Origin: Herminiimonas sp.
GTDB taxonomy: Bacteria > Pseudomonadota > Gammaproteobacteria > Burkholderiales > Burkholderiaceae
Length of the DNA: 64,000 nucleotides
Assembly (NCBI RefSeq): GCF_030655415.1
Contig: NZ_JAURVN010000018.1
Span: 1-64,000 of the forward strand
Reading direction: 5' to 3'
The notes under the pieces are model-generated. The model was not told where the DNA came from, searched no databases, and saw only the letters and a program-made list of their open reading frames with translations. Both the position numbers and the translations under genes were made by a program. Positions 1-64,000 of this stretch are shown piece after piece (position 1 is the first letter of the stretch; each line of letters begins with the position of its first letter).

Positions 1-39
1 AGTGCTGCAACCAGTGTGAAAGTAGGTCATCGTCAGGCT
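1..39 (+). rRNA. rrf: 5S ribosomal RNA, 3' end (partial)
   Basis: The first 39 bases end in the strand GTAGGTCATCGTCAGGCT, the usual 3' end of proteobacterial 5S rRNA, which pairs with the 5' TGCCTG-type end lying outside the window. A strong terminator follows at once, as expected at the end of a 16S-23S-5S operon. Only the 3' third of the molecule is present. The call rests on recognising the conserved terminal sequence. Confidence 0.82.
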
Positions 40-47
40 TTTATTAG

Positions 48-83
48 AAAACCCCCTTCCAGAATATCTGGTCGGGGGTTTTT
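48..83 (+). terminator. Rho-independent terminator of the rRNA operon
   Basis: The outer stem AAAACCCCC (48-56) pairs with GGGGGTTTT (74-82). A nested hairpin CCAGA/TCTGG lies inside the loop, and a T run follows. It starts nine bases after the 5S end. Confidence 0.85.
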
Positions 84-692
84 GCTTTGTGCAATCAGTT
101 TGTGAAAATAGCTTTAATAGAAAATCAGACCAAACGCTCAGCGGAACCGCTTGCTCCTAACGCCGCCATTTCCTCGCACTCAGTCCAATAGTTCGACCTG
201 CAAATCCAATACGCACACTTCCGTAACTAAATAGCTGCTGCGCGTTGGAGCAACATTCATAAAATGGCTAACGCTGCTCGCACGATTTTATTTACTCCCC
301 GATTTCGGTTGTGTGATTTGTACTTACTACAGATCTGCGAAACGCGTGATTACATTATTCGTTGTTCCATTACGTCTCTAATGGCCATGCTCGTATGAAC
401 AACCGCTAGTTCATAGACTCGGTGCCAAGTATCGCTGACGTAATAGGGCTATGTGCTCTCCTATTGCTGCATTCAGGCACACATTAATTCGGCCTTCATC
501 ACCGTCTTCAGCATGAGTATGTTGTTATGGATAAGTTAATCGCTTAGAAATACCTGATACGAGTACATCAATCGGTGACAACCAGAAGCTTCTCCTCCCT
601 CCTCCGCAAAAATACGTTGTACTACAATTAAAGCGCTAAGGACGTCCAAGCAAAATCCGTTTTTGCTCTAACAGCTGCATGGTATTTATTGG
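84..692. other. Gene-free stretch between rRNA terminator and tRNA-Thr
   Basis: About 600 bases with frequent stops in all six frames and no open frame of about 60 codons or more. I see no inverted repeat, insertion-sequence end or RNA fold that I can name. The last 20 bases carry the presumed tRNA promoter. Confidence 0.6.
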
Positions 693-698
693 TAAAAT
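693..698 (+). promoter_or_regulatory. Probable -10 element of the tRNA-Thr promoter
   Basis: TAAAAT lies 10 bases before the first base of the mature tRNA, a normal distance for a stable-RNA promoter. No good -35 hexamer is visible at the expected place, so the call is tentative. Confidence 0.4.
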
Positions 699-708
699 AG
701 AAGGCTTC

Positions 709-784
<76 letters not shown>

Positions 785-790
785 AAAAAT

Positions 791-825
791 AAATGCCTTA
801 CGCGGTTTCGCGTAAGGCATTTTTC
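791..825 (+). terminator. Terminator of tRNA-Thr
   Basis: A perfect 12-bp stem ATGCCTTACGCG (793-804) / CGCGTAAGGCAT (809-820) with a GTTT loop and a following T run. It begins seven bases after the tRNA CCA end. Confidence 0.9.
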
Positions 826-1098
826 ATTTCTATTTCGATATTTCTATTTCATATTCTCGGTCTCGCATAAGTCAATTTAGACGCATCGCCTAGGTGAAAA
901 AATTTGCTAAATAAGCGACGGAAGCTCTTACTTAATACCTATCTTGGACAACGGCTCTTCGGAGTCTTCTGAGAAGTTTTTTTGATTCATCCTTATTCAG
1001 CGAAGCTCAGAAAACATAAAAAATATTAATAAATTCATGTGCTTACAATTAAATTAAGATTTCATTAAATAATATTTAACGTAATCTTTATAAATCCA
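826..1098. other. AT-rich intergenic stretch
   Basis: About 270 bases rich in A and T, with no open frame and no recognisable element until the promoter at 1099. Confidence 0.5.
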
Positions 1099-1127
1099 TT
1101 GACACTAGGCATCTCGTGCTCTATGTT
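1099..1127 (+). promoter_or_regulatory. Sigma-70 promoter of the riboswitch-TerC transcript
   Basis: A consensus TTGACA (1099-1104) is separated by exactly 17 bases from TATGTT (1122-1127). Transcription would start near 1134, a few bases before the riboswitch aptamer. Confidence 0.8.
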
Positions 1128-1140
1128 GAAGATAAGTAGT

Positions 1141-1240
1141 TTCCCTTAAAGGGGAGTAGCCTCACTGCAGAAGCCGTCATTACGGGAAAATTTCCCCGGC
1201 CTGCAGGCAACGTACGCGTTGTGGCGAGACCTTTACCGAT
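1141..1240 (+). ncRNA. yybP-ykoY manganese riboswitch
   Basis: The hallmark bases AAAGGGGAGTAGC (1148-1160) and GGCGAGACCTTTA (1223-1235) of the yybP-ykoY family are both present. Helix P1 can form between TAAAGG (1147-1152) and CCTTTA (1230-1235). This family binds Mn2+ and is known upstream of TerC-family and MntP-type manganese exporters, which fits the TerC gene that follows. The 3' strand of P1 is also the 5' arm of the terminator, so ligand binding should prevent termination and switch the gene on. Confidence 0.9.
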
Positions 1241-1260
1241 GACAGGTAAAGGTTTTTTTT
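1229..1260 (+). terminator. Riboswitch expression-platform terminator
   Basis: ACCTTTACC (1229-1237) pairs with GGTAAAGGT (1245-1253), followed by eight T in total. Its 5' arm overlaps the P1 strand of the aptamer (1230-1235), so aptamer and terminator exclude each other. Confidence 0.88.
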
Positions 1261-1317
1261 CGCTCAGAATTTTTGCTGTGTCGGCAAGGCGAGCGAGCAC
1301 GGTTGCTGGAGGAGAAA

Positions 1318-2028
1318 ATGGATTTATTCTCAGCCGAATTTGTTTCCGCATTGCTGGCGATCATCGTGATTGATCTGGTGCTGGCCGGGGACAACGCGAT
1401 CGTTATTGCATTGGTTGCGCGCAAGCTGCCGCAGCACTTGCAACGCATCACAATATTGGGCGGCACGATAGGTGCGGTTGTGGTTCGGATAGTGATGACG
1501 CTGGCCATTGTTTGGTTGTTGAATGTGCCGGGTTTGCTGTTCATAGGCGGCGTGCTGCTGATATGGATCGCTTATAAATTGCTCGCACCGTTGCAGGAAG
1601 AAAAAGCCGGGCTGAATTTATCAGGAAAGCGCATCGGATTATGGTCTGCCATCCGCACCATAGTCGTTGCGGATGCAGTGATGGGAATGGATAACGTGCT
1701 CGGAGTTGCCGGTGCGGCGCAAGGCGAATTCATGTTGGTCATTGTGGGCTTGCTGATTAGCGTACCGATCATGATTGCTGGCAGCACCTTGATCTTGAAA
1801 TGGGTAGAGCGGTATCCGGTGATCATTTATATAGGTGCAGCAGTTCTCGCATGGACTGCCGCCAAGATGATTGCGCAGGAGCCGGCATTGCATGCATTTT
1901 TTGAACCGTATCCATTTGTAGTCTGGTTACTTTACGGCCTGGTAATAGGCGGGGTCGTACTAAGCGGATTGCTTAGAAGCGCGCCTGTAAAACCGCGGCA
2001 GAGGGAGGGTAGGCCAAGACATCCATGA
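1318..2028 (+). CDS. TerC-family membrane protein, probable manganese exporter
   Basis: A 236-residue integral membrane protein with about seven hydrophobic segments. The two signature TerC stretches are visible: IDLVLAGDN with D19 and D25, and VVADAVMGMDN with D119 and D125. These acidic residues inside membrane helices are the likely metal site. Relatives in Bacillus (YceF, YkoY) export Mn2+, and the Mn riboswitch upstream supports the same role here. I take ATG 1318 because GGAGGAG (1308-1314) lies just before it; an in-frame ATG at 1273 would add 15 poorly conserved residues and has no ribosome site. The substrate is inferred from family and riboswitch. Confidence 0.88.
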   Translation: MDLFSAEFVSALLAIIVIDLVLAGDNAIVIALVARKLPQHLQRITILGGTIGAVVVRIVMTLAIVWLLNVPGLLFIGGVLLIWIAYKLLAPLQEEKAGLNLSGKRIGLWSAIRTIVVADAVMGMDNVLGVAGAAQGEFMLVIVGLLISVPIMIAGSTLILKWVERYPVIIYIGAAVLAWTAAKMIAQEPALHAFFEPYPFVVWLLYGLVIGGVVLSGLLRSAPVKPRQREGRPRHP

Positions 2029-2077
2029 AAACCGTTCACATAAAAAAACTAACGTTCAACATTGCGAGGAGATCATC

Positions 2078-2581
2078 ATGCTAAACATTCTTATCCCTGT
2101 AGACGGCTCACGGAATGCATTGCGGGCAGTGGAATACGTTATTCAATATCGCGCATTGCATAGCGAATTGATCAACGTGAACCTGACGAATGTCCAACCC
2201 CGTTTGTCAAAATATTTGACGCGCTTCGTGCCATCGAACAACGTGCGTATGTTCCAACAAGAGCGCGCAGAAGAAGCACTGAAAGGTGCTGTTGATATGT
2301 TGTCCAAAGCCGGCGTAGAATATTCGGTACATATGGACAGAGGCGATGCGGCCGAAGCCATCGTTGCCTGCGCGCAGAAAACGCAGTCGCAAAAAATCAT
2401 TATGGGTACCACGCGTAAAAATGCATTGGCGCGCTTCTTCGAAGGCTCGGTCGTCAACAAAGTCATGGCCTTGACCGATTTGCCGGTCGAAGTCGTCGCC
2501 AAGGAAAACGCCAGCAAGCTGCAACGCTTCGGTATTCCAATTGGTGTCGGACTGACGTTCTTGTGGTTGGCTGTGGAGTAA
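2078..2581 (+). CDS. Universal stress protein (UspA family)
   Basis: 167 residues with the Usp opening ILIPVDGS (D9 at the nucleotide site) and a C-terminal GTTRKNALARFFEGS segment that partly keeps the family ATP-binding pattern; the second glycine of G-x-x-G is replaced by Arg. A GAGGAG site lies at 2066-2071. The gene follows terC by 49 bases with no terminator between, so it is probably co-transcribed and under the Mn switch. The protein is about 20 residues longer than a minimal Usp and ends in a hydrophobic tail (GIPIGVGLTFLWLAV). The role in stress survival is known only at family level. Confidence 0.85.
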   Translation: MLNILIPVDGSRNALRAVEYVIQYRALHSELINVNLTNVQPRLSKYLTRFVPSNNVRMFQQERAEEALKGAVDMLSKAGVEYSVHMDRGDAAEAIVACAQKTQSQKIIMGTTRKNALARFFEGSVVNKVMALTDLPVEVVAKENASKLQRFGIPIGVGLTFLWLAVE

Positions 2582-2671
2582 GTGTCATCAACCATGCTTA
2601 TCTGCTTGCGCACGATGATTCGGCGTAAACAGATCGTGTAATAAATGTGCGGCAATTATTTGCGCATACAA

Positions 2672-2695
2672 GGGTCGGTAAATGCCGGCCCTTTT
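2672..2695 (+). terminator. Probable terminator of terC-usp
   Basis: GGGTCGG (2672-2678) pairs with CCGGCCC (2685-2691) with one G-T pair, followed by TTTT. It is about 90 bases after the usp stop. Confidence 0.6.
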
Positions 2696-3242
2696 CCGTT
2701 TACCTGACAATCCGGGGCTACGGGTTTGCTGAGTTGACCGACCTGGGCGCAAAATTTGTTGCGCTTTTGATGCGTCACCAGGACGCACGAATTCCCTCCT
2801 CAATTCCCTCCAGATAACAGTCGCCGCCATAGGTCGACACTATCTTGTAGATCCGAAAGCTCCCATCTCCCTCTAAAACATCCCAATTCCACCCTCGCTT
2901 TTTTCTCGCTCATTTATCGTTTGAGCAATTTCATTTTTTGGAATTTGGTTATGAGGGAATCTGGATATGGAAGTGAAATTTTGTTGGTATTGAATCGGAA
3001 AGGCCGATGCTATTCTGGCCTCGACAGGAAGGTTAGATCGCTCTGTGGAGCATTTGATGCTGTCGTGTTTTCGCGGTGATGCACGTCATGTGCCGCGATA
3101 AACGGGAGTCTGGATGGTAGCTGATTTCAGTGCGGATTGTCTCCGCGGTGATAGCCGAACGTCCTGACGATAGTTGATTTAGCAATGCCAAATACTATGT
3201 CGAGTTTGCCTGGCGCATCGCTCTGACGTACGGAGAAATAAA
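2696..3242. other. Gene-free stretch upstream of tonB
   Basis: About 550 bases with no convincing gene. It contains a short direct repeat AATTCCCTCC (2791 and 2804) and a repeated CGCGGTGAT (about 3073 and 3144). I looked for a Fur-box-like GATAATGATAATCATTATC palindrome and do not see one, which is notable in front of a TonB system. The tonB ribosome site GGAG is at 3232-3235. Confidence 0.5.
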
Positions 3243-3872
3243 ATGGATTTCGCATTAGACCCGCAGCAACAGCAGCAATTATCAAATAAATCGATAGCAA
3301 GCATAGGCATCACCGTCTTGCTGCATCTGGCGATAGGTTATGCCTTGATCACCGGACTTGCGCGTGACGTTATCAATGTCATTACCAAGCCTATCGAGAC
3401 GCGCATCATTGAAGAAATCAAGTTGCCGCCACCGCCGCCACAAGTAAAAACGCCGCCGCCAAAATTCGTGAAGCCGCCTCCAGCGTATGTGCCGCCACCA
3501 GAAGTACGCGTCAATGTGCAACCGCAGGAAAACGTGATCGCGACCGTCAGTACTGTGCCACCTGAGCCTTACGTGCCACCAGTTGCCGCGCCGACTCCTG
3601 CGATTGCCAAGGTCGGGCTGGCATGCCCGGACTCCACCCGCATCCGTCAATCGTTGGAATATCCCCGTCAAGCCTTGCAGAACAACATCACTGGCAATGT
3701 GCTGGTCCAGTTTGTAGTGGGAGCCAATGGCGCATCAAAAGATTTCACTTTGCTGCGTTCAGCGCACCCATTGCTTAATCGCGCAGCACTCGATGCCGCA
3801 CAAAGGTTCAACTGCGTAGGCCAAGGTCGTGAAGTCACCGTCCAGGTGCCATTCGAATTCAAAGTGGAGTAA
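3243..3872 (+). CDS. tonB: TonB energy-transducing protein
   Basis: 209 residues. An N-terminal membrane helix (about 17-39) is followed by a proline-rich periplasmic spacer (61-119, with runs such as LPPPPP) and a C-terminal TonB domain (127-209) with the YP pair at 140-141 and the closing VPFEFKVE strand. TonB couples the proton-motive force harvested by ExbB/ExbD to outer-membrane receptors by binding their TonB boxes. It heads a tonB-exbB-exbD-exbD operon. The two receptors at 23 and 27 kb are plausible clients. Two cysteines (C128, C191) in the C-terminal domain could form a disulfide, which is inference. Confidence 0.93.
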   Translation: MDFALDPQQQQQLSNKSIASIGITVLLHLAIGYALITGLARDVINVITKPIETRIIEEIKLPPPPPQVKTPPPKFVKPPPAYVPPPEVRVNVQPQENVIATVSTVPPEPYVPPVAAPTPAIAKVGLACPDSTRIRQSLEYPRQALQNNITGNVLVQFVVGANGASKDFTLLRSAHPLLNRAALDAAQRFNCVGQGREVTVQVPFEFKVE

Positions 3873-3951
3873 GCGACTTTTCATACGCATACGCTCTACC
3901 AACATCAAACATCTCAGCGAGTAGCTGGTTCAAATCTTTATTGGAGAAATC

Positions 3952-4803
3952 ATGTTCAGTCGTCATTCTTTATCAGCCCTTGCAACTGCTCTGGCACTTT
4001 CTATTACAGCGCCGGCATTTGCAGCGACTACTTCGGTCCTCGCAACGACATCGACCGCCACAGTTGTCGCAGCGCAGTCTTCCTCGAGTGGCGCTACAAG
4101 TATTGCGGGTGACTTGGCGAACGGTCCAGCGGTACATAAAGAAGCAAATCCATATGGCGTTTCCGCTCTGTGGAACGGTAGCGATATCGTTGCAAAAGGA
4201 ACTCTGCTGATCTTGCTGCTGTTTTCAATCGGCAGCTGGTACATCATCGTCGCCAAGTTGCTCGCACAACGCAAATTGCACAAGCAAGCACGTGATACCA
4301 ACAATACATTCTGGGATGCCGGCTCGGTACGCCAAGGTCTGGATACCTTGGAAAAAGGCACGCCTTTCCATTTCATCGGTACCCGCGCAGTCAAGGCAAC
4401 CGAACACCACGGCGGCTTGCTGGAACATGTCGATTTCAATACCTGGGTAGTGCAATCGTTGCATAGCTCGGTTGATACTGTGAAGAGTCGTTTGCAAGAT
4501 GGCCTCGCATTTTTAGCGACGGTTGGTTCGACCGCGCCCTTCGTCGGCTTGTTCGGCACCGTCTGGGGTATTTATCACGCGTTGACAGCCATTGGCGCAT
4601 CGGGTCAGGCATCAATCGATAAAGTCGCTGGTCCCGTTGGCGAAGCGTTGATCATGACCGCAATTGGTCTGGCAGTCGCTGTGCCAGCGGTACTCGGCTA
4701 CAACTTGCTGGTGCGTCGTAACAAGGCAGCACTGGAAAAAGTGCAAGACTTCAGTTCGACATTGCATGCAGTGTTGCTGAGCTCGGCGCCTAAGGCGGCT
4801 TAA
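3952..4803 (+). CDS. exbB: ExbB proton channel subunit (MotA/TolQ/ExbB family)
   Basis: 283 residues, longer than E. coli ExbB because of an N-terminal signal peptide (cleavage near AFA at 22-24) and a Ser/Thr/Ala-rich linker. Membrane helices lie at about 84-104, 186-210 and 231-253. The TolQ/ExbB core pattern STAPFVGLFGTVWGI is in the second helix and GEALIMTAIGLAVAVPAV in the third. With ExbD it forms the proton channel that powers TonB. GGAG precedes the ATG at 3952. The gene lies 79 bases after tonB and is followed after two bases by exbD. Confidence 0.93.
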   Translation: MFSRHSLSALATALALSITAPAFAATTSVLATTSTATVVAAQSSSSGATSIAGDLANGPAVHKEANPYGVSALWNGSDIVAKGTLLILLLFSIGSWYIIVAKLLAQRKLHKQARDTNNTFWDAGSVRQGLDTLEKGTPFHFIGTRAVKATEHHGGLLEHVDFNTWVVQSLHSSVDTVKSRLQDGLAFLATVGSTAPFVGLFGTVWGIYHALTAIGASGQASIDKVAGPVGEALIMTAIGLAVAVPAVLGYNLLVRRNKAALEKVQDFSSTLHAVLLSSAPKAA

Positions 4804-4805
4804 GC

Positions 4806-5231
4806 ATGGCACTGACTTTTGACAACGCAGAAGAAGACGGCGTCTTGTCCGAGATTAATACCACTCCCTTGGTCGACGTCATGCTCGTACTGTTGATCAT
4901 TTTCTTGATCACGATCCCGGTCGTGACCAATACGATCAAGGTCAATCTGCCGAATGAAACGAATCATGTGCAGCAAGCCAAGCCGGACAATATCAATCTG
5001 TCTGTCGATAAAGACGGCAAGATATTCTGGGGTACGGATGCAGTCGGTGGTGTTGATGCATTGACGACGCGACTGAAAACCGTATCGCTGAAAGAGCCGC
5101 AGCCTGAAATTCAAATTCGCGGCGATGGCGAAGCAAAATATGAAGCGATAGGCCGTGTGATTTTTGCCTGCCAGCGCGCCGGCATTGTAAAAATCGGTTT
5201 TGTTACGGAACCCGCACCCGTCGGTGCGTAA
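4806..5231 (+). CDS. exbD: ExbD biopolymer transport protein, first copy
   Basis: 141 residues, one N-terminal membrane helix starting at INTTPLVDVMLVLLIIF and a periplasmic domain. D24 in PLVD matches the single conserved membrane aspartate that carries protons in ExbD/TolR. The start lies two bases after the exbB stop, so translation is probably coupled. The downstream gene is a second ExbD; such pairs in beta- and gammaproteobacteria are usually heteromeric partners or act on different receptors. Which applies here cannot be read from sequence. Confidence 0.92.
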   Translation: MALTFDNAEEDGVLSEINTTPLVDVMLVLLIIFLITIPVVTNTIKVNLPNETNHVQQAKPDNINLSVDKDGKIFWGTDAVGGVDALTTRLKTVSLKEPQPEIQIRGDGEAKYEAIGRVIFACQRAGIVKIGFVTEPAPVGA

Positions 5232-5304
5232 GGCAACGCTTCACATAGGTATGTAGCACGATAGAAATCGCTGCCTATTTCTATTCGACATTAAGGAACA
5301 AGCA

Positions 5305-5736
5305 ATGAGCATGAGTGTAGGTGCCGCAAGCGGCTCGGATGAACTTGAGGTCATGGCAGAAATGAATACCACGCCATTGATCGACGTCATGTTGGTGTTG
5401 TTGATCATGTTGATCATCACAATCCCGATTCAATTGCATAACGTGAACTTGAATCTTCCTTCCGGCAATCCGCCGCCGCAAATCGTGATACCGGAAGTAG
5501 TCGAGGTCAATATAAATTCTGCAGGTTTGATTAGCTGGAATGGTGAAGCGATCCCGAATCGCGATGTGCTGGAAGCAAAATTATCTGGCGCAGCCGCGCA
5601 AGAGACGCAGCCGGAATTGCATTTGCGCGCTGAGCGTGACACCCCATACAAAGTGGTGGCCGCAGTATTGGCATCGGCGCAGCGTTTGGGCGCAAATAAA
5701 CTTGGTTTGGTTGGCAATGAAAAATTTGCACAGTAA
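5305..5736 (+). CDS. exbD: ExbD biopolymer transport protein, second copy
   Basis: 143 residues with the same layout as its neighbour: MNTTPLIDVMLVLLIM helix with the proton-carrying Asp at D27, then a periplasmic domain with a PSGNPPPQIVIPE stretch. It has a longer N-terminal cytoplasmic part (about 20 residues) than the first copy, and the periplasmic halves have diverged clearly. It lies 73 bases after the first exbD, with AAGGAA before the start. It is the last gene of the TonB operon as far as I can see. Confidence 0.9.
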   Translation: MSMSVGAASGSDELEVMAEMNTTPLIDVMLVLLIMLIITIPIQLHNVNLNLPSGNPPPQIVIPEVVEVNINSAGLISWNGEAIPNRDVLEAKLSGAAAQETQPELHLRAERDTPYKVVAAVLASAQRLGANKLGLVGNEKFAQ

Positions 5737-5813
5737 GTCGAGCATCGGCACGTGTGAAAGCGCATGTGCAGTTTTCTCGATAACTAGAAATTGTGTTTTG
5801 AGCTTGGTTTCAA

Positions 5814-6290
5814 ATGGTTGATGCATTAGCGCTGGTAGCGCATCGCAGCAGACGCGATGTGTACGCCGAATTACTGCCGCAAATTGAATCATTGCTGAGC
5901 GATGAATCTGATCTGATCGCAAACCAGGCAAATATATCTGCTGTATTAAATGATGCCTTCGGTTTTCATTGGACAGGCTTTTATCGTGTGCAAAACGATG
6001 AGTTGGTACTTGGGCCTTTTCAAGGCCCTGTCGCTTGCACGCGCATTCCCAAAGGCAAAGGCGTTTGTGGCAGTGCATGGCAGCAGGCCGCCACCATCGT
6101 CGTGCCGGATGTCGACCAATTCCCTGGACATATTGCATGCAGCGCATTGTCTCGTTCAGAAATCGTAGTGCCATATTTCGATGCCGCTGGTGCCGTCGCC
6201 GGCGTGCTTGATATTGATAGCTCAAGGCTCGATGAATTTTCTGCCGAAGACCAATTTTGGCTGGAGAAAATAACCGCGCTGCTGCGTTAA
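5814..6290 (+). CDS. msrC: Free methionine-(R)-sulfoxide reductase (GAF domain, YebR type)
   Basis: 158 residues forming one GAF domain. The three cysteines of the fRMsr family are present with the right spacing: C75 (VACTRIPKG), C85 (GKGVCGSAW) and C109 (HIACSALSRSEIVVP); the spacing of 10 and 24 equals that of E. coli YebR. The enzyme reduces free L-methionine-(R)-sulfoxide with thioredoxin. It follows the TonB operon by 77 bases on the same strand. No good ribosome site precedes ATG 5814, so the exact start is less certain. A sulfur-related role fits the wider neighbourhood, although this gene is a common housekeeping one. Confidence 0.88.
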   Translation: MVDALALVAHRSRRDVYAELLPQIESLLSDESDLIANQANISAVLNDAFGFHWTGFYRVQNDELVLGPFQGPVACTRIPKGKGVCGSAWQQAATIVVPDVDQFPGHIACSALSRSEIVVPYFDAAGAVAGVLDIDSSRLDEFSAEDQFWLEKITALLR

Positions 6291-6446
6291 ATATTCTCTT
6301 GAATATTCTCTTTATTGACAGGCCAAAATTTCTCCAGTCTGCTGGAATTTCAATCTCATCAAGCTATCCTCGCTAGATCGCAGCAATGTATTTCTTGCGG
6401 ATTCCTGATGCATTTTTATGTACGTTTTACTTTTATAGAAATCAAT

Positions 6447-7460
6447 ATGGCACTTAACGACTATCGCAATTTCGGCCGCACCGGCGTCAAAGTTTCCCCG
6501 CTCACCTTGGGTTGCATGATGTTCGGTAATAAGACCGAGCTGGATGAAACTATCCGCATCATCGACAGAGCCATCGAAGCCGGCATCAACCTGATTGATA
6601 CCGCCAACGTATATGCGCGTGGCCGCAGCGAAGAATTTACCGGCGAAGCCTTGAAGCGCAATGGCAAACGGCATGAAATTTTCCTGGCGTCTAAAGTGCA
6701 TTTGCCTATGCATGACACCGACGGCAATCTGCGCGGCAGTTCGCGTCGCCATATCATTCAGCAAGTGGAAGACAGTCTGCGTCGCCTGCAAACCGACTAT
6801 CTCGATCTGTATCAAATTCACAGGCCAGAACCGACCACCGCCATCGATGAAACCTTGCGTGCCTTGGATGATTTGGTGAAATCGGGCAAGGTGCGTTACG
6901 TCGGTTCCACGACGTTTGCAGGTTGGCAAGTGGTCGAGGCTCTGTGGGCAAGTAAAGAATTGGGTTTGAATCGTTTTGTTTCCGAACAACCTCCATACAA
7001 CTTGCTGGATAGACGCATCGAACGTGAGTTGTTGCCCGTTGCGCAAACCTTTGGTCTGGCAGTAATTCCATGGAGTCCGATTGGTGGTGGTTTGTTGTCT
7101 GGCAAGTATCGCAAGGGTCAGCCTTTGCCGCTGGATTCGCGCTATACCAATCCAAATCCTATGCAGGCAAAACGTTTTGTCGAACGTGTGTTCGATGTGA
7201 TTGAACCATTGTCGGAACTGGCTGCGGAAAAAGGTGTGCCGCTATCGCAATTGTCGCTGGCATGGACCACGCAACAGCCTGGCATCACCAGCTCGATTAC
7301 GGGACCGCGCACGCTGGAACAACTGGAAGATGCGATCAAGGCGCTAGAAGTAACTTTCACGCCAGAAGATCTGAAACGCATCGATACCATCATTCCATCA
7401 GGTACTCACGTCGCGCCGTTCTATGAAGCCAATTTTGGCGCAAGTGCATATCGCTGGTAA
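6447..7460 (+). CDS. Aldo/keto reductase
   Basis: 338 residues, a complete TIM-barrel aldo/keto reductase. The catalytic tetrad is D51, Y56 (DTANVY), K83 (ASK) and H125 (QIHRP); the NADPH-binding C-terminal part holds ITSSITGPRTLEQLED. I take ATG 6447 (MALNDYRNFGRTG) because family members start here; the frame is open upstream to 6315 but those residues do not look conserved. The substrate is unknown. It resembles the reductase at 9443 and brackets an FMN monooxygenase with it. Confidence 0.88.
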   Translation: MALNDYRNFGRTGVKVSPLTLGCMMFGNKTELDETIRIIDRAIEAGINLIDTANVYARGRSEEFTGEALKRNGKRHEIFLASKVHLPMHDTDGNLRGSSRRHIIQQVEDSLRRLQTDYLDLYQIHRPEPTTAIDETLRALDDLVKSGKVRYVGSTTFAGWQVVEALWASKELGLNRFVSEQPPYNLLDRRIERELLPVAQTFGLAVIPWSPIGGGLLSGKYRKGQPLPLDSRYTNPNPMQAKRFVERVFDVIEPLSELAAEKGVPLSQLSLAWTTQQPGITSSITGPRTLEQLEDAIKALEVTFTPEDLKRIDTIIPSGTHVAPFYEANFGASAYRW

Positions 7461-7482
7461 GGCATAAGTACTCAGCTATTTT

Positions 7483-7520
7483 CAGTGCGCAGCGCCATAC
7501 TGCGCACTGTTGTTGTTTCA
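7483..7520 (+). terminator. Probable terminator after the aldo/keto reductase
   Basis: A perfect 10-bp inverted repeat CAGTGCGCAG (7483-7492) / CTGCGCACTG (7500-7509) with a 7-base loop, followed by a broken T-rich tail (TTGTTGTTT). Confidence 0.6.
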
Positions 7521-7898
7521 TCAAAGCGCAACTATTTTGCCATCTTTCGCTATCCACATTTTCTGCTAAGCATTTCAGATTGACTGCATGAACTCCGAAC
7601 CAAATCGGAATAATGAAATGAAATTTGCTTGGTTCTTTCGCGCGCTATCCATTGCTATTGTCTCTCTGACCGGAACGTTTAAGTCTCGTCTAAGCGAACA
7701 ATCTCGCTGAGTTGTCGACGACATCATTAAAACATCCAACGAGTTGACAGCTAAGTAATGCGGCCAGCCGCCGCAGCTCAGAAGTCTTTAACGATGTTCT
7801 TACTAATTTGTTGCCGTTTGCTGCGCGAGGCACACTTCCCGCGCGGTTTTCCCGTTAACGCCCTCATTAAATACTGCAGTAATCGATAGAGATAAAGA
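7521..7898. other. Intergenic region before the first FMN monooxygenase
   Basis: About 380 bases with no large gene. A 30-codon open frame at 7618-7710 encodes a short peptide with a hydrophobic centre and basic ends; see the findings. No sigma-54 -24/-12 pair is visible. The monooxygenase promoter is not obvious. Confidence 0.4.
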
Positions 7899-9281
7899 AT
7901 GACCAAGAAGATCCGTTTGAATGCTTTCAACATGAACTGCGTAGGCCATATTCATCACGGCTTGTGGAAGCATCCGCGCGATAACTCGACCGATTACAAC
8001 AAGCCTGAGTATTGGACTGAGTTGGCGAAGCTGTTGGAGCGTGGTTTGTTTGACGGCATCTTCTTGGCGGATATCGTCGGTGTTTATGACGTGCTCGGTG
8101 ATGGCATAGAAGCGACTGCGCGAGAGGCGGTACAACTGCCGGTCAACGATCCGCTGTATGTGGTGCCATTGATGGCGCAAGCGACCAAGCATTTGGGCTT
8201 TGGCGTCACCTGCAACTTGACGTACGAGCAACCGTATTTATTCGCACGCCGTTTGGCGACGCTGGATCATTTGAGCAACGGTCGTATCGGCTGGAATATC
8301 GTCACCGGTTATCTGGATAGCGCAGCACGCGCGATGGGATTGAAGCAGCAAATCGATCATGACGATCGCTACGATCGCGGCGACGATTTCATGGAAGTGT
8401 TTTACAAATTGCTGGAAGGTAGTTGGGAAGACGACGCCGTATTGAAAGACAAGCTGCGCGGCATCTACGCCGATCCAAAGAAGATTCATCGCGTCTATCA
8501 CGATGGTCCGTATTACAAAGTTGATGGCGTGTACAACCTGACCGAACCATCGCCGCAACGTACGCCGGTCTTGTACCAGGCTGGCGCATCGCAACGTGGC
8601 AACGAGTTTGCCGCGCGCCACGCGGAATGTGTTTTTACTGGCGGCCCAACGCGTGAAGCGCTGGCCAAAGGCATTACCAATATCCGCAAACTGGCAGTAG
8701 AGGCTGGACGCCAGGCGAATGACATTCTGGTGTTCTCAGGTTTGACCGTAGTGGTCGATACCAATGAAAAAGCCGCGCAAGAGAAGTACGAAGACTACAA
8801 GCAGTACGCCAGCGCCGAAGGATCATTGGCGCACATGTGCAGCGGCGCGGCGATCGATCTGGAACGCTTCGGACTAGATGAAGAGATCACGGCTGAGAAA
8901 TTGGAAGTCATGTATCCGGGCCGTATCAAGCGTACCGGTAATGCGCGTGGTGGAAGATTTCTCGAAGGCACGACGCGCCGTCAGTTGCTGGCAACGCGCG
9001 GCTTCGGTGCGCAGAATTCCGCGATCGTCGGCACACCATCGCAAGTGGCAGATGAGATTGCAAAGTATGTGGCAGAGACAGACGTCGATGGCTTCAACCT
9101 GACACGTACCGTCGCACCGGAAACCTATCGCGAGTTTATCGATCTGGTGATTCCGGAGTTGCAAACCAGGGGTTTATACAAAGAGGCCTACGAAGAGGGC
9201 ACATTGCGGCAAAAGCTGTTTGGCCAAGGCGCCAAGCTTCATGACAACCACACTGCGGCTCAATATCGAACATGGAAATGA
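7899..9281 (+). CDS. FMN-dependent monooxygenase, NtaA/SnaA/DszA family (LLM class)
   Basis: 460 residues, the usual length for this group of luciferase-like flavin monooxygenases. Family features visible are the opening RLNAFNMNCVGHIHHGLW, FDGIFLADIVGVYD, LDHLSNGRIGWNIVTGYLDSAARAMG and the TPVLYQAGAS strand near the flavin site. Such enzymes use FMNH2 supplied by a separate reductase to oxidise substrates such as nitrilotriacetate (NtaA), dibenzothiophene sulfone (DszA) or dimethyl sulfide (DmoA). Aldo/keto reductases lie on both sides, on the same strand. No FMN reductase gene is in the window. The substrate cannot be read from sequence. Confidence 0.88.
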   Translation: MTKKIRLNAFNMNCVGHIHHGLWKHPRDNSTDYNKPEYWTELAKLLERGLFDGIFLADIVGVYDVLGDGIEATAREAVQLPVNDPLYVVPLMAQATKHLGFGVTCNLTYEQPYLFARRLATLDHLSNGRIGWNIVTGYLDSAARAMGLKQQIDHDDRYDRGDDFMEVFYKLLEGSWEDDAVLKDKLRGIYADPKKIHRVYHDGPYYKVDGVYNLTEPSPQRTPVLYQAGASQRGNEFAARHAECVFTGGPTREALAKGITNIRKLAVEAGRQANDILVFSGLTVVVDTNEKAAQEKYEDYKQYASAEGSLAHMCSGAAIDLERFGLDEEITAEKLEVMYPGRIKRTGNARGGRFLEGTTRRQLLATRGFGAQNSAIVGTPSQVADEIAKYVAETDVDGFNLTRTVAPETYREFIDLVIPELQTRGLYKEAYEEGTLRQKLFGQGAKLHDNHTAAQYRTWK

Positions 9282-9442
9282 GTCCAGGCTAGTTTTACCT
9301 ACCAATTCCGTGTACATCATCGTAGAGTTCCTCGCCAGACCTATCACAACTTCGCCAATGTTTGGCTGTCCAAAAGTTGAGCGCAAGCGACATGTTCGTC
9401 AACACAGAATTAATAAAAGCACAGCAGAAGAAAGTATAAAAC

Positions 9443-10456
9443 ATGCAATATGAAAATCTCGGAAAAAGCGGCCTGAAGGTATCACGTCTTTGTCTTGGCA
9501 CCATGATGTTCGGTGGCACTGCCGATGAAGCAACGTCACATCAGATCATTCATCACGCGCACGATCAAGGCATTAACTTCATCGATACCGCCGATATTTA
9601 CAACGGCGGCGAATCGGAGCGCGTAGTTGGCAAAGGCATCGCGACGAAGCGCGATAAATGGGTGCTGGCAACCAAGGTTGGTAATGGACACGACAACTGG
9701 CCGAATGAAAAAGGTCTGTCGCGTCGTCGCCTGATACAAGCGGTCGAACAGAGTCTGCAAAGACTGGGCACTGACTATATTGATATCTATTACCTGCACA
9801 GACCAGATGCAGAAACGCCTTTGCACGAAACGATACGTACCTTGGGAGAGTTGATTGCTCAAGGAAAAATTCGTTACTACGGTTTGTCGAACTTCACTGC
9901 ATGGCAAGTCGCAGAAGTAGTGCGCGTCAGTCAGCAGTTAGGTGTCGCACAACCTATCGTCTCGCAGCCGTATTACAACGCCGCGAATCGCTTGCCTGAA
10001 GTAGAACATTTGCCTGCCTGCGATTTTTATGGTTTGGGTGTGGTGCCTTACAGCCCACTCGCGCGCGGCGTATTGACAGGCAAATATCTGCCAGGCAGCG
10101 AACCGGATCAAAACAGCCGTATTGGGCGTGGTGACAAGCGCGCCTTACAAACCGAATGGCGTCCAGAATCGCTCGCGCTTGCACAAGCACTGCATGAACA
10201 TGCGCAGTTGCACGGCACGACCAATGTTGAGCTGGCGGTGGCGTGGGTGCTGAATAACAAACTCATCACTTCAGTGATTGGTGGTCCGCGCACTTTCGAA
10301 CAATGGCAAGGGTATCTGCAGGGATTGAACTATCAATTCAGTGCCGAAGATGAAGCCTTGTTTGATCGCCTTGTGCCGCAAGGCCATCCGAGTACACCGG
10401 GCTACACCGACCCTGCTTATCCAGTAGTTGGTCGCGTGCCACGCAATGCAAAGTAA
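9443..10456 (+). CDS. Aldo/keto reductase
   Basis: 337 residues with the complete tetrad D48, Y53 (DTADIY), K78 (ATK) and H119 (YYLHRP), and the cofactor segment ITSVIGGPRTFEQWQ. It is a paralogue of the reductase at 6447, sharing LGxMMFG near the N-terminus, but is clearly diverged. It lies 160 bases after the FMN monooxygenase with no terminator between, so the two may be co-transcribed. An AAGAAAG-type ribosome site precedes ATG 9443. The substrate is unknown; reduction of a carbonyl product of the monooxygenase would be consistent but is inference. Confidence 0.87.
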   Translation: MQYENLGKSGLKVSRLCLGTMMFGGTADEATSHQIIHHAHDQGINFIDTADIYNGGESERVVGKGIATKRDKWVLATKVGNGHDNWPNEKGLSRRRLIQAVEQSLQRLGTDYIDIYYLHRPDAETPLHETIRTLGELIAQGKIRYYGLSNFTAWQVAEVVRVSQQLGVAQPIVSQPYYNAANRLPEVEHLPACDFYGLGVVPYSPLARGVLTGKYLPGSEPDQNSRIGRGDKRALQTEWRPESLALAQALHEHAQLHGTTNVELAVAWVLNNKLITSVIGGPRTFEQWQGYLQGLNYQFSAEDEALFDRLVPQGHPSTPGYTDPAYPVVGRVPRNAK

Positions 10457-10533
10457 GTGCGCTTCCGCTGTTAGTGCTACAGCACAGCAGGATTTTTAAT
10501 TTTGAATAATATTATTTTGTGGATAGCCGTTCT

Positions 10534-12510
10534 ATGAGTATTTCTTCTGTCCCTTCTGCCGATGATCCAGACGCAAGCGCTGCCATACAGGCAGCCGAGC
10601 AATCTGCCAACAAGGCTAAAAAAGTAGTGCCTAAAATATTGCCACATCATTCTGAACAAATTGATGTGCAGGCAATGCCGCAGGTGCTCGGTCGTTTGAC
10701 CAAACTGGCGATACGTTATCCGTGGCGCTGCGCGTTTGCGGTTTTGGCTGCATTGGGTGCTGCGGTTTTCAATCTGTTGATGCCGCTGTTGCTTGGCCAT
10801 GCAGTCGATCTAGCTGGTCATTTGCAAGCCGATGCCGAACTGGGTGCAAGTGCAGTGCGCGGGGTACTACTTACCAGCGGCGCGTTGATCGTTGTCACTT
10901 GCGCGATGCGTGGCATTCTCACTGGCTTGCAGGGTTATCTCGGCGAGACGCTGGCGCAAAAAGTAGGTTACGACTTGCGCATGGCTTTCTTTGAAAAGCT
11001 GCAAAGACTCAGCTTCAGCTATCACGACAAGATTCACACCGGCGACTTGATCGCACGCGGCATGCTGGATCTGGAAGGCGTGCGTGCCTTCCTTGAGTTC
11101 GGCGTGTTGCGAGTGATGACATTAACTTTGTTGCTTGGTGTTGGTTCATGGCGCTTGTTGAGCATCGACGTCACGCTGGGTTTGCTGGCCTTGAGTTTTG
11201 TTCCGTTCGTTGCGTGGAATGCTGTGAAGACAGGACTCCAGTTGCGCGTTAGCTGGCAGCGTCTGCAAAAGATGATGTCTGAACTGACGCTGAACATGGA
11301 AGAGAACCTGCAAGGTGTGCGCGTGGTGCGAGCATTTACCTCACGTTTGCACGAAATGGCAAAGTTTGATGTTATCTCCGACAAGGCATTGAAGCTGTCG
11401 AATCAGCGCATCACAGAACGCATGGGCAACATGAGTGCGATGACCTTGGCGTATTACACCTCGATGGCATTGGTCTTGTGGGTAGGCGGCAAGCAGGTCT
11501 CTGCCGGTACCTTGACTGTGGGTTCGCTGACGGAATTTTTGACCTTCATCACGATCCTGCAACAACCTTTGCGTCAGATCGGCATGATAGTGAATGCCAG
11601 CGCACGCGCAACCGGTTCCGGTGCGCGCCTGTTCGACGTGCTGGATACAGATCCGGAAATCAAGGATGCACCAAACGCACATGACCTGACTATTGATAAA
11701 GGCGTACTTCGTTTTGAGAACGTCAATTTTTCATACGGTCATGAGCAAAACGATAAAGCGACGCTACAAGACATCAACTTTGAAGTGCGACAAGGTCAGG
11801 TACTTGGCATCGTTGGCGCACCCGGTAGCGGCAAGTCAACCATCGCACATTTGATTCCGCGCTTCTACGAAGTTGGTTCCGGTCGCATCACGATCGATGG
11901 ACAGGATCTGCGTTCCTTGAAATTGGATTCATTGCGCCGTGCAGTTGGTTTGGTGCAGCAGGAAAATTTCTTGTTCGATACGTCTGTACACAACAACGTC
12001 GCTTATTCGGAGCCATTCGCGGATGAGGACAGCGTGATTGACGCCGCCTCGATTGCACAGATACATGAGCACGTCGAGCAACTACCCGGCGGGTATACAA
12101 CGCGCGTTGGTGAGCGCGGTGTTGCCTTGTCCGGTGGTCAGCGTCAGCGCATGACGATTGCGCGCGGCTTGCTGGATAAACCAGCGATTCTGGTGCTGGA
12201 CGATTCCACCGCCGCGATTGATCCTGCGACCGAGCAGCGCGTTCGTGCTGCCTTGCAAGAATCGATGAAGAACAGCGCCACCATCATCATTGCGCACAGG
12301 TTGAGTTCGCTCAAACACGCGGACCAAATCATTGTGCTGGATGAGGGCCGCATCGTTGAGCGTGGTACGCATGCAGAACTGGTTGCTGCCGGTGGACATT
12401 ACGCTGCGCTATGGACCTTGCAGAATCGCGGTGCGCAAGAACAGCGCGATGCGGTGAGCGAATCTTTAGCCGCGAACAAGCAAAACGAAAACGTGGAGTT
12501 AACATCTTGA
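10534..12510 (+). CDS. ABC exporter half-transporter with degenerate ATPase site (MdlA-like)
   Basis: 658 residues. A roughly 60-residue N-terminal extension precedes a six-helix exporter domain, then an ATPase domain with Walker A GAPGSGKS (428-435), signature LSGGQRQR (from 532) and Walker B VLVLDD. D557 takes the place of the catalytic glutamate, the mark of the degenerate site in heterodimeric exporters such as TM287/288 and BmrCD. The partner is the next gene, which overlaps it. I choose ATG 10534, with GGATAG about ten bases before it; an upstream GTG at 10519 has no ribosome site. The likely role is export of hydrophobic drugs or lipids; the substrate is unknown. Confidence 0.88.
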   Translation: MSISSVPSADDPDASAAIQAAEQSANKAKKVVPKILPHHSEQIDVQAMPQVLGRLTKLAIRYPWRCAFAVLAALGAAVFNLLMPLLLGHAVDLAGHLQADAELGASAVRGVLLTSGALIVVTCAMRGILTGLQGYLGETLAQKVGYDLRMAFFEKLQRLSFSYHDKIHTGDLIARGMLDLEGVRAFLEFGVLRVMTLTLLLGVGSWRLLSIDVTLGLLALSFVPFVAWNAVKTGLQLRVSWQRLQKMMSELTLNMEENLQGVRVVRAFTSRLHEMAKFDVISDKALKLSNQRITERMGNMSAMTLAYYTSMALVLWVGGKQVSAGTLTVGSLTEFLTFITILQQPLRQIGMIVNASARATGSGARLFDVLDTDPEIKDAPNAHDLTIDKGVLRFENVNFSYGHEQNDKATLQDINFEVRQGQVLGIVGAPGSGKSTIAHLIPRFYEVGSGRITIDGQDLRSLKLDSLRRAVGLVQQENFLFDTSVHNNVAYSEPFADEDSVIDAASIAQIHEHVEQLPGGYTTRVGERGVALSGGQRQRMTIARGLLDKPAILVLDDSTAAIDPATEQRVRAALQESMKNSATIIIAHRLSSLKHADQIIVLDEGRIVERGTHAELVAAGGHYAALWTLQNRGAQEQRDAVSESLAANKQNENVELTS

Positions 12511-14345
12511 GCGCACCAGAAGCAAAACGTAGCATAGACCTCAATGCACACAATCGCGGCGAAGAAATCTTTGCACGCTACGACAGTCGCGTAGCGACGC
12601 GATTGTGGGAATACATCCGTCCGCATCGTCTGGCATTGATTGCGGTCGTTTTTACCGTCGCATTATTTACGATCGTTCAAGTGTTGATTCCTGTGACGGT
12701 GCGTTACGCAGTCGACAGCGCAGTAGGTAATTCATCCTTTGCGTTCAATACGGTGTTGATCGTATTCGGCTTCCTGATTGTGTTGAATGCGGTATCCAAC
12801 TTCTTTCAAGAATGGGTGGCAGCACGACTGGCACAGCGCGTCATTTTCGATTTGCGTCGTGCGATGTTTAATCATCTGCAGCATGTGTCCTTGTCCATCC
12901 TGGATCAAACACAGGTTGGACGACTGATGTCGCGCTTGCAAGGTGACGTCAACTCGCTGCAGGAATTCATGGAGACTTCAGTTTCTGCAGTGGGTGATTT
13001 CTTCCTGTTGATTGGTATCGTCGGTGTATTGCTGTTCATGGATGTCAAACTCGCACTGCTTACATTGTGCGTGTTGCCTGTGTTGCTGCTGGTACGCAAA
13101 GTATGGCTGCCGTGGGCGCGAAAGGCATTTACGCGCGCCCGTGAAGCATCCTCCAGCGTGAATTCTGCACTCGCAGAAAACATCAACGGCATCCGCACCG
13201 TGCAAGAAAATCGTCGCGAGGTCGTCAACTTCGAACGTTACGATTTGCGTGCGATTGAAAATCTGGAAGCGCAAATTGGTTCATCCCGCGCATCACAAGT
13301 GATGATGCCGACTGTCGATACCTTGACCGGCCTGGCGATGGCGATCGTGGTGGTGGTCGGTGGTTCGTCGGTTGTGTCGGGGCAGCTTGATGTCGGTGTG
13401 ATGGTCGCTTTCATCTTTTGCGTTCAGCGCTTCTTTGATCCTATTCGCACATTGACCATGCAGTACACGGTGATGCAGCGCGCGATGGCATCCGGTCATC
13501 GCATTTTTGAAGTGCTGGATATTGAAGTCACCTTGAGCAATAAGGCTGAAGCCAAGGAATTGGCTGATGTGCCGCCAGCAATCGAGTTCAATCATGTCAC
13601 CTTTGGCTATCGTCCTAACCAACCCGTGTTGCATGATTTGAATCTGCATATTCAGCCGTATCAAACGGTCGCTTTGGTCGGGCCTACCGGCTCAGGCAAA
13701 ACGAGTATCGCCGCGCTGATCCATCGCTTCTACGATGTGTGGGATGGCGAAGTGAAAGTCGGCGGTCAGGATGTGCGCGATATCACGCTGGATTCTTTAG
13801 GTCAATGCGTGGGCATGGTCTTGCAGGAACCATTCCTCTTCAGCGGCACTATCGCCGACAACATGCGCTACGGTTTGCAATGGGCGACACGCGAGCAAGT
13901 GATCGAAGCCGCCAAGGCAGTGCGCGCGCATGACTTCATCATGCGTTTGCCAAATGGTTACGACACCATGCTCGGTCAACGCGGCCGTAATTTGTCCATT
14001 GGCCAGCGTCAGCTCTTGAGTTTTGCACGTGCATTGCTGGCCAAACCAAAGATTTTGATTCTGGATGAGGCAACTGCCAACATCGACAGTTTTACAGAGC
14101 TGGAAATTCAACGCGCGTTGAATGTACTGCGCAAGGGCCGGACCACCATCATCATTGCGCATCGATTGGCAACGATTCGTGATGCTGACGTGATTGTGGT
14201 TCTGCAAAAAGGCCGCATCGTTGAAAAAGGTTCACACGAAGAACTGCTGGAGAACAAAGGCTTATACGCCAAGCTGCATGCCAGCAGCAATGAATCGTTT
14301 GATGATTTTGTCGAGGCTGAAGGTGAACACGTAGCGAACAGCTGA
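12507..14345 (+). CDS. ABC exporter half-transporter with canonical ATPase site (MdlB-like)
   Basis: 612 residues: six membrane helices, then an ATPase domain with Walker A GPTGSGKT, a non-canonical signature LSIGQ (496-500) and Walker B ILILDE with catalytic E521. It complements the preceding protein, which has an intact LSGGQ but lacks the Glu. I start it at TTG 12507, which overlaps the previous stop in TTGA and has GGAG eight bases before it; the frame is open further upstream only because it shadows the previous gene. The overlap implies coupled translation and equal amounts of both halves. Confidence 0.88.
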   Translation: MSAPEAKRSIDLNAHNRGEEIFARYDSRVATRLWEYIRPHRLALIAVVFTVALFTIVQVLIPVTVRYAVDSAVGNSSFAFNTVLIVFGFLIVLNAVSNFFQEWVAARLAQRVIFDLRRAMFNHLQHVSLSILDQTQVGRLMSRLQGDVNSLQEFMETSVSAVGDFFLLIGIVGVLLFMDVKLALLTLCVLPVLLLVRKVWLPWARKAFTRAREASSSVNSALAENINGIRTVQENRREVVNFERYDLRAIENLEAQIGSSRASQVMMPTVDTLTGLAMAIVVVVGGSSVVSGQLDVGVMVAFIFCVQRFFDPIRTLTMQYTVMQRAMASGHRIFEVLDIEVTLSNKAEAKELADVPPAIEFNHVTFGYRPNQPVLHDLNLHIQPYQTVALVGPTGSGKTSIAALIHRFYDVWDGEVKVGGQDVRDITLDSLGQCVGMVLQEPFLFSGTIADNMRYGLQWATREQVIEAAKAVRAHDFIMRLPNGYDTMLGQRGRNLSIGQRQLLSFARALLAKPKILILDEATANIDSFTELEIQRALNVLRKGRTTIIIAHRLATIRDADVIVVLQKGRIVEKGSHEELLENKGLYAKLHASSNESFDDFVEAEGEHVANS

Positions 14346-14440
14346 TTTGCTATTTTTATTTTTTCGGGAATAATTTAGTTTGTTGAAAACCTGAGTGAGT
14401 AAGTTGTAGCAGTCGTTTTAAAGATCAAGAATCAAACTGA

Positions 14441-14466
14441 GTAAGTAAAACGCTTACCAATATAAT
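14441..14466 (+). promoter_or_regulatory. Possible promoter and operator of the EamA gene
   Basis: A perfect TATAAT lies at 14461-14466, 41 bases before the start codon. Just upstream is an inverted repeat GTAAG (14441-14445) / CTTAC (14453-14457) where the -35 would be, with no consensus -35. This would suit an activator- or repressor-controlled promoter. Confidence 0.4.
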
Positions 14467-14506
14467 GAGGCAATAGTTATTGTCTCTTTCAACAAGAAGT
14501 TTCTCC

Positions 14507-15388
14507 ATGCCTTTATCCGCACTTGTACTCCTGATCACTGCTGGTTTTATCCACGCAGCTTGGAATATTGTCGCCAAGCAGGCTGGTGGCGACGCGCGAT
14601 TTGCATTTTTCACCAGCGTATTTCTTGCGGTGGTATGGGCGCCACTAGGCTTATGGATGGCTTGGGATATCGTCCCTGGTTGGGGTGTGCAAGAGTGGGC
14701 ATTCATCGTCCTGAGCGGCATTCTGCATGTGATCTATTACGTGGTGTTGTTGCGCGGTTATCGCAAAGCTGACCTGACGGTTGTATATCCGTTGGCAAGA
14801 GGATCAGGGCCACTGCTGTCATCGATTGCTGCGATCACATTATTAGGCGAACAGATATCGGCACTCGGCATTCTGGGAATTGCAGGCGTTGTGCTTGGCG
14901 TGTTTTTGATCGCGGGCGGTCCCGGTTTGTTGCGCGCAGCAAAGGATCCAGTACATCGCAGGCGTGTGCACGTCGGCATTTTCTACGGCCTGCTCACAGG
15001 CGCTTTTATCGCGTGCTATACAGTGGTCGATGGCTATGCCGTCAAGTTCATGTTGATGTCGCCAATACTGATCGACTACATGGGAAATTTCGTACGCGTC
15101 GGTGTACTCGCACCAACATTTTTCCGCGACCGAGCCGAAGGAATTGCTCTGTGGAAGAAACAGTGGAGAGCCGCCTTGGTTGTCGGCGTGATCAGCCCTG
15201 TGTCTTATGTGCTCGTGCTGTATGCAGTCAAGCTGGCACCACTCTCACATGTCGCACCAGCACGCGAAGTATCGATGCTCTTTGCCGCAATCATAGGCGG
15301 CCATCTATTGAAAGAAGGTGATCGATTGCAGCGACTGATAGGCGCAATATTCATCGCAATCGGCGTGATCGCGCTTGCGCTGGGATGA
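14507..15388 (+). CDS. EamA/DMT-family transporter
   Basis: 293 residues with about ten hydrophobic helices arranged as two repeats of the EamA (drug/metabolite transporter) fold. Typical segments are FIHAAWNIVAKQAGG at the start and VVYPLARGSGPLLSSIAA at the end of the first repeat. The family exports amino acids, nucleosides and other small molecules; the substrate here is unknown. ATG 14507 is chosen because hydrophobic helix 1 begins at once; a TTG at 14480 would add nine residues. The gene stands alone, 161 bases after the ABC exporter pair. Confidence 0.85.
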   Translation: MPLSALVLLITAGFIHAAWNIVAKQAGGDARFAFFTSVFLAVVWAPLGLWMAWDIVPGWGVQEWAFIVLSGILHVIYYVVLLRGYRKADLTVVYPLARGSGPLLSSIAAITLLGEQISALGILGIAGVVLGVFLIAGGPGLLRAAKDPVHRRRVHVGIFYGLLTGAFIACYTVVDGYAVKFMLMSPILIDYMGNFVRVGVLAPTFFRDRAEGIALWKKQWRAALVVGVISPVSYVLVLYAVKLAPLSHVAPAREVSMLFAAIIGGHLLKEGDRLQRLIGAIFIAIGVIALALG

Positions 15389-15417
15389 TTTATTAAATAG
15401 AGCTTCAGCTGGATAAA

Positions 15418-15948
15418 TTACAAATACGAATTTTTAGCAGATAACTTTTCTTGACGCTTATGCCGCAGAATATTTACGATAACCACGATTTCTTTAAAGG
15501 CTACAGTCAACTTGATCGTTCTGTTGTTGGCTTGGACGGCGCGCCTGAATGGACCAGTGAGGTCCTTTCCTTCTAGTTCATGCGAAGAAGAGGGATGCAG
15601 GAAGACGTAGCTAGTCGAGAATGCTTCGGTCTCTTGGGCTGGGTAGACCACTCTTGGGAAATTTGCATCGAGCTCTTTTGAATAATTCGCCAAAAAACTC
15701 AAACTTTTTGATCAAGGCATAAGTGATCACCAGATTTCTAGGTGGCGTTGGGACAGCGGCAGTGAAAGTGCGGCCATTTTTCAAAACTCTAATAAAAATT
15801 GGTTAATGCGCAGAGGATAGTTTGAGCATGAGATGTTGCCGCAAAGGCCCAGCATCAGACTGTCCGTCGCTTCATCACGGTAAAGCAGAGAACCAGCTTG
15901 CTTCAAAAATTCTTCTACGGAAGGATCGCAAACGGGTTGTAACGTCGT
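15418..15948 (-). pseudogene. Decayed GNAT-family acetyltransferase gene
   Basis: Read on the minus strand, an N-terminal GNAT-like sequence can be followed across three open segments. Segment 1 (15948 down to about 15795) reads PSVEEFLKQAGSLLYRDEA then TDSLMLGLCGNI. Segment 2, in another frame (about 15798 to 15706), reads VLKNGRTFTAAV then PTPPRNLVITYAL. Segment 3, back in the first frame (15702 to 15418), reads SFLANYSKELDANFPRV then VYPAQETEAF. Together they match the N-terminal half of GNAT enzymes with a TPPxNLVL motif. The shifts fall at runs of five identical bases. No ATG precedes segment 1 (ACG ACG TTA at 15948-15940), and the C-terminal acetyl-CoA-binding half is missing. Confidence 0.6.
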
Positions 15949-16218
15949 ATTACTTCAGCGGGCTTTGAACGAACTTGCGGCAAGTGATTGCAGCCTCAGC
16001 AGGAGCGAGAAAATGAGCACGTTGAAAAATCAGACAATCATTCATGTGGAATTGGTGCCGGTATATTTTCGAACCGCCGGCTCCGGTGGTCTATTTCTAA
16101 TTCGGTGAAACGTATGCCGAACTCATTTCAGCGAATGTCCACAATACCGCCGGCTAGCTGAACTTGCAACGAACCATTTGCAATATGTTTATGCGTCTTA
16201 TGAGTGCGCATAATTTGC
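15949..16218. other. Unassigned stretch with a 10-base direct repeat
   Basis: About 270 bases without a gene. ACCGCCGGCT occurs twice (16073-16082 and 16146-16155). Together with the neighbouring pseudogene this looks like decaying DNA, possibly scarred by a mobile element, but I cannot name one. Confidence 0.35.
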
Positions 16219-17037
16219 TTATGGCTTGTAAAACTTCAATGTCATTCGATCGCTTTCGCCAATCGCCAGATAGCGTTCGCGCTCGGCGGGGTTGCCTGAC
16301 AGCGATGGCGGCAAGGTCCATACACCGTCGGGATAATCTTTGCTGTCTTTTGGGTTCGCATTGATTTCGCTTTTCGCTGCCAAATGGAAGCCAGCTTTTT
16401 CAGCGAGCCGTATCACTTCTGACTCTGTCACGTAACCACTCTTGATGGTTTGCTCTAGAGTTGTTCCCGGTTTGGCGCGATGCTCGACCAGGCCCAGTAC
16501 GCCGCCCGGTTTCAGCGTCTTGTAAAAGGTTGAGAGTATTTGATCTGCGCTGCCATCCTTCAACCAGTTGTGAACATTGCGGAAGGTCAGTATCAAATCG
16601 ACAGATCCTGCGGGTGCAATAGTTGTCGCGTCAGGGATCTGCAATGCAGTGACGGTGACTGCGTTATAGAGCGCAGGGTGTGCCGCCAGTTTCTTTTTAA
16701 AGCTGGTGGTCCCTCTGACTTGATAAGGCGTGCTGTTAGGGCTGGTATCAGAGTAGTTAGCTTCGTAGAGTTTTCCATGCGGCTTCAATAATGGCGCAAG
16801 GATTTCTGTGTACCAGCCACCGCCTGGAAATATCTCGACTACGGTTTGTGTGTCAGTAATGCCAAAGAAGGCAAGCGTTTCTGCAGGATGCCGATATTGA
16901 TCGCGCAGACGATTTTCCGGCGCGCGATGGTCGCTGGCGAGTATCTGCTCAAGACGCTGCGAAGTGCGTGCATCGATGGTGGCGCTTTGCGCTTGTACGC
17001 TGAATGCGATGAGAAGAAGTGCGAGAACTTTATTCAT
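16219..17037 (-). CDS. Secreted-type class I methyltransferase (COG4798-like)
   Basis: 272 residues. An N-terminal signal peptide (MNKVLALLLIAFSVQAQSA) is followed by a class I SAM-methyltransferase fold. Motif I is VVEIFPGGGWYTEILAPLL, the acidic end of strand 2 is GKLYEANYS, and LTFRNVHNW and LKPGGVLGLVEHR are motifs of strands 4 and 5. A predicted periplasmic SAM-dependent enzyme is odd because SAM is cytoplasmic, yet this family in proteobacteria does carry signal peptides. The substrate is unknown. It is co-directional with the downstream-facing CysB-like gene and separated from it by about 110 bases. Confidence 0.8.
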   Translation of the reverse strand: MNKVLALLLIAFSVQAQSATIDARTSQRLEQILASDHRAPENRLRDQYRHPAETLAFFGITDTQTVVEIFPGGGWYTEILAPLLKPHGKLYEANYSDTSPNSTPYQVRGTTSFKKKLAAHPALYNAVTVTALQIPDATTIAPAGSVDLILTFRNVHNWLKDGSADQILSTFYKTLKPGGVLGLVEHRAKPGTTLEQTIKSGYVTESEVIRLAEKAGFHLAAKSEINANPKDSKDYPDGVWTLPPSLSGNPAERERYLAIGESDRMTLKFYKP

Positions 17038-17145
17038 GAATTTCTTTCGATGAAATATGTACTTTATGCAAGCCTACCCCATGCTGTGTACTTGATGTGT
17101 ATGACTAATGCAATCAAATAGCGTCGAGTTAGATTTATCGATAGA

Positions 17146-18060
17146 TCAAGCCGCCTTCAAATCTTCCAGCTTTAAATTCGGTGCAAACATTTCTATGAAT
17201 CGATAGGCGAACGAGGGCAGGAAGGTCCCGTTGCGTACTGCAACCAGCGTCGTGCAGGAGCCGAACAATACGCCATCGGTTTCGAGTACGGTCAAGCCGT
17301 CACGTTCAATTTCATCCAGCGCCATTTCCGCCACGATACCGATACCCAAGCCACGTTTGACATAGGTTTTAATGACATCTGCATCCATTGCGGTCAGGCG
17401 GAAATCAGGTACCAATGCAGCCTGGCTGAATGCTGCGTCTACGCATTTACGGCCAGTGAATTGCGGGTTGTAGGTGATCAATGGGTATTGCGCGATATCT
17501 GCGAGTGTGACCGGTTCGCTCTTGATTAACGGATGACCTGCCGGCACGATCACCTGGTGATTCCACGAGAAGCATGGGTAGGCAATGATGTCGGGTGATT
17601 GATCGAGCACTTCGCTGGCGATGCCGATATCTGCTTCGCCATTGCTGATCATGGCGGCCACTTGATTTGGCGTGCCTTGATGCAGTTCCAGTTTTACTTT
17701 TGGGAACTCTTCATTAAATTGTTCCACCACTTTAGGCAGCGTGTAACGTGCCTGTGTATGCGTTGCTGCAATCACGAGTTGACCGGTATCGACGCCGGAA
17801 TACTGACTGGCGTAGCGTCGCAGATTTTCAGTTTCCAACAGAATGCGCTTAACGATTTCTACCGCGCCATCACCGGCACGCGTGACGGAAGTCAGACGTT
17901 TACCTGAACGTACGAAAAGGTCGATGCCCAGCTCGTCTTCCAGATCCTTGATCTGCTTACTCACGCCGGATTGCGATGTATAGAGTACAGCGGCAACCTC
18001 CGTCAGATTGAGGTTGTTGCGTATGGCTTCACGTACAAATCGTAATTGTTGAAAATTCAT
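17146..18060 (-). CDS. cysB: CysB-like LysR-family regulator
   Basis: 304 residues. The opening MNFQQLRFVREAIRNNLNLT and helix-turn-helix LYTSQSGVSKQIKDLEDELG are those of the CysB/Cbl branch, which controls sulfur assimilation and sulfonate or sulfate-ester use. The effector domain starts with LVIAATHTQARYTLP, again CysB-like. ATG 18060 is taken, with GGAGAAAG just upstream; an in-frame start at 18126 would add 22 residues not seen in CysB. It lies divergently from the monooxygenase/ABC/TonB-receptor cluster and is its probable regulator. Whether it is the main CysB or a Cbl/SsuR-type paralogue cannot be decided here. Confidence 0.85.
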   Translation of the reverse strand: MNFQQLRFVREAIRNNLNLTEVAAVLYTSQSGVSKQIKDLEDELGIDLFVRSGKRLTSVTRAGDGAVEIVKRILLETENLRRYASQYSGVDTGQLVIAATHTQARYTLPKVVEQFNEEFPKVKLELHQGTPNQVAAMISNGEADIGIASEVLDQSPDIIAYPCFSWNHQVIVPAGHPLIKSEPVTLADIAQYPLITYNPQFTGRKCVDAAFSQAALVPDFRLTAMDADVIKTYVKRGLGIGIVAEMALDEIERDGLTVLETDGVLFGSCTTLVAVRNGTFLPSFAYRFIEMFAPNLKLEDLKAA

Positions 18061-18933
18061 GGGTCTTTCTCCGCTATTGCTTAGGCTACTTGTGTCTGGA
18101 TGCGTTTGTGTTCTCGTATCCGACAAGTCTGGCTATATAAATAATCCGCATAACTACCATCAAAAAATAACTACTGACGGCAGCGTGATCGAAGGATTGA
18201 TTTCTTTAGCATAACGATGGCGGTGTCATATAAGAACCAATAAAAAATCGTTTGGATATTTTTCTATGCGTTAAAGATATTTGGTATTTGCATGTTGATC
18301 GGCTACGGCGCTAATTGAATACGTGTCCGTGGCAGCCGACTAAACATGTCGTTTTATCTTTAAAAATGGCTATCAATAAAATCCAATGATGCTAATCATA
18401 GAAACGGAAGCCTGATGCTGACAACGAATTTGTCCGAATATGCATATCTGAAGTCTGAAGGTGCTACATCGTCATTGCGTATTTGCATGTGCTTATTTGT
18501 TCGTTTGCATGCTGCTCAATACCCGCTATCTTTGAGTCGTATCTACCGGATTATTCTTCGTGAAAAAAAGTTTATTAGGATAGAAAAATTACGCCTGTCT
18601 TTTAGTATTTCTTATGCGCTTGGAAAAATCGGATGCGTATTTTGTACAACGTATGCGGTTTTAAATATTAAATAGATGTGTGCAAATGCGACAGATGGAA
18701 TTGCGCTGCAACTTTGTCCGGGGCGGATCACACGCATTAAATTTTTGTCTTCTCCCATATATATGGCATATGCGAAATTTGCATACCAAAACAAAAAAGG
18801 CTGATCGTTATTCCTATTCTGCTGCTATAGATCGCACTTTTAATTGTTTGTGACACAAGTTCGCTCGCTGTAACTTCTCAAAAAATTGAATCACTTGCGC
18901 ATTGCAAGATTTAAGTATTGAGAAGGAACGGAA
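18061..18933. other. Long AT-rich divergent regulatory region
   Basis: About 870 bases between the divergent regulator and the monooxygenase, clearly richer in A and T than the flanking genes. A weak 86-codon frame at 18415-18675 has no recognisable protein features and an AT-driven composition. CTTGC-N5-GCAAG lies at 18894-18908, close to the monooxygenase start, and could be a LysR-type site. I see no tRNA, insertion element or named RNA. Regulator binding sites are expected here but none can be assigned. Confidence 0.45.
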
Positions 18934-20286
18934 ATGGCAACGCCCCCGCGTCAAATGAGTATCGGTATGAACATCCTTGGTCTGGGAGGCCATGCTGCAG
19001 CCTGGCGTATGGCGGAGGTGCCAAGCAGTTCACTGGTCGATGTCGAATACTTCCGCAACATTGCACGCATCTCGGAGCGCGGTACGCTGGATGCAATTTT
19101 CCTGGCAGATGGTCCTGCGCTTGGCGGCAATGTCGCGCACCATCCAGTTGGCGGCCTCGAGCCCACCGTTTTGTTGACCGCAGTTGCGCTCGCAACCAAA
19201 TACATCGGTGTCATCGCCACTGCTTCGACAACCTACAACGATCCCTACAATCTGGCACGTCGCCTCGCGTCGATTGATCACATCAGTGGTGGTCGTGCAG
19301 CATGGAACGTGGTCACCACCGCAGGTGATATTGCTGCGCTGAACTTTGGATTGACCGGCGCACCTTTGCATGAAGATCGCTACGGTCGCGCTGCAGAATT
19401 TCTCGAGATCGCCATCAAGCTATGGGATAGCTGGGAAGACGATGCGATCGTCAATGATTGGCAGAATGGTTTCTTCGCACATCCGGAAAAAGTCCATGCC
19501 ATCGATCACGTAGGCAAGCATTTCTCTGTCAAAGGCCCGTTGAATGTGCGCCGCTCACCGCAAGGTCGGCCAGTAGTTGTGCAAGCAGGTTCGTCCGAAG
19601 GCGGCAAGTCGGTCGGCTCGCGTTATGCAGATGCGATCTTCACGACACAAACTACTTTGCCGGATGGACAAGCCTTCTACGCCGAGATGAAAAATCGTGC
19701 GCGCGCATGGGGTCGCGATCCTGATTCGCTGAAGATCATGCCTGGTCTGTCTACCGTCATCGGCAGCACGGAAGAAGAAGCGCATCGTCGTTGCGATCAG
19801 CTCGACGAGTTCCAGGGCGAGCAGGGATTGGTTGGCCAGATCGCTGCGCGTATCGGCATCTCAGTCAAGGAATTGGATATTGACGCGCCTTTGCCGTGGC
19901 ACCGAATTGGCACAGTGCAAGACGTGACGAAAAGCTCGCATGGTTTCTTCGAGGCGCAAATCAATCTCGCCAAACGCGAAAACCTGACCGTTCGTCAATT
20001 ATCAAAACGCATACGTAGTGGTCATCGTCTGGTGGTTGGTACGCCAGAGCAAATCGCCGACACATTGGAAGAATGGTTCCTGTCCGGTGCTGGTGATGGC
20101 TTCAACATCATGCCGGACATGTTCCCGTCTGGTGCCGAAATTTTCGTCGATGAAGTCGTGCCTCTTTTGCGTCGCCGCGGCATCTTCCGCACCGAATACA
20201 CAGGCACCACCTTGCGTCATCACCTCGGCTTGTCCAGACCAAGAAGTCAGTATGAAGAAGAGCAGGAAGCATTGCTCAGTGCCTGA
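18934..20286 (+). CDS. FMN-dependent monooxygenase, NtaA/SnaA/DszA family
   Basis: 450 residues of the same luciferase-like family as the protein at 7899. Family segments include MSIGMNILGLGGHAAAWR, LDAIFLADGPALGG, ASIDHISGGRAAWNVVTTA and RPVVVQAGSSEGGKS. It needs reduced FMN from a partner reductase, which the window does not contain. Members oxidise sulfur or nitrogen compounds. AGAAGGAA precedes the ATG. As the first gene of the cluster divergent from a CysB-like regulator it is likely the enzyme acting on the imported compound, which is inference. Confidence 0.88.
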   Translation: MATPPRQMSIGMNILGLGGHAAAWRMAEVPSSSLVDVEYFRNIARISERGTLDAIFLADGPALGGNVAHHPVGGLEPTVLLTAVALATKYIGVIATASTTYNDPYNLARRLASIDHISGGRAAWNVVTTAGDIAALNFGLTGAPLHEDRYGRAAEFLEIAIKLWDSWEDDAIVNDWQNGFFAHPEKVHAIDHVGKHFSVKGPLNVRRSPQGRPVVVQAGSSEGGKSVGSRYADAIFTTQTTLPDGQAFYAEMKNRARAWGRDPDSLKIMPGLSTVIGSTEEEAHRRCDQLDEFQGEQGLVGQIAARIGISVKELDIDAPLPWHRIGTVQDVTKSSHGFFEAQINLAKRENLTVRQLSKRIRSGHRLVVGTPEQIADTLEEWFLSGAGDGFNIMPDMFPSGAEIFVDEVVPLLRRRGIFRTEYTGTTLRHHLGLSRPRSQYEEEQEALLSA

Positions 20287-20365
20287 GGTCTTGCAAGACA
20301 GCCTTCGCCTCCGGCGAAATCTCCATGACATACGAATGCATCAGTAACGACGGGAATTTTCTGTA

Positions 20366-21286
20366 ATGAGCAGTATTTTAAGCACCGCTACCGGCCAGCT
20401 GGACAGGAATGATTTCGGCGTAACGATCGATCAATCGATCGCACGCAGCGGCAAATCGTCTGCGCCATGGGCGCGTTTGTATGGCATACGGCCGGGACTT
20501 GTGCTGGCGGCGATCTTCGTTCTGTTCTTGATCATCGCTGCATTGCAGCCTTCATGGCTGGTCTCTGGCGATCCGTTAGCCGCTTCCGCACGTGAAGCCT
20601 TTCGCGCACCAAGTGCTGCACATTGGTTGGGCACAGATGAAAACGGCCGCGATGTCTTGACGCGCTTGATCTACGGCGTGCGCCCATCCTTGTTGATGGG
20701 TTTGGCTGCAACGGTGATTGGTCTGGTGATCGGCGTTGCGATAGGTTTGTTTGCAGGTCTTGGTCATCGCGTAATCGATAACTTGCTGATGCGCTTCATT
20801 GATGTGTTGCTGGCTTTTCCTGATCTGTTGCTCGCGCTGGTGATCATCACTTTCTGGGGCCAGGGCATGATCAACGCAATTGTCGCGGTCGGTGTTGCGA
20901 GTGTGCCGCGCTACGCACGTATGGTCCGCGCACAAACACATATCGTCCGTAATGCGCAGTATGTAGAAGCGGCAATCACATTGGGTTTGAGTACCTCGAC
21001 GCTGATCTTCCGTCATATCTTGCCAAATGCGATCAAGCCGATATTGATTCTTGCCACGATAGGAATAGGCGGCAAAATTGCTGCTGGTGCTGCTTTGAGT
21101 TTTCTTGGGTTTGGTGCGCCGCCACCTTCGCCTGAATGGGGTTCGATGTTGTCGGTCGGCCGTAACTTTTTATCGAATGCATGGTGGCTAGTCACCGCCC
21201 CTAGCGTTGCAGTGACATTGACAGTGATCTCCATCACGGCATTGGGTCGCGAGCTGGCATTGCGCAGCGAAGGTAAGCGCACATGA
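20366..21286 (+). CDS. ABC importer permease, DppC/OppC family
   Basis: 306 residues with an N-terminal cytoplasmic part of about 40 residues, then six membrane helices. The DppC hallmark LGTDENGRDVLTRLIYGVR precedes the transport domain, and EAAITLGLSTSTLIFRHILP is the loop that contacts the ATPase. It overlaps the ATPase gene by four bases (ATGA). The matching DppB-type permease is not adjacent but lies at 30993, beyond two receptor/binding-protein pairs. The system probably imports the substrate of the neighbouring monooxygenases. Confidence 0.9.
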   Translation: MSSILSTATGQLDRNDFGVTIDQSIARSGKSSAPWARLYGIRPGLVLAAIFVLFLIIAALQPSWLVSGDPLAASAREAFRAPSAAHWLGTDENGRDVLTRLIYGVRPSLLMGLAATVIGLVIGVAIGLFAGLGHRVIDNLLMRFIDVLLAFPDLLLALVIITFWGQGMINAIVAVGVASVPRYARMVRAQTHIVRNAQYVEAAITLGLSTSTLIFRHILPNAIKPILILATIGIGGKIAAGAALSFLGFGAPPPSPEWGSMLSVGRNFLSNAWWLVTAPSVAVTLTVISITALGRELALRSEGKRT

Positions 21287-23031
21287 CAGTAGCAAGCAAC
21301 AGCACGCACGGTAAACAGAATCCGTTGGTCACAGTTGAAAACCTGCATGTTCGCTTTGGACATGACGGTGCAACTGTCATCAAAGGAATCTCGTTTGAAC
21401 TATATCGCGGCGAATGCCTTGCCTTGGTCGGCGAATCCGGCTCCGGCAAAAGCGTGACGTCTCGTACCTTGGTCGGCCTAACTGGTCACCGTAGTCAGTT
21501 GAGCGCAGATCGGTTGGATTTCGACGGTGCAGATTTACGCCGCTTTAATGAACGTACCTGGCGCAATATTCGTGGCAGTCGCATTGGCTTTGTCATGCAA
21601 GATGCACTGGGTTCACTGGATGCATTGCGCACTATCGGTGATGAAGTCGCCGAACCTCTCAAGCTGCACACCAATTTGACGCGTCAACAACGCGAAGAAA
21701 AAGTAATCGAGCTTTTACGCTCTGTCGGCATTCCCGATCCTGAAGCGCGCATACACCAATATCCGCATCAACTCTCTGGCGGCTTGCGTCAACGTGCGTT
21801 GATCGCATCGGCCATCGCGTGCAATCCGCAACTCTTGATCGCGGATGAGCCGACCACTGCACTCGATGCCGCAGTGCAGGCGCAAGTTTTGGATTTGTTG
21901 GAGTCGTTGCGCACACCCGATACATCAATGCTGATTGTCAGTCACGATTTTGCTGTGGTGTCACGACTTGCTGATCGCGTTGCAGTGATGCAGCACGGTG
22001 TGATTGTTGAGCAAGGTCCGCTGGACGAGATTCTGCATGATCCGCAACATCCTTACACCAAGTCTTTATTGGCGGCAGTCTCTTCCGTGCAGAGACGTGA
22101 ACCTGTACATCAAAAAATAGCCGTGGCCGAAGATGGTCATCTGGCTGCTGTGCCGAGTGAACTGCCACCAGCCATCATCAATACGTATCCCGTCGTTGTT
22201 GAATGCAACAACCTGACCAAGACATTTGCTGCACACGATGGAACAAAACGTACTGCTGTTTCCGAAGTGTCGTTCGCATTGCGCAAGGGTGAGACCGTAG
22301 GCATCGTCGGCGAATCAGGCTCAGGCAAAACTACATTGACACGCATGGTGCTAGGTCTGGAAAAGCCGGACATAGGCAACGTGCGACTGCGCGATCAAGT
22401 CTGGAGTGACTTGACGGCTGCTCAGCAGCGCGCAGAGCGCAAACGTATTCAGGTGGTATTCCAGGACCCGCTCAGCTCCTTCGACCCGCGTTACACAGTC
22501 GAGCGCGTCTTGTTCGAAGCGCTGGGCGTCGCTGGTTACACCAACGCAGCCAAGACGCGCGAACGCGCAATTGAATTACTGCATCTGGTGCGACTTGATC
22601 AAAGTTATCTCAGCCGTCGCCCTATCGAATTATCTGGTGGTCAACGTCAACGCATCGCCATCGCACGCGCGCTTGCGCCTGAGCCTGAAGTGCTGGTTTG
22701 CGATGAGCCGGTATCGGCACTCGATGTATCAGTGCAAGCCCAAATTCTGGATCTGCTGCTCGACCTGAAAGATCGACTGGGTTTGTCTTGCCTGTTTATT
22801 TCGCATGATCTTGGTGTCATCTATCGCGTGAGCGATCGCATCCTTGTAATGAAGGATGGCGTGGTAGTCGAGTCTGGTGGTGTACGTGAAGTATTTGAAA
22901 ATCCGCAGCACGTTTATACGCAATCTTTATTGAGCGCAATCCCGCAACTGGGAAAAAGAAAGCGCGCAGTTCATTCAATTGATTCAGGGAACAGTAAAAG
23001 TGAAAAAGAAGAAGAACTCGATGCAGCATGA
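21283..23031 (+). CDS. ABC importer ATPase with two fused nucleotide-binding domains (DppDF/GsiA type)
   Basis: 582 residues containing two complete ATPase domains, so one polypeptide does the work of DppD plus DppF. Domain 1 has GESGSGKS, LSGGLRQR and LLIADEPTTALD; domain 2 has GESGSGKT, LSGGQRQR and VLVCDEPVSALD. Each is followed by the oligopeptide-transporter C-terminal extension (HPYTKSLLAA and HVYTQSLLSAIP). It overlaps the permease gene by four bases and its 3' end overlaps the next gene, a TonB receptor. It powers import through the DppC- and DppB-like permeases of the cluster. Confidence 0.92.
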   Translation: MTVASNSTHGKQNPLVTVENLHVRFGHDGATVIKGISFELYRGECLALVGESGSGKSVTSRTLVGLTGHRSQLSADRLDFDGADLRRFNERTWRNIRGSRIGFVMQDALGSLDALRTIGDEVAEPLKLHTNLTRQQREEKVIELLRSVGIPDPEARIHQYPHQLSGGLRQRALIASAIACNPQLLIADEPTTALDAAVQAQVLDLLESLRTPDTSMLIVSHDFAVVSRLADRVAVMQHGVIVEQGPLDEILHDPQHPYTKSLLAAVSSVQRREPVHQKIAVAEDGHLAAVPSELPPAIINTYPVVVECNNLTKTFAAHDGTKRTAVSEVSFALRKGETVGIVGESGSGKTTLTRMVLGLEKPDIGNVRLRDQVWSDLTAAQQRAERKRIQVVFQDPLSSFDPRYTVERVLFEALGVAGYTNAAKTRERAIELLHLVRLDQSYLSRRPIELSGGQRQRIAIARALAPEPEVLVCDEPVSALDVSVQAQILDLLLDLKDRLGLSCLFISHDLGVIYRVSDRILVMKDGVVVESGGVREVFENPQHVYTQSLLSAIPQLGKRKRAVHSIDSGNSKSEKEEELDAA

Positions 23032-25162
23032 TGCCGCAGTACATGCGTTGATCGCAAAAAGAAGAGGGACTGTATTGCGCACATTGAGCGCAAGCGCAGT
23101 GTTGCTGTTCGCTAGCGGCGCAGTCTACGCGCAGGAATCGGCAACGCAAGTTGAAGAAACAGTTGTCATCAAGGGTAAGGCCTTGAAGGATTCTGAAAAG
23201 GCCAAGGAAAAACTCAAAAATGTTGCGGGTACTGCAAGTGTCGTTAACAACGCAGATGTTGAACGTGGTCGTGCGGCGAATGCCGAGGACGTATTGGCTT
23301 ATCAGCCAGGTGTTTTCGCTGCTGCTACCAGTGGCACCGGGGCTAACAAAATTTCGATACGCGGATCAGGCTTGAATGCCTTCTATCAGGGTTATTCGCT
23401 GGGCATTAAATATCTGTATGACGGATTACCTATTACCGGACCGGGAGGTACGCAGGAGGATTTGCTGACTTTGGGTGGTGTTGATTACACAGAAATTCTC
23501 AACGGTGCGAATGCCTTCGCTTACTCCGCACTCTCGCTAGGCGGTGCGATCAACTTTGTCACGCATACAGGTCGCTCTTCACCAGGCAACTTCGTCAGCA
23601 TAGAAGCCGGCAGTTTTGGTTATCGTAAATACCAGGTGAGCACCGGCGGTGTATCAGAGTCTGGGGATACCGATTACTACCTTTCGTATATTCACAATCA
23701 ACGTGATGGTTTTCAAATCAATAGTCCGAATTCGGGCGAGGACTATATCGTCAATCTGGGTCACAAGTTCAATGATCGCGTAGAAACACGTTTTGTCATT
23801 CGCCATCGCGGTGAACAGTTAAGAAATGGCAGCACACTGACGCGAGCGCAACTCGAAGCCGACCCTCGCAACAGCACCTCCACCGCCTCGGCGCGCAGGA
23901 AACCAGGGACTACGCTGATTACCAACAAGACCACATTCACATTGGATGACAAGTCGAAATTTGAACTTGGTTTTGCCTATAACGACTATCCCTTGGATAA
24001 CGGCTGGATCTACAACACGCAGCCGCAGGATTGGCGTTCCAAGGATTTCACTACTTCACTGAGATATCTGCGCACTGGCGATACTTTGTTTGGCAAGCTT
24101 AGCGATACTACGATCAGCTTTAGTGATACGCGTTTGATCGACGGTGATGTGACTGCCTATAACCAGCCAACTCCCGGCGTGCGTACAACCGAACGTCAAT
24201 ATACAAAGTACAGCGGTTCACGCGATACGGTGCTTTCCGCGAGTAATGAGCTTCATCTTACTGACAAGTACACATTGTCGAGCGGCTTGTCACTCATTGA
24301 AATAGATCGTGATGTTCGTATTGAGCGTTCTACCTTGCCGGTAAGTCCTTTGCCATTCCCGCAGGCAGTTAGCTACAAGGATCGTTCACTTGCACCGCGC
24401 TTAGGTTTGCGTTATCAGGCGACGCCAGATCTTCAAGTGTTTGGTAATGTCTCGCGCTCGATCGATCCACCTGTGACTTGGCAAATGGGCAGTACAGGTA
24501 GCAGATATGTACGCCCGTTGAAACCACAAAAAGCCAACACTGCGGAAATTGGTCTGCGTGCCAGCAATGACAATCATGAAGGAAGTCTGGCTTTCTATCG
24601 CTCATATGTAAGCGACGAATTGCTTACGTCGATAGCAAGTCCTGCGGTTGGTGCAACTCCAGCGTTGGTTGCCAATACCAATGCCAGCAAGACCATACAT
24701 CAAGGTATCGAGGCGGCACTGACTTCCAAATTGTGGAAGAGCGGCGGCGGTGATCGCTTGAGCTATCGTCAGGCATATACCTTTAACGACTTCTACTACC
24801 GCAATGATTCTAGATACGGCAAAAACGAATTGCCGAGTTTGCCGCGTCATGTTTATCAGGGTGAGTTGTTATTCCAGCAGGCAGGTGGGTTTTATTCGGG
24901 TGTGAATGTACGCGCGATGTCCGGTTATTACATCGATTATGCCAATTCATTCAAAGGCGCAGAAGCAACGGTGTGGGGCGCGAAGTTTGGTTACGAAGAG
25001 CCTGCGAAAAAGTGGAAAGCCTATATCGACTTCCGCAACCTGTTTGACAAAAAATATGCAGCCGCTGCGAATACCGTCGATAACGCAGGTGGTGTGGATT
25101 CACCCAACTTCTACCCAGGTGATGGCTTCTCCGTCTACACCGGCGTATCCGTCCGGTTCTGA
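23000..25162 (+). CDS. TonB-dependent outer-membrane receptor, copy 1
   Basis: About 720 residues: signal peptide ending ASGAVYAQES, a TonB box in EETVVIKGK, a plug domain with VLAYQPGVF and ISIRGSGL, and a 22-strand barrel ending in YTGVSVRF. I prefer GTG 23000, with AGGGA upstream, because its paralogue at 27058 also starts with GTG and a lysine-rich stretch; ATG 23021 is the alternative. The 5' end overlaps the ATPase gene, so it is in the same operon. It brings a compound across the outer membrane with TonB energy. Being tied to a DppA-type importer rather than a siderophore system suggests a non-iron ligand. Confidence 0.88.
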   Translation: MKKKKNSMQHDAAVHALIAKRRGTVLRTLSASAVLLFASGAVYAQESATQVEETVVIKGKALKDSEKAKEKLKNVAGTASVVNNADVERGRAANAEDVLAYQPGVFAAATSGTGANKISIRGSGLNAFYQGYSLGIKYLYDGLPITGPGGTQEDLLTLGGVDYTEILNGANAFAYSALSLGGAINFVTHTGRSSPGNFVSIEAGSFGYRKYQVSTGGVSESGDTDYYLSYIHNQRDGFQINSPNSGEDYIVNLGHKFNDRVETRFVIRHRGEQLRNGSTLTRAQLEADPRNSTSTASARRKPGTTLITNKTTFTLDDKSKFELGFAYNDYPLDNGWIYNTQPQDWRSKDFTTSLRYLRTGDTLFGKLSDTTISFSDTRLIDGDVTAYNQPTPGVRTTERQYTKYSGSRDTVLSASNELHLTDKYTLSSGLSLIEIDRDVRIERSTLPVSPLPFPQAVSYKDRSLAPRLGLRYQATPDLQVFGNVSRSIDPPVTWQMGSTGSRYVRPLKPQKANTAEIGLRASNDNHEGSLAFYRSYVSDELLTSIASPAVGATPALVANTNASKTIHQGIEAALTSKLWKSGGGDRLSYRQAYTFNDFYYRNDSRYGKNELPSLPRHVYQGELLFQQAGGFYSGVNVRAMSGYYIDYANSFKGAEATVWGAKFGYEEPAKKWKAYIDFRNLFDKKYAAAANTVDNAGGVDSPNFYPGDGFSVYTGVSVRF

Positions 25163-25164
25163 TA

Positions 25165-26904
25165 ATGGCAATCAGCATATTCAAAGGAGTCATGACATTA
25201 CCTGATGCGGCACGCGCCTTGTCTAAAGGTGTAATTCGCATGGCCGGTATTGCTCTGCTGTTCGCGCTCGCTGCTTGCCAGGGCGAGTCGGGCAGTAGCG
25301 CGTCCCCGGCACAAGGCAAGGTCGTAACCAAACATCCGGTGAGTGATTACATTGAAACCGCACCAGGTCGCCCCGGCGGCACCTTACGCGTTTCGGTTGC
25401 ATCAGATACAGACTCTTTCGATATGCATGCTATTTCGCACACTAATGCGGAATGGCTGGGGCGCTTGATTTACGACAATCTCGTTTATCTCGACGACAAA
25501 GGTGAGCCGACTCCATGGTTGGCAAAATCATGGGACATCTCACCTGATGGCAAGACCTACACTTTCCATTTGCGTGACGATGTGTCGTTCAGCGATGGTT
25601 CAAAGTTCAATGCAGAAGCGGTGCGCATCAACCTTGAGCACATGCGCAATCCAGCTACCAAGTCGCCTTTGGCTGCAGCGTATATCTCGCCTTATATCAA
25701 TGGCGAAATTGTTGATGAGTACACCTTCCGTGCGCATCTGCGTGAACCGTATGCGCCGTTCTTGAATGTACTTGCTCAGTCATGGTTGGCGATGTTGTCG
25801 CCCAAGCAGATCAAGGAAGCGCCACGCAGTATTGCTGAAGCGCCTGCGGGATCAGGGCCGTTCGTTGTGGAAAGCTATACACGTCAGCGCGGGATTCGTT
25901 TGGTGCGTCGTGCCGATTACGCATGGGCACCTGATTTCATCAAGCACAAGGGCGCTGCTTATCTGAATCGTATCGAGCTGGACTTCGTACCGGATGCATT
26001 GATTCGCTACAGTTCGCTTGCGGCGGGGCAGTACGATCTGACCATCGATGCGCCCGCGCAGAATGCATCCAATGTTCGCAATGATGCGCGACTTGCATTT
26101 GACAGTCGTATTCGTCAGGGCAATCCGAATCGCGGCATTACCTTCAATACAGAGAAATTTCCATTTGACGATGTGCAAGTGCGCAAAGCATTTGCGTTGG
26201 CCGTTGATCGCGAAGGCGTGATCCGCATCAGTGGCTTTGGCGAATACCAACCCAAAAGTGATTACCTGGCCGCGAATACGCGCTACTACGATCCGGCCTA
26301 TACCAAGGCGTTGTTGTTCTCCCCGGAACAATCCAACAAATTGCTGGATGCTGCCGGCTGGACGCAACGCGATGCAGAAGGGTTTCGCGTACGTGATGGC
26401 AAGCGACTCGCGACCGATGTGCTGGTGTCCGGTCTCAGTAATTTGACCGACATCGTCGCCATTCAAGCGGATGTGAAGAAGGTCGGGTTCGACCTGAATA
26501 TCGTGCAGTTGCCGGTTGTGCAAATTGTTGATCGACGTCGTGCGAATGAATATCAGGCGCTGGGTTCTGGCGTATGGCACACCAATACTGCAGATGGTCT
26601 CTACATTCTGTATCACAGCAACGAGATCATTTCTCCTAAACGTATCGGACAAAACACATCCCGCTTGCGCGACGCCAAACTGGATCAAGTTCTGCTCGAG
26701 GCACGCGGTACTGTAGACGCTCAAAAGGCGGCTGCGCTTTACAGTCAGGCGCAAAAACGTCTGACGGAATTGGTGCCCTCACTTCCACTGTACGAAAACT
26801 ACAGTCTGACTGCGCGCTACAACGATGTAAAAGGCGTCATCTACGACACCTCGCACAACACTATTGTCTTTACAACGGTGTGGCTGGATCGGAGCAGCCC
26901 ATGA
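25165..26904 (+). CDS. ABC importer substrate-binding lipoprotein (DppA/SBP_bac_5 family), copy 1
   Basis: 579 residues. A lipobox LAACQ follows the N-terminal hydrophobic segment, so the protein is anchored in a membrane. Family features are PGGTLRVSVASDTDSFD, SWDISPDGKTYTFHLRDDV and FNAEAVRINLEHMRNPATKS. ATG 25165 lies two bases after the receptor stop (TGATAATG), suggesting coupled translation; ATG 25192 has AAAGGAG unusually close before it and is an alternative. It hands its ligand to the split DppB/DppC permease. It is closely similar to the protein at 29245. Confidence 0.88.
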   Translation: MAISIFKGVMTLPDAARALSKGVIRMAGIALLFALAACQGESGSSASPAQGKVVTKHPVSDYIETAPGRPGGTLRVSVASDTDSFDMHAISHTNAEWLGRLIYDNLVYLDDKGEPTPWLAKSWDISPDGKTYTFHLRDDVSFSDGSKFNAEAVRINLEHMRNPATKSPLAAAYISPYINGEIVDEYTFRAHLREPYAPFLNVLAQSWLAMLSPKQIKEAPRSIAEAPAGSGPFVVESYTRQRGIRLVRRADYAWAPDFIKHKGAAYLNRIELDFVPDALIRYSSLAAGQYDLTIDAPAQNASNVRNDARLAFDSRIRQGNPNRGITFNTEKFPFDDVQVRKAFALAVDREGVIRISGFGEYQPKSDYLAANTRYYDPAYTKALLFSPEQSNKLLDAAGWTQRDAEGFRVRDGKRLATDVLVSGLSNLTDIVAIQADVKKVGFDLNIVQLPVVQIVDRRRANEYQALGSGVWHTNTADGLYILYHSNEIISPKRIGQNTSRLRDAKLDQVLLEARGTVDAQKAAALYSQAQKRLTELVPSLPLYENYSLTARYNDVKGVIYDTSHNTIVFTTVWLDRSSP

Positions 26905-27000
26905 TCCGAAATTTCTACTTTATGCACTTCACAACATGTCGCTGTTGTCGAGCTGCAGCCCTCGTCTGACATTTGATTGCAGGTCATACCCAAATTTTCG

Positions 27001-27027
27001 GCTTCCGTACTTTCAAAAGTGCGAAGC
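27001..27027 (+). promoter_or_regulatory. Strong hairpin between binding protein 1 and receptor 2
   Basis: GCTTC and GTACTTT pair with AAAGTGC and GAAGC around a tiny loop with one bulged base. No T run follows, so it is more likely an mRNA stabilising or processing element than a terminator. Confidence 0.4.
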
Positions 27028-27057
27028 AAATAGCTACTCTCTCAGGAAGAATTAATC

Positions 27058-29196
27058 GTGAATAAAGCAGTCAAGCAAGTAAAAAATATATCGTCATGGC
27101 GCTCTCATTTTGCGTTACGGACATGGAGCGCAAGTGCTGTGTTGCTGTTGGCTAGTGGTGCTGTCTATGCACAAGAAGCGACGACGCAAGTGGAAGATAC
27201 GGTTGTCGTCAAGGGTAAAGCTCTCTCGGCACCAGACAAGTCCAAAGTCAAACTTGAGAGCGTGACGGGCAACGTCAGCGTGGTGAAAAATGCTGATGTT
27301 GAAAAAGGCCGTTCATCGACTTTGGAAGATGTGCTGGCCTTTGAGCCAGGTGTGTTCGCGCAGGCGGCTGGTGGCAATGATGCAGTCAAGATTTCTATTC
27401 GTGGTTCTGGTATCGCCACCGGTTCGGGTGTATTTCGGGAAGGTACTGCATTTCTGTTTGACGGTTTAGCGCTGACTGGTTCAGGCGGCACGCCTTATGA
27501 ATTGCTTGAAATGTCTGGGATTGATTACACGGAAGTGCTGCGTGGCGCGAATGCTTTTCAATATGGCGCATTGGCATTAGGTGGCGCCATTAATTTGGCG
27601 ACACATACCGGACGGACTTCCCCTGGCGCTTATGTACGGGTTGAGGCTGGTAGTTTTGGTTGGCGTAAACAACAGTTGAGTGTCGGCGGCGTATCAGAAT
27701 CAGGTGACAACGACTACTACGTCAGCGTCACTAATTCGGAACGTCGTGGCTATCAGAAATGGACGAACGTCGACGCGAAGGGGATAGTCGGTAACTTTGG
27801 TTTCCGTCTGACCCCGCAACTAGAGACACGACTCTTTGTTCGTTATCGTGAGGAGTATCACCAAAATGCTGGAGCGTTGACGATCGCGCAGATGAAAGCG
27901 GATAGTACGCAAACTGATCCTGCGCAACTTACCTCACGTGGTGATGGGACCAAACCCGGGTCAACTTTCATCGGTAGTAAAACGACTTACACCATCGATG
28001 ATATTTCCAAACTTGAGTTCGGTTTGGTCTATCACGATTACCCGCAAATTCTTGGCATCAACAATCCAACATCGCCTAACTATTGGACATGGCGCGACGT
28101 CAATGCATCCCTGCGTTACCTACGCAGCGAGCAACTGTTTGGTTTGCAAAGTGAAACCGCAATCAGTTTGACACGCACGCAGGCTATCGACTCCAGCGTC
28201 AAAACATACAACGGAACTACAAAAGCATTGTTGAAGTATGCAAAATATGACAGTTCATCCGATACCGTTCTGGCAGCGGGGAATGAGCTGCAGCTGAACC
28301 CTCGTACCTGGTTGTCTAGTGGTTTGTCAGTTGTGAATATACGTCGTGACGTAAATACGGTTTATTCGAATGTTCCAGTTTCCAATGCTGGAACCACCTA
28401 TGACCATCTTGACCTGGCGCCACGTCTTGGTTTGCGTTATGAGCTGGCACCAAAGGTCGTGGCGTTTGCTAACGTTAGCCGTTCTATTGATCCGCCTGTT
28501 ACCTGGGGATTTACTGGCTCTGGAGTGGCCACGACTGCACAAAGGGGTGTGAAAAACCTGACCGAGCAGAAGGCTAATACATTCGAAATCGGTTTGCGTG
28601 GAAGTAACGACACTTTCACCGGCAGTGTGGCGTTGTATCGCTCTGAGGTACGCAATGAGCTGTTGACTGCGCAAATTCCAGGAGTGTTACCTGCGGAAAA
28701 TGAAAAACGAAACGCCACGCCTACGGTTCACCAAGGATTAGAGGCTGGTCTGGATGCACGTTTGTGGAAAGGTGCGGGTGGCGACAACATCGTGTTGCGT
28801 CAGGCGTATACCTATAGCGACTTTCACTACAAAAACGATCCTGTTTTCGGCGGGAACGATTTGCCTGGTCTACCTAAGCATGTCTACAGTGCAGAAGCGC
28901 AATACCAGCATCCAAGCGGCTTCTATGCTGGTGTCAATGTCCGCTACGCCTCGAAAACCTGGATCGATTATGCCAACTCATTGGCTGCTCCGAATTACAC
29001 AATCTTCGGCGCCAAATTTGGTTATGAGCAACCCGGTGGTAAATGGAGCGTCTTCCTCGATTTGAGAAATCTGACTGACAAAGCGTATGCAACAGCGATC
29101 AGTCCGGCATATAACGTTCGCGGTCTGGATACCACGCGTGCGATCTATGTTGGCGATGGCTTCGGTGCGTTTGCAGGTGCGTCGTACCGCTTTTAA
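27058..29196 (+). CDS. TonB-dependent outer-membrane receptor, copy 2
   Basis: 712 residues, GTG start at 27058 with AGGAAGA upstream. The signal peptide (WSASAVLLLASGAVYAQE) and TonB box region (EDTVVVKGKAL) are almost the same as in copy 1, and the plug has VLAFEPGVF and ISIRGSGI. The barrel ends in FAGASYRF with a terminal Phe. The loops differ more than the plug and strands, as expected for receptors diverging in ligand choice. It lies 153 bases after binding protein 1 and 48 bases before binding protein 2, repeating the order receptor then binding protein. Confidence 0.9.
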   Translation: MNKAVKQVKNISSWRSHFALRTWSASAVLLLASGAVYAQEATTQVEDTVVVKGKALSAPDKSKVKLESVTGNVSVVKNADVEKGRSSTLEDVLAFEPGVFAQAAGGNDAVKISIRGSGIATGSGVFREGTAFLFDGLALTGSGGTPYELLEMSGIDYTEVLRGANAFQYGALALGGAINLATHTGRTSPGAYVRVEAGSFGWRKQQLSVGGVSESGDNDYYVSVTNSERRGYQKWTNVDAKGIVGNFGFRLTPQLETRLFVRYREEYHQNAGALTIAQMKADSTQTDPAQLTSRGDGTKPGSTFIGSKTTYTIDDISKLEFGLVYHDYPQILGINNPTSPNYWTWRDVNASLRYLRSEQLFGLQSETAISLTRTQAIDSSVKTYNGTTKALLKYAKYDSSSDTVLAAGNELQLNPRTWLSSGLSVVNIRRDVNTVYSNVPVSNAGTTYDHLDLAPRLGLRYELAPKVVAFANVSRSIDPPVTWGFTGSGVATTAQRGVKNLTEQKANTFEIGLRGSNDTFTGSVALYRSEVRNELLTAQIPGVLPAENEKRNATPTVHQGLEAGLDARLWKGAGGDNIVLRQAYTYSDFHYKNDPVFGGNDLPGLPKHVYSAEAQYQHPSGFYAGVNVRYASKTWIDYANSLAAPNYTIFGAKFGYEQPGGKWSVFLDLRNLTDKAYATAISPAYNVRGLDTTRAIYVGDGFGAFAGASYRF

Positions 29197-29244
29197 TCGA
29201 TCTGTAATTGATCTTTAAATGTAATAAATGAAGGGGCTGTAAAT

Positions 29245-30996
29245 ATGATGCGGATTGCCAAAGGCAATGGATCGATCTCTTTGCTGAATGCGCTGTTACG
29301 TATCAGCTTGTTGGCAGGCGCTTGTGTGTTGAGCGCCTGCTCATCAGGCGATAGTGAAACAAAAGCAGCCGGAACGAATCCGACAGGTTCCGGGATCTTG
29401 AAGAATGGCCAACTGAGCTATTCTGCTGCGGATTATTATCAGCAAAGCGAAGGCAAGCCTGGCGGTACTTTGCGTGCCACGGTGGCGGCGGATACGAACA
29501 CGTTTGATGTGCATTCGATTTCGCACGGTAATGTGCAATGGCTGGGTCGGATCATCTACGATGCTCTGGTCTATCAAGATGAAGAAGGCAATATTTCTCC
29601 ATGGTTGGCGAAGTCGTGGGACATCTCTGCAGATGGCAAGGTATATACCTTTCATTTGCGTGAGGGCGTCACGTTCAGCGATGGCACGCCTTTCAATGCC
29701 GAAGCAGTGCAAGTGAATCTGGAGCACATGCGTGATCCAGCGACCAAGTCGCCACTGGCTGCTGCTTACATCAAGCCTTATGTGCGCGGGCGGATTATTG
29801 ATCCCTACACTTTCGAAGCGACCTTGAAGGAACCGTACGCGCCTTTCCTCGATGTATTGGCGCAATCATGGTTGAGCATGATTTCACCTAAGCAGATCAA
29901 GGAAGATCCAAAATCGATTGCCGAAAAGCCGATCGGTTCTGGCCCGTTTGTACTTGAGAGTTACACACGCAGTCAGGGTGCAAGCTTCGTCAAGCGTGCG
30001 GACTACAACTGGGCGCCGCCGGTAGTGCGACATCAAGGTCCGGCATATCTGGATCGCATAGAGCTGATCTTTGTACCGGAAGCGATGATTCGTTATTCAT
30101 CGTTGCAAAGCGGCCAGTCTGATTTCACGCTGGATGCGCCGCCACAAAATGCACAAGCGATTCGTGCGAATCCTGATTTGCGTTTTCATAGCCGCATCCG
30201 TAAAGCGAATCCATTCCGCAGTCTGACCTTCAATACCGAGCGCGCGCCCTTTGATGATGTGTTGGTACGCAAGGCTTTGGCGTTGGCAATCGATAGAGAA
30301 GGCGTCGCATGGATTGCCGGCTTCGGTGAGTTTTTGCCAAAGAGCGATTATCTTGCGGCTAACACGCGTTACTACGATCCGTCGTTTAAAAACGCATTGG
30401 TTTATAACGTCACCGAAGCTGCGCGTTTGTTTGATCAGGCGGGCTGGACTGAACGTGATGCAGAGGGATATCGCACAAAGAATGGTCAGCGTCTTTCAGC
30501 GACTTTGTTGATTACCGAAAATCCGGGTTTTCCAAATAGCGTTGCTGTGGCGATTCAGGCCGATGCGCGTAAAGCCGGATTTGAACTAAAGATTGAGATG
30601 GTGCCTTTGGCGGTGTCAACTGAACGACGCTACGCGGGCGACTATCAAGCTTTGGGTGGCGGCTATTGGCACACGAATACGCCGGATGGACTCTACATTC
30701 TTTATCACAGCAATTCGATCGCCAGCGAAAAGTTGATAGGACAAAACAGTTCGCGCTTGCGTGATCCAGAACTCGACGACGCATTGGAGCGTGCTCGCAA
30801 GTCCACCGATCCATCCGAGTTGCAGGCGCTTTACAGCACTGCGCAACGAAGATTGACGGAGCTGGTGCCGGCTGTTCCTTCTTACGAAAGTCATCACATG
30901 ATTGCTTATCGCAAAGAAGTTAAGGGCGTGATCTTTGATACCTCGCATAACACTCCTTTATTCATCGGCGTGTGGCTGGACAAGGCGGCGCAATGA
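29245..30996 (+). CDS. ABC importer substrate-binding lipoprotein (DppA/SBP_bac_5 family), copy 2
   Basis: 583 residues with lipobox LSACS after a typical lipoprotein signal. It shares long blocks with copy 1, for example FNAEAVQVNLEHMRDPATKS against FNAEAVRINLEHMRNPATKS, and the same QALGxGxWHTNTxDGLYILY segment. The start is ATG 29245 (a second ATG follows). The last codons overlap the start of the DppB-like permease (ATGA), so it is tightly coupled to the transporter. Both copies probably serve the same permeases, giving the importer two specificities. Confidence 0.9.
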   Translation: MMRIAKGNGSISLLNALLRISLLAGACVLSACSSGDSETKAAGTNPTGSGILKNGQLSYSAADYYQQSEGKPGGTLRATVAADTNTFDVHSISHGNVQWLGRIIYDALVYQDEEGNISPWLAKSWDISADGKVYTFHLREGVTFSDGTPFNAEAVQVNLEHMRDPATKSPLAAAYIKPYVRGRIIDPYTFEATLKEPYAPFLDVLAQSWLSMISPKQIKEDPKSIAEKPIGSGPFVLESYTRSQGASFVKRADYNWAPPVVRHQGPAYLDRIELIFVPEAMIRYSSLQSGQSDFTLDAPPQNAQAIRANPDLRFHSRIRKANPFRSLTFNTERAPFDDVLVRKALALAIDREGVAWIAGFGEFLPKSDYLAANTRYYDPSFKNALVYNVTEAARLFDQAGWTERDAEGYRTKNGQRLSATLLITENPGFPNSVAVAIQADARKAGFELKIEMVPLAVSTERRYAGDYQALGGGYWHTNTPDGLYILYHSNSIASEKLIGQNSSRLRDPELDDALERARKSTDPSELQALYSTAQRRLTELVPAVPSYESHHMIAYRKEVKGVIFDTSHNTPLFIGVWLDKAAQ

Positions 30997-31925
30997 ATAA
31001 TCTAAAGCGAATACTTTTCCGTTTGCTGGCAGGCATTGGCGTGTTGTGGGGCGCTGCAACATTGACCTTCATTGCCATCAATGTTACCGGTGGCGACACG
31101 GCGCTGGCGATTGTCGGCGGACCGGATGCGATGCCGACTGCCGAAGTCTTGGCGCGTGTACGTATCGAATACGGTCTCGATAAACCATTGATCGTCCAGT
31201 ATGGAAATTACCTTGGTCGTCTAGCGCAAGGTGATCTTGGCGAATCTTATCGTCTGCGCGTTCCTGTTCTGCAAGCAGTCACGCAACAACTAGGTGCGAC
31301 TGTGCAACTGGCATTGTGCGCGGGCATCTTGTCGATCACGGTTTCCGTTCTGCTGGCGTTGTTGACGGCACGTCGCGCGCAATGGATACGCTCATTTACT
31401 TCTGGTGCTGAACTGACGCTTACTTCCGCACCATCGTTTGTGATCGGCATTTTGTTACTGCTGGTGTTTTCGTTTTATTTTCACTTCTTTCCGGCATCGG
31501 GTTCACAAGGTTGGCGCTCCTTAGTACTACCGACAATTGCGCTGTCTTTGCCCATCATTGGGGTGTTGACGCAGGTGCTGCGACAGGAGGTGGAAGACGT
31601 GCTTGAGCAACCTTTTATTTTGACTGCACGCGCACGCGGCATGTCGGATACCGGCGTGCGTTTTCGTCATGCTTTGCGACATGCATTGATCCCTCTTGTC
31701 ACCTTGTCCGGCTTTGTGTTTGCCAGTTTGTTAGGCGGTGCAGTGGTAGTCGAGATGTTGTTTGCACGTCAGGGCGTAGGGCGACTGATGCTGGATGCTG
31801 CCAACAGCAAGGATGTACCTATCGTGCTTGGCATCACTTTGCTGGCTGCCTTCATCTATGTCGTTGTCAATCTGGTTGTTGACGTTCTGTATGGATTGAT
31901 CGATCCACGTGTACGCGCAACCTAA
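30993..31925 (+). CDS. ABC importer permease, DppB/OppB family
   Basis: 310 residues, six membrane helices, with the DppB features YGLDKPLIVQYGNYLGRLAQGDLGES in the first periplasmic part (here given as two overlapping signatures YGLDKPLIVQYGNYLG and LAQGDLGES) and the ATPase-contact loop ARARGMSDTGVRFRHALRHA. The start at ATG 30993 overlaps the previous stop by four bases. It completes the importer begun at 20366. In most oligopeptide-family operons DppB directly precedes DppC; here about 10 kb lies between them and DppB comes last. Confidence 0.9.
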   Translation: MNNLKRILFRLLAGIGVLWGAATLTFIAINVTGGDTALAIVGGPDAMPTAEVLARVRIEYGLDKPLIVQYGNYLGRLAQGDLGESYRLRVPVLQAVTQQLGATVQLALCAGILSITVSVLLALLTARRAQWIRSFTSGAELTLTSAPSFVIGILLLLVFSFYFHFFPASGSQGWRSLVLPTIALSLPIIGVLTQVLRQEVEDVLEQPFILTARARGMSDTGVRFRHALRHALIPLVTLSGFVFASLLGGAVVVEMLFARQGVGRLMLDAANSKDVPIVLGITLLAAFIYVVVNLVVDVLYGLIDPRVRAT

Positions 31926-31966
31926 TTAATCGTAATTTAAATTTTCTTAAGCAAGGCCTGAATATC

Positions 31967-33271
31967 ATGACTCAAACTGCTACCGTTCATCATCTTGAAC
32001 AAAAATCTGCCGCCCACGCTGGCTTTGTTCGTCCTACTTACGAAGAGTTGGCGCAACGCTTTCGACCTATCTTTGAGCGCATTGCCGAAGGTGCGGTTGA
32101 GCGAGAACAAAACCGTGCACTTCCGTATGAAGCAGTGAAGTGGCTGCGTGAAGCTGGCTTTGGCCGGGTACGTATTCCGCAAGCATATGGCGGTTTTGGC
32201 GCGACGATTCCACAACTGTTCCGTTTGTTGGTAGAGCTGGCAACTGCAGATTCCAACGTATCGCATTTGTTGCGTGGCCATTTCGCATTTCTCGAAAGCC
32301 GCATCAATCACACCGATGAAGCGGTGCGCGAATTCTGGTTTCCAAAAATCGTGGAAGGTGCCTTGATCGGCTATGCAATGGCAGAGTTGACCGAAGTCAC
32401 CGGTACCAGCGCTACCATCACGCAGACAGATGGAAAGTGGTTCTTGAACGGCAAAAAGTATTACAGCACTGGGACTATTTACGCGGACTGGATCGTGGCC
32501 TCTGTCGTGGATGGCGAGGAGCGCGTCAGCGTTGCATTGCTTGCGAATTCGCCAGGCGTGACACGCGAAGATGATTGGGATGGTTTCGGTCAACGCATGA
32601 CGGGCAGCGGCACCACGATTTTTGAGCAAGTCGAAATCGACCCGGCGAATATCAATCGTCGTCTGACCGGCAAAGATAGCTACGCGCAGTCATATCAAAA
32701 AGCTTTTTTGCAATTGATCTTGCTGGCGTCGATCGCCGGTGTCGGTCGTGCGATCAAGCGTGATGGCATTGCATTCGTACAGCGCAAGACGCGTGCGTTC
32801 GGCGTGATGGGGGAATCCAGTCCACGTAACGATCCACTTGTACAACGCGTAGTTGGCCGTCTGGCTAGTTTGTCGTTTGCCGCAGATACGATCGTGGAAG
32901 GCATTGCGCTCGCTTTGGAAGAAGTGCATCAAGCGCGTCTGGCGGATACTGCCGATGAATCGCTGTATGTAGAAACTGAAATCAAGGCATTCCAGGCGCA
33001 ACAAGTGGTGATTGATCTAGTGCTGCAAGCGAGTACTTTGCTGTTTGAAGTTGGTGGTGCATCGGCTACCAGCGAAACTCGTCGTCTTGATCGCCACTGG
33101 CGTAACGCGCGCACTGCGGCCTCGCATAATCCAGCGATTTTCCGTGAACGTGCGATTGGCGATTACTACTTGAACGGTACCGTGCCGGATGCCGCATGGG
33201 CTGCGGCTGAAAAAGAAAAGGAAGAAGCCAAGGCGAAAGAAAAGGAAGACGCCGCAGCAAAGGCAAGCTGA
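31967..33271 (+). CDS. DszC-like flavin monooxygenase (acyl-CoA dehydrogenase fold)
   Basis: 434 residues with the acyl-CoA dehydrogenase fold: N-terminal helices with REAGFGRVRIPQAYGGFGA, a middle domain with MAELTEVTGTSATIT and WFLNGKKYYSTGT, and C-terminal helices. The pattern around YYSTGTIYADW resembles DszC/SfnB-type FMNH2-dependent monooxygenases of sulfur scavenging more than true dehydrogenases, and no acyl-CoA pathway genes are near. A Lys/Glu/Ala-rich tail of about 20 residues ends the protein. It follows the permease by 41 bases in the same direction. The substrate is unknown; attack on an organosulfur compound is the best guess. Confidence 0.8.
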   Translation: MTQTATVHHLEQKSAAHAGFVRPTYEELAQRFRPIFERIAEGAVEREQNRALPYEAVKWLREAGFGRVRIPQAYGGFGATIPQLFRLLVELATADSNVSHLLRGHFAFLESRINHTDEAVREFWFPKIVEGALIGYAMAELTEVTGTSATITQTDGKWFLNGKKYYSTGTIYADWIVASVVDGEERVSVALLANSPGVTREDDWDGFGQRMTGSGTTIFEQVEIDPANINRRLTGKDSYAQSYQKAFLQLILLASIAGVGRAIKRDGIAFVQRKTRAFGVMGESSPRNDPLVQRVVGRLASLSFAADTIVEGIALALEEVHQARLADTADESLYVETEIKAFQAQQVVIDLVLQASTLLFEVGGASATSETRRLDRHWRNARTAASHNPAIFRERAIGDYYLNGTVPDAAWAAAEKEKEEAKAKEKEDAAAKAS

Positions 33272-33919
33272 TGTCAGAGACAACACTGCAAGCCTATTAC
33301 GCCGCCCGCGCGCTTGAATATGACGAGGTTTATTTAAAGCCGGAGCGGCAAGCCGATTTACGTGCGATCGAGCGTTGGCTCTTGTCTCGCTTTATTGATG
33401 CGCACGTATTGGAAGTGGCATGCGGTACTGGCTACTGGACGCAATTTATTGCGCCGCTTGCTTCAGCGATTACTGCTATTGATGCGACGGCAGAAACGCT
33501 GAAGATAGCGGAGCAGCGTGTACGCAATAATGATGTCCACTTTGAGGTTGGCGATGCTTATGCATTGCCACACGTTGAAGGCGGTTTCGATGGCGCGTTT
33601 GCAGGCTTTTTGGTTTTCTCATGTACCGAAGGAAAGACGTCAGGAATTTTTATCTGGTTTGCACGCGCGCTTGAAGCCAGGTGCACGGGTGATCCTGCTC
33701 GATAATCGCTACGTTGAAAACAGTAGCTCCGCTATCGTCGAAGAGGACGCCAATGGCAATACTTTTCAAAATAGAGTTTTGAAGAACGGTGAGACGCATC
33801 GTGTGCTGAAAAATTTCCCAGACGAAGCTGAGCTGCAATCGCTCATAGCAGATTCCGCTAAAAACGCAGTCTTTAAAACATGGCCATTCTTTTGGGCGTT
33901 CAAGTATGAAGTCGTCTAA
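33271..33919 (+). pseudogene. Class I SAM-dependent methyltransferase with a frameshift
   Basis: The first frame (33271 to 33705) gives the N-terminal half with motif I VLEVACGTGYW and DAYALPHVEGGFDGAFAGF. The rest of the family sequence (WFSHVPKERRQEFLSGL, LKPGARVILLDN) continues in the next frame up to 33919. Removing one T from the run of five at 33607-33611 joins them into an intact protein of about 215 residues. The ATG overlaps the DszC-like stop by one base. This is either a true one-base insertion, a sequencing error, or rarely a +1 shift. As written, the product would be cut after the SAM-binding half. Confidence 0.82.
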
Positions 33920-34442
33920 ATCATCCGAAGAACCATCGATACGTAATGCAACAAGCGAAGATGCGGCAGCCATCGCAAGCATCCATGTAAAGTCATGGCA
34001 GTCTGCGTATGCGGATATTTTCCCCGCTGAATATCTTGCAGGTCTTTCGATAGAAGCGCGTACCAAGGCATGGCAGCAATTGTTGGAAGACAATCAAAAT
34101 GTCACGCTGGTTGCTGAAGCAAATGGAGCCATCGTAGCGTGGGCATCGGGTGGCCTTAGTCGCGATGCCGATGGCAACGGCAGTTCGGAGCTGCACGCAA
34201 TCTATGTATTGCCAGCCTATTGGGGCAAGCAAATAGGTGCAGCATTGATGAGCGGCATCGAAGCGGTCTTGCACTTCGCACCGAAGACGACCTTATGGGT
34301 ACTGCGTGAGAATCATAGAGCGATTCGGTTTTATGAAAAATTCGGTTACGTCGCCGACGGTACCCAAAATGAATTGGAACGTGGTGGTGTCAAGCGCTGG
34401 GAAATTCGCTTGCAGAAAACGAACAATAAACAAGTCGCTTAG
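33906..34442 (+). CDS. GNAT-family N-acetyltransferase
   Basis: 178 residues. The GNAT fold is seen from IRNATSEDAAAIASIHVKSW through ELHAIYVLPAYWGKQIGAAL, which is the acetyl-CoA-binding motif A, to the closing NHRAIRFYEKFGYVADG. The start overlaps the methyltransferase end by 14 bases, so the two were probably translated together. The substrate is unknown. It ends four bases from the stop of the convergent glycerol kinase gene. Confidence 0.88.
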   Translation: MKSSKSSEEPSIRNATSEDAAAIASIHVKSWQSAYADIFPAEYLAGLSIEARTKAWQQLLEDNQNVTLVAEANGAIVAWASGGLSRDADGNGSSELHAIYVLPAYWGKQIGAALMSGIEAVLHFAPKTTLWVLRENHRAIRFYEKFGYVADGTQNELERGGVKRWEIRLQKTNNKQVA

Positions 34443-34446
34443 GATA

Positions 34447-35943
34447 TTAATCGGCCCACGCTTTTGCGCGTTCCACTGCTCTATGCCAAGTATCTAATCG
34501 TTGCTGACGTTCATCCGATTTCATGTTCGGTTCGAAGCGTTTATCCATTTGCCACTGAGCAGAAATTTCTTCCTTCGACGCCCAGAACGAGACGGCCAGT
34601 CCAGCAAGATAGGCCGCGCCCAAGGCGGTGGTTTCTGTGATGATAGGTCGCACCACCGGCACATTCAATATATCTGCCTGAAATTGCATCAGCAAATCAT
34701 TGCGTGCTGCGCCGCCATCAACGCGTAGTTCATGCAAGGAGATGCCAGCGTCTTTTTGCATCGCTTGCAATAGATCGACAGTTTGGTAGGCGATGCTTTC
34801 CAGCGCAGCGCGTGCGATGTGGGCCTTATTGCTGCCGCGTGTCATACCGATGATGGTGCCGCGCGCATACGCATCCCAATACGGCGCACCCAGACCGCTG
34901 AACGCGGGCACGAATACGACGCCGCCGTTATCTGGCACGCTGCTCGCTAGCGCTTCTACTTCGCTGGAATTGTTGATGATGCCTAACCCGTCGCGCAGCC
35001 ATTGAACGATGGCGCCAGCCATGAAGACGCTGCCTTCCAGCATGTAATCGGTGCGTGCAGCTTTACCTGTGCCGAGTGTCCAACCTATGGTTGTCAGCAG
35101 ATTGTTGTGCGAGGTGATGGCTTGTTCGCCGGTATTCAGCAGCATGAAGCAGCCGGTGCCATAAGTGTTCTTTGCCATTCCGGGTTTGTGGCAAGCCTGA
35201 CCAAAGGTGGCGGCTTGTTGATCGCCTGCGATACCGGCAATCGCGATGGGCGCACCGAATAATTCGGCATGCGTGTGCGCTGCGATACCGCTGCTGGCAA
35301 GAACTTCTGGCAATAGTGAAGACGGAATATTCAGCAAGCTCAACAACTCATCGTCCCATTGCTTTGTATGAATATTGAAGAGCAAGGTGCGCGATGCATT
35401 GCTGCTATCGGTGACGTGCTTACCGCTTAATTTAAAAATCAACCAGCTATCGACAGTGCCAAATGCGAGTTCGCCGCGTTCGGCTTTTGATCTTGCACCG
35501 GGAATATTGTCGAGCAGCCATTTCAGTTTGGTGCCTGAAAAATAGGCATCCAGTATTAAGCCGGTTTTCTGCTGGAACAATGCAGCTTTGCCTTCTGCAC
35601 GTAATTGATCGCACAGTGCTGCCGTGCGTCTGTCTTGCCAGACGATAGCATTCGCAATCGGTTCGCCGGTTTTTCTATCCCACAGCACAGTCGTTTCGCG
35701 CTGGTTGGTGATGCCGATTGCTGCAATGTCGGATGCGTTGAGCTGATGTTCTTTCAATACCTGCTGCACAACCGCAAGCTGGCTTTGCCAAATGTCGTTG
35801 GCGTTGTGCTCGACCCAGCCCGGCTCGGGAAATATCTGTGCATATTCCTGTTGCGCCGTGCCGTGAATCTGACCGGCATGATTGAACAGGATCGCACGCG
35901 AGCTGGTAGTTCCTTGATCGATTGCGAGTATGAATTTGCTCAT
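34447..35943 (-). CDS. glpK: Glycerol kinase
   Basis: 498 residues, full length. FGGY-kinase motifs are clear: [16 protein letters not shown] at the N-terminus, [29 protein letters not shown] and the C-terminal [18 protein letters not shown]. It phosphorylates glycerol to glycerol-3-phosphate with ATP in the cytoplasm. No glpF, glpD or glpR is in the window; its upstream neighbour on the same strand is an SMP-30-family lactonase 30 bases away, so they may share a transcript. Confidence 0.96.
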
Positions 35944-35973
35944 CGCTAAGCCAGGTTCTTTGTCAGATATTCA

Positions 35974-36864
35974 TCAAGGAAGATAGGCGTGTTCGGACAG
36001 CCCGCGTATGTCGACTCGCAGGCTTAACACGCAACCGGACAATGGATATTGTTCCAACTCCGCAGCGGGACGATTTTTGCTGACAGTCGTTATGTATAAA
36101 GTACGCAAGTCTTCACCGCCGAAAGCCATCATGGTCGGACAACGTACCGGCAACGTAATTTCATTGAGCACATCACCCTCTGGTGATAGGCGCAAAAGTC
36201 GACCGCCTTCATACATCGCGCACCAATACGCGCCTTCGCTATCGACTGCCGCCCCATCGGGTCGACCGCCATAATTATTCGACTTGTCTGTCGAAAATTG
36301 CTTCAGCACGCGGCTATTGCCGAGCGCGCCCTTCGTCAGATCATATTCGTATGCACGTATCTGATGCGAAGTCGTATCGGCGTGATACAGGGTTTTGTTA
36401 TCGGGACTGAAGGCAACTCCGTTGGAGACCGTCGCACGTTTTCCGCTGTCGCGAATTTCAGCATGTTCTATGCAAAATAATGCGGCGTCGGGATGCGTGC
36501 GTGGTTCGTAAATTGTCCCTACCCATAATCGTCCCGCTGCATCACAACGGCCATCGTTGAATCGCGTAGTTTCAGGATCGTAGGGCGCAGCGGCGATCAT
36601 GCTGAGTTGGCCGCTGTCGGTATCGAGCAATTCCAAGCCGGAGCGCAAAGCGACGATCAGGCCGCCAGTAGCGTTGATTGCGATGCACCCAGGTTCGGAT
36701 GGCATGGGCCAGTGGCGATGTGTTTTGCTGGCCGGATCAAAGCGATGCACGGCGCGGCCATCGATGTCTATCCAGTACAAGGCCGCTTCTTGCGGATGCC
36801 AGATTGGGCATTCGCCCAACTGCATGCGTGTATCCAGAATGGCGCTTATCTTTTCCGTCGACAT
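35974..36864 (-). CDS. SMP-30/gluconolactonase/LRE family protein
   Basis: 296 residues forming a six-bladed propeller. The metal ligands of the family are visible in QLGECPIWHP (Glu), TTRFNDGRCDAAGRLWVGT (Asn) and SNGVAFSPDN (Asn/Asp). It probably hydrolyses a sugar lactone. ATG 36864 (MSTEKISAILDT) is preferred; a TTG at 36918 would add 18 residues. It faces away from the dehydrogenase at 36934 across only about 70 bases, so the two are likely controlled together in sugar-acid breakdown, which is inference. Confidence 0.86.
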   Translation of the reverse strand: MSTEKISAILDTRMQLGECPIWHPQEAALYWIDIDGRAVHRFDPASKTHRHWPMPSEPGCIAINATGGLIVALRSGLELLDTDSGQLSMIAAAPYDPETTRFNDGRCDAAGRLWVGTIYEPRTHPDAALFCIEHAEIRDSGKRATVSNGVAFSPDNKTLYHADTTSHQIRAYEYDLTKGALGNSRVLKQFSTDKSNNYGGRPDGAAVDSEGAYWCAMYEGGRLLRLSPEGDVLNEITLPVRCPTMMAFGGEDLRTLYITTVSKNRPAAELEQYPLSGCVLSLRVDIRGLSEHAYLP

Positions 36865-36933
36865 GGCTGTTGCTTTTTGTGTGGAGAATGCGCCATTATG
36901 CAGTGAAAATTGACGCAATAAGGAGTTTGAAGC

Positions 36934-37863
36934 ATGACGCAGTTTGATTTAAATCAGTCCGAAACCAAACCGACAATTACCTTTTTAGGTATAGGCCTGA
37001 TGGGCAAGCCTATGGCTAGCCGTTTGCTGCAAGCCGGCTATCAAGTCACCGCCTGGAATCGCACTCGCAGCAAGGCAGATGAGCTCACGCCCTTGGGTGC
37101 AAAAGTTGAAGCGCAGGTCGCCGATGCCGTACGCAATGCCGATATCGTCATCACGATGCTGGAAGCCGGACCTATCGTCGCGCAAGTGATAGATGCAGCA
37201 TTGCCGGGTTTGCGCAAAGGCGCATTGCTGATCGATATGAGTTCCACGCGCCAGTCAGAAGCACAGGACGCGCATGCGACCTTGGCGAAACATGGTGTGC
37301 GTTTTATTGATGCGCCGGTATCTGGTGGCGTAGTGGGTGCGCAAGCTGGCTCGTTAGCAATCATGGCGGGAGGTAGCGCAGAAGATTTTGCTGAAGCAGC
37401 ATCTGTATTAACAGTAATGGGGCGCCCGACTTTGGTTGGCCCGGCGGGTTGCGGTCAGATCGCCAAGCTGTGTAATCAATTGATCGTAGGTGGTACGTTG
37501 AATATCGTCGCCGAAGCATTGTTGCTGGCGCAAGCCGGTGGCGCAGATCCGACCGCGGTGCGTGCCGCTATCCGTGGTGGCTTTGCAGAAAGTCGGATTC
37601 TTGAAGTGCATGGTCAGCGTATGTTGGAGCGCAACTTCATGCCTGGTGGTCAGGTTAAAAGTCAGTTCAAGGATTTGGAAAACGTGTTGATCGCTGCTGC
37701 CAACGCAGGTTTGCGTTTGCCGGTCACAGAACTGGTTACGGAAAATTATCAAAGCATATTGCAACAGTCGCCCCAAGCGGATCAGTCAGCGGTGTTGTTG
37801 GCGCTGGAGCAAACTAATCCGGGGCAGCGCCTGGGGACGATAAAGGATCAATTGCCAAGTTAG
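36934..37863 (+). CDS. NAD(P)-dependent beta-hydroxyacid dehydrogenase (GarR/HIBADH family)
   Basis: 309 residues. The dinucleotide motif GIGLMG is at 19-24, the substrate loop FIDAPVSGGVVGAQAGSLAI follows, and the catalytic Lys sits in CGQIAKLCNQL. The family includes tartronate semialdehyde reductase, 3-hydroxyisobutyrate dehydrogenase and glyoxylate/succinic semialdehyde reductases. AAGGAG stands upstream of the ATG. Which substrate applies is not clear from sequence; the divergent lactonase makes a sugar-acid route plausible. Confidence 0.87.
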   Translation: MTQFDLNQSETKPTITFLGIGLMGKPMASRLLQAGYQVTAWNRTRSKADELTPLGAKVEAQVADAVRNADIVITMLEAGPIVAQVIDAALPGLRKGALLIDMSSTRQSEAQDAHATLAKHGVRFIDAPVSGGVVGAQAGSLAIMAGGSAEDFAEAASVLTVMGRPTLVGPAGCGQIAKLCNQLIVGGTLNIVAEALLLAQAGGADPTAVRAAIRGGFAESRILEVHGQRMLERNFMPGGQVKSQFKDLENVLIAAANAGLRLPVTELVTENYQSILQQSPQADQSAVLLALEQTNPGQRLGTIKDQLPS

Positions 37864-37989
37864 TTTCAACAAGTTTAAGACAGCTTTGATATCGTGAGCA
37901 TCCAGTTGAAATCTACAAAGATTTTGCATAAATTTTTCAGATAGATTTCAACTCAATTTTCGCTTTTCATTTTTTCATTCGGTCCACGC

Positions 37990-39780
37990 ATGCACACGAT
38001 TATCATGCCAAAAGAACGCATCCATTGGCGCCATGTCTGGCGCCTGATTCAACCGTATTGGGTTTCTGAAGAAAAATGGAAGGCGCGCGGGCTGCTGTTG
38101 GCGATCGTGGCGCTCGCCTTGGGCATGGTGTATCTGGAAGTCTTGTTCAATGCGTGGAATCGCGATTTTTATAATGCGCTGGAGACCAAAAATTATCCTG
38201 TCTTCAAAGAGCAGCTGTGGCGCTTTTCCTATCTGGCGTTTTCATTAATTGCAGTCGCGGTTTATCGTATCTATCTGACGCAATCTTTGCAGATGCGCTG
38301 GCGTACGTGGATGACCAGGCAGTACATGGCGCGCTGGCTCAAGCATCAGACTTATTACCGTATTGAGCAAAAACAATCGGCAGATAATCCAGATCAACGG
38401 ATCGCCGAAGATTTGAATTTATTGTGTAGCGGCGCCTTGTCGCTATCGCTGGGTTTGTTGTCGAGTGTTGTGACGCTGTTGTCATTCGTCGGGATTCTAT
38501 GGTCAGTTAGCGGCCCGATTTCATTCATTTTGTCTTCGCAGGAAATCACGATTCCCGGTTACATGGTCTGGTTTGCGATTGCCTATGCGGTAGTGGGTTC
38601 GCTGGCAGTTGGCTGGGTTGGTCGACCGTTGGTGGCGAAGAATTTTATGCAACAGCGCTTTGAAGCAGATTTTCGTTTCGACTTGATACGTGTGCGTGAG
38701 CATGCGGAAGCAGTGGCTTTGTATAAAGGCGAAGCGCAAGAGAAGGTGCAATTGGCCGGACGTTTCCAGCGCATACGCGATAACTGGTGGGGCATCATGC
38801 GCACCACCAAGTATCTGAATCTTGTGTCGACTTTCTATTCGCAGTTCGCGATTATTTTCCCTTTCCTGATGGCGGCGCCGCGTTATTTTTCCGGCGCGAT
38901 TACCTTGGGTGGTTTGATGCAGATCAGTTCTGCATTTGGTCAAGTGCAAGGCGCTTTGTCATGGTTCGTGTCTGCCTTCACTGACCTTGCGGAATGGAAG
39001 GCCAGCGTCAATCGTCTGGCCGGTTTTCATGCAGCGGTGGAAGACGTGCACGCCGAGGTCGAGGGCATCACGGTCACGGCAAATAATGTCGGCGCGATAC
39101 TGATCGATCAAGTACGCATGAACCTGCCCGACGGTCATGCACTCGTCACTCTGCCTTCAATTGATATTCAAATGGGGCAGCACATTCTCGTCACTGGGCC
39201 TTCGGGCTGCGGCAAGTCAACCTTGGTACGCGCAATTGCCGGCATCTGGCCTTATGGCAGCGGCAATATTGAAGTGCCACAAAACTGGAAATTACTTTTC
39301 CTGCCGCAAAAAAGTTATTTGCCTATCGGTACCTTGCGCGCCGCTGTTGCTTATCCCGCTGGCGAAAATAGTTATACGGATTTGGCGATTCAACACTATT
39401 TCGATTTGTGCAATTTGTCGCATTTAAAAACGCTACTGGCGCAAACAGATAACTGGGGTCAGCGTTTGTCGCCAGGTGAACAGCAACGTATCGCTTTCGT
39501 GCGTGCATTATTGACGCGTCCGGATGCCTTGTTCCTGGATGAAGCGAGCAGTGCGCTGGATACTGAAACGGAAGAACTTGTGTATCAATTGATATTGCAA
39601 GAATTGCCAGAGTCGGTCATCGTCAGTATTGCGCATCGCGAGAGTGTGGCGAAGCATCACAAGATACGCTGGCAGTTTGTTGTTGATCCACATGCGAGCG
39701 TCGTCAATGATGATGAAATTTTACGCAGACAATATACAATTCAGTGCAGCAAACTTGGGGGCAGGCAGAACGCGCGTTGA
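37990..39780 (+). CDS. SbmA/BacA-like ABC transporter with ATPase domain (YddA type)
   Basis: 596 residues. The N-terminal half is an SbmA/BacA-type membrane domain (FNAWNRDFYNALETKNYPVF and the conserved ADNPDQRIAEDLN). The C-terminal half is an ATPase with Walker A GPSGCGKS, signature LSPGEQQR and Walker B ALFLDEASSALD. SbmA itself lacks the ATPase; this fusion matches YddA and the ABC-D family. Members handle peptides, vitamin B12 or long-chain acyl compounds. No clear ribosome site precedes ATG 37990; ATG 38005 is an alternative. Confidence 0.87.
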   Translation: MHTIIMPKERIHWRHVWRLIQPYWVSEEKWKARGLLLAIVALALGMVYLEVLFNAWNRDFYNALETKNYPVFKEQLWRFSYLAFSLIAVAVYRIYLTQSLQMRWRTWMTRQYMARWLKHQTYYRIEQKQSADNPDQRIAEDLNLLCSGALSLSLGLLSSVVTLLSFVGILWSVSGPISFILSSQEITIPGYMVWFAIAYAVVGSLAVGWVGRPLVAKNFMQQRFEADFRFDLIRVREHAEAVALYKGEAQEKVQLAGRFQRIRDNWWGIMRTTKYLNLVSTFYSQFAIIFPFLMAAPRYFSGAITLGGLMQISSAFGQVQGALSWFVSAFTDLAEWKASVNRLAGFHAAVEDVHAEVEGITVTANNVGAILIDQVRMNLPDGHALVTLPSIDIQMGQHILVTGPSGCGKSTLVRAIAGIWPYGSGNIEVPQNWKLLFLPQKSYLPIGTLRAAVAYPAGENSYTDLAIQHYFDLCNLSHLKTLLAQTDNWGQRLSPGEQQRIAFVRALLTRPDALFLDEASSALDTETEELVYQLILQELPESVIVSIAHRESVAKHHKIRWQFVVDPHASVVNDDEILRRQYTIQCSKLGGRQNAR

Positions 39781-39840
39781 TCCCACTTGTACAATAGAAA
39801 GCCTCGGTACGCGTCTAGCCATAACAATGATAGTCAGAGC

Positions 39841-40680
39841 ATGAAGTCACTGCAGTATTCAAAAATTCTTTCCCGATTTTTATTTGCCACGATGTTGCTC
39901 AGCATCGCGGCGTGCACGCACACGCCTAAAGCGACGGATGCGATCGCAACCTATGGCGGTGAAGAAGTGACGATTGCCGATGACGAGGAAGAAATTGCTG
40001 CATTCTCGCAAAATCAAACCAATGTCTTGTCTGCCGAGTGGGAGCCCATGCTCATCAATCGCAACAAAAAACGCACGGAATATAAAGTCGTTTCGGATCA
40101 GGGAAAAAAGGTTTTGCATGCGCGTGCTGCCGGAGCAGCGTCTGGCTTGATGCACAAATTGGATATCGATCCTTTGCAGGATTCACGCTTGACGTGGGAA
40201 TGGCGCATCAGTCGCCTGATTGAATCGGCCGATAATACTGACCGTGCGCGCGAGGATGCGCCGGCTCGCATTATTCTCGGTTTCGATGGCAATAAGGATG
40301 AACTGCCTTTTGCCGATCAAATCATGTTTGAAACCGCGCGCGTGATTACCGGCCGCGAAATTCCCTATGCGACCTTGATGTATATCCGTGCCAAGAAGGC
40401 ACCAGTGGATACGGTGATTTCCAATTCGCGTAGTGGCCGCGTCAAGATGATCGTCGTCGCGACAGGTAAAGATGGCGTCGGTGAATGGCGCTCATTTTCG
40501 CGCGATATTGCGGCTGATTACGAACGCGCTTTTGGTGAAAAACCAGGACGTTTGATTGGTGTTGGGGTGCTGACCGATACTGACAATACCGGCGAAACGG
40601 TAGAAGCCTGGTATCGCGATATTCAACTTAGACCCAATGAGCCTATAGCTGATTTGCATTTGCCGGAAGCAACGCGTTAA
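39841..40680 (+). CDS. DUF3047 family lipoprotein
   Basis: 279 residues with a lipoprotein signal ending LSIAACTH, an acidic stretch (IADDEEEIAAF), then the DUF3047 domain. Visible DUF3047 segments are LTWEWRISRLIESADN, DAPARIILGFDGNK and a closing AWYRDIQL. The function is unknown; the fold is thought to be a beta sandwich. ATG 39841 is taken because it begins the signal peptide; the frame is open to 39787. It follows the SbmA-like gene by 60 bases and may be co-transcribed. Confidence 0.8.
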   Translation: MKSLQYSKILSRFLFATMLLSIAACTHTPKATDAIATYGGEEVTIADDEEEIAAFSQNQTNVLSAEWEPMLINRNKKRTEYKVVSDQGKKVLHARAAGAASGLMHKLDIDPLQDSRLTWEWRISRLIESADNTDRAREDAPARIILGFDGNKDELPFADQIMFETARVITGREIPYATLMYIRAKKAPVDTVISNSRSGRVKMIVVATGKDGVGEWRSFSRDIAADYERAFGEKPGRLIGVGVLTDTDNTGETVEAWYRDIQLRPNEPIADLHLPEATR

Positions 40681-40856
40681 GTCGTTGTATCTGTAATATT
40701 TACGCTAGAATAGAAGCAGGCATGCAGGGTGCCTGCTCTCGCAAAAGCTGATGCACCTGTGTTTTGCAATTTTCTGTTTGCGTATCCGCAACATGAAGTC
40801 CGCAACGTTAAACCCTTGAAGCCGTAGCGAGAAACGGTACTTTGAAAGGAAACGTT

Positions 40857-41318
40857 ATGTGGTCTACTTCTCCTCCCATTAGCAAAAACTCCAGCAACGA
40901 TTTCGGAAATCATCTTAGTAATAGTGATTTCTTGCGTCGTTATGCACGTCGTCTTTTACGCGATGCGCGCTCATTCGAATCCAGCAAATCCTTGCCTGTT
41001 TTACGTCGCATTATTGCGATGAAAGTAATGCCGGAACTACGCGTTACCGATCTGTATTCGGTGCGTACAACCATCCAACTCAAACATATTCTGCATACCT
41101 TGGCAAAAGAACTTGGCTACGCTGCATGGGAACTTTGCAAGCAGCAGATCGATACTTGCCACACTGCAAAGCTTGATCGCTATCGTTTGGAGTTGGGTTT
41201 GTTCGGAGACTTTCAGCAAAATTGGTTTCCCAATGAAGCGACGGCATTGGATTGGCAAAAGGAGAACGGTGGGTATTTGATCGCTTATGGCAGCCAGACT
41301 GTGGCAATACTAGCTTAA
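40857..41318 (+). CDS. Hypothetical protein of 153 residues
   Basis: I do not recognise a named family. The start ATG 40857 has AAAGGAAA upstream, and codon use looks like that of neighbours, so the gene is probably real. The middle is basic and helical (RRYARRLLRDARSFESS), followed by LKHILHTLAKELGYAAWELC, which resembles the small helical module ending GYxxWxxL found at the ends of some glyoxalase-related and ankyrin-linked proteins. The C-terminus has WFPNEATALDWQKENGGYLI. No signal peptide or membrane helix is present. Confidence 0.65.
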   Translation: MWSTSPPISKNSSNDFGNHLSNSDFLRRYARRLLRDARSFESSKSLPVLRRIIAMKVMPELRVTDLYSVRTTIQLKHILHTLAKELGYAAWELCKQQIDTCHTAKLDRYRLELGLFGDFQQNWFPNEATALDWQKENGGYLIAYGSQTVAILA

Positions 41319-41327
41319 GCGCTGGCA

Positions 41328-41366
41328 CATCCATTCTTCTTGAAAATGAAGAATGGATGGCTTTTG
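41328..41366. terminator. Bidirectional terminator
   Basis: A perfect 12-bp stem CATCCATTCTTC (41328-41339) / GAAGAATGGATG (41348-41359), followed on the plus strand by GCTTTTG. It lies between two convergent genes. Confidence 0.7.
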
Positions 41367-41373
41367 TAAGATC

Positions 41374-42567
41374 TTATTGCGGCTTCAAAAATTGTTCTGC
41401 CAAGCGCACCCAATAAGTTGCACCTATCGGCAATAAATCATCATTGAAGTCATAACTAGGATTGTGCAAATTGCACGGGCCGAGCCCGTGGCCGGCTGAA
41501 CGGTGATCGCCTTCGCCATTGCCGATGAAAACGTAGCAGCCGGGTTTGCCTTGCAACATGTAGGCAAAGTCTTCCGCACCCATGGTCGGCTCTACTTGCG
41601 CATTGACCTTTTCCACGCCCACTATCGATTGCAATACTTCAACTGCGAACGCGGTTTCTTTCGCGTGATTGATAAGTGGAGGGTAGTTGCGGTGGAAGCG
41701 GAATTCAACTTTGGCGTCGAAGGCTTCGGCTGTGTGCTCCGCAATTGCGCGCATGCGGCTTTCGATCAAATCGAGTACTTTCAAATCGAAGGTACGCACT
41801 GTGCCTATCAATGACGCATTATCTGGAATTACATTGGTTGCGCTACCAGCGTGAATTTGCGTGATCGATAACACGGCGGCATCAATCGGGCTGTTGTTGC
41901 GCGTGATGATGGTTTGCCAGCTTTGCGCAATCTGCACTGCGACCATGATCGGGTCCACGCTTTTGTGCGGCTGTGCTGCATGCGAACCCTTGCCTTTGAC
42001 GATCACTTCAAACTCATTGCTGGAAGCCATCATCGGGCCCACAGTGACGCCGAATTCGCCAACCGGGATTCCTGGCCAGTTATGCATGCCGAACACGGCT
42101 TCCATCGGGCATTGGGTAAACAGACCATCATCCATCATGCGCTTGGCGCCGCCACCACCTTCTTCGGCCGGTTGGAAAATCACATACACGGTGCCGTCAA
42201 AATTTTTATTTTGAGATAAATAATGCGCCGCACCCAGCAACATCGCGGTGTGGCCGTCATGGCCGCACGCATGCATCTTGCCGTCATTGCGTGAGGCATG
42301 CGCGAAGGTGTTGATCTCTTGCATGGGTAGCGCATCCATGTCCGCGCGCAAGCCGATGGCGCGGTCGCTGGTGCCGTTCTTGATGATGCCGACGACGCCG
42401 GTCACACCCATGCCGCGTAAAATCGGAATGCCCCATTCGGTTAATTTTTTTGCAACCAAATCTGCCGTTTCGCGTTCTTCAAAACACAGTTCCGGATTGG
42501 CGTGTATCTCGCGGCGTATGCTCTGCAGTTCGTGATGAAATTCGATGATAGGGTCGATCAACTTCAT
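41374..42567 (-). CDS. M20 amidohydrolase (hippurate hydrolase type)
   Basis: 397 residues of the M20 peptidase family. Metal-site segments are MHACGHDGHTAMLLGAAHYL, FQPAEEGGGGAKRMMDDGLF, FGMHNWPGIPVG and, near the end, GAEDFAYML. The closest characterised types are hippurate hydrolase and N-acyl amino acid amidohydrolases; the exact substrate is unknown. ATG 42567 (MKLIDPIIEFHHEL) has GGAGA just upstream; the open frame to 42639 is not conserved in character. Confidence 0.9.
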   Translation of the reverse strand: MKLIDPIIEFHHELQSIRREIHANPELCFEERETADLVAKKLTEWGIPILRGMGVTGVVGIIKNGTSDRAIGLRADMDALPMQEINTFAHASRNDGKMHACGHDGHTAMLLGAAHYLSQNKNFDGTVYVIFQPAEEGGGGAKRMMDDGLFTQCPMEAVFGMHNWPGIPVGEFGVTVGPMMASSNEFEVIVKGKGSHAAQPHKSVDPIMVAVQIAQSWQTIITRNNSPIDAAVLSITQIHAGSATNVIPDNASLIGTVRTFDLKVLDLIESRMRAIAEHTAEAFDAKVEFRFHRNYPPLINHAKETAFAVEVLQSIVGVEKVNAQVEPTMGAEDFAYMLQGKPGCYVFIGNGEGDHRSAGHGLGPCNLHNPSYDFNDDLLPIGATYWVRLAEQFLKPQ

Positions 42568-42776
42568 GGTGTCTCCACATTGTTGCGGTTTGCCGATAGT
42601 CTTGGCGTGTGCGTAGCCGTCTATCTTACGCCAACTCAAATCCTTGATGTTGGCGACCCGTTTTATACGCGACTTATAAAGGAGACCATATAAGTCGGCG
42701 TACTAGAATGTCTTCGTAAATATTGAGTTGTCTTGCATCACCAATGTTATTTATAAAGAGGCGGACGAAGTTGACT

Positions 42777-43901
42777 ATGCAACTAGCTAAGATAACTATT
42801 CAGTCGAGATCGGGTTTGCGCAGCCTATTGGCATGTCTATCGGTAACGCTTCTTGGTGGCTGCGCGCAACTGAGCTATTACGCGCAAGCAACGCACGGCC
42901 AGTCTTCATTGATGGCAGCGGCCAAGCCTATAGATGATCTGTTGCTCGATCCCGATGTAGATGAAAAACTTCGACAGCGATTGCTGAAGGCAAAACAGAT
43001 ACGCGAGTTTGCCGTCAGTGAATTTGGCCTGCCTGATAACGCTAGTTATAAAAGTTATGCCGATTTGCAGCGGCCGTTTGCATTGTGGAATGTGGTGGCG
43101 ACTCCTGAGTTATCGTTGCGACCACTGCAATGGTGTTTTCCGATTGCGGGTTGCGTCAGTTATCGCGGCTACTACAGCAAGGATAATGCGCATGCCTTTG
43201 CCGCCACGTTACGGGCTGATGGCTATGATGTGCAAGTCATAGGCGTGCCGACATACTCGACATTGGGCTGGTTCAACGATCCGGTTTTATCGACGTTCAT
43301 ACGTTATCCGGATGGCGAGTTGGCACGATTGATTTTTCATGAATTGGCGCATCAGGTTGTGTATGTAAAAGACGATACGCAGTTCAATGAATCGTTTGCA
43401 ACGACGGTAGAAGAAGTCGGTGTTGAGCGTTGGTTCGACTTGCATGGTGATGCAAATACCAAGCGGTTGTATGCTGAGTTCAAAGTGCGGCGCGATGAGT
43501 TTCTTGCTTTGCTGCTGCGCTATCGAAGCGCGCTGGCCGTCAACTATGCGAGTATGGTCTCTGATAATGAAAAGCGTAGACGCAAAGTCGAAATCTTTGC
43601 GGCGTTACAGCGTGATTATCAAACGTTGAAAATCTCATGGAATGGTTTTGCCGGATACGATCGCTGGTTTGCAGAGCCGCTCACTAACGCGCATCTCGCA
43701 TCGATCGCGACTTATCATGAGCTTGTGCCTGGGTTTAAGGCGCTGTTACAAGAGAATAAAGCTTTCGTTGATTTCTATCAGGCCGTAATCAATCTATCCG
43801 CATTGGATAAACCAGACCGACACAGAAAATTGGCGATTTTAGGCGCAAGCAAGCCTATCGCGGTCAAGGACAATACAGACAGGGCGCTGGCTGGGCCGTG
43901 A
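42777..43901 (+). CDS. Zinc-dependent aminopeptidase-like lipoprotein (PF10023)
   Basis: 374 residues. A lipobox LLGGC follows the signal segment. The zinc motif HELAH has H188, E189 and H192, with a likely third ligand in the downstream NESFATTVEEVG segment; this is the layout of the putative aminopeptidase family PF10023. Conserved WCFPIAGCVSYRGYY precedes it. The substrate is unknown; the protein should sit in the periplasm anchored to a membrane. The start is uncertain between ATG 42744 and 42777; the second gives a standard signal peptide. Confidence 0.82.
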   Translation: MQLAKITIQSRSGLRSLLACLSVTLLGGCAQLSYYAQATHGQSSLMAAAKPIDDLLLDPDVDEKLRQRLLKAKQIREFAVSEFGLPDNASYKSYADLQRPFALWNVVATPELSLRPLQWCFPIAGCVSYRGYYSKDNAHAFAATLRADGYDVQVIGVPTYSTLGWFNDPVLSTFIRYPDGELARLIFHELAHQVVYVKDDTQFNESFATTVEEVGVERWFDLHGDANTKRLYAEFKVRRDEFLALLLRYRSALAVNYASMVSDNEKRRRKVEIFAALQRDYQTLKISWNGFAGYDRWFAEPLTNAHLASIATYHELVPGFKALLQENKAFVDFYQAVINLSALDKPDRHRKLAILGASKPIAVKDNTDRALAGP

Positions 43902-44000
43902 GTTTGCATTCATCGCGCAGCCGTGACATGATTGTTTCAAATGGATATGCAAGTACCCGCTCGACTGACAAGATAAATTACAACAGAGACAGAGGCAAAC

Positions 44001-45683
44001 ATGGACAAGTTTTGGTTGCAGTCGTATCCGGAAGGCGTACCTGCCGAGATTGATTTCACTCAATACGATTCACTGGTGCAGTTGCTGGAGGAATCCTTCC
44101 GCAAATATGCTGATCGCGATGCGTATGTCTGTATGGACAAGCGCATTACGTATGGTGAAGTCGATGCACTTTCTTTAAAAGTCGGCGCGTGGCTGCAAAG
44201 CACAGACATGCAAAAAGGTGCGCGCGTTGCTTTGATGATGCCGAATGTTTTGCAATATCCGATTGCGATTGCGGCGGTGCTACGGGCCGGTTACGTGGTG
44301 GTCAACGTCAATCCTTTGTACAAGCCACGTGAATTGCAACATCAACTCGAAGACTCCGGCGCAGAAGCCATCATCATTCTGGAAAATTTCGCCACCACGC
44401 TGGAAAAAGTAATCAGCACTACGCATGTCAAACATGTGGTGGTTGCAACCATGGGCGATATGTTGGGCGGATTGAAAGGCACGATAGTTAATTTCGTCGT
44501 GCGCCACGTCAAGAAGATGGTGCCGGCATTCTCGTTGCCGCAAGCGGTTTCATTCAATGATGTGCTGGAGCAGTCATCCAGCATGACCTTGCAAAAGCCT
44601 GTACTTGAAGCGTCAGACATCGCGTTCTTGCAATACACCGGCGGCACCACAGGCACCGCGAAAGGTGCGGTGCTGACGCATCGTAATATCGTCGCCAATG
44701 TATTGCAAAACGAAGCATGGATCTGGCCCGTATTGAGCAAGGAGCCAGCCGGCAAATCTTTCAGCTTTGTCTGCGCGCTGCCGCTGTATCATATCTTCGC
44801 GTTGACGGCGTGCTGCATGCTGGGCACGCGACTCGGCGTGATGAATATTCTGATTCCCAATCCGCGTGATATCCCGGGGCTGATTAAAGAATTGATGAAG
44901 TACAAAATCAATTTGCTGCCGGCGGTGAATACGCTCTACAACGGCTTGTTGAATAATCCTGATTTTGCCAAGGTCGATTTCTCCGAGCTCAAGCTGTGTA
45001 ATGGCGGCGGCATGGCGGTGCAGAAAGTCGTCAACGACCGCTGGCGCGCAGTGACTGGCGTTTCTATTGTTGAAGGATATGGGCTGTCGGAAACCTCGCC
45101 AGTTGCTGCGTCTAACCCTGCTGCTGCGACTGAATTTTCCGGCACGATAGGTTTGCCGGTTTCTTCAACTGAAATAAAAATCATCGACAGTAGTGACAAC
45201 GAAGTCGCACTGGGTGAGCCAGGAGAGATCGCAATTCGTGGCCCGCAAGTGATGGCAGGTTACTGGAACAATCCAGTGGAAACTGCATTATCGATGACGG
45301 CAGATGGCTTCTTCAAAACCGGTGATATCGGCATCATGGATGCGCGTGGCTATACAAAAATTGTCGATCGCAAGAAAGACATGATTCTAGTTTCCGGCTT
45401 CAATGTTTATCCGAGTGAAATTGAAAGCGTAGTCGCGGCACATCCTGGCGTATTGGAATGCGCATGCATAGGCGTGCCGGATGAACATACTGGCGAGGCG
45501 GTGAAGTTATTTGTGGTACGCAGAGATCCGGGATTGACCGCAGAAGATTTGATGGCGTATTGCAAAGAGCAATTTACCGGTTACAAGAAACCGCGCTCTA
45601 TCGAGTTCCGTACCGAATTGCCGAAGTCGAATGTAGGCAAGATCTTGCGCCGCGAACTACGCGACGAAATCAAGGCTGGCTGA
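44001..45683 (+). CDS. fadD: Long-chain fatty acid-CoA ligase
   Basis: 560 residues, full length for FadD. Adenylate-forming motifs are clear: YTGGTTGTAKGAVLTHRN (P-loop), EGYGLSETSPV, GDIGIMDARGYTKIVDRKKD, VSGFNVYPSEIE and the C-terminal lysine motif KSNVGKILRRELR. It activates fatty acids to acyl-CoA at the inner membrane for beta-oxidation or lipid synthesis. It is convergent with an acyl-CoA thioesterase, the reverse activity, across a shared terminator. Confidence 0.94.
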   Translation: MDKFWLQSYPEGVPAEIDFTQYDSLVQLLEESFRKYADRDAYVCMDKRITYGEVDALSLKVGAWLQSTDMQKGARVALMMPNVLQYPIAIAAVLRAGYVVVNVNPLYKPRELQHQLEDSGAEAIIILENFATTLEKVISTTHVKHVVVATMGDMLGGLKGTIVNFVVRHVKKMVPAFSLPQAVSFNDVLEQSSSMTLQKPVLEASDIAFLQYTGGTTGTAKGAVLTHRNIVANVLQNEAWIWPVLSKEPAGKSFSFVCALPLYHIFALTACCMLGTRLGVMNILIPNPRDIPGLIKELMKYKINLLPAVNTLYNGLLNNPDFAKVDFSELKLCNGGGMAVQKVVNDRWRAVTGVSIVEGYGLSETSPVAASNPAAATEFSGTIGLPVSSTEIKIIDSSDNEVALGEPGEIAIRGPQVMAGYWNNPVETALSMTADGFFKTGDIGIMDARGYTKIVDRKKDMILVSGFNVYPSEIESVVAAHPGVLECACIGVPDEHTGEAVKLFVVRRDPGLTAEDLMAYCKEQFTGYKKPRSIEFRTELPKSNVGKILRRELRDEIKAG

Positions 45684-45723
45684 TATTGAAGCGCTGCGGT
45701 ATCTTTATTTCACGATAAAAAAA

Positions 45724-45756
45724 TTCATCCACGATCTCCTGGTGATCGTGGATGAA
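45724..45756. terminator. Bidirectional terminator between fadD and thioesterase
   Basis: A perfect 13-bp stem TTCATCCACGATC (45724-45736) / GATCGTGGATGAA (45744-45756). A run of A before it gives a T run for minus-strand transcripts; the plus-strand T run is weak. Confidence 0.75.
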
Positions 45757-45770
45757 TCAAGCCCCTCGGA

Positions 45771-46187
45771 TTATTTATTGGGTGCGATAGGCGCTGGCAA
45801 TGGCCGCGGCTTGCGATCATCGCTGGTTGCAACGTAAGTCAAGGTCGCTTCGGTGACTTTCACGATTTCCACTTCGAGACGATTACGCTCTGCGTAGCAT
45901 TCCACATTCACAGTGATCGATGTATTGCCGACCTTTACGATGTCTGCGTATATGGAAAGCAGATCTCCGACGAATACCGGATGCTTGAATAAAAACGAAT
46001 TCACTGCGATCGTAACGACGCGGCCATTCGCGCGTCGTGTTGCGCAGACCGCGCCAGCCAAATCGACCTGCGCCATGATCCAGCCGCCGAATACATCGCC
46101 GTGCATATTGGCGTCGTGCGGCATAGGCACAACGCGCATTTGTGGAATTTTCCCTGCAGGCAGGTTGGTGTGGTGTTCGCTAGCCAT
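45771..46187 (-). CDS. Acyl-CoA thioesterase (YciA-like hot-dog fold)
   Basis: 138 residues of one hot-dog domain. The YciA-type active-site helix is PHDANMHGDVFGGWIMAQVD, with the general base Asp, followed by VAVNSFLFKHPVFVGD-like strands (here AVNSFLFKHPVFVGDLLS). It hydrolyses acyl-CoA esters in the cytoplasm. It is convergent with fadD. GGGAGACAA stands upstream of the ATG. Confidence 0.9.
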   Translation of the reverse strand: MASEHHTNLPAGKIPQMRVVPMPHDANMHGDVFGGWIMAQVDLAGAVCATRRANGRVVTIAVNSFLFKHPVFVGDLLSIYADIVKVGNTSITVNVECYAERNRLEVEIVKVTEATLTYVATSDDRKPRPLPAPIAPNK

Positions 46188-46369
46188 GTTGTCTCCCGTT
46201 GCGATGATTTTGGGTGCTGATGCTTACTCTGTGCTTACGTAGGGTTTTTAAGGTCGCTGGCGGGCTTTGCTATGTGCTTTGCTTATATCTGTTGCTTATA
46301 AGCGGCGAATAGGGCTTGCCGCTACAATCCTGACTCTGAAGCATAAACCAACTAACCAAGCCCCATTTC

Positions 46370-48235
46370 ATGCGCCGTTCTTCGCCATCCTCCGAGCCAG
46401 CTCCACCTGCTACCAATCGTAACGATTGGGCCACGCTCAAGACCTTGATTCCGTATTTGTGGACGTACAAATGGCGAGTCGCATTGGCGCTATTGTTTTT
46501 GATCGCGGCGAAATTCGCCAACGTTGGTGTGCCCTTGGTATTGAAGCGACTGATCGATAGTTTGACGATCAATCCGACCAATCCGCATGCCTTGCTGATT
46601 TTGCCTATTGGTGTGTTGGTCGCTTATGGTGCTTTGCGTCTATCGACTACGCTTTTCACAGAGTTGCGTGAATATACTTTCGCCAGAGTCACACAACGTG
46701 CGGTGCGCACGGTTGCATTGCAGGTGTTCAGACATTTGCATTCGCTGTCCTTGTGTTTTCATTTGAATCGCCAAACTGGCGGCATGACGCGCGATATCGA
46801 ACGCGGCACGCGCGGTATTTCTTCGCTGGTGTCGTACACGTTGTTCAGTATTCTGCCGACGCTGGTTGAGATCGTATTGGTGTTGGGTTACCTGATCCTG
46901 CATTACGACATGTGGTTTTCGATCATCACAGGCGTTGCGCTGCTCAGCTACATCGCTTTCACAGTGATCGTGACGGAATGGCGCACGCATTTCCGCCGCA
47001 CGATGAATGATCTTGATTCCAAGGCGAATACCAAAGCCATCGATTCATTGATCAATTACGAAACGGTTAAATACTTTGGCAACGAAGACTACGAAGCCAA
47101 GCGTTACGACGAAGGCTTAAAACATTACGAAACTGCTGCCGTTAAATCTCAAACGTCCTTATCGGTATTGAATACCGGCCAGTCCAGCATTATTGCAGTC
47201 GCTGTGACCTTGATTTTATGGCGTGCCACTGAAGGCGTGATCGATGGTTCGATGACGCTGGGCGATTTGGTATTGGTCAACGCATTCATGATTCAGCTGT
47301 ATATTCCACTGAATTTTCTTGGCGTGATTTATCGCGAAATCAAACAAAGCCTGGCGGATATGGAGCGGCTGTTTGCGCTGCTGGATCAGCACAAGGAAAT
47401 TGCTGACAAGCCGAATACGAAAGCGTTGCTCGTGCAAGGTGCAGAAGTACGTTTCTCACATGTCGAGTTTAGTTATGAAGCCAAGCGGCAGATTTTGTTT
47501 GATGTTGATTTCACGATTGCTGCGGGGACGACTACTGCGGTAGTGGGCCATAGCGGCTCCGGTAAATCGACCTTGTCGCGTTTGCTATTCCGTTTCTATG
47601 ATGTGAATGATGGTGCGATTTTGATTGATGGTCAGGACGTGCGGGATGTGACGCAAGCTTCGCTGCGGCAGACGATAGGGATCGTGCCGCAAGATACGGT
47701 GCTGTTCAACGATACGATCGAATACAACATCGCCTACGGCAAGCCAGGCGCGAGCAAGGATGACATCATCGCAGCAGCGAAGTCTGCCTACATTCACGAC
47801 TTCATCGAATCGTTGCCGGATGGTTACGCAACGATGGTCGGCGAACGCGGGTTGAAATTATCCGGTGGTGAAAAACAAAGAGTGGCAATCGCGCGCACCT
47901 TGTTGAAGCATCCTGCGATTTTGATTTTTGATGAAGCGACCTCGGCTCTTGATTCAAAAGCTGAGCAGGCGATACAGGCTCAGCTGAAAGAAATCGCCAA
48001 GGATAGAACCACGCTGGTAATTGCGCATCGCTTGTCGACCATTGTTGATGCGGCGCAGATTTTGGTACTGGATCACGGCCGCATCGTTGAACGCGGCACG
48101 CATGCGCAATTGCTGACGGCTGATGGCGCCTATGCGCAGATGTGGTTGCGCCAGCAGGCGCGTCAGGACGTGCCGATTTCTTCTCCGCTAGACCGTGATG
48201 ATATTGATGGCGCGGTAGCGCCCAATACGTGGTGA
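46370..48235 (+). CDS. Atm1/ABCB7-type ABC exporter
   Basis: 621 residues: a six-helix exporter domain and an ATPase with GHSGSGKS, LSGGEKQR and ILIFDEATSALDS. The stretch YETVKYFGNEDYEAKRYDEG is the hallmark of the Atm1/ABCB7/HMT1 group, which exports glutathione-linked sulfur or metal compounds; bacterial NaAtm1 is known to move oxidised glutathione and metal-glutathione conjugates. It works as a homodimer with an intact catalytic Glu. It stands alone, with no clear operon partner. Confidence 0.9.
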   Translation: MRRSSPSSEPAPPATNRNDWATLKTLIPYLWTYKWRVALALLFLIAAKFANVGVPLVLKRLIDSLTINPTNPHALLILPIGVLVAYGALRLSTTLFTELREYTFARVTQRAVRTVALQVFRHLHSLSLCFHLNRQTGGMTRDIERGTRGISSLVSYTLFSILPTLVEIVLVLGYLILHYDMWFSIITGVALLSYIAFTVIVTEWRTHFRRTMNDLDSKANTKAIDSLINYETVKYFGNEDYEAKRYDEGLKHYETAAVKSQTSLSVLNTGQSSIIAVAVTLILWRATEGVIDGSMTLGDLVLVNAFMIQLYIPLNFLGVIYREIKQSLADMERLFALLDQHKEIADKPNTKALLVQGAEVRFSHVEFSYEAKRQILFDVDFTIAAGTTTAVVGHSGSGKSTLSRLLFRFYDVNDGAILIDGQDVRDVTQASLRQTIGIVPQDTVLFNDTIEYNIAYGKPGASKDDIIAAAKSAYIHDFIESLPDGYATMVGERGLKLSGGEKQRVAIARTLLKHPAILIFDEATSALDSKAEQAIQAQLKEIAKDRTTLVIAHRLSTIVDAAQILVLDHGRIVERGTHAQLLTADGAYAQMWLRQQARQDVPISSPLDRDDIDGAVAPNTW

Positions 48236-48330
48236 TTTGACGCGTATGCCTACGCTGCGGAACTCAAGCAGGAAAACTGTATCTATCTGCGGATAGCCGA
48301 ACCTTACACTCTTCTTTTTAGAAAGTCGTA

Positions 48331-48359
48331 TTGGCGCAATCGCGTGCCGATGTTATTCT
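48331..48359 (+). promoter_or_regulatory. Probable sigma-70 promoter of gltIJKL
   Basis: TTGGCG (48331-48336) and TATTCT (48354-48359) with 17 bases between, about 100 bases before the gltI start. Confidence 0.5.
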
Positions 48360-48468
48360 GCGAATGAATAAACGCATAACGCGATCTAATATGCAGTGAT
48401 GAATCATGCGCGGTGGCGAACAGTACGCCACTTGCTTCCCCAAGTTTGTCCATCCTTTCGGAGACAGC

Positions 48469-49386
48469 ATGAAACTACGCAGATGTTTTGCACTGACGAT
48501 GGGCGTGCTGGTGCTGACAAGTACTGTTTCTATCGTCCAGGCGCAGGAATTAACTGGCACTTTAAGGAAGATCAAGCAGACCGGCACGATCACCATCGGT
48601 CATCGCGAATCTTCCATTCCTTTTTCTTATCTTGATAACCGCGCCGAGCCTATCGGCTATGCGATGGATCTTTGCATGAAGATCGTCGATGCCGTCAAGC
48701 GTGACCTCAACATGCCCGACTTGAAGGTCCGCATGCAGCCGGTCACTTCAAGCAATCGCATTCCATTACTCAAGAATGGCACTATCGATCTGGAGTGCGG
48801 CTCCACGACCAATTCCGTCGCGCGGCAAAAGCAGGTGGCGTTTGGCCCAACTTACTTTCTGATCAATGTCACTGCCGCCGTCAAAAAAACCTCGAACATA
48901 GCTTCGATTGCCGAGCTGAATGGTAAAACTGTTTCGACTACATCCGGCACTACCTCTGTCCCTTTATTGCGCAGCTATCAAAAAGGTAAGGATCAGAGCG
49001 GCAAGGAAATAATCGTCAAGGAAATCTACGGCAAGGATCACGCAGAATCGTTTCTGCTGATGGCAGAAGATAGGGCGGTTGCCTTCGTGATGGATGACAT
49101 TTTGTTGGCGGGACAAATCGCAAATGCGAAGCGGCCCGGCAATTACAAAATATTGCCTGAATCATTGCGGCAGGAGCCATACAGCATGGTCTTGCGCAAG
49201 GATGATCCGCAGTTCAAGGCATTGGTAGATAAGTCGGTTGGTGACGTGATGCTTTCCGGCGAGATTAATCAAATTTATGCGAAGTGGTTTATGGCGCCGA
49301 TTCCACCGAGGAAATTGAATTTGAATTTCCCTGTGCCGGCGGCACTAGAAGAAGCATTCAAGCATCCGAATGACAAGGGCGTGTGA
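48469..49386 (+). CDS. gltI: Glutamate/aspartate ABC transporter substrate-binding protein
   Basis: 305 residues. The signal peptide ends near VSIVQAQE; the mature part is a type II periplasmic binding protein with IKQTGTITIGHRESSIPFSY, NGTIDLECGSTTNSVARQ and VSTTSGTTSVPLLR. This is the GltI subgroup that binds glutamate and aspartate. ATG 48469 is chosen with CGGAG five bases before it. Permeases and ATPase follow in the order gltJ, gltK, gltL. Confidence 0.92.
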   Translation: MKLRRCFALTMGVLVLTSTVSIVQAQELTGTLRKIKQTGTITIGHRESSIPFSYLDNRAEPIGYAMDLCMKIVDAVKRDLNMPDLKVRMQPVTSSNRIPLLKNGTIDLECGSTTNSVARQKQVAFGPTYFLINVTAAVKKTSNIASIAELNGKTVSTTSGTTSVPLLRSYQKGKDQSGKEIIVKEIYGKDHAESFLLMAEDRAVAFVMDDILLAGQIANAKRPGNYKILPESLRQEPYSMVLRKDDPQFKALVDKSVGDVMLSGEINQIYAKWFMAPIPPRKLNLNFPVPAALEEAFKHPNDKGV

Positions 49387-49478
49387 GCTGTGGCGGAACG
49401 CATCAATCATTTTGCAGACATTAGTTGTTGTTCTTATCGCGCACCACGTGAAGAACTTTCCTGGAAAAGGAATGCCGC

Positions 49479-50210
49479 ATGGACCTGAGTATATTTTTTG
49501 AGCCGATGGCGGCTGGCGATCCTACCTGGGGTGCCATGTTGTTATCGGGACTAGGCTGGACGCTGGCCGTCGCCGCCTTGTCGTGGATCGTGGCATTTGT
49601 GCTCGGATCGCTGATTGGTATTGCACGTACATCTGAAAAACGCTGGCTGGTTTTTCTGGGTGGTGCGTACGTCGAAGTGTTCCGCAACATTCCATTACTG
49701 GTGCAATTTTTCTTGTGGTATTTCGTCGTGCCGGGTGTGATCCCTGTGGTCAAGACGCTGGTGATTCAACTTGATCCGATTCAACAGCAATTCATCACGG
49801 CGGTGATTTGTCTAGGTTGTTTTACTGCCGCACGTATCGCTGAACAGGTTCGCTCCGGCATTCAAGCTTTGCCGCGCGGTCAGCGTAATGCCGGTTACGC
49901 ATTGGGTTTGACGCAGGTACAAACCTATCTATATGTGCTGCTTCCGGTTGCATATCGGATGATCATCCCACCACTGACTTCAGAGTTGATGAATCTGATC
50001 AAAAATACTGCTGTCGCGTATTCCATCGGTCTGGTCGAACTGTTCTTCCGCACGCGTGAAATGGGCGAGATGACTTTCCGTTATTTCGAGGCGTTTGCTG
50101 CGGCGACGCTGATGTATCTTGTGATTGCGCTGGCAGCAAACCGTGTGATGGCGCTGATCGAGCGCAGGCTTGCGATTCCAGGCCAAGCCTCGGGAGGTCG
50201 CCATGTCTGA
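49479..50210 (+). CDS. gltJ: Glutamate/aspartate ABC transporter permease
   Basis: 243 residues, about five membrane helices of the HisM/GlnP family. LSGLGWTLAVAALSWIVAF is the first helix, FRNIPLLVQFFLWYFV the conserved loop, and SGIQALPRGQRNAGYALGLT the ATPase-contact motif. It pairs with gltK, which starts eight bases before its stop. AAAGGAA precedes the ATG. Confidence 0.93.
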   Translation: MDLSIFFEPMAAGDPTWGAMLLSGLGWTLAVAALSWIVAFVLGSLIGIARTSEKRWLVFLGGAYVEVFRNIPLLVQFFLWYFVVPGVIPVVKTLVIQLDPIQQQFITAVICLGCFTAARIAEQVRSGIQALPRGQRNAGYALGLTQVQTYLYVLLPVAYRMIIPPLTSELMNLIKNTAVAYSIGLVELFFRTREMGEMTFRYFEAFAAATLMYLVIALAANRVMALIERRLAIPGQASGGRHV

Positions 50211-50889
50211 TTTCGACTTCGCAGTTATTTTCGATAGCTGGCCCTTGCTATTGCTCGGCTTGAAATACACCTTGCAGCTGACCGTTATTGCAACAATAGG
50301 CGGCGTGGTGTTGGGCACGTTGTTGGCGCTGGCTCGACTATCGAAGTACAAAACCTTGTCCATGCTGGCCGCTGCTTACGTCAATGTGATGCGCTCGGTA
50401 CCGCTCTTGCTGGTGATTTTTTGGTTCTACTTCTTGATGCCGATTGCCTTGCAATCCTTGATGGGATCGGAATGGCCCATCGCGATTGGAGCGGATCGTT
50501 CGGCTTACATCACGTTCATTTTGTTTGAGGCGGCGTATTTCTGCGAAATCATGCGTGCCGGTATTCAGAGTATTCCGCGAGGCCAAGTGAATGCCGGTTA
50601 TGCGCTGGGTTTGGATTATGGCCAATCGATGCGGCTGATTGTTTTACCGCAAGCCGTGCGCAATATGCTGCCTTTGTTACTTACTCAAACTATCATCTTG
50701 TTCCAGGATGTGTCCTTGGTGTCCTTGCTCAACGTCACGGATTTGGTCGGAGCATCTGTCAAGATTGCGCAACGCGATAGTCGCGTTGTTGAGATGTATA
50801 TCTTTGTCGCCGTTGTATATTTTGTGTTGAGCTTTGCGCTGTCGATGGCAGTGCGGCAAGTACAAAAACGCTACGCCATCATTCGCTAA
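50203..50889 (+). CDS. gltK: Glutamate/aspartate ABC transporter permease
   Basis: 228 residues, the second HisM/GlnP-type permease, with LGLKYTLQLTVIATIGGVV, MRSVPLLLVIFWFYFL and AGIQSIPRGQVNAGYALGL. ATG 50203 has GGGAGGT directly upstream and overlaps the end of gltJ by eight bases, so translation is coupled. The open frame to 50170 is only the shadow of gltJ. Confidence 0.93.
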   Translation: MSDFDFAVIFDSWPLLLLGLKYTLQLTVIATIGGVVLGTLLALARLSKYKTLSMLAAAYVNVMRSVPLLLVIFWFYFLMPIALQSLMGSEWPIAIGADRSAYITFILFEAAYFCEIMRAGIQSIPRGQVNAGYALGLDYGQSMRLIVLPQAVRNMLPLLLTQTIILFQDVSLVSLLNVTDLVGASVKIAQRDSRVVEMYIFVAVVYFVLSFALSMAVRQVQKRYAIIR

Positions 50890-50902
50890 AGGAAAAAAGA
50901 CC

Positions 50903-51628
50903 ATGATAGAAATGGAAAACGTAAGCAAGTGGTACGGCGATTTTCAGGTGCTGACGGAATGCTCGACGCAAGTCGCCAAAGGCGATGTCGTCGTCGTATG
51001 CGGACCATCCGGTTCGGGTAAATCAACACTGATCAAAACAGTTAACGGATTGGAGCCATTTCAAAAAGGGCGTATTACTGTGGATGGTATTGGTGTGGGT
51101 GAAGCTGGAACGAATATGTCCAAGCTGCGTTCGCGCATAGGCATGGTGTTCCAGAACTTTGAATTGTTTCCTCATTTGTCTATACGCGAGAATCTGACTC
51201 TGGGACAAATCAAGGTACTGGGCCGAAGCAAGGATGAAGCGATTGAGCGCGGTTTGAAATATCTGGATCGCGTCGGTTTGATCGCGCAAAAAGACAAATT
51301 TCCAGGGCAGTTATCTGGTGGGCAGCAGCAACGTGTGGCGATTGCCCGCGCCTTGTCTATGGACCCGATTGCGATGTTATTCGACGAGCCGACTTCAGCA
51401 CTAGATCCTGAAATGATCAATGAAGTGCTGGACGTCATGGTCGGGCTGGCACAAGACGGCATGACGATGATGGTGGTTACGCATGAAATGGGCTTCGCGA
51501 AAAAAGTAGCGAATCGCGTGATCTTCATGGACAAAGGTTCGATCGTTGAAGATTGCACCAAAGATGAATTCTTTGGTACGCCACGCTCGGATCGGGCGCG
51601 TGACTTCTTGGCGAAGATTATTCACTGA
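50903..51628 (+). CDS. gltL: Glutamate/aspartate ABC transporter ATPase
   Basis: 241 residues, a polar amino acid ATPase with Walker A GPSGSGKS, Q-loop MVFQNFELFPH, signature LSGGQQQR and Walker B AMLFDEPTSALDPE. AAAGGA precedes ATG 50903, 13 bases after gltK. It closes the gltIJKL operon and drives glutamate/aspartate import. Confidence 0.94.
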   Translation: MIEMENVSKWYGDFQVLTECSTQVAKGDVVVVCGPSGSGKSTLIKTVNGLEPFQKGRITVDGIGVGEAGTNMSKLRSRIGMVFQNFELFPHLSIRENLTLGQIKVLGRSKDEAIERGLKYLDRVGLIAQKDKFPGQLSGGQQQRVAIARALSMDPIAMLFDEPTSALDPEMINEVLDVMVGLAQDGMTMMVVTHEMGFAKKVANRVIFMDKGSIVEDCTKDEFFGTPRSDRARDFLAKIIH

Positions 51629-51658
51629 GTCAAAGTGATGTAATTTTATCTATGCACG

Positions 51659-51700
51659 GCCGCACTTTCACATATTGATTACAAACGGCAGTGCGGCTTT
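51659..51700 (+). terminator. Weak terminator after gltL
   Basis: GCCGCACT (51659-51666) pairs with AGTGCGGC (51690-51697) over a long loop and is followed by only TTT. Confidence 0.45.
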
Positions 51701-51800
51701 AGGCGAGTGACAAAGTAATTTATGCGGGAATGACAGCGCAGCCCGCTGCAGTATCGCAAGGCGAACAGGTAAAATAGCGGCAATCCAAGAAAGAACCGCT

Positions 51801-52853
51801 ATGACTACAACATCTGCTCAGCCTTCCAGCATCACCATTACACGTCCTGACGATTGGCATCTGCATCTGCGCGATGGCGCGACGATGGCTTCAGTGCTGC
51901 CCGATACAGCACGCCAGTTTGCACGCGCGATTGTGATGCCTAATCTTAAGCCGCCAGTGACGACTACCGAGCAAGCGCTTGCCTATCGTGACCGTATTCT
52001 GGCTGCCTTGCCGGCGGGCATGCAGTTCGAGCCATTGATGGTTTTGTACCTGACCAACAATACGCCACCGGAAGAAATTCAGCGCGCTAAAGATAGTGGC
52101 GTTGTGCACGCAGTTAAACTTTATCCAGCTGGCGCGACGACCAATTCAGACGCAGGTGTCAGCGATTTATCGAAATGCTACAAGACGCTGGAAATGATGC
52201 AAAAGGTCCGCATGCCATTCCTAGTGCATGGCGAAGTTACCGATCCTGAGATTGATATCTTCGATCGTGAAGCAGTGTTTATCGATCGCGTGATGACGCC
52301 TTTGCGCCGCGACATGCCAGAGTTGAAAGTCGTGTTCGAACACATCACGACAAAAGACGCGGCGCAGTATGTTGCGGAAGCAGATGGCCACGTAGGCGCG
52401 ACGATTACCGCTCATCACTTGCTGTACAACCGCAATGAAATCTTCAAAGGCGGCATCCGTCCGCATTACTACTGTCTGCCAGTATTGAAGCGCGAAATCC
52501 ATCGCCAGGCCTTGGTGGTGGCGGCGATTTCGGGCAGCAATAAATTCTTCCTCGGCACAGACTCTGCGCCACACCCTAAAGGTTTGAAAGAACACGCATG
52601 TGGTTGTGCCGGTTGCTATACCGCTTTGCATGCAATGGAGCTGTACACCCAGGCTTTCGATCAGCTCAATGCTCTGGACAAGCTGGAACAGTTTGCCAGC
52701 TTCAATGGACCGGATTTCTACAGTCTGCCGCGCAATACCGGCACGATCACGCTGAAACGTGAAGAATGGCAATTGCCGGCGGAACTCCCGCTTGGGAATA
52801 CGACTGTCGTTCCCTTGAATGGCGGCGAAACGATAGGCTGGAAGTTCGTTTAA
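51801..52853 (+). CDS. pyrC: Dihydroorotase
   Basis: 350 residues, the homodimeric class I-short PyrC type. Metal ligands are H20 and H22 (DWHLHLRDG), carbamylated K106 ([14 protein letters not shown]), H143 (LVHGEVTD) and H181 (FEHITT), with catalytic D254 (GTDSAPH). It closes carbamoyl-aspartate to dihydroorotate in pyrimidine synthesis. A TAAAAT at 51770-51775 could be the -10 element. A DUF3025 gene follows, a common arrangement in Burkholderiales. Confidence 0.96.
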
Positions 52854-52911
52854 GCGTGATGGGCAGCTGCAGGCTTGCTCGGCGAATGAAAATTACCGAT
52901 ATGAGTGAGCT

Positions 52912-53721
52912 GTGAGTACTTCGTTTCTGGACTGTATAGATTGGTCCCGGCCGTGGCTTAAGCATGTGCGAAATATTGGCGAGCGCATCGCCAGCGCCCC
53001 TGATTGGCGGTTGGAGTTGAATCTTTGTGCCGCTGCAATGGCTTTGCACAATCATCGCAAGCTTTCTATTCGATTTGTCTTGCAGGCAGATTTGCCTGCC
53101 GATACCGCTTACGAAACCTTCATCAGTAATACTGGTTGCGTTCCTACTCGCGACAATCTGCATGATTTCTTCAATGCACTGGTTTGGCTGACTTTCCCTC
53201 GAATCAAAGTACAACTCAATTTGCTACAAGCCATGGAGATTGAGCGCGTGATCACCCAAAGTACCACTGCGCCGCGCGGCAAGCTACGCGATGCAGCGAC
53301 GATCTTCGATGAAAATGCAATCTTGCTAGTCACATCCAATCGTGAGTTGGTGACAGCCTTGCGTGCGCATGAGTGGGAAGATGCTTTCATTGCGCGTCGA
53401 AATGATTTTTCCCAGGATTGTGGGGTTTTTCTATTCGGCCATGCGTTGATGGAAAAACTGGTGGCGCCCTATAAAGCTATTACTGGGCATGCGTGGATCG
53501 TATCGCTTAATATGAATCTGGATCTCGAAGCTCTTACACTTCTCGATCAGCTCAGTGGGATCGATGCTCACGTAGCGCTGCAGTTGGCGAATGGTTTGAG
53601 TACAGCTGATTTTTCACCGTTGCCAGTTCTTGGCGTGCCGACATGGTGGGAAGGGCAGGATGATGCCTTTTATCAGGATGTTTCTGTGTTTCGACCGAAA
53701 CGAAAATATGACGCGCGCTAG
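52912..53721 (+). CDS. DUF3025 family protein
   Basis: 269 residues. It matches the DUF3025 pattern: an opening FLDCIDWSRPWLKHVRNIG, a central HDFFNALVWLTFPRIKVQLN and RRNDFSQDCGVFLFGHALME, and LPVLGVPTWWEGQDDAFYQD near the end. The function is unknown. No signal peptide or membrane helix is visible, so it is probably cytoplasmic. The start is a GTG at 52912 with a poor ribosome site, 58 bases after pyrC. Confidence 0.82.
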   Translation: MSTSFLDCIDWSRPWLKHVRNIGERIASAPDWRLELNLCAAAMALHNHRKLSIRFVLQADLPADTAYETFISNTGCVPTRDNLHDFFNALVWLTFPRIKVQLNLLQAMEIERVITQSTTAPRGKLRDAATIFDENAILLVTSNRELVTALRAHEWEDAFIARRNDFSQDCGVFLFGHALMEKLVAPYKAITGHAWIVSLNMNLDLEALTLLDQLSGIDAHVALQLANGLSTADFSPLPVLGVPTWWEGQDDAFYQDVSVFRPKRKYDAR

Positions 53722-53836
53722 CTTTGTTATTGCACAAATAGAAATCGGCTAACTTGCGATCTATTGATTTGTGAGCAGTCCTTTCCTAGAAATCAGTTAT
53801 TGATGTGAATTCAATGCCCTGGAAAATCAAGGAAAT

Positions 53837-53865
53837 AAAAAAGGCACCCCGAAGGTGCCTTTTTT
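53837..53865. terminator. Bidirectional terminator
   Basis: AAAAAAGGCACC (53837-53848) pairs with GGTGCCTTTTTT (53854-53865) over a 5-base loop. The runs of A and T make it work in both directions, for the DUF3025 gene and the convergent porin gene. Confidence 0.88.
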
Positions 53866-53903
53866 ATTGCATTTCAAACCAAGCAGGCTAGGCCTGCCGG
53901 GAA

Positions 53904-54998
53904 TTAGAACTTGTGACGGATACCGACGTTGATTGCCGAAGCACTTTCACCAACTGGAGCAGTTGCGTCCAAGCCGATACGCGAACCATTGTCGTTCGAT
54001 GTATGTGAATAACCTGTGTACAGGTTAGTACGTTTCGACAGATCGTAGGTGTACATGATTGCAGCTTTTTGTGCATCAGCGTTGTTTGTTGTACGGTTGT
54101 CGTTGACAGCGTACGAAGCAAACAAGTTACCAGCTGCGCCCAGTGGCAAGCTTACGCCAACCAAGTAGTTACGATATTTTGTTTCAGCTGCTGGGCCAAA
54201 TGTTTCCAGTTTGGTGTCAGCATATGCGCCATGCAATTTCACTACGCCGAAATTGTAAGTTGCACCAACAAAAGCCAATTTGTTTTCAATAGTTTGAACT
54301 GCTGGGTTGGCAACAGTCGAACGATCTTGGTTATGGTAAGCGAACTGAACATTCAATGGGCCGTTTGCATAGCCAGCACCAATGCCGTAGTTGCTGTTTG
54401 CGCCGGTATCGCCTGGTGTTTCACCGAAGCCATAAGCAGCAGCAACTTTGAAGCCGCCGAACGATGGTGTCGAATACTTAACCGAGTTTGAAATACGGCC
54501 AAAGTCGCTAGTCAAAGCGCCGTTGAAGAAAATCGTGCTGATAGGAGCGATTGTGCCGCCGTCGCCGAACGGATCAACTACGTCGTATGCATCTTTGATG
54601 ACTGAAGTTTGACGACCCAGATTAACAGTACCAAATGCATTGCTTTGCAGACCAACAGTAGCGATACGGTTGAAACCGCCAGCACTTTGATTTGCACCAG
54701 CGTTTGGACCTGTGCCAGCTGCGCCTGCGCCAAATGCCGCGCCAGTATCAGCTTGGATGGTTGCTTCCAATTGGAACAATGCATTCAAACCGCCGCCCAA
54801 ATCTTCAGTACCTTTGAAGCCGATACGGCTAGCCGATTGGCCACCCGATTTGATACCGTTTGTACGGCCAGCAGCTGCGCCGTTGTCTGTGCTGTCAAAT
54901 CCCAGATCAACGATACCGTAGACGGTAACCGACGATTGTGCCGATGCTGCACCAGCGAATGCGCCCAAAACGGCAAGAGCCAAAAGCGATTTTTTCAT
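53904..54998 (-). CDS. Outer-membrane porin (Gram-negative general porin family)
   Basis: 364 residues. Signal peptide MKKSLLALAVLGAFAGAASA, then a 16-strand barrel beginning SSVTVYGIVDLGF and ending INVGIRHKF with the C-terminal Phe needed for barrel insertion. ASRIGFKGTEDLGGGLNALF is the usual betaproteobacterial porin block. It forms a trimeric diffusion pore. Codon choice is strongly restricted, suggesting high expression. GAGGAAAC precedes the ATG. A hairpin lies in its leader. Confidence 0.94.
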   Translation of the reverse strand: MKKSLLALAVLGAFAGAASAQSSVTVYGIVDLGFDSTDNGAAAGRTNGIKSGGQSASRIGFKGTEDLGGGLNALFQLEATIQADTGAAFGAGAAGTGPNAGANQSAGGFNRIATVGLQSNAFGTVNLGRQTSVIKDAYDVVDPFGDGGTIAPISTIFFNGALTSDFGRISNSVKYSTPSFGGFKVAAAYGFGETPGDTGANSNYGIGAGYANGPLNVQFAYHNQDRSTVANPAVQTIENKLAFVGATYNFGVVKLHGAYADTKLETFGPAAETKYRNYLVGVSLPLGAAGNLFASYAVNDNRTTNNADAQKAAIMYTYDLSKRTNLYTGYSHTSNDNGSRIGLDATAPVGESASAINVGIRHKF

Positions 54999-55369
54999 TT
55001 AGATGTTTCCTCAAATGTTGTTTAGAAATACACACTTATTTATATAAGTGCATACATATTCTGCGAAGCTGCCTGTCTTGCCTAACCTCTTTGCGAGACG
55101 ACAGATCGATTGAAACAAAATACGCCCGGGCTGACAACCAAAATATCAAAAGGGCATGGATGAATTGGTGTGAGTGACGTTTTTTTGCAACAGCATAGTG
55201 CGTTCGCATTCCAAAATGAGGCGCGCTTGTGTTGTCTTGATGCAAAAAGGCAAACAACTTGAATATCTTTTTGAATATCGAGAAGACTTCGCCTTGCGTC
55301 GGCTCGGTTATGGGCGATTTTAGAAGTGCATGTAGTTCTGCCAACTAATGTGCTCTTGTGCTTTCAACA
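54999..55369. other. Region between two porin genes, with porin leader
   Basis: About 370 bases holding the promoter and leader of the highly expressed porin (minus strand) and the 3' end region of the second porin. An inverted repeat CACTTAT (55033-55039) / ATAAGTG (55044-55050) lies 35-52 bases upstream of the porin start codon. A small frame on the minus strand (55036-55344) looks like chance. Confidence 0.5.
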
Positions 55370-56569
55370 TCAAAACATATGGTTGATGCCGATGGACGTG
55401 CCTATTTGCCGGGTTGGTTCTCCGGGTCTTAGCGCGACAACTCCGTGCAAGACCGCTTGGTCTATGTCCGCATAAAGGCTGGTACGTGAAGATAGGGCGT
55501 AGGTTGCGCCTAATATGAAAAAGTTGCGTCTGGCGATTTCGCGGTTGGAGGTTTCCAGTGTTGTGCGGTAGTAGCCGGTTGTCAGGCTAATGATAGATGT
55601 CACGTCATAGCGTGCGCCTAGCCAGATATTTTTAGCCTGGCTAGTAGCGGCCGGCTCGGTCGTTGTATTGATATAGCCGCCGGCAATGCGGATGTCGCCT
55701 ATCTTGTAGGCGCCGCCAAAAGTGACTTGGTCTTGTTCGCGATAATCGGCTGCGCCGGTAGTCGCGACGTTCGGGTTTTGGCGAGTGTAGGCGCCACCGA
55801 CTGTAAATGTGCCATCTGTATAGCCGAGCCCTAAGGCTTTGGCGCTTCCGCTATTGATGTTGCTGGCGACTTCCCCCATCGCGTATTCTGCGCTGGCGGT
55901 AAACCCGCCAAATTTTCCCAGGTATTGAATGGCGTTACTAAAGCGTGGGCCGTCTGCGGTTCCAAATGGTCGACTTACGTTTCCATCGTTATTCCCAGCA
56001 ACGGCGCCGGCTAAAGGAATGATGTGAACGTAGCGATATTGAAATGGCTCGTAGGCATAAACCGCTTTGCACGCTACCGATGGTTGACGTCCAAAGTCGA
56101 TGGAGCCGAAAGGGCCTGCGATCCCGACAGATGAAATACGGTTGAAGGCGCGGCCTTCTTTATTATCACTTGCGCCGGTTCCAGTATTAAAACCGCCTTC
56201 GAGATGAAAATGGGCATTCATGCCGCCGCCCAGATCTTCCACTCCTTTGAAGCCGAGCCGATTGTTGTAATACTCGCCGTTCGAACCGATCTTTGTGGTG
56301 CTGCCCGCAGGTGTCGCATTGGTTAAATGACGGATACCGCCATCGATCGTGCCGTAGATGCTGATCGATGATTGCGAGATTGCCGGCGCTTTTCGAAACT
56401 GGCTGCCTTCCGGCTCGGCTGTTAGGGAACGCGGATCGCGATCGAAAGTCCCATAGATAGTCATGGACGGCGCGTCTGCGTAAGCAGTGCTTATTAGCGC
56501 GTTTGTGAAAACGAAAGCGAAGCGCGTGAATGGTATTGAAGGAAAAGTGGAGCGTTTTATTTTTAGCAT
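55370..56569 (-). CDS. Outer-membrane porin with duplicated first strand
   Basis: 399 residues: signal peptide to about residue 31-33, then a porin barrel with NRLGFKGVEDLGGGMNAHFH and a terminal GTSIGINHMF. Unusually the mature N-terminus has two copies of the first barrel strand, SMTIYGTFDRDPRSLT (35-50) and SISIYGTIDGGIRHLT (68-83), joined by a linker. It is much diverged from the porin at 53904 and probably weakly expressed, since no good ribosome site precedes ATG 56569. The substrate is unknown. Confidence 0.87.
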   Translation of the reverse strand: MLKIKRSTFPSIPFTRFAFVFTNALISTAYADAPSMTIYGTFDRDPRSLTAEPEGSQFRKAPAISQSSISIYGTIDGGIRHLTNATPAGSTTKIGSNGEYYNNRLGFKGVEDLGGGMNAHFHLEGGFNTGTGASDNKEGRAFNRISSVGIAGPFGSIDFGRQPSVACKAVYAYEPFQYRYVHIIPLAGAVAGNNDGNVSRPFGTADGPRFSNAIQYLGKFGGFTASAEYAMGEVASNINSGSAKALGLGYTDGTFTVGGAYTRQNPNVATTGAADYREQDQVTFGGAYKIGDIRIAGGYINTTTEPAATSQAKNIWLGARYDVTSIISLTTGYYRTTLETSNREIARRNFFILGATYALSSRTSLYADIDQAVLHGVVALRPGEPTRQIGTSIGINHMF

Positions 56570-56739
56570 TCTTGTATTACGTCCAGTAAGTCGATTTCTG
56601 TATAGCAAGCACAGGCTAAACGTAATTCGTATATTCTTCTTTTGATATCGGTCAGCATTTGCTAAATCAGGCAGATCTGTCGTGATAGTCTGTCGTTCGG
56701 ATGCAACAATTTTTTAGTTTTAACGTGGTTTGAAATCTC

Positions 56740-57366
56740 ATGACACCTTTCGATCAGTTTATTCAACATTTCGATGGCGCTTTGCGCGTTATTAGCGGCG
56801 TTTCTGTGGCGTCGCGTCCTAGTCCAGCAACTGGATTGGCGGATGGTGCGTTGGCGGATGCCGAGCGTCGTCATAGCGCAGGCTTGATGCGCGTGAATCA
56901 TGTGGGCGAGGTGTGCGCGCAGGCTTTGTATCAGGCGCAAGCGCAGTTCGCGCATACGGATGCGATACGCCAGCAATTTTTGATTGCGGGTCGTGAAGAA
57001 GAAGATCACTTGGCGTGGACGGCGCAGCGCTTGCGCGAATTGGGTTCGCACCCAAGTTTGCTTAATCCGCTTTGGTATGCGGGTGCTTATGCGCTTGGTG
57101 CGGTTGCCGGCAAATTAGGCGATGCGCGTAGTTTGGGATTTGTGGTGGAAACCGAGCGTCAAGTCGAGGCGCATTTAAATGAACATCTGCAAAAATTGCC
57201 GCCACAAGATGCGAAGTCTCTAGCGGTGGTAGCGCAGATGAGCGCGGATGAAGTTGCGCATGGTGCCGCGGCTCAGGCTTTGGGTGCTGAAGCTGTGCCG
57301 CCTTTGGCGCAAAAGGGTATGAAAGCCATGTCGAAGATCATGACGACAGCTGCTTACTATATTTAG
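56740..57366 (+). CDS. coq7: Demethoxyubiquinone hydroxylase Coq7
   Basis: 208 residues, a diiron carboxylate hydroxylase of ubiquinone synthesis. Iron ligands are E57 (NHVGEV), E87 and H90 (EEEDH), E139 (ETERQ), E171 and H174 (ADEVAHG). It adds the last hydroxyl to the ring of demethoxyubiquinone at the membrane. Coq7 rather than UbiF is typical of betaproteobacteria. It is convergent with the OsmC gene. Confidence 0.93.
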
Positions 57367-57438
57367 TAAGCTAAGTTTTTAGTGCGAGCCGCGGCGAAAG
57401 TAGTGGTTGGAATGTTGAAGCTCCAAGCTTGGAAATCA

Positions 57439-57477
57439 AAAATGGCCGCATCTGCCTTTAGGCAAAGCGGTCGTTTT
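57439..57477. terminator. Bidirectional terminator between coq7 and OsmC gene
   Basis: AAAATGGCCGC (57439-57449) pairs with GCGGTCGTTTT (57467-57477), with two G-T pairs and a nested hairpin TGCCT/AGGCA. Confidence 0.7.
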
Positions 57478-57488
57478 CTATTTCAGGA

Positions 57489-57935
57489 TCAGATTGCAGC
57501 AGGTGTTACCGACAAGTCATCCACGATTTCAAATGAGTGCGTAATTTCCGCTGTCTTTTCCATCATGATCGACGCCGAGCAGTATTTGTCATGCGACAGT
57601 TTGATCGCGCGTTCCACCACATTGGTTTTCAAATTACGGCCAGTGACGGTGAAGTGAAAATGTACTTTGGTAAATACTTTCGGATCGGTTTCAGCGCGCT
57701 CTGATTTTAGTGTCACTTCGCAGCCGCGCACGTCCTGGCCGCTTTTGCGCAAAATCACAACGACATCGTAGGCGGTGCAGCCACCAGTGCCGAGCAAAAC
57801 AACCTCCATCGGGCGTGGTGCCAGATTACGACCGCCGCCTTCAGGCGCGCCATCCATTGCGACGACGTGGCCGGAGCCGGTTTCAGCCAAAAAAGTCATG
57901 CCGGATAAGCCGGTCCAACGTACTGTGCATTCCAT
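57489..57935 (-). CDS. OsmC/Ohr family protein (YhfA-like)
   Basis: 148 residues with the OsmC fold. One cysteine lies in LLGTGGCTAYDVVVIL and the second in DVRGCEVTLKSERAETDPK, the two positions used in OsmC/Ohr peroxidases, although the surroundings match the less-studied YhfA group. It may reduce organic hydroperoxides or bind ligands. It ends next to the coq7 terminator. Confidence 0.87.
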   Translation of the reverse strand: MECTVRWTGLSGMTFLAETGSGHVVAMDGAPEGGGRNLAPRPMEVVLLGTGGCTAYDVVVILRKSGQDVRGCEVTLKSERAETDPKVFTKVHFHFTVTGRNLKTNVVERAIKLSHDKYCSASIMMEKTAEITHSFEIVDDLSVTPAAI

Positions 57936-58090
57936 GGTTTTCTCTTCAAGTTACGGTTAGTTGTGACATTGTAACTGTTCGGAGCGGATGAAATAAACGT
58001 CGAAAATGCCAATCCAAGACAGATTTGCCACAGAAATCATCAAATTCATCCAGGTCCGCGTCACTAATCAGCGAGTTATAGTGATTAAGT

Positions 58091-58120
58091 TTGACGCTAA
58101 GTCCTTGAAAAGACTATAAT
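58091..58120 (+). promoter_or_regulatory. Promoter of rplM-rpsI
   Basis: TTGACG (58091-58096) and a perfect TATAAT (58115-58120), 18 bases apart. Transcription should start near 58127, leaving a leader of about 95 bases. Confidence 0.8.
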
Positions 58121-58163
58121 CTGCGGTTCTTTCGTTTGCTCAGGAAGAGATAACAAGGCCGAG

Positions 58164-58184
58164 TACGTGGCACTACTGCACGTA
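58164..58184 (+). promoter_or_regulatory. Hairpin in the rplM leader
   Basis: TACGTG (58164-58169) pairs with CACGTA (58179-58184). L13 is known to control its own leader in E. coli, so this could be its site; that is inference. Confidence 0.4.
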
Positions 58185-58222
58185 ACCACCATTTGAGCGA
58201 TTTAATTATTTAGGAAGTCATC

Positions 58223-58651
58223 ATGAAAACCTTCTCCGCTAAAGGACACGAAGTCCAGCGCGATTGGTTCGTGATTGACGCGACGGACAAAGTCCTCGGA
58301 CGTGTTGCCAGCGAAGTGGCACTCCGACTGCGCGGCAAACACAAACCGGAATTTACCCCTCACGTCGATACAGGCGACTTCATTGTCGTCGTCAACGCAG
58401 GCAAACTGCGCGTGACCGGTACCAAAGCAACAGAAAAAACATACTATCGCCACTCGGGTTACCCAGGCGGTATCTATGAAACCAACTTCAAGAAAATGCA
58501 AGAGCGTTTTCCTGGTCGTGCGCTTGAGAAAGCGGTCAAAGGCATGTTGCCTAAAGGCCCACTCGGCTACGCGATGATTAAGAAGCTCAAAGTGTACGCT
58601 GAGGAAACTCATCCGCACGCTGCGCAGCAACCTAAAGCACTTGAACTCTAA
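58223..58651 (+). CDS. rplM: 50S ribosomal protein L13
   Basis: 142 residues, the standard length, starting [20 protein letters not shown] and holding [17 protein letters not shown] and [18 protein letters not shown]. It is an early assembly protein of the large subunit. AGGAAGTC precedes the ATG. rpsI follows nine bases later, the conserved bacterial pair. Confidence 0.98.
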
Positions 58652-58660
58652 GGAATAGAC

Positions 58661-59053
58661 ATGATCGGTAACTACAATTACGGAACCGGCCGTCGCAAGA
58701 GTGCAGTGGCTCGCGTCTTCATCAAAACCGGCTCAGGCCAAATCGTCGTCAACGGCAAGCCAGCGAATGAATATTTTTCGCGCGAAACCGGTTTGATGGT
58801 GATTCGTCAACCTTTGGAATTGACCAACAATGTCGAAACTTTCGACATCATGGTTAACGTCAACGGCGGTGGCGAATCAGGTCAAGCGGGCGCTGTGCGT
58901 CACGGTATCACTCGTGCACTGATCGACTACGATGCAACATTGAAACCAGAACTGTCGAAAGCAGGTTTTGTTACTCGTGATGCTCGCGAAGTTGAACGTA
59001 AAAAAGTTGGTCTGCGCAAAGCTCGTCGCGCAAAACAATTCTCGAAGCGTTAA
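58661..59053 (+). CDS. rpsI: 30S ribosomal protein S9
   Basis: 130 residues, starting [20 protein letters not shown] and ending in the basic tail [17 protein letters not shown] that reaches the ribosomal P-site tRNA. It is co-transcribed with rplM and followed by a strong terminator. Confidence 0.98.
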
Positions 59054-59085
59054 TCTGCCTCCTGCGCGCGTTGTTTGCGCGTCAG

Positions 59086-59119
59086 AAAAGCCGCCAGGTT
59101 CACGCTTGGCGGCTTTTTT
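59086..59119 (+). terminator. Terminator of rplM-rpsI
   Basis: AAAAGCCGCCA (59086-59096) pairs with TGGCGGCTTTT (59107-59117), followed by more T. Confidence 0.88.
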
Positions 59120-59243
59120 CATCTGTGCTCGGTTCGTAAAGCTGCATTAGTTGAGGTGTTACATCTTTTCGCCGTTTGGCTGAAGCAAGGATGTAGCATC
59201 GCCTGTTAAAATAAAACGAAGTAATTTTTTGCCAGGAAGAAAT

Positions 59244-60281
59244 ATGATCAAGGTTGGTATCGTCGGTGGTACGGGTTATACGGGTGTTGAGTTGCTGCGT
59301 ATTTTGGCGACGCACCCTGAAGTCAAATTGACTGCCATTACCTCGCGTAAAGAAGATGGTTTGCCTGTCGCCGATATGTTCCCATCGTTACGTGGGCGCG
59401 TGGATCTGGTGTTTTCATCGCCGGACAAAGCACAATTAACCGAATGCGACGTCGTCTTTTTTGCCACTCCGCATGGCGTGGCAATGGCCCAAGCGCCGGA
59501 ATTGCTGGCGGCTGGCGTCAAGGTCATCGATCTGGCTGCCGACTTCCGTTTGCAGGATATTGCCTCGTTTGAGAAGTGGTACAAAATACCGCACACCTGC
59601 CCCGATCTATTGAAAGAAGCGGCGTACGGTTTGGTTGAATTGAATCGCGATGCGATCCGTAAGGCGCGCATCGTTGGCAATCCAGGTTGCTACCCAACCA
59701 CCATGCAGCTCGGCTTGGCGCCTTTGTTGAGCGCCGGCGTGATCGATGCATCGCATTTGATCGCCGATTGCAAATCTGGTGTGTCTGGAGCTGGTCGCAA
59801 GGCAGAAGTGGCCATGTTGTTTTCTGAAGCGGGCGATAACTTCAAAGCTTATGGCGTGTCAGGTCATCGTCATTCGCCAGAAACATTGGAGCGTTTGAGC
59901 AAACTGACCAAGGATAAAGTTGGTTTGATTTTTACGCCGCATCTGGTGCCGATGATACGTGGCATGCATTCAACGATTTATGCTCGCTTGACTAAAGAAA
60001 TTGATAACGCGGCGCTGCAGGCATTGTTTGAAAATGCATATAAGGACGAGCCTTTCGTTGATGTAATGCCATTTGGCTCGCATCCAGAAACTCGCTCCAC
60101 GCGCGCCTCGAATATGTTGCGAATTGCATTGCATAGACCGAATGATGGTGACACCGTTATCGTGCTGGTAGTGCAGGATAATCTGGTCAAAGGCGCATCC
60201 GGCCAAGCTGTCCAATGTATGAATCTGATGTTCGGTCTGGATGAAACGACCGGTTTGATGCATGTGCCTATTCTGCCGTGA
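59244..60281 (+). CDS. argC: N-acetyl-gamma-glutamyl-phosphate reductase
   Basis: 345 residues. The NADP motif [14 protein letters not shown] opens the protein, the catalytic cysteine is C149 in [14 protein letters not shown], and [12 protein letters not shown] holds the catalytic His region. It makes N-acetyl-glutamate semialdehyde in arginine synthesis. ATG 59244 follows AGGAAGAAA; an upstream in-frame start at 59229 would add five residues. The position after rpsI is conserved in Burkholderiales. Confidence 0.96.
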
Positions 60282-60299
60282 TGACAAGTAACTGACGTC

Positions 60300-61058
60300 A
60301 TGGCCAACAAGCCAAAACCGGTTTTTAAATCCCTGCGGCGCAAACTCTTTTGGCAGCGATGGTCGGTCTCGCCTGCGCGCATGACGATCAAGAATCATCT
60401 GCCGTGGCCTTTGCGCGTGCTGTTGATTGCCGTCGTGCTGGGTTTGAGCGGTGCGATCGCAATGTGGACTTATGATTTGGGGCGCAGCTTTACCGGCTTC
60501 AAACCAGCGGCAACTGTTGAGCAGCTAGCTGCACTGCAATCGCAAGTGAAAGAAGTGAGTGAAGAGCGCGATCGTTTTCAAACTACGGTCAATGCGGCGG
60601 AAAGCCAGTTGAATATAGAGCGTTCTTTGCAAGCGCAGTTGAACCGTCAAATCAAGACGCTAGAGTCGGAAAACAGCAAGCTCAAGGACGATCTGTCTTT
60701 CTTTGAAAGTCTGTTGCCGACGAATACAGGTGCGGACGGCATTTCGATCCGCCGTTTCAAGGTGGAAATGGCGGAGCCGGGGCAGTTGCGTTATCGCTTG
60801 TTATTAATGCAAGGTGGCAAGCAAGTTTCTGATTTTACGGGGAATTATCAGCTTATTCTGACGCTGGTGCAGGAGGGTAAAAGTGCTATGATGACCTTCC
60901 CAAAATCGGATGCTACCGATAAATTCAAGCTTTCGTTCAAGCATTACCAGCGCGTAGAAGGGGTACTTACCCTGCCAGAAGGCGCGACCGTTAAATCGGC
61001 ACAGATCAAGGTGCTTGAGCGAGGCGCGATGCGTGCGCAACAGTCTGCAAATTTGTAA
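60300..61058 (+). CDS. DUF6776 membrane protein with coiled coil
   Basis: 252 residues: a basic cytoplasmic start, one membrane helix (about residues 37-57, LPWPLRVLLIAVVLGLSGAI region), a coiled coil (about 75-140) and a C-terminal beta domain with YRLLLMQGGKQVSDFTGNY. It matches the DUF6776 family found between argC and bactofilin genes in betaproteobacteria. The function is unknown; the layout resembles cell-wall or division-associated proteins. It lies 18 bases after argC and 11 before the bactofilin gene. Confidence 0.82.
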   Translation: MANKPKPVFKSLRRKLFWQRWSVSPARMTIKNHLPWPLRVLLIAVVLGLSGAIAMWTYDLGRSFTGFKPAATVEQLAALQSQVKEVSEERDRFQTTVNAAESQLNIERSLQAQLNRQIKTLESENSKLKDDLSFFESLLPTNTGADGISIRRFKVEMAEPGQLRYRLLLMQGGKQVSDFTGNYQLILTLVQEGKSAMMTFPKSDATDKFKLSFKHYQRVEGVLTLPEGATVKSAQIKVLERGAMRAQQSANL

Positions 61059-61069
61059 GGAGCGTCATC

Positions 61070-61474
61070 ATGTTTAGCCGTAAAACTAAAAGTACGATTG
61101 ATAGCCTGATTGGTGCTGCGACAATTATCGCGGGCAATGTTCATTTCAAGGGTGGTTTGCGCATAGACGGCCACGTAAAGGGCGATGTGATTGCCGACGA
61201 AGATGAAACCAGCATGCTGGTCATTTCCGAGCACGCCAAAGTCGAGGGCGAAGTACGCGTTGCGCATTTACTCGTTAATGGCACGATTATCGGACCGGTA
61301 TTTTCATCAGAATTGCTTGAATTGCAGCCGAAAGCCCGCATAACTGGTGATGTGCACTACAAAGCTTTGGAAATGCACGGTGGCGCCGTGGTGTCGGGCA
61401 AATTGACCCACGACACGATAGATGAGCCAATTTTGAAACTCGCCGTACCCATACTTGCAGCCAATAATACGTAA
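61070..61474 (+). CDS. Bactofilin-family cytoskeletal protein
   Basis: 134 residues, one bactofilin domain of short right-handed beta-helix repeats with regularly spaced glycines: IAGNVHFKGGLRIDGHVKGD, VEGEVRVAHLLVNGTIIGPV and ARITGDVHYKALEMHGGA. Bactofilins polymerise without nucleotides and shape cells or place wall enzymes. GGAGCGTCATC stands before the ATG. An M23 wall peptidase is encoded about 2 kb away, a frequent partner type. Confidence 0.9.
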   Translation: MFSRKTKSTIDSLIGAATIIAGNVHFKGGLRIDGHVKGDVIADEDETSMLVISEHAKVEGEVRVAHLLVNGTIIGPVFSSELLELQPKARITGDVHYKALEMHGGAVVSGKLTHDTIDEPILKLAVPILAANNT

Positions 61475-61526
61475 AGTCTGGCGCGGGTCTATAATGTGAA
61501 GTACCGTTTTCCAGCAGGAGTCTGAA

Positions 61527-61877
61527 ATGAATGCAATTGTCGAAATGCCATCCCCTATCCTTTTCAGCGACAGCGCTGCAGCCAAGGTTGCCGAACTGAT
61601 CGAAGATGAAGGCAATCCGGATCTGAAACTGCGCGTCTTCGTGCAGGGGGGCGGTTGCTCAGGCTTCCAGTATGGTTTCACCTTCGATGAAATCGTCAAC
61701 GAAGACGACACCACGATGGAAAAGAACGGCGTGCAATTGTTGATCGACTCGATGAGCTACCAGTATCTGGTTGGCGCAGAAATCGATTACAAAGACGACC
61801 TCGAAGGCGCGCAATTCGTCATCAAAAATCCGAATGCAACAACCACTTGCGGTTGCGGCTCATCTTTCTCGGCCTGA
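61527..61877 (+). CDS. erpA: Iron-sulfur cluster insertion protein ErpA
   Basis: 116 residues of the A-type carrier family. The three cluster-binding cysteines are C44 ([11 protein letters not shown]), C108 and C110 (TTCGCGSSF). It delivers Fe-S clusters to target enzymes. AGGAGTC precedes the ATG. A palindromic terminator follows. Confidence 0.94.
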
Positions 61878-61916
61878 TTACGTTACGACATTCTCGTTAA
61901 ACGTTTCGGTTGAAAT

Positions 61917-61946
61917 AAAAAAGCGCAGATTAATCTGCGCTTTTTT
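61917..61946 (+). terminator. Terminator of erpA
   Basis: A perfect palindrome AGCGCAGATT/AATCTGCGCT (61922-61941) with an A run before and a T run after. It may also serve the convergent anmK. Confidence 0.88.
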
Positions 61947-62018
61947 ATACCTGAATTCCTCTCTGCAATTCATCTTCTGATTTTATGACGATGAGTTCAG
62001 TCCAGATTTGAATCGGCA

Positions 62019-63152
62019 TCATGCCGGATACAACGCTCCCAAAACTCTCAAGCCACGCGCGCCGGTAACCGAAGGTAGATTGCCCGGTTCACGCATATAA
62101 AAGCGTTGCGCCAACCATGCAAAAGCCAGTGCTTCGACTTGATTCGGTGCGACGCCCAAGGCCTCGGTCGATTCCACTCGTATCGTCGGATTATGCAGTT
62201 TCAATGCAAAGTGAATCAGCGTCATCAGATAGCTGTTATGCGCACCACCACCGCAGACATACACGGCCTGGGTTTGCGGCGCATGGAGTTTGATCGCATC
62301 GCTCAAGGTAGTGGCGGTGAACACGGCCAGCGTCGCTTGTGCATCAGCGCTTTGAATGCCGGGGAAGTTCGCCAGCTTTTGCGCCAGCCAAGCAGGATGA
62401 AATAAATCACGTCCGGTACTTTTTGGTGGTGGCGCATTGAAGAATGCTTCATCACGCAACGCCTTCAATAATTCCGGATGCAATTTCCCGGTTTTTGCCC
62501 AGTTACCATTCGCGTCATAAGCAAGCCCGTTGTGTTGCGCGATCCACGCATCCATCAAGACATTACCAGGACCGGTGTCGAAGCCGATTACAGGCGCGTC
62601 GGCCTGATGTGGCAGCACGCTGATATTGCAGATGCCGCCTATATTCACGACGACACGATTTTCATTGCTGCTGCTAAATAATGCGCGATGAAATGCCGGT
62701 ACTAAAGGTGCGCCTTGGCCACCCGCCGCAATATCACGACTGCGAAAATCTGCGACGACATCAATGCCGGTCCATTCGGCCAGCAAGGCGGGATTATTCG
62801 TTTGGCGTGTATAACCGACTTCGGGACGATGACGTATGGTTTGGCCGTGTACGCCTATCGCCACTACATCGCTGGTAGCGACCTTCGCTTCGCGCAGCAA
62901 AGTGCCTACGCATTCCGCATAGTATTCGGCGAGCTGATGGGCTGCGAGCGCTTCACGGTGGATTTCATCCTGGCCAGCAGTTTGCAACGCCATTAAATCT
63001 GCGCGCAATGCCTCTGGAAATTCGACATAAGCCGACCCCAGCGTTTGCTGTGGTGTGCCATCGATGGAGAATGAAATCAGGATGCCATCGACGCCGTCGA
63101 GGCTGGTGCCGGACATCAATCCGATGAAAAGAGAAGTTTGTGGAGTGGACAT
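62019..63152 (-). CDS. anmK: Anhydro-N-acetylmuramic acid kinase
   Basis: 377 residues. Motifs of the family are FIGLMSGTSLDGVDG, IGVHGQTIRHRP, VNIGGICNISVL, GFDTGPGNVLMDAW and VCGGGAHNSYLM. It phosphorylates and opens 1,6-anhydro-MurNAc for cell-wall recycling. The start ATG 63152 is directly preceded by seven T and a long hairpin, so no ribosome site is visible. The upstream gene is a murein peptidase, a fitting neighbour. Confidence 0.94.
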   Translation of the reverse strand: MSTPQTSLFIGLMSGTSLDGVDGILISFSIDGTPQQTLGSAYVEFPEALRADLMALQTAGQDEIHREALAAHQLAEYYAECVGTLLREAKVATSDVVAIGVHGQTIRHRPEVGYTRQTNNPALLAEWTGIDVVADFRSRDIAAGGQGAPLVPAFHRALFSSSNENRVVVNIGGICNISVLPHQADAPVIGFDTGPGNVLMDAWIAQHNGLAYDANGNWAKTGKLHPELLKALRDEAFFNAPPPKSTGRDLFHPAWLAQKLANFPGIQSADAQATLAVFTATTLSDAIKLHAPQTQAVYVCGGGAHNSYLMTLIHFALKLHNPTIRVESTEALGVAPNQVEALAFAWLAQRFYMREPGNLPSVTGARGLRVLGALYPA

Positions 63153-63214
63153 AAAAAAACCGTTCGTCAGTGTTAAGTGATTTTAAGTCACTCTGCGCTG
63201 AACGAACGGTTTTT
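63153..63214 (-). terminator. Long hairpin with T run upstream of anmK
   Basis: AAAAACCGTTCGT (63155-63167) pairs with ACGAACGGTTTTT (63202-63214), with an inner hairpin AGTGA/TCACT. On the minus strand it ends in seven T and would stop transcripts of the M23 peptidase gene, yet the anmK start codon follows immediately. Confidence 0.75.
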
Positions 63215-63261
63215 ACTGCGTACTTCTTGAATCGAATTCCGTATTATTAAATCCGAATCGC

Positions 63262-64000
63262 TTATTTAGCTGCCAGACGCACGTTATTGTTTTCTGGTGT
63301 CAACAGCGCAAAGCGATGTGACATATCGCCGGCAACTGCACGGAAGCGTTGCATTTGCGAAGCGGCCAAAGGTTGTGCATTCGGGATATCAACCGTCATC
63401 GGATTACGCGCTTCATTGTTGACGCGGAACTCGTAATGCAAATGCGGTCCGGTCGACCAGCCTGTCGTACCGACGTAACCAATGACCTGGCCTTGGCTGA
63501 CTTTCGCACCTTTGCGCAGATTGGTTGCGAAGCCGCTCATGTGCGCATACGCGGTCGAATAATTTGACCAGTGTTTGATCACGACCATATTGCCGTAGCC
63601 GCCTTGCTTGCCAGCGAAATCGATAGTGCCATCGCCGGCCGCACGAATCGGGGTGCCGGTTGCTGCCGCGAAGTCCACGCCTTTATGCGCTTTCCATAAG
63701 CCGGAAATCGGATGCTTGCGGACCGAGAAGCCGGATGAAATACGTGTGAATTCCAGTGGCGATTTGAGGAAAGCCTTCTTCAAGGATTTGCCATCAAAGC
63801 CGTAATAGCCACCGCTTTGCGCGCTGCTTGGATCTTCGAACCAGACCGATTGATAAGTTGCAGGGCCGTTCATGAATTCGCCAGCCAATACGCGACCAGC
63901 TTGTACGTATTCGCCGTTTTGCCAGAAAGTTTCATAAACGATATTGAAGCGATCACCGCGGCGCAGGTCCGAGCCAAAGTCGATATCGGTAGAAAACATA
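63262..64000 (-). CDS. M23-family peptidoglycan metallopeptidase (partial)
   Basis: At least 245 residues of the C-terminal part; the gene runs past the window edge. The zinc site is complete: HKGVDFAAATGTPIRA with His and Asp, AYAHMSGF and GPHLHYEFRV with HxH. The part before it (STDIDFGSDLRRGDRFNIVY) matches the middle domain of MepM/YebA-type endopeptidases, so the missing start should hold a signal or membrane anchor and a further domain. It cuts cross-links in peptidoglycan in the periplasm. Confidence 0.92.
   Translation of the reverse strand, partial: MFSTDIDFGSDLRRGDRFNIVYETFWQNGEYVQAGRVLAGEFMNGPATYQSVWFEDPSSAQSGGYYGFDGKSLKKAFLKSPLEFTRISSGFSVRKHPISGLWKAHKGVDFAAATGTPIRAAGDGTIDFAGKQGGYGNMVVIKHWSNYSTAYAHMSGFATNLRKGAKVSQGQVIGYVGTTGWSTGPHLHYEFRVNNEARNPMTVDIPNAQPLAASQMQRFRAVAGDMSHRFALLTPENNNVRLAAK

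What the first reader, a model, noticed from the sequence alone, without database searches (positions are those of the whole stretch)
18934..33271. Candidate organosulfur scavenging system joining TonB receptors, an oligopeptide-type importer and flavin monooxygenases
One strand carries, with little spacing, an NtaA/DszA-type monooxygenase, DppC permease, fused ATPase, two TonB receptor/lipoprotein pairs, DppB permease and a DszC-like monooxygenase, divergent from a CysB-like regulator. Sequence shows the genes; family knowledge says DszA/DszC/SfnG-type enzymes attack C-S bonds or sulfones and CysB controls sulfur supply, and TonB receptors for sulfur esters have been described (SftP of Pseudomonas). 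Inference: a dedicated route for a large or scarce sulfur compound that cannot pass porins. The full combination with two receptor/binding-protein pairs is one I do not know as a described system.
Basis: partly seen in the sequence, partly recalled or inferred. Interest (0 to 1): 0.72.

Follow-up and report, generated by a model that had tools for sequence, protein, structure and literature searches.

The report
Receptor-fed organosulfur scavenging gene island
This stretch of a bacterial genome holds a tight gene set that most likely pulls a scarce sulfur-containing molecule through both cell membranes and cuts the sulfur out; relatives carry the same set, but its substrate and function are inferred, not shown by experiment.

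Summary
Nine tightly spaced genes (18934-33271, +): LLM monooxygenase, Dpp-type permease, fused ATPase, receptor-lipoprotein, receptor-lipoprotein, permease, DszC/SfnB-type oxygenase, divergent from a CysB-family regulator.

The sulfur reading gains indirect support. The regulator keeps four CysB sulfate-site residues. Operon proteins hold 1.07% Met+Cys against 2.86% in 33 other window ORFs; class-matched controls in related genomes point the same way, with overlap. In 20 of 20 sampled Pseudomonas loci with the SBP2 orthologue, a TonB receptor and the DszC/SfnB-type enzyme sit beside it.

The unit is larger than the finding said. In the window and three related genomes a syntenic island runs from TonB-ExbB-ExbD-ExbD (3243-5736 here) through a second LLM monooxygenase and aldo-keto reductases to the operon; two of the three add an SfnB-type gene, a rhodanese and a YeeE-like transporter.

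The two pairs are not fixed: relatives have one to three receptors and one or two binding proteins, though both lineages are old. The binding proteins are predicted lipoproteins; 16 of 16 other family-5 binding proteins in three genomes gave no lipobox.

Substrate, induction and localisation are undemonstrated. New variant of a known kind.

The parts
17146..18126 (-). CysB-family LysR regulator, divergent; probable start ATG at 18060
   Evidence: NF009327 408.6 bits, above its 402 cut-off; CysB (362.6<436) and Cbl (366.7<491) equivalogs not reached. 45% to E. coli CysB, 50% to Cbl. T100, T102, Q103, T202 kept in the alignment to 1al3 (role of these residues recalled).
18390..18452 (-). conserved block with the likely regulator promoter; dyad GACAA-N5-TTGTC at 18420-18434 overlaps the -35
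   Evidence: Conserved in three genomes in an otherwise diverged spacer; one of the three has GGCAA for GACAA. Sigma-70-like TTGTCA-18-TATGAT on the minus strand, 10 of 12, though the region has fewer promoter-like sites (7) than its shuffles (mean 18.2). The only exact dyad in the window.
18822..18854 (+). second conserved block upstream of monoA, candidate operon promoter/leader
   Evidence: Conserved in three genomes; TGCTATAGA resembles an extended -10 (inference; not reported by the scan).
18934..20286 (+). monoA: FMN-dependent LLM monooxygenase, NtaA/DmoA subfamily
20366..21286 (+). permC: Dpp/Opp-type inner-membrane permease
   Evidence: PF00528.
21283..23031 (+). fused DppD/DppF-type ATPase
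   Evidence: Two ABC_tran and two oligo_HPY stretches.
22979..25162 (+). TBDR1: TonB-dependent receptor (likely start 23021)
   Evidence: PF00593+PF07715; TBDR1 clade of 11 rows, support 100/100.
25165..26904 (+). SBP1: family-5 binding protein, predicted lipoprotein (LAAC|Q)
   Evidence: PF00496; lipobox in the printed protein; SBP1 clade of 4 rows, 98/98.
27058..29196 (+). TBDR2: TonB-dependent receptor
   Evidence: PF00593+PF07715; nearest PDB sequences YncD and a pyrroloquinoline quinone transporter, 78-80 bits.
29245..30996 (+). SBP2: family-5 binding protein, predicted lipoprotein (LSAC|S)
   Evidence: PF00496; Cys32 invariant in 16 of 16 aligned.
30972..31925 (+). permB: Dpp/Opp-type permease (likely start 30993)
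   Evidence: PF00528+PF19300.
31967..33271 (+). monoC: acyl-CoA-dehydrogenase-fold flavin monooxygenase, SfnB/MsuC/DszC relative
   Evidence: TIGR04022 261.7<430.9; nearest PDB sequence methanesulfinate monooxygenase 6u76, 117 bits; in 20 of 20 sampled Pseudomonas loci.
3243..3872 (+). TonB of the island
   Evidence: PF03544/TIGR01352; syntenic in 3 of 3 related genomes; in those genomes not the best-scoring TonB.
3952..4803 (+). ExbB
   Evidence: PF01618; syntenic in 3 of 3.
4806..5736 (+). two ExbD genes (4806-5231, 5305-5736)
   Evidence: PF02472 for both; syntenic in 3 of 3.
6315..7460 (+). AKR1, aldo-keto reductase
   Evidence: PF00248; syntenic in 3 of 3.
7899..9281 (+). LLM2, second NtaA/DmoA-subfamily monooxygenase
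   Evidence: TIGR03860 517.1>279.7; 86-90% orthologue on the same contig about 9-12 kb from monoA in 3 of 3 related genomes.
9443..10456 (+). AKR2, aldo-keto reductase
   Evidence: PF00248; syntenic in 3 of 3; 55-59% relatives in 8 Pseudomonas loci, two of them the same contig.
10519..14345 (+). two ABC exporter half-transporters (10519-12510, 12411-14345)
   Evidence: PF00664+PF00005; syntenic in 3 of 3; 56-58% homologue beside the Xylophilus cluster.

Best explanation
A sulfur-limitation-induced island for scavenging organosulfur. Proposed steps: (1) the CysB-family regulator senses low sulfur and activates the divergent operon. (2) TBDR1 and TBDR2, energised by TonB (perhaps the island's own TonB-ExbB-ExbD-ExbD set), move a scarce organosulfur compound across the outer membrane. 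(3) Lipid-anchored SBP1/SBP2 take it over and pass it to one shared Dpp-type permease pair with a fused ATPase. (4) In the cytoplasm monoC, a SfnB/MsuC/DszC-type flavin enzyme, adds oxygen to sulfur. (5) monoA, and perhaps LLM2, cleaves the C-S bond as DszA or CmoJ do, releasing an oxidised sulfur species for assimilation and an aldehyde that the aldo-keto reductases can reduce. Gene content, conservation, regulator family and sulfur-poor composition are shown here; induction, localisation, substrate and enzyme order are inferred.
For: Gene content. CysB-family regulator with T100/T102/Q103/T202 kept. Sulfur-poor proteins: operon 50 of 4661 residues (1.07%; the count includes permB's first Met) against 343 of 12002 (2.86%) in 33 other window ORFs chosen by hand, Fisher p 3e-13, rank test p 6e-4; receptors 0.69% (n=7) against 1.64% (n=30), p 7e-4; SBPs 1.03% (5) against 2.09% (16), p 0.009; permeases 1.50% (4) against 2.77% (26), p 0.016; medians, from related genomes, not the window's own. 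Linkage in 20 Pseudomonas loci: TBDR 20, monoC 20, permB 20, ATPase 19, permC 19, monoA 16, AKR 13. Three actinobacterial relatives (L024, L029, L032) keep SBP, permease and ATPase genes and show no receptor. Island genes: in G149 an SfnB at 506.9>430.9, in G136 a frame of the same length, place and near-identical start; rhodanese and YeeE-like transporter in both. Published two-flavoenzyme logic with an aldehyde product: PMC10863075, abstract and part 1 of 3 read. SfnB-family genes move with other sulfur-acquisition genes in Acinetobacter: passages of PMC13344012 and PMC12892962. An accessory tonB-exbBD set (PA0197-99) is reported as sulfate-starvation induced: passage of PMC3377617 citing Tralau 2007.
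Against: No expression, substrate or localisation data. monoA is missing from 4 of 20 Pseudomonas loci (L188, L189, L190, L192); three of these have an LLM2-like gene nearby, L190 shows none. Two of the three actinobacterial relatives (L029, L032) show neither oxygenase. No flavin reductase is among the nine operon genes; one sits beside the Cellulomonas cluster L024. Low Met+Cys is not specific: 4 of 30 control receptors are at 0.57% or below, and none of the four has an evident sulfur gene right beside it (neighbours read by eye). Receptor controls are the ten best-scoring per genome, 30 of 123 matches; permease loci are 30 of 70 matches, four of them cluster genes. After an unassigned SBP (5u4o), the SBP profile's nearest solved sequences are NikA-type nickel binders. 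TonB-ExbBD linkage rests on four related genomes. No Pseudomonas locus mapped shows a LysR of this type beside the cluster.
Confidence: 0.66

Rival explanations
1. Metallophore uptake: the receptors and NikA/CntA-like binding proteins import a metal-opine or siderophore, and the flavin enzymes release the metal by breaking the chelator.
For: SBP profile's nearest named solved sequences are NikA-type; NCBIfam nikA 191-212 bits and CntA 148-166 bits, all below cut-off; TBDR2 has weak matches to CntO and FoxA, 55-57 bits.
Against: CysB-family regulator, sulfur-poor proteins, and a DszC/SfnB-type enzyme in every sampled cluster. The best receptor matches are YncD and a pyrroloquinoline quinone transporter, a non-metal cargo.
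Confidence: 0.12
2. Chelator catabolism: uptake and oxidative cleavage of an aminopolycarboxylate of NTA/EDTA type, as a carbon or nitrogen source.
For: monoA and LLM2 belong to the NtaA/DmoA subfamily; an NTA monooxygenase and EDTA monooxygenase EmoA rank high by sequence and model.
Against: monoA may be absent (4 of 20) while monoC, whose nearest characterised relatives act on sulfur, is in 20 of 20; SfnB-type, rhodanese and YeeE-like genes lie in the island of two relatives.
Confidence: 0.1
3. General peptide or glutathione-type importer; the oxygenases are incidental neighbours or detoxify imported compounds.
For: Dpp/Gsi-type permeases and ATPase; two Pseudomonas loci (L002, L178) carry a gamma-glutamyltransferase-like gene next to the receptors; L002's scores 353 against a cut-off of 358.
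Against: DppA, OppA and GsiB equivalog cut-offs missed by both SBPs; no acidic residue at the aligned position of the DppA peptide-amine Asp, though GsiB lacks it too (role recalled); linkage to monoC is 20 of 20.
Confidence: 0.07

Closest known systems
SftP / Ats system (atsACBR-sftR-atsK-sftP) of Pseudomonas
   Same: LysR-type regulator, ABC importer and a TonB-dependent receptor grouped for organosulfur supply (passage of PMC3596284).
   Different: There the chemistry is sulfate-ester cleavage (arylsulfatase, alkylsulfatase) with a sulfonate-type importer; here it is LLM plus DszC/SfnB-type oxygenases with a Dpp-type importer, lipoprotein SBPs and two receptor lineages.
CmoO/CmoJ S-alkylcysteine salvage (Bacillus subtilis)
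   Same: Two flavoenzymes in series, sulfur oxidation then C-S cleavage giving an aldehyde (PMC10863075); CmoJ/YtnJ is the nearest solved sequence to monoA.
   Different: Substrate known; the pathway as described has an acetylation step and no TonB receptor is part of it; the protein family of CmoO was not checked here.
Dsz 4S pathway
   Same: A DszC-type sulfur oxygenase with a DszA-type LLM sulfone monooxygenase.
   Different: No DszB desulfinase among the nine operon genes; monoC scores 116 against the DszC cut-off of 850.
Family-5 SBP/Dpp operons beside LLM monooxygenases (TIGR04028-like)
   Same: SBP5-Dpp operons next to LLM enzymes, e.g. the Pantoea plasmid L156.
   Different: SBP1/SBP2 miss the TIGR04028 cut-off (206-217 against 468.5); no TonB receptor among the 16 features shown in L156.
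SusCD-type receptor-lipoprotein pairs
   Same: TonB-dependent receptor encoded next to a substrate-binding lipoprotein.
   Different: The lipoprotein is SBP_bac_5, not SusD, beside an ABC importer; surface exposure not shown.

Membership tests
NtaA/DmoA-family FMN monooxygenase (TIGR03860) | score over the curated cut-off 279.7 | tested here: met
   monoA 506.6, LLM2 517.1.
SfnB sulfur acquisition oxidoreductase (TIGR04022) | score over 430.9 | tested here: not met
   monoC 261.7; the G149 island gene L232:8558-9874 does, 506.9.
DszC dibenzothiophene monooxygenase (NF043015) | score over 850 | tested here: not met
   monoC 116.2.
CysB-family regulator (NF009327) | score over 402 | tested here: met
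   408.6.
CysB-family regulator (NF009327) | sulfate/inducer-site residues T100, T102, Q103, T202 of CysB (recalled) | tested here: met
   All four kept in the printed alignment to 1al3.
CysB or Cbl equivalog | score over 436 (CysB) or 491 (Cbl) | tested here: not met
   362.6 and 366.7.
SftP/Ats sulfate-ester system | sulfatase gene beside the receptor | tested here: not met
   None among the nine operon genes scanned.
Dsz 4S pathway | DszB desulfinase in the operon | tested here: not met
   No such gene among the nine.
CmoO/CmoJ salvage | monoA closer to CmoJ than to DszA or NtaA | tested here: inconclusive
Dpp/Opp peptide importer | DppA, OppA or GsiB equivalog score | tested here: not met
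   All below cut-off for SBP1 and SBP2.
SusCD system | SusD-family lipoprotein | tested here: not met
   Only PF00496 found in SBP1 and SBP2.
Sulfur-starvation regulon member | induced when sulfate is limiting | not testable with these tools
   No expression data; composition is indirect support.

The most novel reading that the evidence does not exclude
A self-contained, Sus-like uptake machine for organosulfur: family-5 binding lipoproteins are anchored in the outer membrane as partners of their TonB receptors, energised by a dedicated TonB-ExbB-ExbD-ExbD set, with interchangeable receptor/lipoprotein modules feeding one inner-membrane importer and one pair of C-S cleaving flavin enzymes. 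Receptor choice would set which sulfur compound is scavenged.
Probability: 0.2. Interest if true: 0.75.

Novelty: new variant of a known kind. Interest (0 to 1): 0.52.

Why it matters
Organic forms can make up over 95% of sulfur in aerobic soils (passage of PMC3596284), and TonB receptors are often annotated as iron receptors. A conserved, patchily spread receptor-to-enzyme set, under a CysB-family regulator in the window and three relatives, would explain some orphan 'siderophore' receptors, help to find which bulky organosulfur compounds bacteria use, and offer a receptor-lipoprotein-ABC architecture to test.

Tried and rejected
SBP2 structure prediction gave mean pLDDT 54.6 and was not used. 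The dyad as a regulon-wide operator: of four exact hits of its core (CAACGAATTTGTC) in three genomes, three are the island copies and the fourth lies in a coding frame that looks like acetolactate synthase (name by eye), so it is treated as local. Clustering of neighbouring ORFs without coding-strand scoring gave antisense artefacts and was replaced. Low Met+Cys as a stand-alone predictor of sulfur genes was rejected. A recent local tandem duplication for the two pairs was rejected: TBDR1/TBDR2 and SBP1/SBP2 part before their Pseudomonas and Oxalobacteraceae members do. Rfam at gathering thresholds found only the tRNA. A plasmid search gave only relatives under 60% identity. Control ORFs first picked by length were re-called by strand and frame, which replaces it. 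Three close SBPs with wrong gene starts (L004, L014 SBP1, L017 first copy) could not be read for a lipobox. In one search permB was counted from three bases before its likely start. Searches were for side questions (CmoJ, sulfur-poor proteins); one listed nothing of use.
Full report
What is there. The nine genes and the divergent regulator are present at the stated places and match the families named. Gaps between neighbours run from overlaps to 153 bases, so one operon is likely. The SBPs carry lipoboxes (LAAC|Q and LSAC|S). No whole genome is held for the window. The nearest SBP2 protein is an unnamed 97% one; the nearest named ones are from Herminiimonas glaciei (84%) and Janthinobacterium sp. 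Marseille (83%), so an Oxalobacteraceae origin is inferred.

Who else has it. At E 1e-180, 22 of 199 genomes of the genus of G002 (Pseudomonas daroniae) have the SBP2 orthologue. A sample of 398 genomes of the phylum gave only the seed genome G001, Oxalicibacterium flavum. In the family of G001, 4 of 145 have a match at 1e-150: G001, G136 and G149 have the cluster, while G142 has a 49% SBP with no receptor or transporter match in the 19 kb read around it. I fetched 20 of the 22 Pseudomonas loci (the other two, G002 and G003, had been read as L002 and L014). In those 20: TBDR 20, monoC 20, permB 20, ATPase 19, permC 19 (L181 is cut by its contig end), monoA 16, aldo-keto reductase 13. Some of these 20 are the same contigs as loci. 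Azoarcus, Xylophilus, a Lysobacterales bin and Acinetobacter carry related sets. Three actinobacterial relatives (L024, L029, L032) keep SBP, permeases and ATPase and show no receptor, as expected if the receptors serve outer-membrane passage; L024 also has both oxygenase types, L029 and L032 neither.

The two pairs. The number of modules varies: window TBDR-SBP-TBDR-SBP; G149 two receptors and one SBP; G136 three receptors and one SBP in the part read; Oxalicibacterium TBDR1-SBP1-SBP2 with a further receptor after monoC; two Pseudomonas (L014, L021) TBDR1-SBP1-TBDR2-(TBDR)-SBP2. In the trees (36 receptor rows, 27 SBP rows from selected loci), TBDR1 rows from the window, its three relatives, Pseudomonas, Lysobacterales and Acinetobacter form one clade of 11 (100/100), and SBP1 rows from the window, Oxalicibacterium and two Pseudomonas one clade of 4 (98/98). 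The pairs are therefore old and shared, by descent or transfer, and are gained and lost as modules.

A larger island. Upstream the window holds TonB, ExbB, two ExbD genes, a GAF protein, AKR1, a second NtaA/DmoA-type monooxygenase (LLM2), AKR2 and two ABC exporter halves. The same order leads to the regulator and operon in G149, G136 and G001. In G001 the window's outer neighbours are missing: no TerC or Usp match left of TonB, no glycerol kinase match right of the operon, so the conserved block there is TonB to monoC. In G149 an SfnB (506.9 bits, cut-off 430.9) lies between LLM2 and AKR2; G136 has a frame of the same length and near-identical start in that place. Both have a rhodanese and a YeeE-like transporter next to the regulator; the thiosulfate-transporter TsuA cut-offs are not reached. 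LLM2 occurs in 5 of 145 family genomes: the three cluster genomes, plus G142 and G027. In those two it lies among Dpp-type transporter genes and a 28-30% monoC relative, with no receptor or TonB match in the 20 kb read; AKR2 and ABC homologues were seen in G142 and an 80% regulator homologue in G027. LLM2 relatives (43-49%) lie in 22 loci examined, some of them one genome fetched twice. The window thus looks like the union of two sulfur cassettes. The relatives are few and not independent.

Sulfur evidence. Operon proteins hold 50 Met+Cys in 4661 residues (1.07%) against 343 in 12002 (2.86%) for 33 other window ORFs. Class-matched comparisons within related genomes: receptors 7 against 30 (G001, G002, G004), SBPs 5 against 16 (same genomes), permeases 4 against 26 (G001, G149), all lower at the median with overlap. 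Receptor controls are the ten best-scoring matches per genome (30 of 123); permease loci 30 of 70. Four of 30 control receptors are as low, so the signature is supportive, not specific. The regulator belongs to the CysB family and keeps four residues that, from memory, form the CysB sulfate site. G001, G149 and G136 each have three such regulators at E 1e-50, the island copy being 85-92% to the window's and the others 49-53%. Two blocks of the divergent spacer are conserved; one fits the regulator's own promoter.

Lipoprotein SBPs. A lipobox was found by pattern in 20 of 27 close SBPs; by eye four more show one, and three have wrong gene starts. Cys32 is invariant in 16 of 16 aligned SBPs. None of the 16 other family-5 SBPs in G001, G002 and G004 gave a lipobox by the same pattern, though some of those frames start too early. 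Against distinctiveness: 40 of 54 more distant SBPs, many of them Gram-positive but some from second Pseudomonas cassettes, also gave one, so ancestry is a rival reason. No Asp follows the Cys in the 20, which by the E. coli +2 rule (recalled) points to the outer membrane.

Chemistry. monoA is nearest by sequence to YtnJ/CmoJ (335 bits; DszA 289), and its model (pLDDT 74.8) matches BdsA and CmoJ about equally. monoC is nearest to methanesulfinate monooxygenase, TdsC and DszC. PMC10863075 describes sulfoxidation by CmoO, then C-S cleavage by CmoJ to a sulfenic acid and an aldehyde (abstract and part 1 of 3 read). By analogy monoC oxidises sulfur and monoA cleaves; aldo-keto reductases would take the aldehyde. 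In 13 of 20 Pseudomonas loci an aldo-keto reductase gene is in the cluster, and two were named by family scan. Absence of monoA from four Pseudomonas clusters weakens the fixed two-enzyme order.

Literature. Eight searches of an open-licence library gave no listed paper whose title or abstract start names this combination. Three of the listings were cut (20 of 30, 12 of 75 and 12 of 155), and subscription papers, among them the 2007 P. aeruginosa sulfate-starvation study, are not held. So 'undescribed' is not proven. In P. protegens Pf-5, PFL_0244 and PFL_0245 are reported as SfnB-family genes that fall with sulfur genes in a gacS mutant (passage of PMC12892942); whether they belong to such a cluster was not tested.

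Verdict. A real, conserved gene island, most probably for organosulfur scavenging under sulfur limitation, with the substrate unknown. It is a new variant of known parts rather than a new kind.

Noticed in passing
window 33271-33919: A SAM-dependent methyltransferase gene (Methyltransf_25 in its first piece) overlaps the end of monoC and is split into two frames; in G149 and G136 a GNAT gene follows monoC directly.
   Followed up: partly
window 16219-17037: A 272-residue protein with what looks like a signal peptide and a weak methyltransferase match, with only 0.37% Met+Cys, beside the regulator; in G149/G136 a rhodanese and a YeeE-like transporter take this place.
   Followed up: partly
window 5814-6290: Small GAF-domain protein that resembles free methionine-(R)-sulfoxide reductase (name recalled); Pfam sees only GAF. 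Its place between ExbD and AKR1 is kept in three genomes.
   Followed up: partly
window 26905-27057: The 153-base gap between SBP1 and TBDR2 is the longest in the operon and could hold a second promoter or processing site.
   Followed up: no
L128 2718-13608: Pseudomonas daroniae (G002) has a second, paralogous set next to the first (TBDR, SBP, permB, permC, ATPase, LLM, SfnB-like), so two similar systems lie side by side.
   Followed up: partly
L002 3308-4942 and L178 near 17.3 kb: A gamma-glutamyltransferase-like gene lies beside the receptors in two Pseudomonas loci, hinting at glutathione-conjugate-like substrates there.
   Followed up: no
L133 (Xylophilus bin, G007): Carries a homologue of the window's ABC exporter halves, a second LLM and two SBP2-like genes around one receptor cluster; one SBP match has a stop inside.
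   Followed up: partly
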